This document shows positions 1 to 39,316 of a DNA stretch of 39,316 nt, in pieces. Positions within the stretch are counted from its first letter, which is position 1; every line of letters begins with the position of its first letter. The stretch spans positions 1 to 39,316 of the forward strand of contig JAFGLY010000173.1 in NCBI GenBank assembly GCA_016927815.1. The letters run 5' to 3'. Position numbers and translations under genes: made by a program. Origin of the DNA: Deltaproteobacteria bacterium (lineage in GTDB: Bacteria > Myxococcota_A > UBA796 > JAFGLY01). The notes below the pieces were generated by a model. The model did no database searches. It was not told where the DNA came from and was given only the letters and a program-made list of their open reading frames with translations.

Positions 1-69
1 GACACCGACGCCGACACCGACGCGGACACCGACGCCGACACCGACGCGGACACCGACGCCGACGCCGAC
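1..69 (+). repeat. Asp-Thr-Asp-Ala coding minisatellite
   Basis: A 12-base unit encoding Asp-Thr-Asp-Ala is repeated in frame from the first base of the window. The Ala codon alternates GCC and GCG, which gives a 24-base higher-order period. The array decays to Asp-Ala-Asp-Val near base 69. It encodes an acidic, flexible linker of the kind that follows the lipobox in many myxobacterial surface lipoproteins. Its true length is unknown because it runs off the left edge. Confidence 0.85.
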
Positions 70-1050
70 GTGGACGTCTCGTTCGAGGCGGACCTCACCT
101 ACGTCACGACCTGGAACGCCGAACCCCAATGCGATGCCGTGGTGGCCCTGGAAGGCACCCCCTACACCGGCGACTGCTGGGAGTGCGATTTCGCCTTCGA
201 CATCGACGCCACCCTCACGAGCGACGCCGGCACTCCCGACTGCATGCTCCAACCCGTCCTCACCTACCTGAACCGTGACGCCCCCTGGTTCACCGACCCC
301 GTCCTCGCCTTCTGGTCCTCCTTCGAGTATTCCTACTACTACTACGGCTACGACTACACCATCTCCTTCACGGACATGCTCGCGACCGGGTACACCGCCG
401 ACTTCAGCGCCTACGGGGGCGGGGTCTACGGTCCCTATTGGACGTTGCTGGTGTACGACGGCAGCCCGTGGGGGTCCGCCGACTTCGACGGCACGACCCT
501 CTCCTGGACCTTCGACTACAGCTACACCGAATACGGCTACTCCAGCAGTTACTACACCCCCTGCGGGCCCGTGGAGTACTCGGGCACGGACAGGGGCTTC
601 GGGGGCGACTGGTCGGGCACGGGATCGCTGTCCACCAGTGGGAGCCTCCTGCTCGACGTGTGGTCGTTCGACGTGGACGACGACTCGGGCGACACCCTGC
701 ACGTCACCGTGGACACCACCGACAGCAAGACGGCCGCGGACCTCGTCGCATTCCTGAACAACCCCTCCGGCTGCACCATCCAGCTCGCGGACGACAACTT
801 CGAGTGCACCTACCCTCCCCCCGACTTCGCCTGCCCCTCGTTCGAGATTCGCGGCGCCGAGTCGGGCACGTGGATGGTCGCCCTCTACGCCAACAAGATG
901 AGCTCACCCGCCGAGACGGCCGACTACGTCGTGACCGTGGACACGACCGGTGATCCGGGCCTGACGCTGCTCGCGGACGACGTGCCGTACTTCTCCGAGG
1001 GCGACACGATCACCCTGGCGGTCGAAGGACTCGGGCAGATCCTGCCCTGA
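1..1050 (+). CDS. Secreted/lipoprotein-like protein, 5' end missing
   Basis: This is the C-terminal 349 codons of a gene that begins before the window. The reading frame is open from base 1 through the Asp-Thr-Asp-Ala linker, so the GTG at 70 is not the real start. After the linker comes a Tyr-, Asp- and Gly-rich beta-type region. It contains paired Cys residues and a Ser/Tyr-rich stretch around bases 325-355 and 520-555. The last third (bases 640-940) alternates hydrophobic residues like a PPC/P-domain-type beta sandwich, with the segment ESGTWMVALYANK. I do not recognise a family with an assigned function. The linker and composition suggest export and surface anchoring, but the signal peptide lies outside the window. 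The gene converges on the sulfatase-like gene with a 15-base gap. Confidence 0.75.
   Translation, partial: DTDADTDADTDADTDADTDADADVDVSFEADLTYVTTWNAEPQCDAVVALEGTPYTGDCWECDFAFDIDATLTSDAGTPDCMLQPVLTYLNRDAPWFTDPVLAFWSSFEYSYYYYGYDYTISFTDMLATGYTADFSAYGGGVYGPYWTLLVYDGSPWGSADFDGTTLSWTFDYSYTEYGYSSSYYTPCGPVEYSGTDRGFGGDWSGTGSLSTSGSLLLDVWSFDVDDDSGDTLHVTVDTTDSKTAADLVAFLNNPSGCTIQLADDNFECTYPPPDFACPSFEIRGAESGTWMVALYANKMSSPAETADYVVTVDTTGDPGLTLLADDVPYFSEGDTITLAVEGLGQILP
1033..1047. terminator. Hairpin at a convergent gene end
   Basis: A perfect inverted repeat, GGGCAG-ATC-CTGCCC, lies in the last codons of the left-hand gene, immediately before its TGA. It sits 19 bases from the stop of the facing gene. There is no T-run, so a role as a bidirectional transcription stop is inferred from symmetry and position only. 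Confidence 0.3.
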
Positions 1051-1065
1051 CCCCGCGGCCGGCGA

Positions 1066-3408
1066 TCAGGGTTCGGTCGGGGGCGGCTCGGTCGGGGCGG
1101 GGGCCTCCGGGGGCCGGGCCCCGACCACGGCGAGCTGCGTGCGACCGATCTCGAGCGCCCGCTGGTAGGCCTCCTGGGCCTCCTTGGGGCGGCCGGTCCG
1201 GGCGAGGGTGTTGGCCTTCAGCATGGCGCACGCCGGGTAGCGCGGATCGGCCTGGATGCACGCGTCCACCGCAGTGTCCGCCTCGCGGTACCGCCCGAGG
1301 TTGAAGAGCGCCTGTGCCCAGGAGTGGAGCGTGGGCACGTTGGGTGGCTCGACGGCGCGCAGCGCCTCGAGTTGCTCGAGCTGCTCCTGGAAGCGATGGG
1401 TCTCGGCGTAGATCTCGACGAGCATCTTGCGTGCGGGGAGCGCTCGGAACAGGCGGACCTCCTCGAGGAGGAAGGTCTCGGCCTCGTCGGTCCGTCCCTG
1501 CGCCCGGCGCACCACGCCCATGCCGTAGTTGCAGAAGGGCTGCTGGGCGTCCGCGGCCAGCGCCGGGAGCAGGATCCGCTCGGCCTCCTCGTAGTCGCCC
1601 TGGGCCGCGGCCAGGATCCCCTCCATGGACTTCGGCGCCTGGGCGTCCGGCAGGAGGGACCGGGCACGGGCGACCTCGGTCTCGAGCCGGCCGAAGTCCC
1701 CCGAGAGAAAGAGGGCGTGCAGGTAGGTTTCCCAGGCGCGGACGAGGTACGGGTCCATCTCGAGCGCCGAGGCGAGCCACTCGGCGGCTTCTGCGTGGCG
1801 GCCGATCTGCAGGAGGATCGTGCCCCGCATGGCGCGGGCCTGGGAGGAGGACTGCAGGGCGTCGAGCGCGCCGAGCGTCTCGAGCGCACCCTCCACCTCC
1901 CCGGCTCGGACCTGGAGCGTGGCGAGCATCATCCGGGCGTCGAAGAGCCCCGGCTCGCGGACGATGAGATCCTCCACGAGACGCCGGGCGTCGGCGAAGT
2001 CCCCCCGCTGGACGGCCTGACGGGCCTGCTCGAGGTTCTTGAGCAAGGGCAGGCGCTGGACCGGATCCGGCAGGCCCTCCCCGGGCGGCTGGGCCGCCTG
2101 GTCGGAGACGCCGGTGACGTACCCGAGCGCCTCCAACTGGGCGAGGCGCTCGGGACTCTCGGTCACGGGCACGGCCGCCCCGGCCGAGGGCTCCAGGGAG
2201 GCGAGCAGTGCATCGAGCCGGGCGCGGTCCTCCGCGAGCCGGGCCGGATCCTCGGAGGCGAGGTTGGTTCGTTCCATCACGTCGGACGCCGCGTAGATCT
2301 CGGGCGTGGTGGACCCGATGTACTTGCGGGTGCGGTCCACGATGGCCTTCTGAGGCGCCCACCCGTAGTGCCTCCAGGCGTAGAGGCTCTCCACGTACAC
2401 CTGCCGGTCCTCCGGGAGGGCACCGGGCACGCCCTCCATCGCCGGGACCAGGTCGTGGCCGTCGAGCCCGGCCGGGATCGGAACGCCCGCCAGGGACAGC
2501 ACCGTGGGAAGCACGTCCACGAGGCTGACGGGATCCTCCACCGAGCGGGCCTCCGGGAGGCCCCCCGGCGGACGGATCACGAGCGGGACGTGCGTGGTCG
2601 CGTTGTAGAGGAGCACGCCGTGCAGCGCCTCGCCGTGGGCGCCCAGACCCTCACCGTGGTCCCCCATGATCACGATCCAGGTGCGGTCGAGTCGACCCTC
2701 GAGCGCCTGGAGCAGCACGCCGAGCTGCTGGTCGGTCCAGGCCACCTCGGCGGCGTACGGCCGCCCGGCGAAGCGCGATGCGAACGGCTCGGGGGCCTCG
2801 TAGGGGAAGTGTGGGTCGAAGAGGTGGACCCAGGCGAAGGTCGGGGTGGGGTCTCCGGTGCGGGCGGCGTACCAGGCCAACGCATCGGCCACCACGGCGT
2901 CACCGCGGCGCTCGATGCGCCACCGGTTCTGCTGCTCCTTCTCGTCGGGCGGGCCCATCTCGTCGAAAAAGGCGTCGAATCCCTGCGCGAACCCCCAGTG
3001 GTGGGAGGTGACCTCTGCACCGACCGACGCCATGGTGATCCACCCGGCCTCCCGCAGGAGCTCGGCCAGCGTCACGGCCTGGTCCGACAGGTAGAAGTCG
3101 CCGTTGTCGCGCACCTGGTGCCTGGGCGGGAGGAGCCCCGTGAAGATCGAGGAGTGGGCGGGGATCGTGAGCGGAGTCACCGTGAAGGCCCGTTCGAACC
3201 GGATCCCTTCCGAGGCCAGCCGGTCGACCGTGGGCGTGGCGCCCAGCGGGCTGCCATAGGCACCCAGGACGTCGGCGCGGGTGGTGTCGAGCGTGACCAG
3301 GAGCACGTCGGGACGCTCGGGATGGGGCAGCGGATGGGTCGCGCCCGGGGTGGGCGCGTTGGTCGAGCAGGCTGCGATCCAGGCGACGAGGACGGGAACG
3401 GCAGGCAT
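1066..3408 (-). CDS. Sulfatase-fold lipoprotein with C-terminal TPR array
   Basis: The 780-residue protein starts at ATG 3408, preceded by GGAGG. Residues 1-14 form a short hydrophobic leader ending in the lipobox IAAC (Cys14), so it is probably a lipoprotein. Residues 33-420 are an alkaline-phosphatase-superfamily sulfatase domain, with LLVTLDTTRAD (metal ligand Asp41), the active-site block TIPAHSSIFTG at 81-91 and GDHGEG near 249-254. Residues from about 430 on are helical TPR repeats. The position normally occupied by the formylglycine-forming Cys (CxPxR) is Thr81, and the following Arg is His85. Classical sulfatase chemistry is therefore unlikely. A Thr nucleophile acting on a phosphoester or phosphonate, or a non-catalytic role, fits better. 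Similar Thr-type sulfatase-TPR proteins occur in GC-rich environmental bacteria. The gene is divergent from the nuclease pair, with 84 bases between. Confidence 0.85.
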   Translation of the reverse strand: MPAVPVLVAWIAACSTNAPTPGATHPLPHPERPDVLLVTLDTTRADVLGAYGSPLGATPTVDRLASEGIRFERAFTVTPLTIPAHSSIFTGLLPPRHQVRDNGDFYLSDQAVTLAELLREAGWITMASVGAEVTSHHWGFAQGFDAFFDEMGPPDEKEQQNRWRIERRGDAVVADALAWYAARTGDPTPTFAWVHLFDPHFPYEAPEPFASRFAGRPYAAEVAWTDQQLGVLLQALEGRLDRTWIVIMGDHGEGLGAHGEALHGVLLYNATTHVPLVIRPPGGLPEARSVEDPVSLVDVLPTVLSLAGVPIPAGLDGHDLVPAMEGVPGALPEDRQVYVESLYAWRHYGWAPQKAIVDRTRKYIGSTTPEIYAASDVMERTNLASEDPARLAEDRARLDALLASLEPSAGAAVPVTESPERLAQLEALGYVTGVSDQAAQPPGEGLPDPVQRLPLLKNLEQARQAVQRGDFADARRLVEDLIVREPGLFDARMMLATLQVRAGEVEGALETLGALDALQSSSQARAMRGTILLQIGRHAEAAEWLASALEMDPYLVRAWETYLHALFLSGDFGRLETEVARARSLLPDAQAPKSMEGILAAAQGDYEEAERILLPALAADAQQPFCNYGMGVVRRAQGRTDEAETFLLEEVRLFRALPARKMLVEIYAETHRFQEQLEQLEALRAVEPPNVPTLHSWAQALFNLGRYREADTAVDACIQADPRYPACAMLKANTLARTGRPKEAQEAYQRALEIGRTQLAVVGARPPEAPAPTEPPPTEP

Positions 3409-3492
3409 GAGGAGGCCTCCGGGCGCCCCCCTAACCCGCTCTGGGACAGCCTCCGTCCGCCGGGCTCGACCGCCGCTCGATAGAGGAATGCA

Positions 3493-6400
3493 ATGGCGAG
3501 GCTCGTGTTCGCGCGCTCGGGGACCGAGTGGCTCAGGTGGCTCGACCCGGTGGTCGCGGCCCTTCCGGGTCCGCTGCCGGACGTGCTCCACCTGGTCGCG
3601 GGCCCCGTGGCGGCCGAGGCCGTCCGCGACCGTCTCCTCGCCGCAGCCGGGGGTTCGGCCTTCCTGCCCGACGTGCACCCGCTGGGGGGGTTCCTGGCAG
3701 AACTGACCCTTCGCCACGGGCCGGGGTTGGCGATCCTCCCCGACACGGCCCACGCCTGCCTCGCCGAGGACCGGATCCGCTCGGGGGCAGGTCGCTGGCC
3801 CTGGCTGGAGGGTCTCCTGTCCCGGGGGCCCCTGGGTCCGGACCTCGCTGCCCTGCACGACCGGTGGGTCGAGGCCAGCCGGCCCTCGCTCGCGGATGCA
3901 CCCCGGTCCGCGGAGGTGGAGGATCTGCTCCGAGCCCTGGACCGCCGAGTGGCCGATCTGCCGGGCCATCGCCCGCTGCCGTTCCTTCTGGAGGGGCTCC
4001 GGGCGGCGCTGGAAAGCCCGGATGCGTCCCTGGAACGCCGCCTCACGCGCCATGCCCTGGTCGTGGTACACGAGATCCCGGATCCCTCCCCCTTGAGGCT
4101 CGCCTGTCTCGTCGGCCTCCTTGCGTCCTGGCACCGGGCCGGCGTGACGGTGCTGGTGTTCCAGCCCCGCGGACCCGCACCGGACCTGCTGGAGGTCGGT
4201 GCCTTCTTCGGGGGCGACGCCGCCCACCCCGTCGCCGCCCGGATGCGGACGTTGGGCGCCACCCACAGGCAACGCCGCCGCTACCTGGAGGACCTGGTGG
4301 CCTCCGGGCAGGCCGAGCCCATGGTGCTCGCCGAGGGGCGCCTGTTCGCCCTCGAGCCGGGCGTCACCCTCCCCTCCGAGCCGACGGACCCCGCGGCCTG
4401 TTTGGGCGAGGGTACCCCGGTCACCGACCTGCCGGCAGGGCTGGTGCTGCAGCATGCACCCGACGAGACGGCCGAACTCTCGGCCATCGCCCGATCGGTC
4501 AAGGCCGCTCTTGCGTCCGGCATTCCCGCGCGCTCGTGCGGGATCGCCCTGGCCGATCTGTCCGCCCGGCGCGAGGCGCTGGAGGCCGTGCTCGACGACC
4601 ACGGGCTGCCCTGGGAGGCAGCGGGCCGGCCACTGGCCACCGCGCCCCCCGTACGGGCGGTCCTGCGCCTGCTTCGGCTGGCCACCTCCCCGCCCACGGC
4701 CGAGTCCTTGCTCGGGCTCCTCGAGAGCGACCTGGTCCGCGCTCCCCCGCCCCTGCAGCCCCGGCGCATGCGGCGACGCTGCCGGGCAGCCGGCGTTCGG
4801 GCGGGTCCGGCCGCGTCCTGGGCCGCGCCGATCGAGGTGCTCCTTCAGCGCGAAGCCGCGGCCACGGGCCGTCCGGACGCGTACCTCGATCGGCACCGCG
4901 TACGCCTCGCCCAGGAGCTCTCCGTCGCGACCGAGGTCCAGGAGTGGATCGCGAACCTGGCCGCCGACGCGACCCCCGCGGAGTACCGGTACCGCATCCT
5001 GGAGACCGCCGATCGGCTGCGCATCCCGACCCGCGCCGGTCGCCTGGCCGAAGACGAGGGGCATGCCGAAGCCGCAGCGGCCGATGGACTGGCCGCCTGG
5101 GGAGCGTTCCACCGGCTGCTCGACGCGCTGGAGCGGGCCTGGTCCGTGGTCTGGCCGGAGCGCCGACCCGCCCGCCAGCTCCTCGACCTCCTCGAGGCGG
5201 CCGTGGCCGAGACCACCTGGCGACCCGCGGGCCCGTCCGTGGACCGCATCCGCGTCCTGTCCGTGTCCGGTCTCGCAGGCACCTGTCCCGACCACCTCTG
5301 GCTGGGCGGCCTGGTGCGAGGCGCGTTCCCCCCCCCCGGCAACGACACCTTCCTCCTGCCGCGGTCCGTGGTCGCCCGCCTGGCCCCCCTCGATCCCCCC
5401 ACCGCTGCCCGCCACCTGCTGTCCCGGATCCTCCAGGAGGCCGCAGCGAGCGGCGGTCCTCGCGTGGTGCTCTCCTGGCCCGCCACCCAGGACAGCCAGC
5501 CCGCGCCGCCTGCCCCGGCCCTGGCAGACTGGCTGGCCCTCCCCATGGTCGGCGGCCGGGTGGCCGACCGCGTGCAGGAGCCGCCACCCGCCACGCAGCC
5601 GGTGTCCCGCACCGAGCTCTCTCGCCTCGCCGCCCGCGACGCACGCTGGCGCGCCGCCCTGGGGCCGGACGCGACCGGTCTCGCCCAACGCCAGGCCGAG
5701 GCTGCCGCCTCCCGAACGGACCCGAGCGCGTTTGGTCCCTGGGACGGCCTCCTCGCGCACCCTCCCCTGCTGCCGAATCCGCTGCGGGTCACGGTTCTGG
5801 AATCCTACCTGAGGTGCCCCGCGCGCGCGATGTGGGAGTTGGCACTAAAGCTTTCCCCGCTCGAAACTTGGGATCCGGATCTGCCTTCGCGCGACCGGGG
5901 TCGTCTCCTCCACCGCGTCCTGGAGCGGTTCCTCGAAAGCATGCGCCCGGCCGGCCTCGAGGACCTGGAGGGCCCGGCGCTGGAGGCTGCCGCCAGCCGC
6001 CTGGGTCGGATCCTCGCCGAGGAGGCCGAGGCCATCGCCATGGAGGGCCTCGGACACCCGGCCCTCCTAGGGTACCGGACGCGCGCCTGGTCCGCCGGGC
6101 TCGGGGACGGCCGGCCCGCCGGCCTGCTCAGGGCCTGGTTGGAGGCCGAGGCGGCCCGGGGCTGGAGCGCGCGGCCCGAGGCGCTCGAGCGGGGATTCCG
6201 CGACCACCCGCTGGGTGTGGCTCGCCTGTCCGGCAAGGTGGACCGGGTGGACCGCACCGCCGGAGGAGACCTCGTCGTGATCGACTACAAGACCGGCGTA
6301 GCCCCGTCCGCTCGCCTCCTCGCGCGGGGCCTCGTCCTCCAACCCGTGGTCTACGCCGAGGTCATGGCCACCCGCCTGGGCGGCGCCCGGGTCGCGGCCG

Positions 6401-6711
6401 CCTACGAGCGCCTGGGAGGGGATCGGGGAGCCACCTTTGCGGGATGGTACGGCGATCCCCCTTTGGTCTCGATCCTCGCCGGCCGCGCCCGAGGCCTGGA
6501 CCGTGCGCGCGGCCCGGCGCTCCTCGCACATGCCGCCGCCGCGGCTGGACGATGGGCCCGGGGCGTCTTCCACACCACGCTCGCCGGCCGCGTGGACGCC
6601 GGCTGCCGCTCTTGCGACTGCCGCCGCATCTGCCGCTTCGACGAGGGCCGCAACGACGCCGTGGCCGAGGCCGGGGGCGATCTTCAGCGACCTGTGGAGA
6701 ACGCCTCGTGA
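3493..6711 (+). CDS. addB: AddB-like PD-(D/E)XK nuclease subunit
   Basis: The 1072-residue protein starts at ATG 3493. It is the partner of the downstream AddA, and together they should resect double-strand breaks in the cytoplasm for recombination. The N-terminal two thirds resemble an inactivated helicase core; no GxGKT Walker A motif is present near the start. The C-terminal part is a RecB-family nuclease, with Asp917 in GKVDRVDR, Asp931-Tyr-Lys933 in VVIDYKTG, then LQPVVYAE. Four cysteines match the Fe-S staple of AddB: Cys775 (YLRCPAR) before the nuclease, and Cys1038-x2-Cys1041-x5-Cys1047 after it. The TGA overlaps the GTG start of addA (GTGA, 6708-6711), which implies translational coupling. 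An AdnA-type assignment is a possible alternative, but the staple pattern favours AddB. Confidence 0.85.
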   Translation: MARLVFARSGTEWLRWLDPVVAALPGPLPDVLHLVAGPVAAEAVRDRLLAAAGGSAFLPDVHPLGGFLAELTLRHGPGLAILPDTAHACLAEDRIRSGAGRWPWLEGLLSRGPLGPDLAALHDRWVEASRPSLADAPRSAEVEDLLRALDRRVADLPGHRPLPFLLEGLRAALESPDASLERRLTRHALVVVHEIPDPSPLRLACLVGLLASWHRAGVTVLVFQPRGPAPDLLEVGAFFGGDAAHPVAARMRTLGATHRQRRRYLEDLVASGQAEPMVLAEGRLFALEPGVTLPSEPTDPAACLGEGTPVTDLPAGLVLQHAPDETAELSAIARSVKAALASGIPARSCGIALADLSARREALEAVLDDHGLPWEAAGRPLATAPPVRAVLRLLRLATSPPTAESLLGLLESDLVRAPPPLQPRRMRRRCRAAGVRAGPAASWAAPIEVLLQREAAATGRPDAYLDRHRVRLAQELSVATEVQEWIANLAADATPAEYRYRILETADRLRIPTRAGRLAEDEGHAEAAAADGLAAWGAFHRLLDALERAWSVVWPERRPARQLLDLLEAAVAETTWRPAGPSVDRIRVLSVSGLAGTCPDHLWLGGLVRGAFPPPGNDTFLLPRSVVARLAPLDPPTAARHLLSRILQEAAASGGPRVVLSWPATQDSQPAPPAPALADWLALPMVGGRVADRVQEPPPATQPVSRTELSRLAARDARWRAALGPDATGLAQRQAEAAASRTDPSAFGPWDGLLAHPPLLPNPLRVTVLESYLRCPARAMWELALKLSPLETWDPDLPSRDRGRLLHRVLERFLESMRPAGLEDLEGPALEAAASRLGRILAEEAEAIAMEGLGHPALLGYRTRAWSAGLGDGRPAGLLRAWLEAEAARGWSARPEALERGFRDHPLGVARLSGKVDRVDRTAGGDLVVIDYKTGVAPSARLLARGLVLQPVVYAEVMATRLGGARVAAAYERLGGDRGATFAGWYGDPPLVSILAGRARGLDRARGPALLAHAAAAAGRWARGVFHTTLAGRVDAGCRSCDCRRICRFDEGRNDAVAEAGGDLQRPVENAS

Positions 6712-9700
6712 GCGTCGACTGGATCGTGGTGCGGGACGGCAGGCCGGACCTCGATCCCGAGCGCCTTCGGCTCACCCCGGCACAGGCCGGGGCCTGCGCC
6801 GTGGACCGGGAGGTGCTGGTCCGTGCCGGGGCGGGCTCGGGCAAGACCGCCACGCTCTCCACGCGCTACCTTCGCCTGCTCGTCGGCCTGGCCTGGGACG
6901 CGGCCCGGAGCGATCCGGACCGTCCGGCCCCCGACCTCGACCGGGTGCTGGTGCTCACGTTCACCGACAAGGCCGCACGCGAGATGGCCGATCGCTGCCA
7001 TGCCCGCCTCCTGGCCCTGGCCCGTGCGCTCGACCAGCTCCCCTCCCCGCCTTCGGGGCTCAATCCCGCGTCGTTCGCTCCCTTCCGCGCTTCTTTGCAC
7101 CACCTGCTCGATCACTTCGACTCCGCCCGCATCTCCACGTTCCACGGGTTCTGTGCCCGCCTGCTTCGCGAGTTCCCCGCCGAGACCGACACGCCCCCGG
7201 GTTTCGAGGTGCTCGACGAGGACGAGGCGCGACCGCTCTATGAGGAGGCCGTGGACGCTTGCGTCTCGGACCTGCTCGACGCTGGCGGCACGGACCTGGA
7301 TCTCCTGCTCGACGCGTTCGGCGCGCTCCCGCCGGTGAAGGACGCGCTCCTGTTCCTCGTGGCGAACCGGGGCACCCTGCTCCCTGGCCTCGCGCGTCAC
7401 GCCGCGGGGCAGGGAACCCTGGACGCATTCCTGGCCCGCGCTGCGATCCGACCGGGCGAGGCGAGCGCCCACCTCGAGGCCCGGGTGCGCCCCCTCGTCG
7501 AGGCCATCGCCGCCGCCGTCGTCGCGGGCCCCTCCACGCCCTTCCTCGCACGGGCGGCCAATCTCGCCGGCCGCCTCCGGACCCTGCCCACGGATCCGCT
7601 GGCCCTCTACGACCTCCTGCACGAGTCCGTCGGGCTCTTCACCACCGGGGAGGGCACCCCCCGCACCCTCACCCACGCCTCGGTCCTGGGCCTGAAGGCC
7701 TCCTGGTCCGAGCCCGCATACCGGGCCGCAAAGCAAGCGCTCGGCGATCTCCAGCCCCGTGCGGCCGAGGTTGCCGGCCTGGCGGAGACCTGCCGGTGCC
7801 TCCCGAACGGCCTCGACCGGGACCTGCTGCCGGTCCTGGCCGCGCTCGGCCGGGCCCTGCTCGCCGCCACGACGCGCTACGACGCGACCCTGGACGCCCG
7901 GCGGGCGCTCGACTTTTCCGCCCTCCAGATCCGGGTGTCTGCCGCGCTGCCAAGGCAGCCGCAACTCGTCGCCCTCCTCCAGGACCGGCATCGGCACGTC
8001 ATGGTGGACGAGTTTCAGGACACCGACGCGGTCCAGTGGTCCATCGTGGAGACCATCGGCCGGCCGGCCGGGCAGGCCCAGGGCCGCATCTTCCTGGTGG
8101 GCGACCCCCAGCAGGCCATCTACGGGTTCCGCGGCGGCGACGTGACGGTGTTCCGGGCAGTGGAGGCGGACTTCGAGGCGCGCGCTTCGCCGGTCGTGAT
8201 CCTGCCGCACAACTTCCGCAGCCAACCGACGCTCATCGACTGGTTCAACGCGGTGTTCCAACCTATTCTCGGACCGGCCGCACCCGACCGTCCGCCCTGG
8301 GAGGCACCCTATCAGGCGGTGGCGTCGGGCCGGCCGGCAGCGGGGACAGACGGCCCCACGGTCACGGTCATGGCACACGCCGACGGTGGGGGCGAGGCCG
8401 CACGCCTGGCCGAGGCCCGGTGGGTGGCGGCCCTGCTCGCCCGGGAGGCCCTGCCCGGTCTCGGACCGTTCGCGGGCCTCGGCCTCGCAGACCGGCACCG
8501 TCACCCCGCCCCGCCCGTGGGCGTGCTGCTGCGCCGGCGGACGCTGCTGCCCGCCTTGGAGCATGCGCTCAGGATCGAGGGCGTCCCCTACGTGGTGCAT
8601 GCAGGTGTGGGGTTCTGGAGCCGCCCCGAGGTGGTGGACACGGCCAACGTGCTCCATGCCCTGGCCTGGGGCGACAGCCTCTCGCTGGTGGGTGCCTTGC
8701 GGAGCGCGTTCTTCGCGCTCTCCGACCAGGAGATCGTCGATCTTCACGCGACCGGTGCCCTTCGAGGGTTCGGCACCGGGCCCCTACCCTCGGGGTGCCC
8801 GAAGCACGTGGCGGACGTCCGTGGCCGGTTCCGCCTGCTCAAGCACTTGAGGCACCGCCTTCCTCCCTCCCGGCTGGTGTCGGTCCTGCTGGACACCTGC
8901 GCGGGCTGGCACGCCGCGGCTCTGGGCGACGGCCGCGGGGAGGCCAACCTGCGTCGTCTGATCGCCCTCGCACGCCGGTGGGACGCCCGCCCCCAGGCGG
9001 GCCTCGCGGAGTTCGCCGAGGTGCTCGTGGGCCGCATCGAGGCCGACAGCCGGGAGGAGGAGGCCGCCCTGGCACCCGACGAGGCCCGCGTGGTCGTCAT
9101 GACCATCCACGCAGCCAAGGGCCTCGAATTCCCTGTCGTGGTGGTGCCCGACTGCGGGACCCCGCCAACCCGCCGCCAGGGTCGACTCGTGGCCGGGCGC
9201 CTCGGATCCGAGTGGGAGGTGGCCTGCAGCGTTCCTGACGTGCTCGAGGGCCGGCGCACCCGGGGATCGCCCGGCCTTCGGAACGCGCTCCTGGACCGCC
9301 TGGCTCGGGAGCGCGACGCCGAAGATCGGCGTCTGCTGTACGTGGCCTGCACACGGGCCAAGGAGCACCTCGTCCTGGTGGGCGGTCGGCCCTCCACCCC
9401 CTCGGTTCCGCCTCGCACCTGGCTCGATCACCTGGACGCGGTCGGCCTCGGCCTCTCGAGTGGTGCCGTCCGGCAGTTGTCCTGGATCGACGTGGAGGCG
9501 CTGCCCGCACCTCTGGCGATCCCGAAAGCGGCGCATCCGGCCCCCACTCCCGAAGCGCTGGCCGCTGCGGCGCCCCTGCCCGCCCGACCTCGGCCCGAGG
9601 TGAACCCCTCCTCCCTCGACCTCTTCGTGTCGTGCCCCGCCCGCTGGATGCGGAGGATCCTCCTCGGCATCCCGGAGCGGCCGCCTACCGCGGCGGAGCG

Positions 9701-10388
9701 CCTGCGCTCCTTGGCCGCCGCCCGGGGCGAAGTGATCCACGGCCTGGTGGAGGACGGCGTCGTCCACGACGAGGCCCTGGCCCGGCGACGGTGGTGGGCC
9801 CGAGCGTACGCCGAGGGCGCCACAGACGAGGAGCGGGAGGCGGGCTGGACCCGGATCCGGGCTCACCTCGCCCGGGTGGCTGCCGATCCAACCGTGGCCC
9901 GCCTTCTCGCCCTGCCGGGTCGATCCGAGCTTCCCTTCCGGCTCTCCCTGGGCGACCTCGTCCTGTCCGGCGTGATCGACCGGCTCTGCCGGGAGCCCGA
10001 GGGATGGCTCGTGCTGGACTGGAAGTCGGGCTCCCTGGACCGGTCCGCCGAGGACGAAGCCCGGGCCTACCGCTGGCAACTCCTGGTCTACTCGCTCGCT
10101 GCCGAGCGGATCCTCGACGAGCCGGTCCGACGTGCGGCCCTCTACTTCACCGAGGCCGGACGACTCCACGCCTTCCCGGCCTGGATCGACGCCGACTTCG
10201 AGGCCGTGGAGGTCCGGCTCGCCGAGATCGCCCGGTTCGTGGCCGCAGGGCGTCCCTGGGCCCAGGTGGAGCGCGAGGTCACCCACGGACCCACGCCCCG
10301 TCCGTGTCCCACGTGCGGATATTGCGGCCGGGGCTGTCGCGGGTGGCGAGAACCCGGCGAGCGGGTCACTGCACCTCGAAGTCCGTGA
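6708..10388 (+). CDS. addA: AddA-type UvrD/RecB helicase-nuclease
   Basis: This 1226-residue superfamily-1 helicase has a C-terminal nuclease. It should unwind and digest broken DNA ends as a complex with the preceding subunit. Visible motifs, in order, are: Walker A AGAGSGKT at 40-47; VLTFTDKAAREM; STFHGFCARLL; Walker B MVDEFQDTD at 432-440; GDPQQAIYGFRGGD; NFRS; the motif V region MTIHAAKGLEFPVVV; and motif VI LLYVACTRAKEHL. The nuclease has Asp1091 (GVIDRL), Asp1104-Trp-Lys1106 (VLDWKSG) and WQLLVYS. Unlike typical AddA it also has Cys976 (SCPARW) and a C-terminal Cys1200-x2-Cys1203-x2-Cys1206-x3-Cys1210 set that looks like a second Fe-S or zinc staple. The GTG start overlaps the upstream stop. 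The 3' end overlaps the opposing lipoprotein gene by 23 bases. Confidence 0.92.
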   Translation: MSVDWIVVRDGRPDLDPERLRLTPAQAGACAVDREVLVRAGAGSGKTATLSTRYLRLLVGLAWDAARSDPDRPAPDLDRVLVLTFTDKAAREMADRCHARLLALARALDQLPSPPSGLNPASFAPFRASLHHLLDHFDSARISTFHGFCARLLREFPAETDTPPGFEVLDEDEARPLYEEAVDACVSDLLDAGGTDLDLLLDAFGALPPVKDALLFLVANRGTLLPGLARHAAGQGTLDAFLARAAIRPGEASAHLEARVRPLVEAIAAAVVAGPSTPFLARAANLAGRLRTLPTDPLALYDLLHESVGLFTTGEGTPRTLTHASVLGLKASWSEPAYRAAKQALGDLQPRAAEVAGLAETCRCLPNGLDRDLLPVLAALGRALLAATTRYDATLDARRALDFSALQIRVSAALPRQPQLVALLQDRHRHVMVDEFQDTDAVQWSIVETIGRPAGQAQGRIFLVGDPQQAIYGFRGGDVTVFRAVEADFEARASPVVILPHNFRSQPTLIDWFNAVFQPILGPAAPDRPPWEAPYQAVASGRPAAGTDGPTVTVMAHADGGGEAARLAEARWVAALLAREALPGLGPFAGLGLADRHRHPAPPVGVLLRRRTLLPALEHALRIEGVPYVVHAGVGFWSRPEVVDTANVLHALAWGDSLSLVGALRSAFFALSDQEIVDLHATGALRGFGTGPLPSGCPKHVADVRGRFRLLKHLRHRLPPSRLVSVLLDTCAGWHAAALGDGRGEANLRRLIALARRWDARPQAGLAEFAEVLVGRIEADSREEEAALAPDEARVVVMTIHAAKGLEFPVVVVPDCGTPPTRRQGRLVAGRLGSEWEVACSVPDVLEGRRTRGSPGLRNALLDRLARERDAEDRRLLYVACTRAKEHLVLVGGRPSTPSVPPRTWLDHLDAVGLGLSSGAVRQLSWIDVEALPAPLAIPKAAHPAPTPEALAAAAPLPARPRPEVNPSSLDLFVSCPARWMRRILLGIPERPPTAAERLRSLAAARGEVIHGLVEDGVVHDEALARRRWWARAYAEGATDEEREAGWTRIRAHLARVAADPTVARLLALPGRSELPFRLSLGDLVLSGVIDRLCREPEGWLVLDWKSGSLDRSAEDEARAYRWQLLVYSLAAERILDEPVRRAALYFTEAGRLHAFPAWIDADFEAVEVRLAEIARFVAAGRPWAQVEREVTHGPTPRPCPTCGYCGRGCRGWREPGERVTAPRSP

Positions 10389-11781
10389 GGTAGAGCGAGA
10401 ACCGGTAGAAGGAGGCCGATCCGCCCTCGGAAACACCGCTCTGGTCGAACACGCGCACGGAGTGGATCCCCGTGGAGGCCAGGAGCAGGTCGTAGAGGTC
10501 CGGGGCCCGATCGGAGCCGTCCGAATCTTCGCCGAGGCGTTTGCCCGTGGGATCGTAGACCTCCAGGGCCGGATCCATCTGCGATCCGTTGTAGTCGGCC
10601 GTGCCCCAGACGTTGAGAAACCACCCCGCCTCGGCCGAGACGGCATACCAGTCCTCGTCGCCCGGGCCGTCCTGGGTGCCCCAGAAGAAGGCGGCCTGGT
10701 AGGGGTCGCCGCTCGTGGTCCTGAGGTCGGCCAGGTCCAGCGACTGGGCCTGCCCGAGCCCATCGTTGGGCTCGGCGTCCACCTGGTAGGGGATCTCCTG
10801 TCCGTTGACCGTGGTGGCGTAGCCCTCGTCGTAGACCGAGACGAACACGAAGAACCAGCAATTGGAGCCGCCCTCGCCCCCGGCGTCCCGAGCCTCCACG
10901 ACCACACGGCCGCCATCCACGTCCGGGTAGAGGGCCACGCCGTCGGTGCCCAGGGTGTCCAGGTCCAGGAGGAGGATCCGCCCTGAGGACCAGAGCCGGA
11001 CGTGAGGCGTGGCATCGGTGCCGTCCAGGTGGGCGCTCCCCCGGAGCACCACGGGGCAGTCCTCGTAGGGCAGCGTCAGATCGATCCAGTCGCTGTCCGA
11101 CGCCTCCTCGAGCAGCACCGGCACCGGGTAGACGTAGTCTTCCTGCACCTCTCGCTCCGCGCCGGGGCTCCCGTAGGCGTCCGCCTCCCGAGGCGCGGCG
11201 TCGTAGACCTCGGCCGTGAGCACGTAGCTGAAGTCCGGGCCGCCTCGCTTCTCCTCCTCGTCGAAGGCGGTCGTGGCGTCCATGACTGCGACGACGTAGG
11301 TGCCAGGGCTGGCGAGGTAGGTGTAGACGACGCTGTCGTAGCCGGTGACGCGGGTACCGGTGGGGTAGTCGTCCTCCCAGGAGAGCAGGTGGCCCGTGGC
11401 GTCGTAGGTGGCCACGACGGTGTCCATGTCCTCGCTGGCCACCGGTTCGCCGGACTCGCTGCCCGTGGGGCGCGTGCGGATCCGTGCGAACTGGCCGCCT
11501 TCGACGGTCAGGGCGTAGAAGTCCCTGTCCGAGGCGGGATTGAGGTAGCCGATGACGCTTTCGTCCCACGCGAGGGGCTGGGCCTCCTCCGGGTCGTTGT
11601 TGCGGTCCCCGTCCACACACGCTCCCCCCTCGCAGATCTCCCAGGCCTCGCACCCGGCATCGCCCGTGCACTCGGGGCTGCCCGAGTCGTCCGGGGGGTT
11701 TTCCGGGCTGTCGGGGATCTCCACGGAGCGCGGACAACTGGAGAGAAGGGCCGCGACCGGGCAGAGGACGACGGGGCGCAT
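10366..11781 (-). CDS. Secreted PPC-domain lipoprotein
   Basis: The 471-residue protein starts at ATG 11781, behind GGGAG. A leader of 15 residues ends in the lipobox LSSC (Cys16), predicting a lipid-anchored envelope protein. Residues 38-55 contain four closely spaced Cys (38, 44, 50, 55) in an Asp/Gly-rich setting, a small knot common in myxobacterial secreted proteins. Two regions look like bacterial pre-peptidase C-terminal (PPC) beta sandwiches. One starts near residue 58 (GDRNNDPEEAQPL, then SDRDFYAL). The other lies in the last third (AEPNDGLGQAQSL, then GDEDWYAV, and a final HSVRVFD strand). No catalytic domain is visible, so a binding or structural role on the cell surface is inferred. 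It converges on addA with a 23-base overlap of the coding ends. Confidence 0.82.
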   Translation of the reverse strand: MRPVVLCPVAALLSSCPRSVEIPDSPENPPDDSGSPECTGDAGCEAWEICEGGACVDGDRNNDPEEAQPLAWDESVIGYLNPASDRDFYALTVEGGQFARIRTRPTGSESGEPVASEDMDTVVATYDATGHLLSWEDDYPTGTRVTGYDSVVYTYLASPGTYVVAVMDATTAFDEEEKRGGPDFSYVLTAEVYDAAPREADAYGSPGAEREVQEDYVYPVPVLLEEASDSDWIDLTLPYEDCPVVLRGSAHLDGTDATPHVRLWSSGRILLLDLDTLGTDGVALYPDVDGGRVVVEARDAGGEGGSNCWFFVFVSVYDEGYATTVNGQEIPYQVDAEPNDGLGQAQSLDLADLRTTSGDPYQAAFFWGTQDGPGDEDWYAVSAEAGWFLNVWGTADYNGSQMDPALEVYDPTGKRLGEDSDGSDRAPDLYDLLLASTGIHSVRVFDQSGVSEGGSASFYRFSLYLTDFEVQ

Positions 11782-11909
11782 GGGATCTCCCGCGACGGAT
11801 GCCGGCCTTCGACTATCCCGACAGGAGTCGGAGGGTCGAGATCCGGGGCACTGCCCCGAGCGCTCGGTTCGCCTCGGGGTCCGCGGGGGCCAGATGTCCG
11901 GCGCGGCGG

Positions 11910-11915
11910 TATGAT
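11910..11915 (+). promoter_or_regulatory. Possible -10 element for the ssnA-mocA pair
   Basis: TATGAT lies 29 bases before the ATG at 11945, in a 163-base divergent intergenic region. No convincing -35 hexamer is found at 16-18 bases, so this is only a weak candidate. AT-rich hexamers are rare here, which is the main reason to mention it. Confidence 0.22.
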
Positions 11916-11944
11916 CCCGGATCGATCGTGAGGTCCTGACCCCC

Positions 11945-13420
11945 ATGTTTCTGGCCCTGCGCGCCGAGTTCCTCCTGCCCATGACGGAATCGCGGCTCCG
12001 GATCCGCGACGGCTACGTGCTGGCCCAGGGGGACCGCCTCCTCGAGGTCGGGCCTTGGACCCCCGAGGTGGCCGCCCGCCTGGGGAGGCTGGGCGATCGC
12101 CTCGTGGTTCCGGGCACCCCCGACCGCCGCCCCCTGCCCGGACCGGGACTGCTTCCCATGCGGAAGGCCGTCCTGATGCCCGGTTTCGTGAAGGCCCACG
12201 GCCACGACGACGAGCAGTTGCTCATCGGCGTGGCCCGGGACGAGCCTCTGGCCGACTGGCTCGACCACGCCGTCAACCCCCTCGCCCGCTACCTGAGAGA
12301 CATGCAGGAACGGCTGACCGAAGACCTCGGGTGCACCCCCTGGCGGGCCGCCTACCGCATGGCCCGGCTGTGCGACGTCCACTACGGCATCACCTCCAGC
12401 CTGATCCACCACTGCCATGCCAACAAGGTGCGCTGGGAGGACCTGGCGCTGGCGAACGAGGAAGCCGGGACGAGCATGATCATCGCGATCGGCTCGCAGG
12501 ATCGTCACTACGCCGCCGAGATCCTGGACCGACCCGAGGACGCGCTGTCTCGCCTGGACCGGGCCTGGGCGCGCCGCGACGCGTGGGGGGCGACCACCGT
12601 CTGCCCGGGCCCGGACCAGGCCTTCTCCAACAGCCGGGCCCTCCTCGTGCCCCAGAAGGCCTGGGCGCGGGCCCACGGCACGCTGTTCCACCTGCACGCC
12701 TCGGAGGAACCCCGGACCACCGCCTGGTTCCAGGCCGAGGTCGAGCCGGGCCACACCCCCGTGGAGTACCTGGAGTCCATCGGCGTGCTCGACCCTCGGA
12801 CCCTGCTCGCCCACCAGGTCCACTGCGGGCCACGGGACCTGGAGATCCTGGCCCGTCATGGGGTCGGGATCGTGCACAATCCACTTGCGAACACGATCCT
12901 GGGCTCCGGGATGCCCCCGGTGGTGGAGATGCTCGCGGCCGGCATCCGGGTGGCCCTCTCGACCGACGGGTCGGGAAGCGCCGACCACCAGAACATGCTG
13001 GCCGCCGCGCGGCTCGCCTCCCGGTACCAGAAGGCCCGCCTGCAAGACGCCAGCGTGCTGCCCGCCGGGGAGGTCCTGGAGATGATCACGCGGATCCCAG
13101 CCGAGATCCTGGGCATGGACACGGGCGTCCTCGCTCCCGGGATGCGGGCCGACTTCCTCCTCGTGGACCTCACGGCGCCCAACCTGGTACCCACCCGGAT
13201 CGACAACCTGGTGGAGAACCTGGTGTGGGCGTCCGACGGCAACGAGATCGACACCGTGGTGGCCCGGGGCCGGTTGCTCAAGGAGGGAGGGCGGGTGCTT
13301 CCACTGCGAGACGGCACCCGACCCGAGGCGATCGTGGCAGCGGCCGAGCACCTCTCGGAGGGGTTCGCCACCTGGCGTGCCACCGCACCCGAGGTGCGGG
13401 GCACCGGGGCGCATCGGTAG
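11945..13420 (+). CDS. ssnA: SsnA-like amidohydrolase/aminohydrolase
   Basis: This 491-residue metal-dependent hydrolase belongs to the amidohydrolase superfamily (AtzA/TrzN/SsnA/guanine deaminase branch), which removes amino or chloro groups from purine- or triazine-like rings. The expected metal ligands are all visible: His85-x-His87 in VKAHGHDDE, His249 and His251 in LFHLHASEE, His290 and His293 in LLAHQVHCGP, and Asp341 in ALSTDGSGS. A composite N- and C-terminal beta domain ends with GMRADFLLVDL. In E. coli and clostridia ssnA sits with ygfK, mocA, yqeB, yqeC and carbamate kinase in selenium-dependent molybdenum hydroxylase loci. The same partners lie in this window, which supports the SsnA choice over guanine deaminase. 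The true substrate is unknown. The mocA-like gene follows after 4 bases. Confidence 0.78.
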   Translation: MFLALRAEFLLPMTESRLRIRDGYVLAQGDRLLEVGPWTPEVAARLGRLGDRLVVPGTPDRRPLPGPGLLPMRKAVLMPGFVKAHGHDDEQLLIGVARDEPLADWLDHAVNPLARYLRDMQERLTEDLGCTPWRAAYRMARLCDVHYGITSSLIHHCHANKVRWEDLALANEEAGTSMIIAIGSQDRHYAAEILDRPEDALSRLDRAWARRDAWGATTVCPGPDQAFSNSRALLVPQKAWARAHGTLFHLHASEEPRTTAWFQAEVEPGHTPVEYLESIGVLDPRTLLAHQVHCGPRDLEILARHGVGIVHNPLANTILGSGMPPVVEMLAAGIRVALSTDGSGSADHQNMLAAARLASRYQKARLQDASVLPAGEVLEMITRIPAEILGMDTGVLAPGMRADFLLVDLTAPNLVPTRIDNLVENLVWASDGNEIDTVVARGRLLKEGGRVLPLRDGTRPEAIVAAAEHLSEGFATWRATAPEVRGTGAHR

Positions 13421-13424
13421 GCGG

Positions 13425-14015
13425 GTGGACCGGTCCCGACCCGGCACGGGCATCCTGCTCGCCGCGGGCCACGCCGTGCGCATGGGACAAGACAAGCTGG
13501 CCCTCGACTGGGAGGGGGAGCCGATCGTGGCGCGCGCCCTCTCGGTGCTGTCGACCTGCCCGCATCTCGCGGAGATCCTGGTGGTGATCCGTCCCGGGGC
13601 ACGCCTTCCTTTGCCGCCCGGCCGGTGGCGCCCGGTGGAGAACCCGGACGCCCACACGGGCATGGCGTCCTCGTTGAGGGCGGGTGTGGCCGCGGCGGCC
13701 CCCGGGGCTCCCTTCTACCTGCTGGCGCTCGGGGACATGCCGGCCGTACACTCCGGGGTGGCCGACGCCCTGGTCGCGGCCTGGCGGGCGGGCGAAGTCG
13801 AGGCGGTGGTGCCGGTGCACGACGGCCGGCGTGGTCACCCGGTGCTGCTGTCCGGCACCTGGCGGGACGACCTGATGCACCTCGGCGGCGACCGGGGTGC
13901 ACGCGACCTCCTCCTCGCGCGCCAGGACCGGGTGCTCGAGGTGCCGGTGGACGATCCGGGCGTGCTCTTCGACGTGGACCGTGCCGAGGACCTCGCGAGG
14001 GACCGGGTGCGGTGA
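13425..14015 (+). CDS. mocA: MocA-like molybdenum cofactor nucleotidyltransferase
   Basis: The 196-residue protein belongs to the MobA/MocA GT-A-fold family, which transfers CMP (MocA) or GMP (MobA) from the NTP to molybdopterin. The signature is clear: ILLAAGHAVRMGQDKL at residues 10-25 (LAAG 12-15, RMG 19-21, Lys24), then LALGDMP for the metal-binding Asp, and a closing FDVDRAEDL. GTG 13425 is chosen because it follows the upstream stop by 4 bases and gives the normal family length. The frame is open further upstream but would overlap ssnA. CTP specificity (MocA rather than MobA) is inferred from the neighbours, since hydroxylase-type enzymes of the xanthine dehydrogenase family use cytosine dinucleotide cofactor. 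Its 3' end lies antisense to the tail of the larC-like frame. Confidence 0.82.
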   Translation: MDRSRPGTGILLAAGHAVRMGQDKLALDWEGEPIVARALSVLSTCPHLAEILVVIRPGARLPLPPGRWRPVENPDAHTGMASSLRAGVAAAAPGAPFYLLALGDMPAVHSGVADALVAAWRAGEVEAVVPVHDGRRGHPVLLSGTWRDDLMHLGGDRGARDLLLARQDRVLEVPVDDPGVLFDVDRAEDLARDRVR

Positions 14016-15319
14016 CCCCGGGCGCCGGGTGGATCCCCCTCGAGACGCAGCCACAACGCATCGGGCCGGTCGGGGGAGGATCCGTGCTGGCCCAGGCCCA
14101 CGCCGGGTGTCGAGGTCCGGACCGCTGGGGGCAACTCGGGGACGAAGACCGGGGAGAGGGCCCCCAGGAGAGCCGCTCCGGTGGGCGTGAGCAACTCCTC
14201 GTCGATCGGTCCCTCGGCATGCGGGATTCCGTAGGTCTCGAGGATGGCGCGCGTGGCGGGCGCCGGCACCGGGAGCCGGCCGTGCGAGGTCGCAGGCGTC
14301 TGCCCGCCGCCCACCCGGACCGGCGCGACGCAGGCCACGCGGGCGAGGTCCACCGCCAGGTGTTGGAGGGCCAGGGCGGCGCCCACCACGTCCACGAGGA
14401 TGTCCTGGGCCTCGTGCAGGAGCCCTCCGCCCGGGTGCGCGTGGGGGATGCCCCTGCGGTGCGCCTCCAGGTGGTCGCTCCCGGCGAGCCAGCCGTCGTT
14501 TCCCCCCTCGGCCTCACCGCACGCGTCGCCAGGGCCGCCGTCGAGGGACTGCACGTACGGCTTGATGTCGAGGATCGGCGTGCCGTCGTAGAGGTCCAAC
14601 GTACCGGTGACGAGACGGGTCCCTTCGATACGCTCCAGCCGGACCCGGGTGAGCCCGATCGGGCTCGGACGATCCGGCGACCGCGTGGCGAACAGCCCGT
14701 AGCGTCGGCCGTCGTCACGCCACGGTGGACGTACCCAAAGGCTGTAGCCCGCGGAGCGCTCGAGGAACGACAGGACGTACACGTGCGAGAAGGTGCCCAG
14801 GCCCGCGAGGGCCTCGGCGAGTTCCGGGCGGACGTCGATCCAGCACGCCGCCGTCGCCGACCGGTCCTCTGCGGGGGGCTGGTACGGCGCGTGGTCCACG
14901 TACGGCGTGTGCGCGGTACCGATCACGGTCAGTGCCACGGCAGGCGCCTCTCCCGGGTCCGCCGTGCGCGCCAGACCGTGCGCGGCCCGCTCGGCCTGAC
15001 AGAGGATCGCCAGGGCCCGGTGCGCGAACCCCGCATACCCACCCCTCACGTCAACCTTCCGCAGCGTCGTCTCCAAGAGACCCGGGGCTTCGGCGATCGG
15101 CAAGGGCGCACGAGGGGGGGCCTCGACGACGATCCGCCTTGCCGAGAGGCCTTCGGCCAACCGCTCCCGAACGACCTCGATCCGGGCACCGCCCAGGGCC
15201 GATGCGGCCGTACGCATGGCCGCGACGATGGTTCGCTCGGGAGCCCCGAGTCCCAGGAGCGCAGCCGTGAACAGGTCACCGGCCATGCCCATGGCCGGTT
15301 CGATCCACAAAGGTCTCAC
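13835..15319 (-). CDS. larC: LarC-type nickel cofactor protein with inserted TrmO-like domain
   Basis: The 494-codon frame starts at GTG 15319, overlapping the TGA of the upstream reductase (GTGA). Residues 1-120 and about 283-428 together resemble LarC domain 1 (DUF111), the nickel-pincer cofactor maturation protein: GMAGDLFTAALLGLG at 11-25, ILVDVVGAALAL at 307-318, GRLPVPAPAT at 347-356, and LTPTGAALL at 377-385. Between them, residues 127-262 match a TrmO/TsaA (UPF0066) domain, normally a separate tRNA m6t6A methyltransferase: FSHVYVLSFLE at 177-187, LFATRSPDRPSPIGL at 209-223, and DGTPILDIKPYV at 245-256. The second LarC domain (ETNIDDM region) is absent. Codons after about 430 run antisense through mocA and look like read-through rather than folded protein, so the functional C-terminus is probably near base 14030. 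No larA, larB or larE is in the window. Confidence 0.8.
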   Translation of the reverse strand: MRPLWIEPAMGMAGDLFTAALLGLGAPERTIVAAMRTAASALGGARIEVVRERLAEGLSARRIVVEAPPRAPLPIAEAPGLLETTLRKVDVRGGYAGFAHRALAILCQAERAAHGLARTADPGEAPAVALTVIGTAHTPYVDHAPYQPPAEDRSATAACWIDVRPELAEALAGLGTFSHVYVLSFLERSAGYSLWVRPPWRDDGRRYGLFATRSPDRPSPIGLTRVRLERIEGTRLVTGTLDLYDGTPILDIKPYVQSLDGGPGDACGEAEGGNDGWLAGSDHLEAHRRGIPHAHPGGGLLHEAQDILVDVVGAALALQHLAVDLARVACVAPVRVGGGQTPATSHGRLPVPAPATRAILETYGIPHAEGPIDEELLTPTGAALLGALSPVFVPELPPAVRTSTPGVGLGQHGSSPDRPDALWLRLEGDPPGARGHRTRSLARSSARSTSKSTPGSSTGTSSTRSWRARRRSRAPRSPPRCIRSSRQVPDSSTG

Positions 15320-17220
15320 AGGCCCTGACCCGCGGCGATGCCCTGAGCGAAAGCCGACTCGACGTTCGCAGGCTCCGACGCGTCGCCGATGACGAGGATT
15401 TCCGGGGCCAGCCCGGCTGCCTGCTCCGCAAGCGCCCGGTCCGGCACCGTACCGGAGCAGACGATCACGGTGTCGAACGGCGCCATCCGGACCTCCTCAC
15501 CCGCGACGACCGCGTCCACGCCCTCGGGGGTGAACGCCACGATCCGGGTATCGGGCATCAGGTGGATGCGTTTGTCGGCCAGAATCCTGTTCAGGGTCAG
15601 CTTTCGCGAGATCGGGTCCATGTCCGCGCCAATCACGCTCGACCGGCGGCAGGCGACGACGCTCTTGCCCATCGCCGCGACCATCTCTGCGACCTCCACC
15701 CCGACCATGCCCGCTCCGATGACCAGAACCCGATCGCCCCGGATCGGCTTGACCCCCTCGAAGTACTCGTAGGACGTGACGACGTACTGCCGGTCGAGAC
15801 CGCCGATGTCCGGAAGCGATGGACGTGCCCCGGTCGCGACCACCAGGACGTCGGGGTGTTCTTGCTCGACCGTGTCGGCGGTGACCCGCTCGTCGAGCCT
15901 CACCCGCACGCCCGAATGGGCCAGTCTCATCCGCATGCCGTCGAGGACGCGGGACATCGACGTCTTTCCCTGGGGCCGGACGGCGAAGGCGAGTTGTCCG
16001 CCCACGACGTCGTGCTGCTCGAACAGTACGACGTCGTGGCCCCGCCGGGCGGCAGTGACCGCGGCTCCGATGCCCGCGGGCCCGGCCCCGACGACCATGA
16101 CGCGCCGCGGATGTGCAGCCGGTGGAGCGTCCGGCGTGGTCACCCAGGGGTTGGCCATGCACGCGATCGGCCGACCGGACCGGACGCGGGACAGGCAGGC
16201 CTGGAGGCAGGCGCCGCACTGCAGGATGCGATCCGGCTCGCCCTCGATCCACTTGCGGGGGAGGTCCGGGTCGGCGAGCAGCGGTCGCGCCAGGCCCACC
16301 GCGTCGATCAGGCCACGTTCGAAGACGGCGGCAAGGCGGGCCGGGTGACCGAGCCGGCCGGTGCCGATGATCGGCAGGGCCGTCAGGTGGCGGATGGCTT
16401 CGAACACCTCGATCTGGGGCTGCTCCGGCAGGGCCATGTGCCCGAAGTACCAGGCCGGGTTGTCGCACGCGTTCCCGAAGCCCACGTGCACGGCAGCGAT
16501 GCCCAGACCTTCCAGAACCTCGAGGAGCCAGGCCTGGGCCTGCGGATCGAGCCCCCCTTCCAGGAACTCGTGGCCGGAGATCCGGACGAGGACCGGCGTG
16601 GAGCCGGCACCTCCAAGCACGCTGTCGAGCACGGCGCGGGCGAACCGCTCGGGATCCCCCCACCCGTCGGTCCTCCGGTTGGTGCGCCGGGACAGGAACT
16701 GGTGCACCAGGTACCCGTGGCCCATCTGGAGTTCCAGGAAGTCGGTGCCGGTCCGGACGGCGCGCGCGGCCGCCGTGCCGAAGTCGTCGAGGAGCTGCGT
16801 CACCTGGCTCCCGGTCAAGGCCTCGGCCTCGGCTCCGGTCGTGGCACAGGCCACCTCGGACGGCGCCAGGGGCTTCCCACCGATCACCGTCGGGTTCGCC
16901 GCGCATCCGGCGTGGTTCAGGTGAACCGCCACGTGGGCACCCTCCTCGTGCACCGCGTCGACCAGGGTCCGGATCGTGGCCACGTGTCGGTCCTCGAACA
17001 GCCGGAGCTGCCGTGGGTGCTCGATCCCGGAGGGCGAGACGGCCGCCGGCTCCAGGGTCAACAGCCCGGTCCCGCCCTGCGCGATGCGACGGTAGAAGCG
17101 CACCGCTGCCTCGCTCGGCCCGCCGCCCGGCCCGTGAAGGGCGGTCTTGACGGGGGCGAGGACGAAGCGATTCTTCAACGTCCTGCCCGCGAGCGTCCAC
17201 GGATGCTGCGGTGGGTTCAC
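15316..17220 (-). CDS. FMN/FAD/4Fe-4S ene-reductase (2,4-dienoyl-CoA reductase family)
   Basis: The 634-residue protein starts at GTG 17220, behind a strong AGGAGG. Residues 1-330 are an Old Yellow Enzyme TIM barrel (LKNRFVLAPVKT at the start, GHGYLVHQFLS, then IGTGRLGHP). A 4Fe-4S site follows: Cys335-x2-Cys338-x3-Cys342-x11-Cys354. From residue 374 there is a pyridine-nucleotide/FAD module with VMVVGAGPAGIGAA and a second Rossmann motif VLVIGAGMVGVEVAEM. This is the architecture of 2,4-dienoyl-CoA reductase, trimethylamine dehydrogenase and bile-acid or enoate reductases. The substrate cannot be read from sequence. It is co-transcribed and coupled with the larC-like gene, and lies beside ssnA-mocA. 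Flavin ene-reductases are plausible partners of purine or aromatic-ring catabolism, but this is inference. Confidence 0.85.
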   Translation of the reverse strand: MNPPQHPWTLAGRTLKNRFVLAPVKTALHGPGGGPSEAAVRFYRRIAQGGTGLLTLEPAAVSPSGIEHPRQLRLFEDRHVATIRTLVDAVHEEGAHVAVHLNHAGCAANPTVIGGKPLAPSEVACATTGAEAEALTGSQVTQLLDDFGTAAARAVRTGTDFLELQMGHGYLVHQFLSRRTNRRTDGWGDPERFARAVLDSVLGGAGSTPVLVRISGHEFLEGGLDPQAQAWLLEVLEGLGIAAVHVGFGNACDNPAWYFGHMALPEQPQIEVFEAIRHLTALPIIGTGRLGHPARLAAVFERGLIDAVGLARPLLADPDLPRKWIEGEPDRILQCGACLQACLSRVRSGRPIACMANPWVTTPDAPPAAHPRRVMVVGAGPAGIGAAVTAARRGHDVVLFEQHDVVGGQLAFAVRPQGKTSMSRVLDGMRMRLAHSGVRVRLDERVTADTVEQEHPDVLVVATGARPSLPDIGGLDRQYVVTSYEYFEGVKPIRGDRVLVIGAGMVGVEVAEMVAAMGKSVVACRRSSVIGADMDPISRKLTLNRILADKRIHLMPDTRIVAFTPEGVDAVVAGEEVRMAPFDTVIVCSGTVPDRALAEQAAGLAPEILVIGDASEPANVESAFAQGIAAGQGL

Positions 17221-17241
17221 GGTGCACCTCCTGGCGCGGCT

Positions 17242-17276
17242 CTGCCGGATCCTCCGCAGAGGGTGGATTCCGGCAG
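17242..17276 (-). promoter_or_regulatory. Inverted repeat in the leader of the reductase-larC operon
   Basis: CTGCCGGA (17242-17249) and TCCGGCAG (17269-17276) form perfect 8-base arms around a 19-base loop. On the minus strand it ends about 20 bases before the GTG start, just ahead of the ribosome binding site. It could be an operator or a leader hairpin that controls initiation. No ligand or regulator can be named. Confidence 0.35.
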
Positions 17277-17315
17277 GAGAGGGGTCGAACGGAACCCGAC
17301 CGGATCCCTCTGGGG

Positions 17316-17331
17316 CGCTCCGCCCGGAGCG
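17316..17331 (-). terminator. GC hairpin after the sensor-kinase gene
   Basis: CGCTCCG-CC-CGGAGCG (17316-17331) lies 26 bases beyond the stop of the sensor-kinase gene, in the 137-base gap before the reductase operon. Allowing a 4-base loop it is a 6-bp stem. There is no T-run, so termination is tentative. A second small palindrome, ACGGATTCCGT, lies next to it at 17338-17348. Confidence 0.3.
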
Positions 17332-17357
17332 AGGAAGACGGATTCCGTTATCGTCCC

Positions 17358-18650
17358 TCAGCGGTTCGGCCACCAGGTCACGAGCCTCGCCCCGCCGCCC
17401 GGGGCGTCTTCCACCCGGACGCGCCCCTGGTGGGCCTCCAGGACCCGGCGGGTGATGGCGAGGCCCAGCCCCGCCCCGCCGGTGGCCCGATCCCGGGCCT
17501 GCTCCAGGCGGAAGAAGGGTTCGAACACCCGGTCCCGCTGGGGAGCCGGAATGCCGGGGCCGTCGTCCGACACGGTCACCTCCACGCCGCCGTCCACGGC
17601 GCGCCAGGTCACCTCCACCCGACTCCGGGCGAAACGCGCCGCGTTGGCGAGGAGGTTGCCCACGGCGCGGTTGAAGGCCCGTGCATCGGCGTACACCGCC
17701 TGGGGGGCGTCGGGCGCGGGGGCCAGGTCTACGCGCACGCCCTCGGGCAGGGGACCGAGGCGCTCCAACTGCCGCTCCAGGGTGGCGGCCACGGGCACCG
17801 GCTGGAGGGAAGGGGGAGAGCGACCCGCCTCGTACCGGGAGTAGACCAGCAGCTCCTCGGTGAGGGTCTCCATCTCGACGAGGTCGTCCTGGAGCGCCGC
17901 CAGGTGCCGGGAACGATCCCCGTCGCCCCGAGCCATCTGGGCCATCTCGAGGCCGAACCTGAGCCGGGCGATGGGCGTGCGAATCTCGTGGGCCACGGCC
18001 TGGACCAGTTGGCGCTGGTGATCCAGCAGCTCCTGGACTCGCCCGGCCATGGCGTTGAAGCTGCGGACGAGCTGGTTGACCGGGTTGTCCTGGCGGCGCT
18101 CTGGAGCCCGGGCGGCCAGGTCTCCGGCACCGATGCGGTCCGCGGCTCGGGCCAGGTCCGCCAACGCGCGCACCATGGGGCGGGCCAGGGCCACGCTGGA
18201 CACCCCGATCACCCCGACCAGGAGGCACAGGATGACGGCGAGGTCCCGGCCCGTGGGACCAATGTGTGACGGCTCGGGTCCCAGGAGCAGCACACCTCCC
18301 TCAGGGAGAGGAACAGCTGCCTGGAATCCGCCTTCCGCAAAGGCCGTCGCGGGCTGATCCACCTCCAGGGCCGGCCGGAGGGCCTCCGGGATGCGGGGGC
18401 TCGAATCCTCGAGCAGGATCGCGGGCATGCGGGCGCGGTCCGCGATGCGGGCGGCCTGGCGAACGCGCTCGTCGGCGGGTTGGGCCAGGATCTCCTCGTG
18501 AATCTGCGACACCGCCAGGTCCACGAGCGGGGGCCGGGCGGTGTCCAGCTGTCGGTGGATGGACAGCCGCACCACCCCCATGGCCACGGTGAACGCTGCG
18601 ATCACGACGACCAGCAGGCCAAGGAAGATGCGGAGGACGAAGCGGGTCAT
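17358..18650 (-). CDS. RstB/CpxA-like sensor histidine kinase
   Basis: This 430-residue membrane kinase has TM1 at residues 4-27, a periplasmic sensor of roughly 105 residues, TM2 at about 136-157 and a HAMP domain to about 210. The dimerisation domain has the phospho-acceptor His221 in AVAHEIRTPIARLRFGLEM. The ATPase domain has N box NLLANAARFA at 332-341, G1 SDDGPGIP at 361-368 and G2 GGAGLGLAI at 391-399. The HEIRTPIxRLRFxLEM core is most like RstB. ATG 18650 overlaps the response-regulator stop (ATGA), so the two are translated as a pair. It is the last gene of the efflux operon and presumably senses envelope damage or a pump substrate. Confidence 0.9.
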   Translation of the reverse strand: MTRFVLRIFLGLLVVVIAAFTVAMGVVRLSIHRQLDTARPPLVDLAVSQIHEEILAQPADERVRQAARIADRARMPAILLEDSSPRIPEALRPALEVDQPATAFAEGGFQAAVPLPEGGVLLLGPEPSHIGPTGRDLAVILCLLVGVIGVSSVALARPMVRALADLARAADRIGAGDLAARAPERRQDNPVNQLVRSFNAMAGRVQELLDHQRQLVQAVAHEIRTPIARLRFGLEMAQMARGDGDRSRHLAALQDDLVEMETLTEELLVYSRYEAGRSPPSLQPVPVAATLERQLERLGPLPEGVRVDLAPAPDAPQAVYADARAFNRAVGNLLANAARFARSRVEVTWRAVDGGVEVTVSDDGPGIPAPQRDRVFEPFFRLEQARDRATGGAGLGLAITRRVLEAHQGRVRVEDAPGGGARLVTWWPNR

Positions 18651-19378
18651 GGGGCCACGGGCGCGGGTCGGGCCAGGAGGTAGCCCACGCCGCGGACGGA
18701 CTTGATGCGCCTGGGATTGCGGGCATCGTCTCCCAGTTTCTTGCGGAGCCTGAGGATCCGGAGATCGATCGAACGGTCCAGGCCGTCCCAGTCGGTCCCC
18801 TTGAGCTCCCGGTAGATGGCCTCCCGATCCAAAGGCTCCCCGGCGTGCCGGGCCAGGAGCCACAGGAGGTCGAACTCGGCGGTGGTGAGGTCCAGTTCCT
18901 CCCCGTTCAACAAAGCGGCCCTGCGGCCGGGGTCCACCACGAGGTCTCCGAGCTCGACGGCCGTTTCCGAGGAGGTCGGAGCGCGGCCCGGACTCTGGGA
19001 TTCCGGATTGATCCGCCTCAACAGGGTGCGCACCCGAGCCAGGACGAGGCGGGGGCTGGCAGGCTTGGCCACGTAATCGTCGGCTCCCAGCTCCAGGCCC
19101 ACCACCTCGTCCACCTCGTCCCCCAGAGCTGAGAGCATCAGGATGGGGCCCGGGTAGCGCTCCCGCACCTGCTTGCACACGGACAGGCCGTCCAGCCCGG
19201 GCAGCATGAGGTCCAGGATCACCAGGTCGGGCAGCTCGTCGAGGATGCGGTCCACCGCCCGGTCTCCCCGGGTCTCCACCCGGACGTCCAGCTCATCGCT
19301 GGCCTGGAGGTACTCCTGCATCAGTCGGGCGAGGCGAAGGTCGTCCTCCACGAGGAGGATGCGGCTGGGCGCGTTCAT
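18647..19378 (-). CDS. OmpR-family response regulator
   Basis: The 243-residue protein has a receiver domain at 1-120 with the acidic pocket Glu11-Asp12-Asp13, phospho-acceptor Asp56 (LVILDLMLPGLDG) and Lys105-Pro106. A winged-helix DNA-binding domain begins at about 145 and closes with the typical RRIKSVRGVGYLLA. It should bind promoter DNA when phosphorylated by the overlapping kinase. It follows the outer-membrane factor gene by 15 bases, so autoregulation of the whole pump operon is likely, though no repeated binding site is evident. Confidence 0.93.
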   Translation of the reverse strand: MNAPSRILLVEDDLRLARLMQEYLQASDELDVRVETRGDRAVDRILDELPDLVILDLMLPGLDGLSVCKQVRERYPGPILMLSALGDEVDEVVGLELGADDYVAKPASPRLVLARVRTLLRRINPESQSPGRAPTSSETAVELGDLVVDPGRRAALLNGEELDLTTAEFDLLWLLARHAGEPLDREAIYRELKGTDWDGLDRSIDLRILRLRKKLGDDARNPRRIKSVRGVGYLLARPAPVAP

Positions 19379-19393
19379 GGGGCGGCTCCGCCT

Positions 19394-20755
19394 TCAGCGT
19401 ACCAGAGAGAGGATGTCGCTTCCCAGGGCTCGGAGGAGGTGGAGGGTGTCCACCTGGGCCTGGAGCTCGGAGGTGAGGCGGTTCACCTCGGCCGCGAGGC
19501 GGTTGGCCTCGGCATCGCTCACCTCCAGGGACGAGCCGGCCCCCTGGGCGTACGCGGTCTCGGTGAGCGCGACCGCCTCCCGGGCCAACTCGGCACGCTC
19601 CACCGCGAGGGACACGGCCGCCAGAGCGGTCTGCTGGTCCCGGACGGCCTGGCGTACCGCCTGGCCCGCCTGGATCTCGACGTGCTCCCGTTCGATCTCC
19701 GCCCGCCTCATGGCGGCCCGCTTCTGATCCAACGCACCGAAGCGGGACAGGGAGAAGACGGGCACATCCAGGCTGGCCACCGCGGTCCAGCGGGAGCGGT
19801 CGTCGGAACCCAGGGCGCTCATCTCGGTGAACGTGTAGGAGCCCTGCCAGGCCAGGGACAGGCCGGGCAGGAACCCGGTGCGGGCCAGCGCCAGATCCGC
19901 CCGGGCCAGGTGCGCCCGGCTCCGAGCCACCCGCACGTCCTCCCGGCGGTCCAGAGCCACGTCCACCATCTGCTCGGGGGCCAACGGGGGAGGCGCGATC
20001 ACGGGGGCGTCCCCCGGGGTGGGCAGGCCCCCGACGCCGGTGAGCACGCCCAGGGCGTCCCGGGCGGACTCGAAGGCGAGTCGCGCGCTCAGGAGATCCT
20101 GCCGGGCCTGGGCCAGGTCCGTGCGAGCACGGACCTCGTCGATGCGCAGGCCGACCCCGGTCGCCAACCGCTTCTCGGCCACGTCCAGGTGGCGCATCGC
20201 CGCGTCCACCCGCTCCTCCTGCATGGCCACGAGCGCTCCGGTGGCGCGGGCCGCGTACCAGGCCCGCGCCACTGCGTGCAGCAGTTCCTGCCGGGCCTGC
20301 GCCACCGTGAGCCGCGCCAGATCCCTGCCTTCCCGCGCCACCCGCGCCGTGGCCCACGTCTCGGGATCCAGGACGGAAAGGCTGGCCGTGAGCGATCCGG
20401 ACACGGTCTCCTGCTGGCGCACCACCATGGGCTCGCTGTCCGGGGCGTCCGGGACCTCGATCCCCATCGCCTCCAGCATGTCGTACAACGCCGACATGCT
20501 GGCACCCAGGTCCACCGTGTCCTCGTGGTCCGCGTGGGACCAGGTACCACCGGCGGAGACCATGGGCACGAGGAGGCCGCGCGCCTGCCGGAGCTGGCCG
20601 TCCGCCTGGTCCAGCGTGGTCTGGAGGGCCTTCAGGGTGAGGTTGTGCTGGTCGGCGGCCCGGAGGGCCTCCCCCAGGGAGAGGATCTCTCCAGCCCGAG
20701 CGGACGGGACGGGGCCCAGGAGCAGGCAGCAGGCCAGGGCGAGGATGCTACGCAT
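19394..20755 (-). CDS. TolC-family outer-membrane efflux factor
   Basis: The 453-residue protein starts at ATG 20755 inside the 3' end of the pump gene (8-base overlap). Residues 1-21 are a signal peptide with an Ala-Arg-Ala cleavage site. The mature protein is two repeats of long amphipathic helices rich in Ala, Arg, Glu and Gln (for example LARLTVAQARQELLHAVARAWYA and the later REHVEIQAGQAVRQAV region), the TolC barrel-tunnel pattern. The length fits the OprM/TolC family. It should form the outer-membrane exit duct of the tripartite pump encoded by the two preceding genes. Confidence 0.9.
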   Translation of the reverse strand: MRSILALACCLLLGPVPSARAGEILSLGEALRAADQHNLTLKALQTTLDQADGQLRQARGLLVPMVSAGGTWSHADHEDTVDLGASMSALYDMLEAMGIEVPDAPDSEPMVVRQQETVSGSLTASLSVLDPETWATARVAREGRDLARLTVAQARQELLHAVARAWYAARATGALVAMQEERVDAAMRHLDVAEKRLATGVGLRIDEVRARTDLAQARQDLLSARLAFESARDALGVLTGVGGLPTPGDAPVIAPPPLAPEQMVDVALDRREDVRVARSRAHLARADLALARTGFLPGLSLAWQGSYTFTEMSALGSDDRSRWTAVASLDVPVFSLSRFGALDQKRAAMRRAEIEREHVEIQAGQAVRQAVRDQQTALAAVSLAVERAELAREAVALTETAYAQGAGSSLEVSDAEANRLAAEVNRLTSELQAQVDTLHLLRALGSDILSLVR

Positions 20756-23700
20756 GGGTCGGGCTCCTCGAGGCGCCGGCGGCCTGGAACTCCAGCGCCT
20801 CCGTCTCCAGGTCCTTGCGTGCGAAGAACGTGTAGAGCACGGGCACCACGAACAGGGTGAGCAGGGTGGCGGTGGTGAGCCCTCCGATCACCGCCCGGGC
20901 CATGCCGGACCACTGCTCGGCCCCTTCGCCGATCTCCAAAGCCAGGGGCACCATGGCCAGGACGGTGGTGAGGGTGGTCAGCAGCACCGGCCTCAAGCGC
21001 ATCCGGGCCGCCTCCCGGATGGCCTCGACGCGGTCGCGGCCCTGGTACCGGAGCTGGTTGGCGGCATCCACCATGACGATGCCGTTGTTGACGGCGATGC
21101 CCACCAGCATGATCGCGCCGATGAGCCCCGACACGTCCAGGGCCGTGCCGGTGACCAGGAGGACGAGGATCACCCCGATGATGGCCATGGGAACGGAGAA
21201 GATGATGATGAAGGGCTGTCTCAAGGACTCGAACTGGCTGGCCATCACCAGGTAGACCAGCAGGATGGAGACGAGCAGGGCGAGGCCGAGCTGCTGGAAC
21301 GACTCGGCGAAGTCCTCCGCCGATCCGCCCACGTAGGCGGTGAAGCCGTCCGGCTTCTCCACCAGGTCCACCGCCTCGCTCACCTGCTGGATGCCCCGGC
21401 GCATGTCCTTCCGGTGCGGGTCGCCCTGCTGGTCCTGCCAGGTGTCCGCCAGGGTGACCTGCAGGGTGCTGGTGCGCTGCTGGTCGACGCGGGTGATGGC
21501 CACGGGGCCGAGATCGCGCCGCACGTGCGCCACCGTGGACAGGGGCACGGTGGCCCCACCCGAGGTGGCCAGGGGCATGCGGAGCAGGGCGCCGACGTCC
21601 TCACGCCAGGCCCGTTCCCATCGTACCTTGATGTCGAACTCGTCCCCGCCGTCGGAGAAGAAGCCGGCGGTCCGCCCCTGGAAGGCCGTGGCCACGGCGC
21701 GGTTCAGGTTGTGGCCCGACATGCCCAGCTGGGCAAGCTTGGGCCGGTCCAGGGTGACCTCCAGCTGGGGCTGCTGGTCCGCGAGGGAAAAGGTCACCTC
21801 CGCCACCTCCGGCAGCCGGGCGAGGCGTTGCCTCAGCTCCATGCCCAGGATGCGGGCCTGGTCGAGGTCGTGGCCCTTGAGCTCCACCTCCACGTCCGAG
21901 CTGCCGGTGGGGCCGAAATGGCCGCCCACGTGGACCTCCACCCCCGCCAGGTCAGCGGTGGCCTCGCGGATTGCGGCCTCGATCTCCGACCGGCCGCGTT
22001 CCCGTTCCCCGGGGGGCACCAGGACCAGTCGGGCCGTGCCCTCGTTGGCTTCGCCGCTGAAGATGGCCTGGATGCCGGTGGCCGCCCCAGCCTGGACCAT
22101 GAGGTGCTGGAGCTCCTCCGGCCGGAGTGCAGTCCGGACGCGCCGGGTCACCTCGTCCACCCGGGCCCAGGTCTCGGCAAGGGAGCTTCCCACCGGGGCC
22201 TTGATCTCCACGAAGGACTGCCCGTTGTCCTGCTGGGCCATCAGGTCGGTCCGGAGCGTGAGGGCCAGGAGCCCGGACACGAAGCCGGCGCCCACGAAAC
22301 CCAGAATCACGTACTTCCGGTGGGACAAGGCCCACTCGAGCCACCGGCCATAGTGCTCGACCAGCCTGCCGAGGCGCCTGCTGGCCTTCTCGCCGCCCTG
22401 GCCGGACCGCTTCAGGAACCGGGAAGAGGCCAGCGGTACGAAGGACATGGCCACCACGAGGGAGACGGTGAGGGAGAAGCAGATGGTGACCGCCATGTCC
22501 CGGAAGACCATGCCGGCGAACCCCTGCACGAAGAGCACGGGGACGAACACCGCCAGGGTGGTGAGCGTGGAGGCGGTGATGGCGGTGCCCACCCCCTTCG
22601 CGCCGCTGGCGGCGGCCACCCAGGGGCCCTCGCCGCCCTCCCGCAAACGAAAGATGTTCTCCAGGACCACGATGGCGTTGTCCACCAGCAAGCCCACTGC
22701 CAGGGCGAGCCCTGCCATGGACAGCACGTTCAGGGTCATGTCCGCCTGGTCCATGACCCCGAAGGTGGCGACCACCGAGAGGGGGATGGCCATGGACACG
22801 ATCAGGGCTGCCCGGAGATCTCCGAGGACGAACAGCAGCACCGCAAAGGTCACGCACACGCCGACCAGGGCCGTGCTGGCGAGGTTGTTCAGGGACCGCT
22901 TGATGTTGCCTGCATTCTCTGCCACCACCGTGAGCCGGGCTCCCTCCGGCAGGTCGGCGTTGATGCCCGGCAGGGCGGACAGAACCCCCTCGACGGCCTG
23001 GACGGTGTTCTCCCCCGACTGGCGTCGAAGCGCGAGCTGCACCACGGGAACCCCATCGATCTGCTCGATGGAGGTGGCCTCCTGGTAGGTGTCGTGAATG
23101 CTGGCCACCTCCCCCAGCCGAACGGGGCGGGTGCCCGTGGGCTGGCCCGCGCCGTTGGTGAGGACCTTGCGCCCCACCACCACTTCCCCGATGTCGGCCA
23201 GAGAGGCGTAGCGCCCCTGGGTGTGGATCGTGAAGGAAAGAGGCTCCTGGTCGATCGTTCCGCCGGGCTCTTGCAGATTTTCTGCGTACAAAGCCGATAC
23301 GACCGTGTTGACGTCGAGCCCCGTGGCCTCCACCCGCAAGGGATCCAGGTCCACGTGGATCTCCCGCACCAGCCCCCCGGAGACGTTGGCCGAGGCCACG
23401 CCCTCCACCCGTTCGAGGCGCGGCTGGACCACGTCCTCCGCCAGCCGGCGCAGCTCCATCAGGGGAAGAGAACCCTCCAATGCGAGGAACATCACGGGCA
23501 TCATGTCCGTGGAGAAGGCGAAGACCAGGGGGTCCGAGGCGTCGTCCGGGAGGGCCGACTCGTACATGTCCAGGGATCGGCGGATGTCCGTCTCCGCCTG
23601 ATCCATGTCCGTGCCCCAGGCGAACTCGACCGAGACGATGGAAAGGCCCAGGGACGAGGTGGACGAGATCTCCTCCACGCCTTCCACGCTGGCCACGGCC

Positions 23701-23906
23701 GTCTCCATGGGACGGGTCACCAGGGTCTCCATGTCCTCGGGGCTGGCCCCCGTGTAGGTGGTGACCACCAGGATCGCCGGGAACGACAGGTCGGGCATCA
23801 GGTCGAGCTTGAGCCGCGACAAGGAGAACAGGCCGAACAGGAGCACCACCAGCCACACCACGCCGAAGGTGATCCCGCGCCGGACCGAGAGGGACGAGAG
23901 GTTCAC
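20748..23906 (-). CDS. RND efflux pump inner-membrane transporter
   Basis: At 1052 residues this is the normal length of AcrB/HAE-1-type pumps: 12 membrane helices and two large periplasmic loops that drive proton-coupled export from the periplasm. The N-terminal helix has RRGITFGVVWLVVLLFGL. The helix-4 motif reads GLLVDNAIVVLENIF, with Asp409-Asn410 where AcrB has the Asp407-Asp408 proton relay. The second half ends with the matching helix-10 motif GIAVNNGIVMVDAANQLR and the final FVVPVLYTFFARK. The GTG start 23906 overlaps the adaptor stop (GTGA). The single relay Asp is seen in many RND relatives, so function is still expected. The substrate class (drugs, metals or lipids) cannot be decided. 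Confidence 0.93.
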   Translation of the reverse strand: MNLSSLSVRRGITFGVVWLVVLLFGLFSLSRLKLDLMPDLSFPAILVVTTYTGASPEDMETLVTRPMETAVASVEGVEEISSTSSLGLSIVSVEFAWGTDMDQAETDIRRSLDMYESALPDDASDPLVFAFSTDMMPVMFLALEGSLPLMELRRLAEDVVQPRLERVEGVASANVSGGLVREIHVDLDPLRVEATGLDVNTVVSALYAENLQEPGGTIDQEPLSFTIHTQGRYASLADIGEVVVGRKVLTNGAGQPTGTRPVRLGEVASIHDTYQEATSIEQIDGVPVVQLALRRQSGENTVQAVEGVLSALPGINADLPEGARLTVVAENAGNIKRSLNNLASTALVGVCVTFAVLLFVLGDLRAALIVSMAIPLSVVATFGVMDQADMTLNVLSMAGLALAVGLLVDNAIVVLENIFRLREGGEGPWVAAASGAKGVGTAITASTLTTLAVFVPVLFVQGFAGMVFRDMAVTICFSLTVSLVVAMSFVPLASSRFLKRSGQGGEKASRRLGRLVEHYGRWLEWALSHRKYVILGFVGAGFVSGLLALTLRTDLMAQQDNGQSFVEIKAPVGSSLAETWARVDEVTRRVRTALRPEELQHLMVQAGAATGIQAIFSGEANEGTARLVLVPPGERERGRSEIEAAIREATADLAGVEVHVGGHFGPTGSSDVEVELKGHDLDQARILGMELRQRLARLPEVAEVTFSLADQQPQLEVTLDRPKLAQLGMSGHNLNRAVATAFQGRTAGFFSDGGDEFDIKVRWERAWREDVGALLRMPLATSGGATVPLSTVAHVRRDLGPVAITRVDQQRTSTLQVTLADTWQDQQGDPHRKDMRRGIQQVSEAVDLVEKPDGFTAYVGGSAEDFAESFQQLGLALLVSILLVYLVMASQFESLRQPFIIIFSVPMAIIGVILVLLVTGTALDVSGLIGAIMLVGIAVNNGIVMVDAANQLRYQGRDRVEAIREAARMRLRPVLLTTLTTVLAMVPLALEIGEGAEQWSGMARAVIGGLTTATLLTLFVVPVLYTFFARKDLETEALEFQAAGASRSPTHA

Positions 23907-25021
23907 GGCGTGGCCTCCAGCACCTGGACGGCCTGGCCGTCCGCCACGCCGTACTGGCCGCGCACCACCAGCCGCTCACCGACCTCGAGCCCCGACGTCA
24001 CCTCGCGCAGGGACCCGGAGCGGATCCCCAATTCCACCTCCCTTTCCTGGGCCCTGCCCTCGCCGTCCACCACGAAGGCCTTGCGGAGATCCTGCCCCGG
24101 TCGAGCCCGTGCCAGGAGCACCGGGTCCATCACCAGGGCCTGCTCCGGCGCCACCACGACCTGGGTGCGCCGATCCACCGTGATCTCCGCCCGCCCGAAC
24201 ATGCCCGGCTTGAGCTTGTGGACCCCCGAAGGGTCTGCCGGGTTGGGCAGTCTCACCTCCACCGTGTTGGTGCGGGTGGTGTCCTCCAGGTAGGGGTACA
24301 CCCGCGTGACCCGGCCTTCGAAGACCTCGTCGGGCAGCGACTGGACCCTGATCCGGACCGGTTCCCCGACCTCCACCTGCATGGCGTCGGTCTCGCTCAT
24401 GTCCAGATCCACCTTCAACGGGTCCACGGCGAGGACGCTGCAGAAAGGAGACGCCGGGGAGGCCTGATCCCCCAACGACAGGTCCAGGTGGGCCACCACC
24501 CCGGAGATCGGGGCGACCACCGCCGCGTCTCCCGCGTTGATGGAGAGCTGATCCAGGCTGGCCTTGAGCGCCCGGCGCTGGGCCTCACTGGCTGCAAGCC
24601 CGGCGCTGGCCTGGTCGAAGACCTGCTGGGTGATGACCCCCCCGGCCAGCAGCTCTCGGCTCCTCTGGAGATCCTCGGTCTGGGTGCGGATCTGGATGTC
24701 CAGCGCCTCGATCTGGGCGGACATCTGCTCCAGGCCCTTGTCGAGCGCGTCCCGACGGACGAGCGCCAGGCGCTGCCCCTTCTGCACGCTGTCCCCGTCC
24801 CGGACGGAGAGGGACACGATACGGTCGGCGATCCGGCTGTAGACCCGCACCGTGGACCAGGGTTCCAGGTCGGCGGCGTACACCACGGTCCGCGCGAGAT
24901 CCCGCTGCGTCACCGGTTCGACCCGCACGGGGACCGTGTGCCCGTCCTCGGAATGCTCGCGCGGTCCACAGCCCGCCAGGGACAGGAACGCCGACCACAT
25001 CAACCACTTCGCACGACCCAT
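23903..25021 (-). CDS. RND periplasmic adaptor lipoprotein (HlyD/AcrA family)
   Basis: The 372-residue protein starts at ATG 25021, behind GGGAGGTG. A leader ends at lipobox LAGC (Cys18), anchoring it to the inner membrane. The order of domains is the adaptor standard: beta-barrel and lipoyl half-motif (WSTVRVYSRIADRIVSLSVRDGDSVQKGQRLA), a helical hairpin around residues 85-165 rich in Gln/Glu/Leu, then the second lipoyl half (VVAPISGVVAHLDLSLGD), barrel and membrane-proximal domain ending LEVGERLVVRGQYGV. It links the RND pump to the TolC-like duct. It is the first gene of the pump operon and is coupled to the pump by a 4-base overlap. Confidence 0.92.
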   Translation of the reverse strand: MGRAKWLMWSAFLSLAGCGPREHSEDGHTVPVRVEPVTQRDLARTVVYAADLEPWSTVRVYSRIADRIVSLSVRDGDSVQKGQRLALVRRDALDKGLEQMSAQIEALDIQIRTQTEDLQRSRELLAGGVITQQVFDQASAGLAASEAQRRALKASLDQLSINAGDAAVVAPISGVVAHLDLSLGDQASPASPFCSVLAVDPLKVDLDMSETDAMQVEVGEPVRIRVQSLPDEVFEGRVTRVYPYLEDTTRTNTVEVRLPNPADPSGVHKLKPGMFGRAEITVDRRTQVVVAPEQALVMDPVLLARARPGQDLRKAFVVDGEGRAQEREVELGIRSGSLREVTSGLEVGERLVVRGQYGVADGQAVQVLEATP

Positions 25022-25091
25022 GGACACCTCCCGCAGGTCGCACAAGGCTAGTCCCGGCAGGAGGCGTGGACCGTGGCGATTCGGTCTCGGA

Positions 25092-25100
25092 ATTGTATCA
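25092..25100 (-). promoter_or_regulatory. Extended -10 promoter candidate for the efflux operon
   Basis: On the minus strand TGATACAAT overlaps the stop codon of the hybrid kinase and lies about 70 bases before the adaptor ATG. It fits the TGn plus TAnAAT extended -10 form, and no good -35 hexamer is visible. In DNA this GC-rich such a match is unusual. It would let the pump be transcribed apart from the kinase gene. Confidence 0.4.
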
Positions 25101-27086
25101 GACGGTTTCCACCGACGACCGCCGAGCCGCTCCCCCGATCGCGCGATCCGGTTCAACTGCGACCGCGCGATCCAGAGCCTCCGCGACGTCCTGGAGGCGG
25201 AAGGGCTTGGCCAGGACGGCCTGGAACCCGTACCGCGCGGGGTGGGCGAGCACGGGGTCGTCCGAGTAGCCGCTGGTGGCCACGGCTCGGACCTCTGGGT
25301 CCAGGTCGCGCAGGGCGGCCAGGGTGTCCAGCCCTCCCAGTCCGCCCGGAACGGTGAGATCGAGCACGACGACGTTGAACGGCTCTTCCTGCCCGGACGC
25401 GGCCCGGAAGAGGTCCAGGGCCGCCTCGCCCCGGTCGGCGGCCTCGCACGTGCAGCCGAGCAGGCGGATCATCTCGCCGAGGACCTCGCGCACGGTCGGG
25501 TCGTCGTCCATGAGGAGGACGCGGGAGAGGCGGTTCCTGGCGGGCGCAGGGCGGTCGCGAGGGTTCGTGGCGCTCGTGTGGGCGGCCGGCAGGTACACGC
25601 GGAACACGGTCCCCTTCCCCATCCGGGTGTCCACCGCGATCCGGCCGGCGTGGTTCCGCACGATGGCGTAGGAGGTGGCCAGGCCGAGGCCCGTGCCGCC
25701 GGCCCGGGTGGTGAAGTAGGGGTCGAAGATGCGGGGGAGGATCTCGGGCGGGATGCCCGGGCCGTGGTCCTCGACATCGATCCGCACGTACCGTCCCGCC
25801 TGGAGGCCGGGCAGGACGTCGGCCTCCAGGAGCTGGTTCGATGCCCGCACCTCCACGGTGCCGCCGCCCGGCATGGCCTGGGCCGCGTTGAGCACGAGGT
25901 TGTGGAGGACCTGGGCCAGCTGCCCGACGTCCACCGTTGCCGGCCACAAACCCGGGGGGACGTGGATCCGGCCCTCGACGTTGGCCCCACGGAGCGCAAA
26001 CGAGACGGCGTCGCGGAGGGTACCGCCCAGGGCCGTCGGCCGCACCACCGGAGCCCCGCCCTTGGCGAAGGCGAGCAGCTGGTGGGTGAGGGCCGTAGCG
26101 CGATCAACTGCACGCGCGGCTGCATCGATGTGCACGAGGAGGTCCGGGTGGTCTCCGAGCCGACACCGCACCACCTCGAGGTGTCCGAGGAACCCGGCGA
26201 GCAGGTTGTTGAAATCGTGCGCGATTCCTCCCGCGAGCACGCCCAGCGAGTCGATCCGCTCCGCCTTCAGGCGTTCCAGTTCGAGCTGGTGGCGATCGCT
26301 GATGTCGCGTGCGGCGGTGAGGCGCAGGCGTCGCCCGCCCTCCTCGTAGGCGGTGGAGGTGATCTCCACCTGGAGAACGTGGCCGTCCACCCGCACGGCG
26401 CGTCCGAACCAACTCCCCGCGGGTTCGGCCAGCAGGCGGCGGTCCAGGGAGGTCCGGTCTTCGGGGTGGATGAACTCGGAGGCATGGCGCCCCACCAGGG
26501 CGCTGGCATCGTCGTACCCCAGGAACCGGGCGGCCCCCTCGTTGGCCTCCAGAACGAGGCCCCCGTCGTGGATCAGGATGGCGTCGAACGTGGCCGCGAG
26601 GATGCGCCGGTACCGCTCCTCGCTCGCCCGGGCGGCCTCGCGCGCATCCCTCTCGGAGGTGATGTCCCGCGACAGCCCCACCACGGCCGTGACGTCCCCT
26701 CGGGCATCCCGTACCGGGGAGAGAATCGTGTGGAGGAACACCGGACGATCGCCGAACCGGTTGGGTGCCCGCTCCTCCAGGGACCTTCCGGTCCGGATCA
26801 CGCGGGTGACGTTCGCCACCTGCCGGGCGGCGATGCCCGGTGGGAAGATCTCCTCGAGCCGCCGGCCCACCAGGTCCTCCAGGTCGCGGCCGATGGCGCG
26901 GACGCCGAACGGGTTGACGTACCGGACCGTGCACGCCCGGTCCAGGAGGAAGATGTAGTCCAGGACGCTCTCGACGAGAACGCGGTACGAGTCCTCCACC
27001 AGGGCGCACTCGTCGGCCGGCGTGCGCGGGACACCGGGGTCCGAGGTCGGCAACGCCTCGGGGCCTGCATCGGATCGGACGGGCAA
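25098..27086 (-). CDS. PAS-PAS hybrid histidine kinase with C-terminal receiver
   Basis: This 662-residue soluble sensor has PAS 1 at about 30-150 (YIFLLDRACTVRYVNPFG), PAS 2 at 156-270 (RILAATFDAILIHDG) and a dimerisation/phospho-acceptor helix with His290 in GGIAHDFNNLLAG. The ATPase domain has N box Asn400 in NLVLNAAQAM, DHGPGIP at 440-446 and GGTGLGLATSYAIV at 463-476. A receiver domain from 520 has Asp576 (VVVLDLTVPGG) and Lys627. No membrane segment is seen, so it reads an internal cue through PAS. The start used is TTG 27086, with AAGGGG 7 bases upstream; no ATG or GTG offers a better ribosome site. Orientation and a 76-base gap place it directly upstream of the pump operon. Its phosphotransfer partner is not evident. 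Confidence 0.88.
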   Translation of the reverse strand: MPVRSDAGPEALPTSDPGVPRTPADECALVEDSYRVLVESVLDYIFLLDRACTVRYVNPFGVRAIGRDLEDLVGRRLEEIFPPGIAARQVANVTRVIRTGRSLEERAPNRFGDRPVFLHTILSPVRDARGDVTAVVGLSRDITSERDAREAARASEERYRRILAATFDAILIHDGGLVLEANEGAARFLGYDDASALVGRHASEFIHPEDRTSLDRRLLAEPAGSWFGRAVRVDGHVLQVEITSTAYEEGGRRLRLTAARDISDRHQLELERLKAERIDSLGVLAGGIAHDFNNLLAGFLGHLEVVRCRLGDHPDLLVHIDAAARAVDRATALTHQLLAFAKGGAPVVRPTALGGTLRDAVSFALRGANVEGRIHVPPGLWPATVDVGQLAQVLHNLVLNAAQAMPGGGTVEVRASNQLLEADVLPGLQAGRYVRIDVEDHGPGIPPEILPRIFDPYFTTRAGGTGLGLATSYAIVRNHAGRIAVDTRMGKGTVFRVYLPAAHTSATNPRDRPAPARNRLSRVLLMDDDPTVREVLGEMIRLLGCTCEAADRGEAALDLFRAASGQEEPFNVVVLDLTVPGGLGGLDTLAALRDLDPEVRAVATSGYSDDPVLAHPARYGFQAVLAKPFRLQDVAEALDRAVAVEPDRAIGGAARRSSVETV

Positions 27087-27155
27087 GGTCGAACCCCTTC
27101 GCCCGGCCTCCTATCGGCATCCGCAGCCCGCGTCCCATCCCGTTAGAGGCCCCCG

Positions 27156-28772
27156 ATGCGACCCCGGATCCTCGTACGGGGCGCCGGAGAGATCGCCTCC
27201 GGCATCGCCCACCGCCTCTTCCGTTGCGGGCTGCCGGTGGCCTGCACCGAGAGGAACCCGCCCACGGCGGTCTGCCGCATGGTGGCGTTCGCCACGGCCG
27301 TGACGGACGGCAGCACCGAGATCGAGGGCGTGGCCGGGCGCCGCTGGGAGCTGGCCGACGCCTGGCGCCTCGGAGAGGAACGGCTCGACCACGTCCCGGT
27401 GTTCGTGGACCCGGAGGCCTCACTCCTGGACACCTGGAAGCCCGACATCCTGGTGGACGCCCGCGGGCTGGGGCAACCCTCGGACACCCGGCGCCACCAG
27501 GCACACCTGGTGATCGGGCTCGGTCCGGGCCTGCGCGCAGGCCGCGACGTGGACGCGGTGATCGAGACACGGCGGGGCCATGACCTGGGGCGCATCCTCA
27601 CTGAGGGAGAGGCGCTGCCGGACACCGGGACCGCCGGTTTCATCGGAGGCTGCGGACCCGAGCGGATCCTCCGGGCACCGATGGACGGCCGGTTGGACGC
27701 CGTCCGGGTCATCGGCGAACGCGTCGAGCGCCAGGAGACCGTGGCCCGGGTGGGCGGCCGGGAGGTGCGGGCCGCCTGTGCCGGGGTCCTGCGCGGGCTC
27801 CTGCCCTCCGGCATGCCGGTGATTGCGGACACGAAGATAGGCGACGTGGACCCCGTGGGCGATTTCGCCGCCTGCTTCTCGATCTCGGACCGAACGCGCG
27901 CGCTCTCGGGCGCCGTGCTGGAGGTGGTCCTGGGGTGCTTCCCCGCGGCCCACGACGCCTCCTGCATTGTCTGGCCCGATCCGGACTACCGGCTCCTGGA
28001 CCCCACGGGGCACGCTCGGTACGTCCACCTGGTGGGCGGTGGCGGCAAGACCACGCTCCTGTACGGCTGGAGCCGCGGGCTCGCCCGCGAGGGTCACCGC
28101 GTGGTGTGCGCCACCACCACCCGGATCCGCTACCCGAGCCCGGATCAGTGTCCTCGGGTCGTGCTGGAACCCGATCCGGACCGTCTCGCCCGGCGAGTGG
28201 CCGAGGTGCTGCCGCCGGCGAACCGCCTGGCCGTGGTCCGGGAGTGGGTGCCAGGCAGCGCCAAGCTGCTCGGCCATCCGCCCGCCACCCTCGACACCCT
28301 GCTGGACAGCGGGACCGTCGACCGGATCCTGGTGGAGGCGGATGGCAGCGCTCAGCGGCCCCACAAGGTGCACGCCCCCCACGAACCGGTGGTCTCCACC
28401 CGGGCGGATCTCGTGGTGGTCCTCGTCGGGATCGACGTACTGGGCCACCCGGCCACCGAGACCACCGTGCACAACGCCGATCTCTACCGTCAGCGCCTCG
28501 GTCGTCTTCCCGAAGATCTCGTCCATCCGGGAGACCTGGCCGTCTCCCTCCTCCACCCGGAAGGGTGGCTCCGAGCGGTTCCCGTGGGCGTCCCCGTCTC
28601 GCTCCTCGTCACCCACGTGCGCTCACCGGACCAGTGGCAGGATGCCCACGCCGTGGCACGCGCCGTGCTCTGCCGCGACTCGAACCGCCGCGTCCGCTGC
28701 GTGGTGGCAGGGGATCTCGCGGGATCGGAGCCTCGCCTCGCGCTCCTCGGTCGATGCGCGCCGGACGGCTAG
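27156..28772 (+). CDS. YqeB-YqeC fusion, selenium-dependent Mo-hydroxylase accessory protein
   Basis: The 538-residue protein starts at ATG 27156. Residues 1-265 match YqeB (EF2563 family), a Rossmann-like protein that begins ILVRGAGEIASGIAHRL, with FIGGCGPERILRAP at 162-175 and VIADTKIGD at 222-230. Residues 288-538 match YqeC, a P-loop protein beginning YVHLVGGGGKTTLLYGW (Walker A 294-300), then ATTTRI and ILVEADGSAQRPHKVHAP. Both families occur as separate genes in loci for selenium-dependent molybdenum hydroxylases, where they are thought to help build or insert the selenium-containing cofactor; their exact chemistry is unproven. Here they form one chain. The stop overlaps the stop of the facing carbamate kinase by 4 bases. 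Confidence 0.87.
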   Translation: MRPRILVRGAGEIASGIAHRLFRCGLPVACTERNPPTAVCRMVAFATAVTDGSTEIEGVAGRRWELADAWRLGEERLDHVPVFVDPEASLLDTWKPDILVDARGLGQPSDTRRHQAHLVIGLGPGLRAGRDVDAVIETRRGHDLGRILTEGEALPDTGTAGFIGGCGPERILRAPMDGRLDAVRVIGERVERQETVARVGGREVRAACAGVLRGLLPSGMPVIADTKIGDVDPVGDFAACFSISDRTRALSGAVLEVVLGCFPAAHDASCIVWPDPDYRLLDPTGHARYVHLVGGGGKTTLLYGWSRGLAREGHRVVCATTTRIRYPSPDQCPRVVLEPDPDRLARRVAEVLPPANRLAVVREWVPGSAKLLGHPPATLDTLLDSGTVDRILVEADGSAQRPHKVHAPHEPVVSTRADLVVVLVGIDVLGHPATETTVHNADLYRQRLGRLPEDLVHPGDLAVSLLHPEGWLRAVPVGVPVSLLVTHVRSPDQWQDAHAVARAVLCRDSNRRVRCVVAGDLAGSEPRLALLGRCAPDG

Positions 28773-28781
28773 GGATCCGGC
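28760..28781. terminator. Hairpin spanning two convergent stop codons
   Basis: GCCGGA (28760-28765) and TCCGGC (28776-28781) are perfect arms around a 10-base loop that contains the stop codons of both facing genes. The position suits a shared bidirectional stop, but there is no T-run on either side. Confidence 0.35.
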
Positions 28782-29725
28782 ACGATCCACGTACCCGTAC
28801 GCCCCGCGAGCGCGGCCTTGAGGGCGTAGATGTCGGTGATGAGCACCCGCTGGCCGCCTGCTGCCAGGAAGCGGCAGGCGGCCTCGATCTTGGGTCCCAT
28901 GCTCCCGGGTGGAAACTGGCCCTCGGCCAGGAGGCGGCGTGCCTGGGCGAGCGTCAGGTGGTCCAGGGGACGGGCCTGCGGTGTGCCCCAGTCCATCATC
29001 ACGCACTGGACCTCGGTGAGGATGTAGAGGTCCGGCGCACCCACGGCGAGAGCCAGCACCGCCGATGCCATGTCCTTGTCGATGACGCCCTCGAAGCCGA
29101 CGAGGTCGCCCGAAGGGGTGCGGGTGACGGGGATGCCGCCGCCTCCCGCGGTGATGACCACGGCCCCTCGCTCCAGCAGGGCCAGCACCTCGTCCCGCTC
29201 CACCACGGCCACGGGATCGGGCGAGGGCACCACCCGGCGCCAGCCCCGTCCGCGGTCCTCCTTCATCACCCAGCCCCGCGCCCGGCAGGTAGCCACCTTG
29301 CCCTCGTCGACCACGGGACCGACGAACTTGGTGGGGTTGCCTGCCGAGGGGTCGTCGGACCGGACCTCTACCATGCACAGCAGGCAGCAGGTGTGGGTGG
29401 AGAGGCCTCGGCGGCGGAACCGGCTGCGCAGGACGCGCTCGATCATGTAGCCGAGCCCCCCCTGGAGGTCGGCACCCATGAGGTCCAGCGGCAGTTCCGG
29501 TGCATGTCCGCGCGCCATCTCCACGCGGATCATCTGGTTCCCGATCTGGGGACCGTTGCCGTGCGTGATGACGAGCGAGCACCCTCGCTCCACCAGTCCG
29601 ACCACGCCCGCGAGGCTGGCGTCCAGGTTGGCCAGATCCTGGCTGACCGTACCCTCCTCGTTGGGGCGGGAGATGGCATTGCCGCCCAGGGCCACCACGA
29701 CGCGGCGGGCGGGTTCGATGGGCAT
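28769..29725 (-). CDS. arcC: Carbamate kinase (ArcC/YqeA type)
   Basis: This 318-residue amino-acid-kinase fold enzyme makes ATP and carbamate from carbamoyl phosphate and ADP. Conserved blocks are VVVALGGNAI near the start, VITHGNGPQIGN, ITAGGGGIPVTR, VIDKDMASAVLA and GSMGPKIEAA near the C-terminus. The length is typical. It converges on the YqeB-YqeC gene and follows the VWA gene by 64 bases on the same strand. In Mo-hydroxylase/ssnA loci the carbamate kinase harvests carbamoyl phosphate from purine-derived ureides, which is the likely role here. No ornithine carbamoyltransferase or arginine deiminase is nearby, so arginine fermentation is less likely. Confidence 0.93.
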   Translation of the reverse strand: MPIEPARRVVVALGGNAISRPNEEGTVSQDLANLDASLAGVVGLVERGCSLVITHGNGPQIGNQMIRVEMARGHAPELPLDLMGADLQGGLGYMIERVLRSRFRRRGLSTHTCCLLCMVEVRSDDPSAGNPTKFVGPVVDEGKVATCRARGWVMKEDRGRGWRRVVPSPDPVAVVERDEVLALLERGAVVITAGGGGIPVTRTPSGDLVGFEGVIDKDMASAVLALAVGAPDLYILTEVQCVMMDWGTPQARPLDHLTLAQARRLLAEGQFPPGSMGPKIEAACRFLAAGGQRVLITDIYALKAALAGRTGTWIVPDP

Positions 29726-29789
29726 GAGGCGGCCTCGAGACGGGGCCCGACCGCCGTATCCCGCCGCCGACCCCCTGCCCGCAGCCGGC

Positions 29790-32264
29790 TCACACCGTGA
29801 GGCGTCGGTAGATCGCCGGCAGCCGTGCGGGCAGGGACTCCACCCGCTCGATGACCGTGTAGGACGAGGCCCCGTACATGCGGGGCAGGTACTCGCGGCT
29901 GTGGGGATCCACCGTGATGCAGAAGGGGTGCAAACCCGCCTGCCGCGCCTCCAGCAGGGCCATGCGGGTGTCCTCCTGGGCGTAGGCGTCCGCGTAGCGC
30001 TCGCATCCGCAGTCCAGGGGCTTCCCGTCGGAGAGCAGGACGAGCAGGCGGGTGCGCGCGGGCCGCTCCAGCAGGCGGCGGCTGGCGTGCCGGATGGCCG
30101 CTCCGTCCCGATTCTCCATGCGCCACCCGATCGCGCCGATCCGCTCCCGGGCCGCGGGCCCCCAGGGCTCGTCGAACGACTTGGCCACGTAGAACGCGAC
30201 CTGCTCCCGTCCGTACCCGGAGAAGCCCCAGATCGCGAAGGCGTCGCCGAGGGCGTCCACCGCCTCGGCGATGAGGACCAAAGCCTCCTTCTCGACGTCC
30301 ACGATCCGCTGGCCGGTGCCGGTCACCACCTCGTTGGTGGAGGAGGAGAGGTCGAGCAGGAACGCCACGGCCACGCTCCGATCCGCCCGCTCCCTGCGTG
30401 CGTAGAGGCGCTCCGAGGGGCTGCCACCGGCGCGCCGGACGGTGCGGTCCTCCACCACCCGGTCCATGTCCAACTCGTCCCCGTGCGCGAGGCCGCGCAC
30501 CCGCCGGACGTCGTCCGGCCTGAGCGCCTCGAACTGTCTCCGCAGCGCGGCCACCAGCGGCCGCCGCCGATCGAGGACCTCGTCCGCGAAGGCCGAGGAG
30601 CCTCGGGCGAGCGCGTACTCCCGCACGCGTACCCGGTCGGGGAGCCGGTCCGAGACGGTATGGTCCCACTCCGGGTAGAGGAATCCCGCGCCCGACAGGG
30701 GGTGCCCCGGGTCCACGCCCTCCCGGAGGACCGGCGACAGGGACGGTTCGTCCCGCGCCTCGGCCAGTGGCCCGGCCGGGGCCTCGTGGGCGGCGAGCCA
30801 GGCATCCGTCTCGGCCCAATCGCTGGACGCCACCTGGGCGCGGGCCTCTCCCAGCCCGAGCCGCGTGCCCACGGCCCGCAGGGCGGCCACCAGGGCCAGG
30901 GCCCGCTCGTCCAGGGCCCACGCACGAGCGTCTCTCAAGTCCGATCGGATCTGGGCCCCTCCCGGGAGGGGGTCCAGGCCGGGTTCACGGCCCGCGACGG
31001 GTTCGTCGCTCCGGGCGAGGAGGCCGGAGACCGCCGGCCAGACCTCGACCAGGGCGCGGGCCGAGTCGGCGACGTCCGCCTCCGGCCGCCGCACCCGTTC
31101 CAGTCGGGGCAGGAGGACAGCAAGCACGGCGCGTGCGCCTGGGTCGAGTTCGCGATCCTCCTCCGAACGGCGCGGAAGGTGCCATGCACGCCGGGCCAGG
31201 ATCTCCACCGCCTGGTCCACCGGGGCCAGCGCGGTCAGCGGGGGCCGGTCGTCGGGCAGGTCCGCCCGGTGACCCGCGAGGTCCCGCGCCAGTCCCGGGT
31301 AGGCCGCCTCGATCCGGGCTTCCACGCGGGCCTCCTCAAGGATCCCGAAGAGGTCCCGCGCGAGGGAACGGACGCCCAAACCCCGAAAGAGACGCTCGTG
31401 CTCGACTTCGCCCTCCCTCCGCGCGGGCCACACACCGGGCAGGTCGTCGAGGATCAAGTCGAAGGTGCCGAACTCGATCATCCCGGCAGCCAGCGCCGTG
31501 GCCACCCGGTACGCCCGGAAGTCCCGCCCGTCGCCGAAGGTGTCCATCCTCGCGGGCAGGTGGATGTCGTGCCCGTCCGCGAAGGCCCGGGGGGCACCGC
31601 GCCGTCCCGGCCCGATCGGCTCCGGCGGCGCGGCCCGGATTCGCACCTCCTGGCCGCAGTGAGCGGTGGCGTACAGGGAGAGGATGCGAGTGACCTCCTC
31701 CAGGGCCACGCCCGGGCGGAGAGAGGCCATGGCCTCGCGGGAGGCCTCGGACTCGAGACGCAGGAAGGCGGCTGCGCGCTCGGGACTGGCCAGGCCCCGG
31801 TCCAGGAAGGACCGGAGCGCGCCGTCTTCGAGCACAGGCAGGAGCGCGGGCAGGTGCTCGACCAGGGTCGAAACGGAACGGGGCTGGGTGTCGAGCGCCC
31901 ATCCCACCCAGCGGAGCAGCCTCCGACGGTCTGCCGGGGCCACGCAGGCAAGGTGGTCCGGCAACGTCTCGGCAAGGCGGAGCGCCTCCTCCGGATCCCG
32001 CTCCACGGCCTGCGCGAGAAGGTCGGTGCACTGCCGGGCGTGGTCCTCCCCGAGCGTCTCCACCACGGCCAGGACCTTGCGGGCCCAGGCCATGCCCGTG
32101 CGCCGATCTCGAGCCAGCAGCCGGGCAACGGGCCCGGCGAGCGCCGCCAGCCGGTCGAGCGGCGGCCAGGTCTCCCGACCCACGAGGCGTGCGGCCCGCC
32201 TGAGGAAGCCGCTCGAGCCGCCATCGGTGCCCGGTGGACGCGAACCCGGGATCCGGCGCGCCAT
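29790..32264 (-). CDS. Large VWA-domain protein of the NorD/CbbO type
   Basis: The 824-residue protein starts at ATG 32264, preceded by GAGG. An in-frame GTG at 32276 would instead overlap the upstream stop as GTGA. The N-terminal 250 residues are helical and repeat-like. The middle contains FADGHDIHLPARMD and FGTFDLI, typical of NorD/CbbO. The C-terminal third has YPEWDHTVSDRLPDRVRVRE and a von Willebrand A domain whose MIDAS is Asp638-x-Ser640-x-Ser642 (FLLDLSSSTNE), with LLVLLSDGKPLD further on. Such proteins work with a MoxR-type ATPase to remodel or load metal into a client enzyme (NO reductase, Rubisco, or CO dehydrogenase with CoxD/CoxE). No client gene is adjacent. The gene sits between the ATPase and carbamate kinase on one strand. 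Confidence 0.85.
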   Translation of the reverse strand: MARRIPGSRPPGTDGGSSGFLRRAARLVGRETWPPLDRLAALAGPVARLLARDRRTGMAWARKVLAVVETLGEDHARQCTDLLAQAVERDPEEALRLAETLPDHLACVAPADRRRLLRWVGWALDTQPRSVSTLVEHLPALLPVLEDGALRSFLDRGLASPERAAAFLRLESEASREAMASLRPGVALEEVTRILSLYATAHCGQEVRIRAAPPEPIGPGRRGAPRAFADGHDIHLPARMDTFGDGRDFRAYRVATALAAGMIEFGTFDLILDDLPGVWPARREGEVEHERLFRGLGVRSLARDLFGILEEARVEARIEAAYPGLARDLAGHRADLPDDRPPLTALAPVDQAVEILARRAWHLPRRSEEDRELDPGARAVLAVLLPRLERVRRPEADVADSARALVEVWPAVSGLLARSDEPVAGREPGLDPLPGGAQIRSDLRDARAWALDERALALVAALRAVGTRLGLGEARAQVASSDWAETDAWLAAHEAPAGPLAEARDEPSLSPVLREGVDPGHPLSGAGFLYPEWDHTVSDRLPDRVRVREYALARGSSAFADEVLDRRRPLVAALRRQFEALRPDDVRRVRGLAHGDELDMDRVVEDRTVRRAGGSPSERLYARRERADRSVAVAFLLDLSSSTNEVVTGTGQRIVDVEKEALVLIAEAVDALGDAFAIWGFSGYGREQVAFYVAKSFDEPWGPAARERIGAIGWRMENRDGAAIRHASRRLLERPARTRLLVLLSDGKPLDCGCERYADAYAQEDTRMALLEARQAGLHPFCITVDPHSREYLPRMYGASSYTVIERVESLPARLPAIYRRLTV

Positions 32265-32272
32265 GGTCCGCC

Positions 32273-33085
32273 TCACAGGAAGTCGGCGACGATCTCCTCG
32301 ATGGAGCGACGCAGGTCGGGGTCGTCGGTGAGGGTGCGGGTGAACGCGGCCGCGCAGGCGACCCGAGGCGTGGCGCCGGCCCGCACGAGCCGGGCGGCGT
32401 AGACCACCAGGCGGGTCGATACGCCCTCCTCCAACCCGCGATCCACGAGGTTGCGCACCTTGCCCGCGATGCGGACCAGGGCATCGGCCAGCGCCTCGTC
32501 CACCTCGGCCTCGGCAGCGATCACCCGGCGCTCCAGTTCTGGCGGCGGGAACGCGAAGTCCAGGGAGACGAACCGCTGGCGCGTCGAGGGCTTGAGGTCC
32601 TTCACCGCGGACTGGTACCCGGGGTTGTAGGAGACCACGACCTGGAAACCGGGCGCGGCGTGGAGCACCGTGCCGAGCTTCTCCACGGGCAGCATCCGGC
32701 GGTCGTCGGTGAGGGGGTGGATCACCACGAGCGTGTCCTTGCGGGCCTCGACCATCTCGTCCAGGTAGACGATGGCGCCGTGCCGGACGGCCGCGGTGAG
32801 CGGGCCGTCGCACCACACGGTCTCGTCGCCCAGGATGAGGAAACGACCCACCAGGTCGGAGGCGGTGAGGTCCTCGTGGCAGGCCACCGTGACGAGCGGG
32901 CGGCCCAGCTTCCAGGCCATGTGGGTCACGAACCGCGTCTTCCCGGTCCCGGTCGGACCCTTGAGCAGGACCGGGAGGCCGCTCGCGGCTGCCTGTGCGA
33001 AGAGATCCACCTCGCCGGACACGGGCAGGTAGAAGGGCGGTTCGCGGACGAGGAAGTCTTCGACGGGCGGGGTGACGACGCGCAT
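32273..33085 (-). CDS. MoxR-type AAA+ ATPase (NorQ/CbbQ family)
   Basis: This 270-residue ATPase starts at ATG 33085, behind GGGAAGG. Walker A is GPTGTGKT at 43-50, and Walker B is VYLDEMVEA with Asp109-Glu110. VVSYNPGYQ (sensor 1) and [14 protein letters not shown] (arginine finger region) follow. The CbbQ/NorQ C-terminal domain runs to residue 270. It should form a hexamer that acts with the downstream VWA protein on a metalloenzyme client. A well-placed sigma-70-like promoter precedes it (33109-33137). Choosing between NorQ, CbbQ and CoxD roles is not possible without the client. Proximity to Mo-cofactor genes makes a molybdenum hydroxylase client worth considering. Confidence 0.9.
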
Positions 33086-33108
33086 GGGCCTTCCCAAACG
33101 AGGGAGCG

Positions 33109-33137
33109 AGCGTAGTCGGACCGCGGAGCCGGGGCAA
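33109..33137 (-). promoter_or_regulatory. Sigma-70-like promoter of the MoxR-VWA operon
   Basis: Minus strand: TTGCCC (33137-33132), a 17-base spacer, then TACGCT (33114-33109). It lies 24 bases before the ATPase start codon. Spacing is ideal and each hexamer keeps the most conserved bases. Confidence 0.5.
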
Positions 33138-33379
33138 GGCCGAGAACCAGCCCTCAGCCTCTTGCCGTCCCGTGTGGGGGAGCCGGGCGTCGGGCCTCCC
33201 GTCGGACGGTGCGCCGCGGCCGATCCTCGGGAGCGGACGACGGACCCTTGCGGCCCTCGACCGGATCTCCGGCCGCCCGGCCCGTGGCCTCCCATTCTTC
33301 ATCGCTTTCCGGTTCGGTTTCCCCCCGGCAGGAGAGACCCGACGTCCCGGCCGGGTGCGCATGCCGAGCGGAGCCCCTT
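33138..33379. other. Intergenic region without a recognisable gene
   Basis: These 242 bases lie between two divergent promoters. Open frames cross the region, but none has a convincing start, ribosome site or family resemblance. I see no RNA gene, repeat or strong hairpin. It may hold regulator sites that separate the two divergent units. Confidence 0.6.
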
Positions 33380-33408
33380 TTGACAACCGAAGCCCGGCCG
33401 CCTATCGT
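33380..33408 (+). promoter_or_regulatory. Strong sigma-70-like promoter of the small membrane protein gene
   Basis: TTGACA (33380-33385) is a perfect -35 hexamer. It is followed by a 17-base spacer and TATCGT (33403-33408). Transcription would start near 33415, giving a leader of about 20 bases that carries the ribosome site CAGGAG before ATG 33435. This is the best promoter match in the window. Confidence 0.65.
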
Positions 33409-33434
33409 CGGGCCTTCCCACCAGGAGTGCATCC

Positions 33435-33725
33435 ATGGCCAAGCCCATCATCAGCCCCGAGAACCAGCCCACGTTCCTCGCGGTCACCTTCATCCTCGTC
33501 ATCATCAACCTGGCCCTCACGATGTACAACTTCAAGCAGATCGGCAACGTGGCCGCGTTCTACGGCGCGGTGGCGGTCAAGAACGTGGCGGATCTCAAGG
33601 CCGTGGGCGACGTGGACAAGGTCGCGGATCTCGAGAAGCGGGTGGCGGCACTCGAAACGGCCGGAGCACCCGCTGAGGCTGCAGCCGCTCCGCCGGCCGA
33701 AGCCGCGGCACCCGCAGCTCCGTAA
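33435..33725 (+). CDS. Small single-span membrane protein
   Basis: The 96-residue protein starts at ATG 33435 with AGGAG upstream. Residues 13-31 form one hydrophobic helix (FLAVTFILVIINLALTMYN). Residues 50-75 are charged with heptad spacing (VADLEKRVAALE) and may be a short coiled coil. The last 20 residues are only Ala, Pro and Glu. I do not recognise the family. Single-span proteins with a coiled coil and an Ala/Pro tail often act as scaffolds or pore/partner subunits, but nothing here proves that. A strong promoter in front and a cluster of hairpins behind suggest a highly expressed, largely monocistronic unit. The downstream acyltransferase starts 202 bases later. Confidence 0.75.
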   Translation: MAKPIISPENQPTFLAVTFILVIINLALTMYNFKQIGNVAAFYGAVAVKNVADLKAVGDVDKVADLEKRVAALETAGAPAEAAAAPPAEAAAPAAP

Positions 33726-33733
33726 GACGGGAA

Positions 33734-33785
33734 GGGCCCCGGCGAGGGGTCCTCGCGCGCTGGGGCGCGCCGCCCTCCACGGCGG
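33734..33785 (+). terminator. Three tandem GC hairpins after the small gene
   Basis: Starting 9 bases after the stop codon there are three adjacent stems. The first is GGGCCCC/GGGGTCC with one G-U pair (33734-33752). The second is GCGCGC-TGGG-GCGCGC (33755-33770). The third is CCGCC-CTCCAC-GGCGG (33770-33785), which shares one base with the second. There is no T-run. The crowding suggests an attenuating or RNA-stabilising 3' structure between the small gene and the acyltransferase gene. Confidence 0.42.
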
Positions 33786-33927
33786 ACCCGCGTGTCCCTG
33801 GGTGCGCCCGAGTGCCTGTCGGCGGATCCCCCGTGGCCCGACACGGCGACCTCGTACGCATCCGAACCCCGCCCCAGCGGGAGGAAGGGGATAGGACACG
33901 CACCACGATCGCGTCCACGGAGGCGTG

Positions 33928-35160
33928 ATGCAGCCGTCTTCCCCGTCCCCGGCGCCGTCCCGGAAGGCCACCTTCGCCCAGCGGGCGTTCTGGTGGTCGG
34001 TCCTGCGCATCCTCACGTTCACGCTGGTGCCGATCCTGCGCCTGTCCGCCACGGGATGGCGCACCCTGCCCCGCAAGGAACCCTACCTCTTCCTGTCCAA
34101 CCACGTGACCTGGGTGGATCCCTTCGCGATCGGCTATTTCTGCAACCGGCGCATCCACTACCTCGCCAGTGCCCACTGGTACCCCCGACCGTTGATCGGG
34201 TCCTTCCTCCGGCTCTTCGGGACCATCCCGAAGATGAAGTTCACGAGCGACAAGAACGCCATGGTGGGCATCGAGGAGTGGTACCGATCGGGCGAGGTCG
34301 TCGGCGTGTTCCCGGAGGGTCGGCGTACCTGGGACGGTCGCACGCTCCCGGTGCTCCCCCACATCGGCCGCCTCGTCAAGCGCCTCGACTGCCCGGTGGT
34401 CTTCTGCCGGATCCTGACCGGCTACTACCACCAACCCCGCTGGGCGGTGTACCCGCGGTGGGCCCCCTTCCGGATGGCGTACGAGGGTCCGATCCACTAC
34501 CCGGCCCAGGCGACGGCAGAGGAGATCGAGGCCGACATCCAGCGCCGCATCTCGGTGGATCCCGACGCCGTGCCCGTACCCCGCTGGACATTCGGGTGGC
34601 GCATGGCATGGGGCCTCCCGAACCTGCTCTGGGCCTGCCCCCACTGCTTCGCGTTGGAGGGCCTGCGCGTGGACCCCGCGGACGGCAACGCCGTCCGGTG
34701 TCGGGCCTGTGGGGCTGCGTGGCGGGTGGACGTGGCCTCGCACCTCCATCCCCTGGCCGGACCCGCGGTCGAGAGCACCGTGGCCGAGGCCCACAGCCGG
34801 CTCAAGGAGCACTTCGGCGATCCACCGCGTGCCGACGATGCACCGCCCGGCGTCGTGCTCCAGGACCCGTGCACCGTCGCGGGCATCGGGGCGGACGGAA
34901 CCCGGACGATCCTGGCCGACGGGATGCTGCAGCTCACGCCCACGACGCTCCGGATCCGGCCACAGGAGGGCCACGATGCGTGGGAGATCCCCCTCGCTTC
35001 GCTGGGCGCCGTATCCGTGGAGGGAGGCGCTACGCTCCAGATCCGTCCCCCTGGGGCCCTGGTCCGCCTCGAGTTCCCGGACGTGAGCGTGGTGAAGTGG
35101 CGCACGTTCCTCGGTCGCTGGCGCGACGAGGCCAAGGCGGCCGCCGGAGCATCTTCGTGA
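33928..35160 (+). CDS. PlsC-type acyltransferase with zinc ribbon and C-terminal beta domain
   Basis: The 410-residue protein is read from ATG 33928. GTG 33925 is adjacent but lies too close to GGAGG. Residues 20-41 are hydrophobic and membrane-associated. The LPLAT/PlsC domain (about 40-225) has the catalytic His59-x4-Asp64 (NHVTWVD) and the phosphate-binding FPEGRRTW at 128-135. It should transfer an acyl chain to a lysophospholipid-like acceptor. Unusually it continues with a zinc ribbon (Cys237-x2-Cys240, Cys258-x2-Cys261). A beta-rich domain at about 290-400 follows (IRPQEGHDAWEIPLASLGAV), resembling a PH/GRAM-type lipid- or protein-binding fold. It overlaps the next gene by GTGA, so the two products are probably made together. 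Confidence 0.82.
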   Translation: MQPSSPSPAPSRKATFAQRAFWWSVLRILTFTLVPILRLSATGWRTLPRKEPYLFLSNHVTWVDPFAIGYFCNRRIHYLASAHWYPRPLIGSFLRLFGTIPKMKFTSDKNAMVGIEEWYRSGEVVGVFPEGRRTWDGRTLPVLPHIGRLVKRLDCPVVFCRILTGYYHQPRWAVYPRWAPFRMAYEGPIHYPAQATAEEIEADIQRRISVDPDAVPVPRWTFGWRMAWGLPNLLWACPHCFALEGLRVDPADGNAVRCRACGAAWRVDVASHLHPLAGPAVESTVAEAHSRLKEHFGDPPRADDAPPGVVLQDPCTVAGIGADGTRTILADGMLQLTPTTLRIRPQEGHDAWEIPLASLGAVSVEGGATLQIRPPGALVRLEFPDVSVVKWRTFLGRWRDEAKAAAGASS

Positions 35161-37184
35161 CCCTCCAGGACGCACTGGCGGCCCTGCTCGTCTCGCTGTT
35201 CGACCGGAGCGAGCTGCGCACGTTGGCCTCCACGGATCTCTTCCTGGGCGATCTCGCTGCCGACCTGCCCCCGGAGGGGGCCTCCCTCGCGGACACTGCA
35301 GCGAGCGTGGTGGCCGGCCTGAAGAAACGTCACCTTCTAAACCGATCCCTCTTCCGCACCCTCACGACGCTCAGACCCTCGCACAGCCGCGCCATCCGCC
35401 TGATGGAGGCCCGATGGACCTCCCGCCGCGTGGTGCTCCTGTACGACACGGGGTCCGGGACCGGAGGCACCCCGCCCGACGTCGCTGTGGCCCGCACGCT
35501 GGCCTGGGCGCTCACCGAGCGCGGGCACTGCGTCTGGTCCGTTCCCCCCACGGCGGACCACGCCGGATCCTGGGCGGAGAGGGAGATCCACGACACCTGT
35601 GACGCCGTCCTGCTGATCCTCTCGGCATCGGCGGCCCGATCAGGTCCGCTGCAGGCCGCGGCCCGCAGCGCACTGGCCCGGCGCCTGGCCGGATCCCGTC
35701 TCCCGGCGCTGATGGTGGCGGCCCTGGATCCGACTCCGCCGGAGGGCGATCTGCTGCCGCTCATGGCCGACGCGAAGCTCTACACCGCCGACGGTTCGCC
35801 GGACGCACTGGTCGACAGCCTGGATCGCGACCTGAGACACCTGGCCCCCGTGGCCTCCCAACCCGTGGATTGCGAGCGGACCGCGTGGGGATGGCCCAGG
35901 ATGGCCCCGGTCCAGGAATCCCGGCCCCCGGGCCCCGTTCCTCGCATCGAGGCGTTCGCCCGAGGCTGCAGGCCCCCGGAGGCAGCCTTCGCCATGGAGA
36001 TCCTCCCCCGTGCCCCCACGGTGGAGGTTTCCGGCGACAGGCTCGCGGTCACCGTGGATCGGGTGGGCGTGAAAGAGGCCGTCCACACGGGCGCGGCCCG
36101 GAACGCGCTGTGGGCTTCCTGGCTCGGCGTCCGGGAGAAGCGGGAAGCCGCCCAGGCGTGGGATGCCTGGTACCAGGCCCGTCTCACCGGGGGCGACCCC
36201 GGTCCGCCGCCCGAGTGGCCCCCTGTGCCCCTGCGGTGGGCCGCCGGGGGGATTCTCCCCCTCGTGCGCTGGCGGAACCGTACGTGGGTACCGCTGTTCT
36301 TCCGAGACATCCCCCCCTACGGGTGGGTCCTGCCGATGGGGGCCACCGATCCCGAGGACGACCTCCAGGATCCCGCTGCGTTCGCCCTGCGGGAGGCCCT
36401 GGAGGAACTGATGATCCTCCGGGGCGAGCCGCGCCGGGGTGTGCCCCTGGCGCTGCGCCTCCTGATCGTGGACGACGGCGAAGGGCCCGAGGCAGCCCGG
36501 GCACGGGCGGTCGCTGCTCTGTCCGCCCCCGTGGCGCTCCGCCTGCAACGGGACGGACTCGCGCTCGGCGACGGACCGGTTCCCTCGGTGCACGATCCCG
36601 CGCCTCCTCCCCTCCTGGCGGATCCGGTCCCCACGCGGACCGACCTCGAGATCCTCGGGCCCGACGGCGTGCCTCGACGGCACCCGGACGTACTGGTGTC
36701 CCTCGGTCCGCTGGATCTGGGGATCGACGTGATCCGCGTCCTGCGTCTCGATCTCGACGCCGAGGACACGATCCTGGACGGAGAGGTCCTGGTACGGCCC
36801 GACGGCACGCGCGAACTCGTGCGCATGCCCGTCGCGATGATCGCCTGGAGCGCGATCTCCCGGGTCTTCCCAGCCCGGGGACGCCACACGCTCGCATGGA
36901 CCCAGGACACGCCGCCCTCGGTCCGAGCGGGTCCCTTGGGTCCGGCCGACGTCCACTTCTTCGGGTGGGACATCGTCCGTCGCCGGGAGATTGCACTCGG
37001 AAGCCGAATGGGCGACGCGCCCGACCCCAGGGATCGGGCCCGGTGCCGGACATGGATCGAGCAGTTCGGCCCGCGCTTCCTCGACGCCGGGGGCCAGCCC
37101 TCCACAGCCTCGCCGTGCGACCTCTGGGTACCCGCCACGGCCAGGGTGCTGGCTCAGGCCGTGGCGCGCAGAGTGGGCCCGTGA
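35157..37184 (+). CDS. Effector-associated helical domain - TIR-like - Nudix protein
   Basis: The 675-residue protein starts at GTG 35157, overlapping the acyltransferase stop. Residues 3-85 are helical and read like an effector-associated or death-like adaptor domain (ALAALLVSLFDRSELRTL, then LPPEGASLADTAASVVAGL and LLNRSLFRTL). Residues 90-229 resemble a TIR fold: VVLLYD at 92-97, ALTERGHCVWSVPP, GSWAEREIHDTCDAVLLILS at 137-156 and LPALMVAAL. The helix that usually holds the catalytic Glu has Gln166-Ala168 instead, so NAD hydrolysis is doubtful. Residues 365-600 contain a Nudix domain: YGWVLPMGATDPEDD at 388-402 and REALEELMIL at 412-421 (Glu413, Glu416, Glu417), with a longer loop than the canonical box. 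Nudix enzymes cleave nucleoside-diphosphate-X compounds such as ADP-ribose. The combination suggests a nucleotide-signal or immune protein. Domain calls are by eye. Confidence 0.7.
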   Translation: MTLQDALAALLVSLFDRSELRTLASTDLFLGDLAADLPPEGASLADTAASVVAGLKKRHLLNRSLFRTLTTLRPSHSRAIRLMEARWTSRRVVLLYDTGSGTGGTPPDVAVARTLAWALTERGHCVWSVPPTADHAGSWAEREIHDTCDAVLLILSASAARSGPLQAAARSALARRLAGSRLPALMVAALDPTPPEGDLLPLMADAKLYTADGSPDALVDSLDRDLRHLAPVASQPVDCERTAWGWPRMAPVQESRPPGPVPRIEAFARGCRPPEAAFAMEILPRAPTVEVSGDRLAVTVDRVGVKEAVHTGAARNALWASWLGVREKREAAQAWDAWYQARLTGGDPGPPPEWPPVPLRWAAGGILPLVRWRNRTWVPLFFRDIPPYGWVLPMGATDPEDDLQDPAAFALREALEELMILRGEPRRGVPLALRLLIVDDGEGPEAARARAVAALSAPVALRLQRDGLALGDGPVPSVHDPAPPPLLADPVPTRTDLEILGPDGVPRRHPDVLVSLGPLDLGIDVIRVLRLDLDAEDTILDGEVLVRPDGTRELVRMPVAMIAWSAISRVFPARGRHTLAWTQDTPPSVRAGPLGPADVHFFGWDIVRRREIALGSRMGDAPDPRDRARCRTWIEQFGPRFLDAGGQPSTASPCDLWVPATARVLAQAVARRVGP

Positions 37185-37203
37185 TCGGCTCGATGCGCCA
37201 CCC

Positions 37204-37222
37204 GCGGATCGTGGGGGTCCGC
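37204..37222. terminator. Small inverted repeat in a convergent gap
   Basis: GCGGA (37204-37208) and TCCGC (37218-37222) flank a 9-base loop in the 54-base gap between two convergent genes. The stem is short and has no T-run, so this is a weak terminator candidate. Confidence 0.22.
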
Positions 37223-37238
37223 CCGGGCCAGCAGTAGA

Positions 37239-38498
37239 TCAGGTCCCCTCGAGGTACGACTCGCCGTAGGCCACCTGCTCGGGCGTGAGCGTGTCGATCG
37301 CCAGGTTCAGGGTACCCAGCTTGATGAGGGCCAGCTCCTGGTCCTGCTCGACCGGGAGGTCGTGGACCGCCACCTCGAGCGTGCGGCCCAGTTGCACGAG
37401 CCGGCACAGCGCCAGGAACTGGTTGGCGAAGGACATGTCCATGACCTCGCTCGGATGCCCCTCGGCACAGGCGAGGTTCACCAGGCGGCCACGGGCGAGC
37501 AGGTAGATCCTCCGCCCGTCCTCGAGTACGTACTCCTCGCAGTTGTCGCGGATGGTGCGGCGGCTTCGGGCCCGCGCCTCGAGGTCCGGGATGCGGATCT
37601 CGCAGTCGTAGTGGCCGGTGTTGCAGACCACGGCGCCGTCGCGCATGGCGTCGAAGTGACGGCCCACCAGGACGTCCTTCATCCCCGTGGCGGTGATGAA
37701 GATGTCGCCCCACTCCGCCGCCCGGTCCATGGGCATCACGTCGTAGCCGTCCAACGTGGCCTTGAGCGCTGCGGTGGGCTTGATCTCCGTCACCGCGACG
37801 AGTGCGCCCATTCCACGGGCGCGCATGGCCACACCTCGACCGCAGTGGCCGTACCCGGCGACCACGAAGTGCTTTCCCGCGAGGAGTACGCTCGTGGCGC
37901 GCAGGATCCCGTCGATGGACGACTGGCCGGTGCCGAAGACGTTGTCGAAGTCCCACTTGGTCTCGGCATCGTTGACGGCGTACACCGGGTACCTCAGGAC
38001 ACCGGCCCGGGCCATGGAGCGCAGACGGTGGACGCCCGTGGTGGTCTCCTCGGTACCCCCGATCAGGTCGGGCACGCATTCGAGGTGGCGGGTGTGGACA
38101 CTCGTGATCAGATCCGCCCCGTCGTCGAGCGTGAGCGTGGGCCGGGTGTCGAGCGTGCGGTCGATGGACCAGTAGAACTCGTCGCGGTTCTGTCCGTGCC
38201 AGGCCCAGATCGCGGCCCCCTCGGCGGCCAGCGCGGCGGCCACGTCGTCCTGGGTGGAGAGCGGGTTGCACCCGCTCCAGGCCACCTCGGCACCGGCCGC
38301 GCGCAGGGTGCGGACGAGGACCGCGGTCTCCTTGGTGACGTGGAGGCACCCGGCGATCCGCTGCCCTTTCAGGGGTTGCTCGGCACGGCCCTTCTCCCGG
38401 AGCGCCATGAGAACCGGCATGCGAGCTTCGGCCCACTCGATCCGCATCCGGCCGGCCTCCGCGAGCGAGAGATCGGCCACCTTGTAGTTCTTCGCCAT
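37239..38498 (-). CDS. ahcY: S-adenosylhomocysteinase
   Basis: This 419-residue cytoplasmic NAD-dependent enzyme splits S-adenosylhomocysteine to adenosine and homocysteine, which relieves inhibition of methyltransferases. Recognisable blocks are CLHVTKETAVLVRTL, SGCNPLSTQDDVAAAL, VYAVNDAETKWDFDN, FGTGQSSIDGI, the NAD-binding VVAGYGHCGRGVAMRARGMG, CNTGHYDCEI and the C-terminal region rich in active-site contacts. The length and the absence of the internal 40-residue insert place it in the shorter form found in archaea, Thermotoga and many bacteria. ATG 38498 has GAAGGTG upstream and its own promoter. It converges on the TIR-like/Nudix gene. Confidence 0.95.
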   Translation of the reverse strand: MAKNYKVADLSLAEAGRMRIEWAEARMPVLMALREKGRAEQPLKGQRIAGCLHVTKETAVLVRTLRAAGAEVAWSGCNPLSTQDDVAAALAAEGAAIWAWHGQNRDEFYWSIDRTLDTRPTLTLDDGADLITSVHTRHLECVPDLIGGTEETTTGVHRLRSMARAGVLRYPVYAVNDAETKWDFDNVFGTGQSSIDGILRATSVLLAGKHFVVAGYGHCGRGVAMRARGMGALVAVTEIKPTAALKATLDGYDVMPMDRAAEWGDIFITATGMKDVLVGRHFDAMRDGAVVCNTGHYDCEIRIPDLEARARSRRTIRDNCEEYVLEDGRRIYLLARGRLVNLACAEGHPSEVMDMSFANQFLALCRLVQLGRTLEVAVHDLPVEQDQELALIKLGTLNLAIDTLTPEQVAYGESYLEGT

Positions 38499-38521
38499 CG
38501 TTCACCTTCGGTGTCCAGTGG

Positions 38522-38539
38522 GTCGGACTGGAGTCGGAC
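38522..38539. repeat. Direct repeat in the ahcY leader
   Basis: GTCGGAC occurs at 38522-38528 and again at 38533-38539, and the longer word CTGGAGTCG at 38528-38536 recurs at 38585-38593. The copies flank the ahcY promoter, so they could be regulator binding sites. Confidence 0.4.
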
Positions 38540-38544
38540 CGCGC

Positions 38545-38573
38545 AGGGTAGCGGTGGCCCTCGAGCATGTCAA
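38545..38573 (-). promoter_or_regulatory. Sigma-70-like promoter of ahcY
   Basis: Minus strand: a perfect TTGACA (38573-38568), a 17-base spacer and TACCCT (38550-38545), leaving a leader of roughly 40 bases before ATG 38498. No SAH-riboswitch core was recognised in that leader. Confidence 0.6.
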
Positions 38574-38702
38574 GGCGTTCGGGTCTGGAGTCGATCCGTT
38601 CTGCGGGATCGAGATCGAGCCGACCGTCGGTACAGCGAGCCCCGAGCCGCCACGTCGGACCCCGCCGGCCTCGGGTGGTGCTACCCTGAGGGGGGTTCGT
38701 CC

Positions 38703-39316
38703 ATGCCTCCGACCCTCTTCCTGCTCCTCGTCGCGGCCGTGTACGGAGAGGTCGCCTTCGGCCTCCCCCCGGGCCAGGCTGCGACCGAGTGGCAGGACGC
38801 CCTGTCCCTGGCCGGCTTCCGGGCCGCCCAGGGCAGCGCGGATGTGATGCTGGTCCCTGCCGCATCGGGCTGGACGCTGCGCGTCCGCGATCCCTCGGGC
38901 CGGGTTCGCGAGGTCGCGGTGCCGACCGTCCGGACGGCCGAGGACCGGGAGAACGTGGCATGGCTGGCGAAGAGCCTTTTGCGAACTTCAGTTACCGTGG
39001 ACCTCGGGCTTTCGGACACAGGGGGCTCCGCGCCGGAGACGGCCCACGCATGGGACGCGGTCGCCCCTTCCCCGGTCCCACCCCCTTCGACACGGGCCCC
39101 CCCGCACGTGTCCGCTCGGCTCGACGCGGGCGTCAGGCCCGAGCGTGTCTCGGCTGCCCCGACGCGACGGCCGGAACCCTCTGCCGTTGCCCCGGCGCCG
39201 CCAGAACCTCCCGCCTCGACCCCGCCAACACCCCCCGTCGTCGCTTCGACCCCGCCACCCCTGCCCGCCGATGCCCCGGCGCCGCCGAACGTGCCCACCG
39301 TTGCCCCGGCGCCGCC
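38703..39316 (+). CDS. Secreted Pro/Ala-rich protein, 3' end missing
   Basis: The first 204 codons of a gene that continues past the window. ATG 38703 is preceded by GAGGGGGG. Residues 1-20 are a hydrophobic leader (LFLLLVAAVYG), consistent with export. Residues 20-110 form a small mixed domain with WTLRVRDPSGRVREVAVPTV and a following helix ENVAWLAKSLL. This resembles envelope proteins of myxobacteria that begin with a short beta domain before a proline-rich linker. From residue 125 the sequence is almost entirely Pro, Ala, Thr and Val. No enzymatic family is recognised. The gene is divergent from ahcY, and its start lies 204 bases from the ahcY start. Confidence 0.75.
   Translation, partial: MPPTLFLLLVAAVYGEVAFGLPPGQAATEWQDALSLAGFRAAQGSADVMLVPAASGWTLRVRDPSGRVREVAVPTVRTAEDRENVAWLAKSLLRTSVTVDLGLSDTGGSAPETAHAWDAVAPSPVPPPSTRAPPHVSARLDAGVRPERVSAAPTRRPEPSAVAPAPPEPPASTPPTPPVVASTPPPLPADAPAPPNVPTVAPAP
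39186..39316 (+). repeat. Pro/Ala coding repeats at the right edge
   Basis: A 17-base word ending CCCCGGCGCCGCC occurs at 39186-39202, 39270-39286 (one base different) and 39300-39316. It encodes Ala-Pro-Ala-Pro-Pro within the proline-rich linker. The array continues out of the window, so copy number is unknown. Confidence 0.7.

Follow-up and report, generated by a model that had tools for sequence, protein, structure and literature searches.

A LarC nickel-insertion domain hosting a complete TrmO-type domain in a deltaproteobacterial genome

The locus and its neighbours

The window, meaning the whole 39,316-nucleotide stretch analysed here (contig JAFGLY010000173.1 of the metagenome-assembled genome GCA_016927815.1), carries on its reverse strand one open frame in which a TrmO-type domain lies within the first domain of LarC (LarC1). 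This gene, its parts and its neighbours are:

11945..13420 (+): amidohydrolase (SsnA/guanine deaminase-like), with 63% identity to its counterpart in the yqeB cluster of a sister genome, G001
13377..14015 (+): MocA-like molybdenum cofactor nucleotidyltransferase, convergent with the nested gene (Pfam/NCBIfam)
13835..15319 (-): nested LarC1-TrmO-LarC1 gene, a 494 aa frame with a GTG start
13835..14023 (-): read-through tail, residues 433-494, antisense to the 3' end of mocA
14024..14434 (-): LarC1 C-terminal part, residues 296-432 (PF01969 positions 121-234, alignment, AlphaFold2)
14435..14953 (-): complete short TrmO-type domain, predicted to bind AdoMet, residues about 123-295 (PF01980, TIGR00104, identity to the relative P0003, AlphaFold2 model)
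14441..14473 (-): C-terminal tail motif of TrmO, HLxxHxxGIPH, residues 283-293, which also ends stand-alone TrmO proteins
14561..14683 (-): putative AdoMet-pocket residues R213, D242 and K253, with Q147 at 14879-14881 (alignment to the A. fulgidus protein)
14954..15319 (-): LarC1 N-terminal part, residues 1-122 (PF01969 positions 1-109, alignment, AlphaFold2)
15316..17220 (-): OYE-type flavin oxidoreductase (BaiCD/mycofactocin-OYE-like), 634 aa, upstream of the nested gene
27156..28772 (+): YqeB-YqeC fusion, for maturation of Se-dependent molybdenum hydroxylases (TIGR03309 and TIGR03172, both over cut-off)

The OYE stop codon overlaps the start codon of the nested gene as GTGA, and an OYE gene also follows TrmO at another locus (L102). 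The nested gene comes last in a reverse-strand directon (13835-27086) of mostly overlapping genes, which include those for a hybrid histidine kinase, an RND efflux pump (adaptor, permease, TolC), a response regulator, a histidine kinase and the OYE. YqeB and YqeC form one 538-aa frame in the window and two genes overlapping by 4 bases in G001.

The local neighbours of the nested gene are Mo/Se genes (mocA, yqeBC) and the RND efflux operon, with no nickel genes among them; a carbamate kinase gene lies further on with YqeB-YqeC. Together with selD, encoded in the same genome, the amidohydrolase, mocA, YqeBC and carbamate kinase correspond to the genes given for Se-dependent molybdenum hydroxylases (SDMH) in the passages of PMC2276186 consulted, which do not include LarC or TrmO. 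The adjoining genes and selD, as well as the occurrence of another TrmO clade with Mo/W genes, speak for a reading in which the nested gene serves hydroxylase maturation as mocA and YqeB-YqeC do, and not nickel. However, it lies on the strand opposite to mocA and is coupled to OYE, its TrmO falls in a nickel-associated clade and not in that with Mo/W genes (see below), and the sister cluster in G001 consists of the amidohydrolase, mocA, yqeB and yqeC without LarC, TrmO or OYE, which means that the fusion does not regularly belong to the Se/Mo cluster. A role in molybdenum hydroxylase maturation is rated as quite improbable.

Architecture of the nested protein

Searched against Pfam, the 494 aa frame matches both Ni_insertion (LarC, PF01969; E=2.5e-32, 112.9 bits over a cut-off of 22.1) and TrmO_N (PF01980; E=3.3e-30) within one protein, and chance is excluded as the cause of these matches. 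With NCBIfam models the TrmO equivalog TIGR00104 scores 102.3 bits, over its cut-off of 93.25, and the LarC1 equivalog TIGR00299 88.2 bits, under its 90-bit cut-off. A profile search of the genome DNA splits LarC into positions 1-109 (14972-15310) and 121-234 (14042-14410) of 375, with the TrmO_N match between them at 14540-14863. Only 11 profile positions (109 to 121) are missing across the insert and so LarC1, as judged from its profile, is almost unreduced at the insertion point. A linear LarC-TrmO fusion and a frameshift artefact were also considered, and were ruled out by the single open frame with LarC on both sides.

The original prediction, of a TrmO-type domain nested inside LarC domain 1, is confirmed by the Pfam matches and the split profile; its view of the flanks as LarC domain 1 is upheld by PF01969 and by alignment to canonical LarC, and the second LarC domain (LarC2) is missing as it had stated, there being no match to profile positions 235-375. 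Its placing of the TrmO part at residues 127-262 was right as to the domain and too narrow as to its extent, which reaches about residue 295 when the C-terminal tail is counted. The nested architecture is genuine and, as far as tested, unreported, a literature search having found no paper that treats LarC together with TrmO.

By alignment to the LarC proteins of the order, the insert sits in the loop between the conserved H114-G115 (HG) and H302-E303 (HE), both junctions being in frame and at domain borders. The N-terminal part of LarC1 stops just past the conserved AHG motif (VHG here, residues 113-115) and the C-terminal part opens at an LHE motif where canonical LarC has HFHEVG. Over the whole of LarC1, the nested protein retains 40 of the 51 columns that are conserved in canonical LarC; E stands in place of D7 and HFHEVG has lost its VG, two changes which, from the alignment, may have altered the domain. 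For structure prediction LarC1 and TrmO were each given an alignment of their own, since alignments of the two together came out misaligned. Using LarC relatives, AlphaFold2 gave high confidence for residues 1-117 (pLDDT 81-95 for the N-terminal part) and for most of 300-430, across the insert, so that in the model the LarC1 fold is re-formed across it. Foldseek of this LarC1 model against the PDB gave no significant match, and the solved LarC entries found by sequence (12bi and related) were not among its matches.

LarC2 is the part of LarC that binds and uses CTP. Since it is absent, a complete CTP-dependent insertase is ruled out for the nested protein, which by its domain content and its score under the TIGR00299 cut-off is not a full LarC, the enzyme whose CTP-assisted reaction inserts nickel into the pincer nucleotide (PMC11796402).

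The TrmO part is whole. The tail SDHLEAHRRGIPHAH agrees with the C-terminal end found in stand-alone TrmO proteins, several of which (P0003, L041-L047, L051 and L059) run from HLxxHxxGIPH through a few residues to a stop, and because the insert ends with this natural tail of short TrmO proteins it represents an entire nested protein of the stand-alone type. The closest TrmO relative, P0003, is 47% identical to the insert; its gene overlaps a ferredoxin-nitroreductase fusion gene by 4 bases (L036, 8993-10554). In the A. fulgidus protein AF0241, residues Q22, R82, D111 and K122 contact AdoMet (PMC4132733), and all four are kept as Q147, R213, D242 and K253, the correspondence of Q147 to Q22 depending on the shifting of a gap in the printed alignment. 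The pocket reads RPSPIG where at least 90% of alignment rows have RPNPIG. Folded with a TrmO alignment, residues about 130-260 form a confident barrel that matches AdoMet-bound AF0241 (2nv4, TM 0.82 by target) and P. aeruginosa TrmO, and AdoMet binding is predicted from the kept residues and this fold. The DPRxxY C-terminal domain, which E. coli TrmO requires for m6t6A (PMC4132733), is absent from the nested protein sequence, and by that measure the protein is not an E. coli-type TrmO.

Among the relatives, five TrmO proteins with the GIPH tail (L042, L043, L044, L047 and L059) have N-terminal extensions of very roughly 75-130 residues, and the four of these that were checked (L042, L043, L044 and L047) gave no Pfam match there. 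Selenocysteine insertion or stop read-through was also considered for TGA-bearing relatives, and was rejected for those looked at (L007, L010), where the stop is outside the TrmO domain.

Coding statistics are positive in all three segments (LarC1, TrmO, LarC1), with like G+C and codon use, and about 430 coding-like codons run without a stop. Over the last 60 or so codons, which lie opposite mocA, the frame has a non-coding score of -0.28 bits per codon, whereas the best antisense frame, on the mocA side, reaches +0.59; the probable end of the functional protein is therefore close to residue 432. These features bear on two rival explanations. Insertion of a TrmO gene into a decaying LarC paralogue, leaving a functionless product, would suit a fusion found once, the loss of LarC2, a 3' end that reads into mocA without a stop of its own and a LarC1 score far below that of the canonical copies; against such an accident stand the in-frame junctions, both at a loop, the long stop-free coding-like stretch and the GTGA coupling to OYE, and we think it improbable to a marked degree. 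An assembly join is unlikely. The specific artefact, TrmO reads joined into a LarC gene, would draw on the fragmentation of the MAG into 216 contigs, but both ends of the insert keep the reading frame and fall exactly at domain borders, its G+C and codon use equal those of its host, and neither half comes from the LarC or TrmO found elsewhere in the genome (41-48% identity), which leaves that artefact with only a very slight probability. A chimera of those two genes was likewise rejected, as both are merely 41-48% identical and the genome's own TrmO belongs to a different clade.

Distribution and the clade of the inserted domain

Among 63 searched genomes of the order, one, the window's own, gave a match spanning both domains, so that the count of genomes sharing the nested order, which the original prediction had called for, comes to a single MAG; none of the other genomes searched has TrmO inside LarC. 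LarC itself is present in 48 of 61 genomes of the order. A scan of TrmO loci covered 84,980 species, each represented by a single genome, and among the matches listed, the best 80 TrmO loci, none has LarC adjoining TrmO. With the nested protein as single query a contig scan gave no match, and plasmid and phage collections held no record covering 80% of the query, the places listed there matching the TrmO part. The genome also encodes LarA, LarE, an intact LarC, another TrmO and SelD, and because it has these normal LarA, LarC, LarE and TrmO the nested gene is an extra LarC paralogue; its LarC1 scores far below the canonical LarC copies.

A maximum-likelihood tree of 91 TrmO domains, built on few columns and with the bootstrap not settled, places the nested TrmO in a clade of 20 (100/95 support) that does not include the genome's own TrmO. 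Of the 18 database members of this clade, 6 have nickel genes close to TrmO, against 1 of 45 outside it (LarB, at L067). The difference has a Fisher p=0.0016, or 0.006 without L068, in a post hoc test on small numbers with varying flank lengths. The six are L045, with LarE 35 bp upstream of TrmO, L048 (CooT, CbiQ, CbiO), L052 (CooT), L055 (HypA-E), L079 (HypB) and L068 (CooT and HypB). The GIPH tail of the nested TrmO is common to L045 and nine others. At L048 (7995-8663, Desulfosporosinus sp. BG) the TrmO homologue has a 94-residue tail holding 30 histidines, and is a likely nickel-binding TrmO.

Another TrmO clade has WtpC, ModA/B and MoaE as neighbours, the clade contrast for Mo/W alone being not significant (p = 0.32). 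Short TrmO homologues adjoin tungstate/molybdate transporter genes or MoaE at L073, L086, L099 and L119 and at L098, L103, L107 and L112, which suggests a second, Mo/W-linked group. The archaeal short TrmO paralogues studied are without a known m6t6A product (PMC4132733).

Possible function and known counterparts

Since nickel genes are associated with the clade of the nested TrmO, the likely role of the protein is nickel handling. The reading tentatively preferred, at somewhat below even confidence, is that of an extra LarC paralogue whose LarC1 hosts an entire TrmO for bifunctional nickel handling, the protein being neither the main tRNA methyltransferase nor a complete insertase; it rests on one MAG, with no whole-protein relative from which selection on the fusion could be read. 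The two LarC1 halves would fold back together, with the TrmO barrel as an AdoMet-binding domain of its own tethered beside the most conserved LarC1 residues. Nickel or a nucleotide of the nickel-pincer kind would be the ligand of the LarC1 part. The TrmO part would use AdoMet to modify this ligand, the carrier of the ligand or a target protein, possibly together with the OYE flavoenzyme, whose gene is translationally coupled. We infer the nickel link, the ligand, the methyl transfer and its target for the nested protein, the nickel link from the clade and the neighbours of clade members. The original prediction had supposed that the TrmO-like fold serves cofactor chemistry. The nickel-gene clade (6/18 vs 1/45) lends this independent support, so that the view is upheld in part, but ordinary nickel-pincer cofactor maturation is unlikely for the nested protein on its own, given the lack of LarC2 and the intact LarA, LarC and LarE encoded separately in the genome.

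Alternatively, LarC1 could be a leftover host or a dimerisation scaffold for a TrmO doing ordinary RNA or protein methylation unrelated to nickel. A TrmO above the TIGR00104 equivalog cut-off with its AdoMet residues kept, and a LarC1 that has no partner domain and has lost part of HFHEVG, would fit this; yet LarC1, although divergent, keeps those 40 of 51 conserved residues, the DPRxxY domain that E. coli TrmO needs for m6t6A (PMC4132733) is absent, another TrmO exists in the genome and nickel genes are neighbours within the clade. We regard this scaffold role as unlikely.

A broader reading, doubtful but worth stating, is that short TrmO proteins with the GIPH tail are unrecognised AdoMet-dependent assembly factors of nickel centres (nickel-pincer, hydrogenase, CO dehydrogenase), of which the nested gene would be the telltale fusion, making or removing a methylated nickel cofactor. 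LarC1 would then bind the nickel cofactor and carry the methyltransferase within its ligand loop.

Short TrmO paralogues occur widely. A fusion to a nickel-insertion protein, taken with the clade link to LarE, HypB, CooT and CbiQO, would assign these orphan proteins a role open to testing and bring methyl transfer into the maturation of nickel cofactors. The fusion may thus point to an unrecognised methyltransferase in nickel-cofactor assembly, and the gene itself shows that the HG/HE loop of LarC1 can accommodate an entire domain.

Three known systems bear comparison. With LarC (PF01969/TIGR00299) the nested protein shares the LarC1 fold and the motifs GxxGD, AEx..HG, HE, PAPAT and TPTGAA, but it has TrmO between HG and HE, has lost the VG of HFHEVG and all of LarC2, and falls just short on TIGR00299 (88.2 vs 90 bits). 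With the short TrmO/TsaA/UPF0066 proteins that have no DPRxxY domain (AF0241, PDB 2NV4) it shares the class VIII beta-barrel, the four AdoMet-contact residues and DGTPILDIKPY, and differs in sitting within LarC1, in RPSPIG for RPNPIG, in the HLxxHxxGIPH tail and in belonging to a nickel-linked clade of its own. The stand-alone TrmO proteins of that clade (L045, L048, L052, L055 and L079; 100/95) are encoded by separate genes, whereas here the TrmO domain is found inside LarC1.
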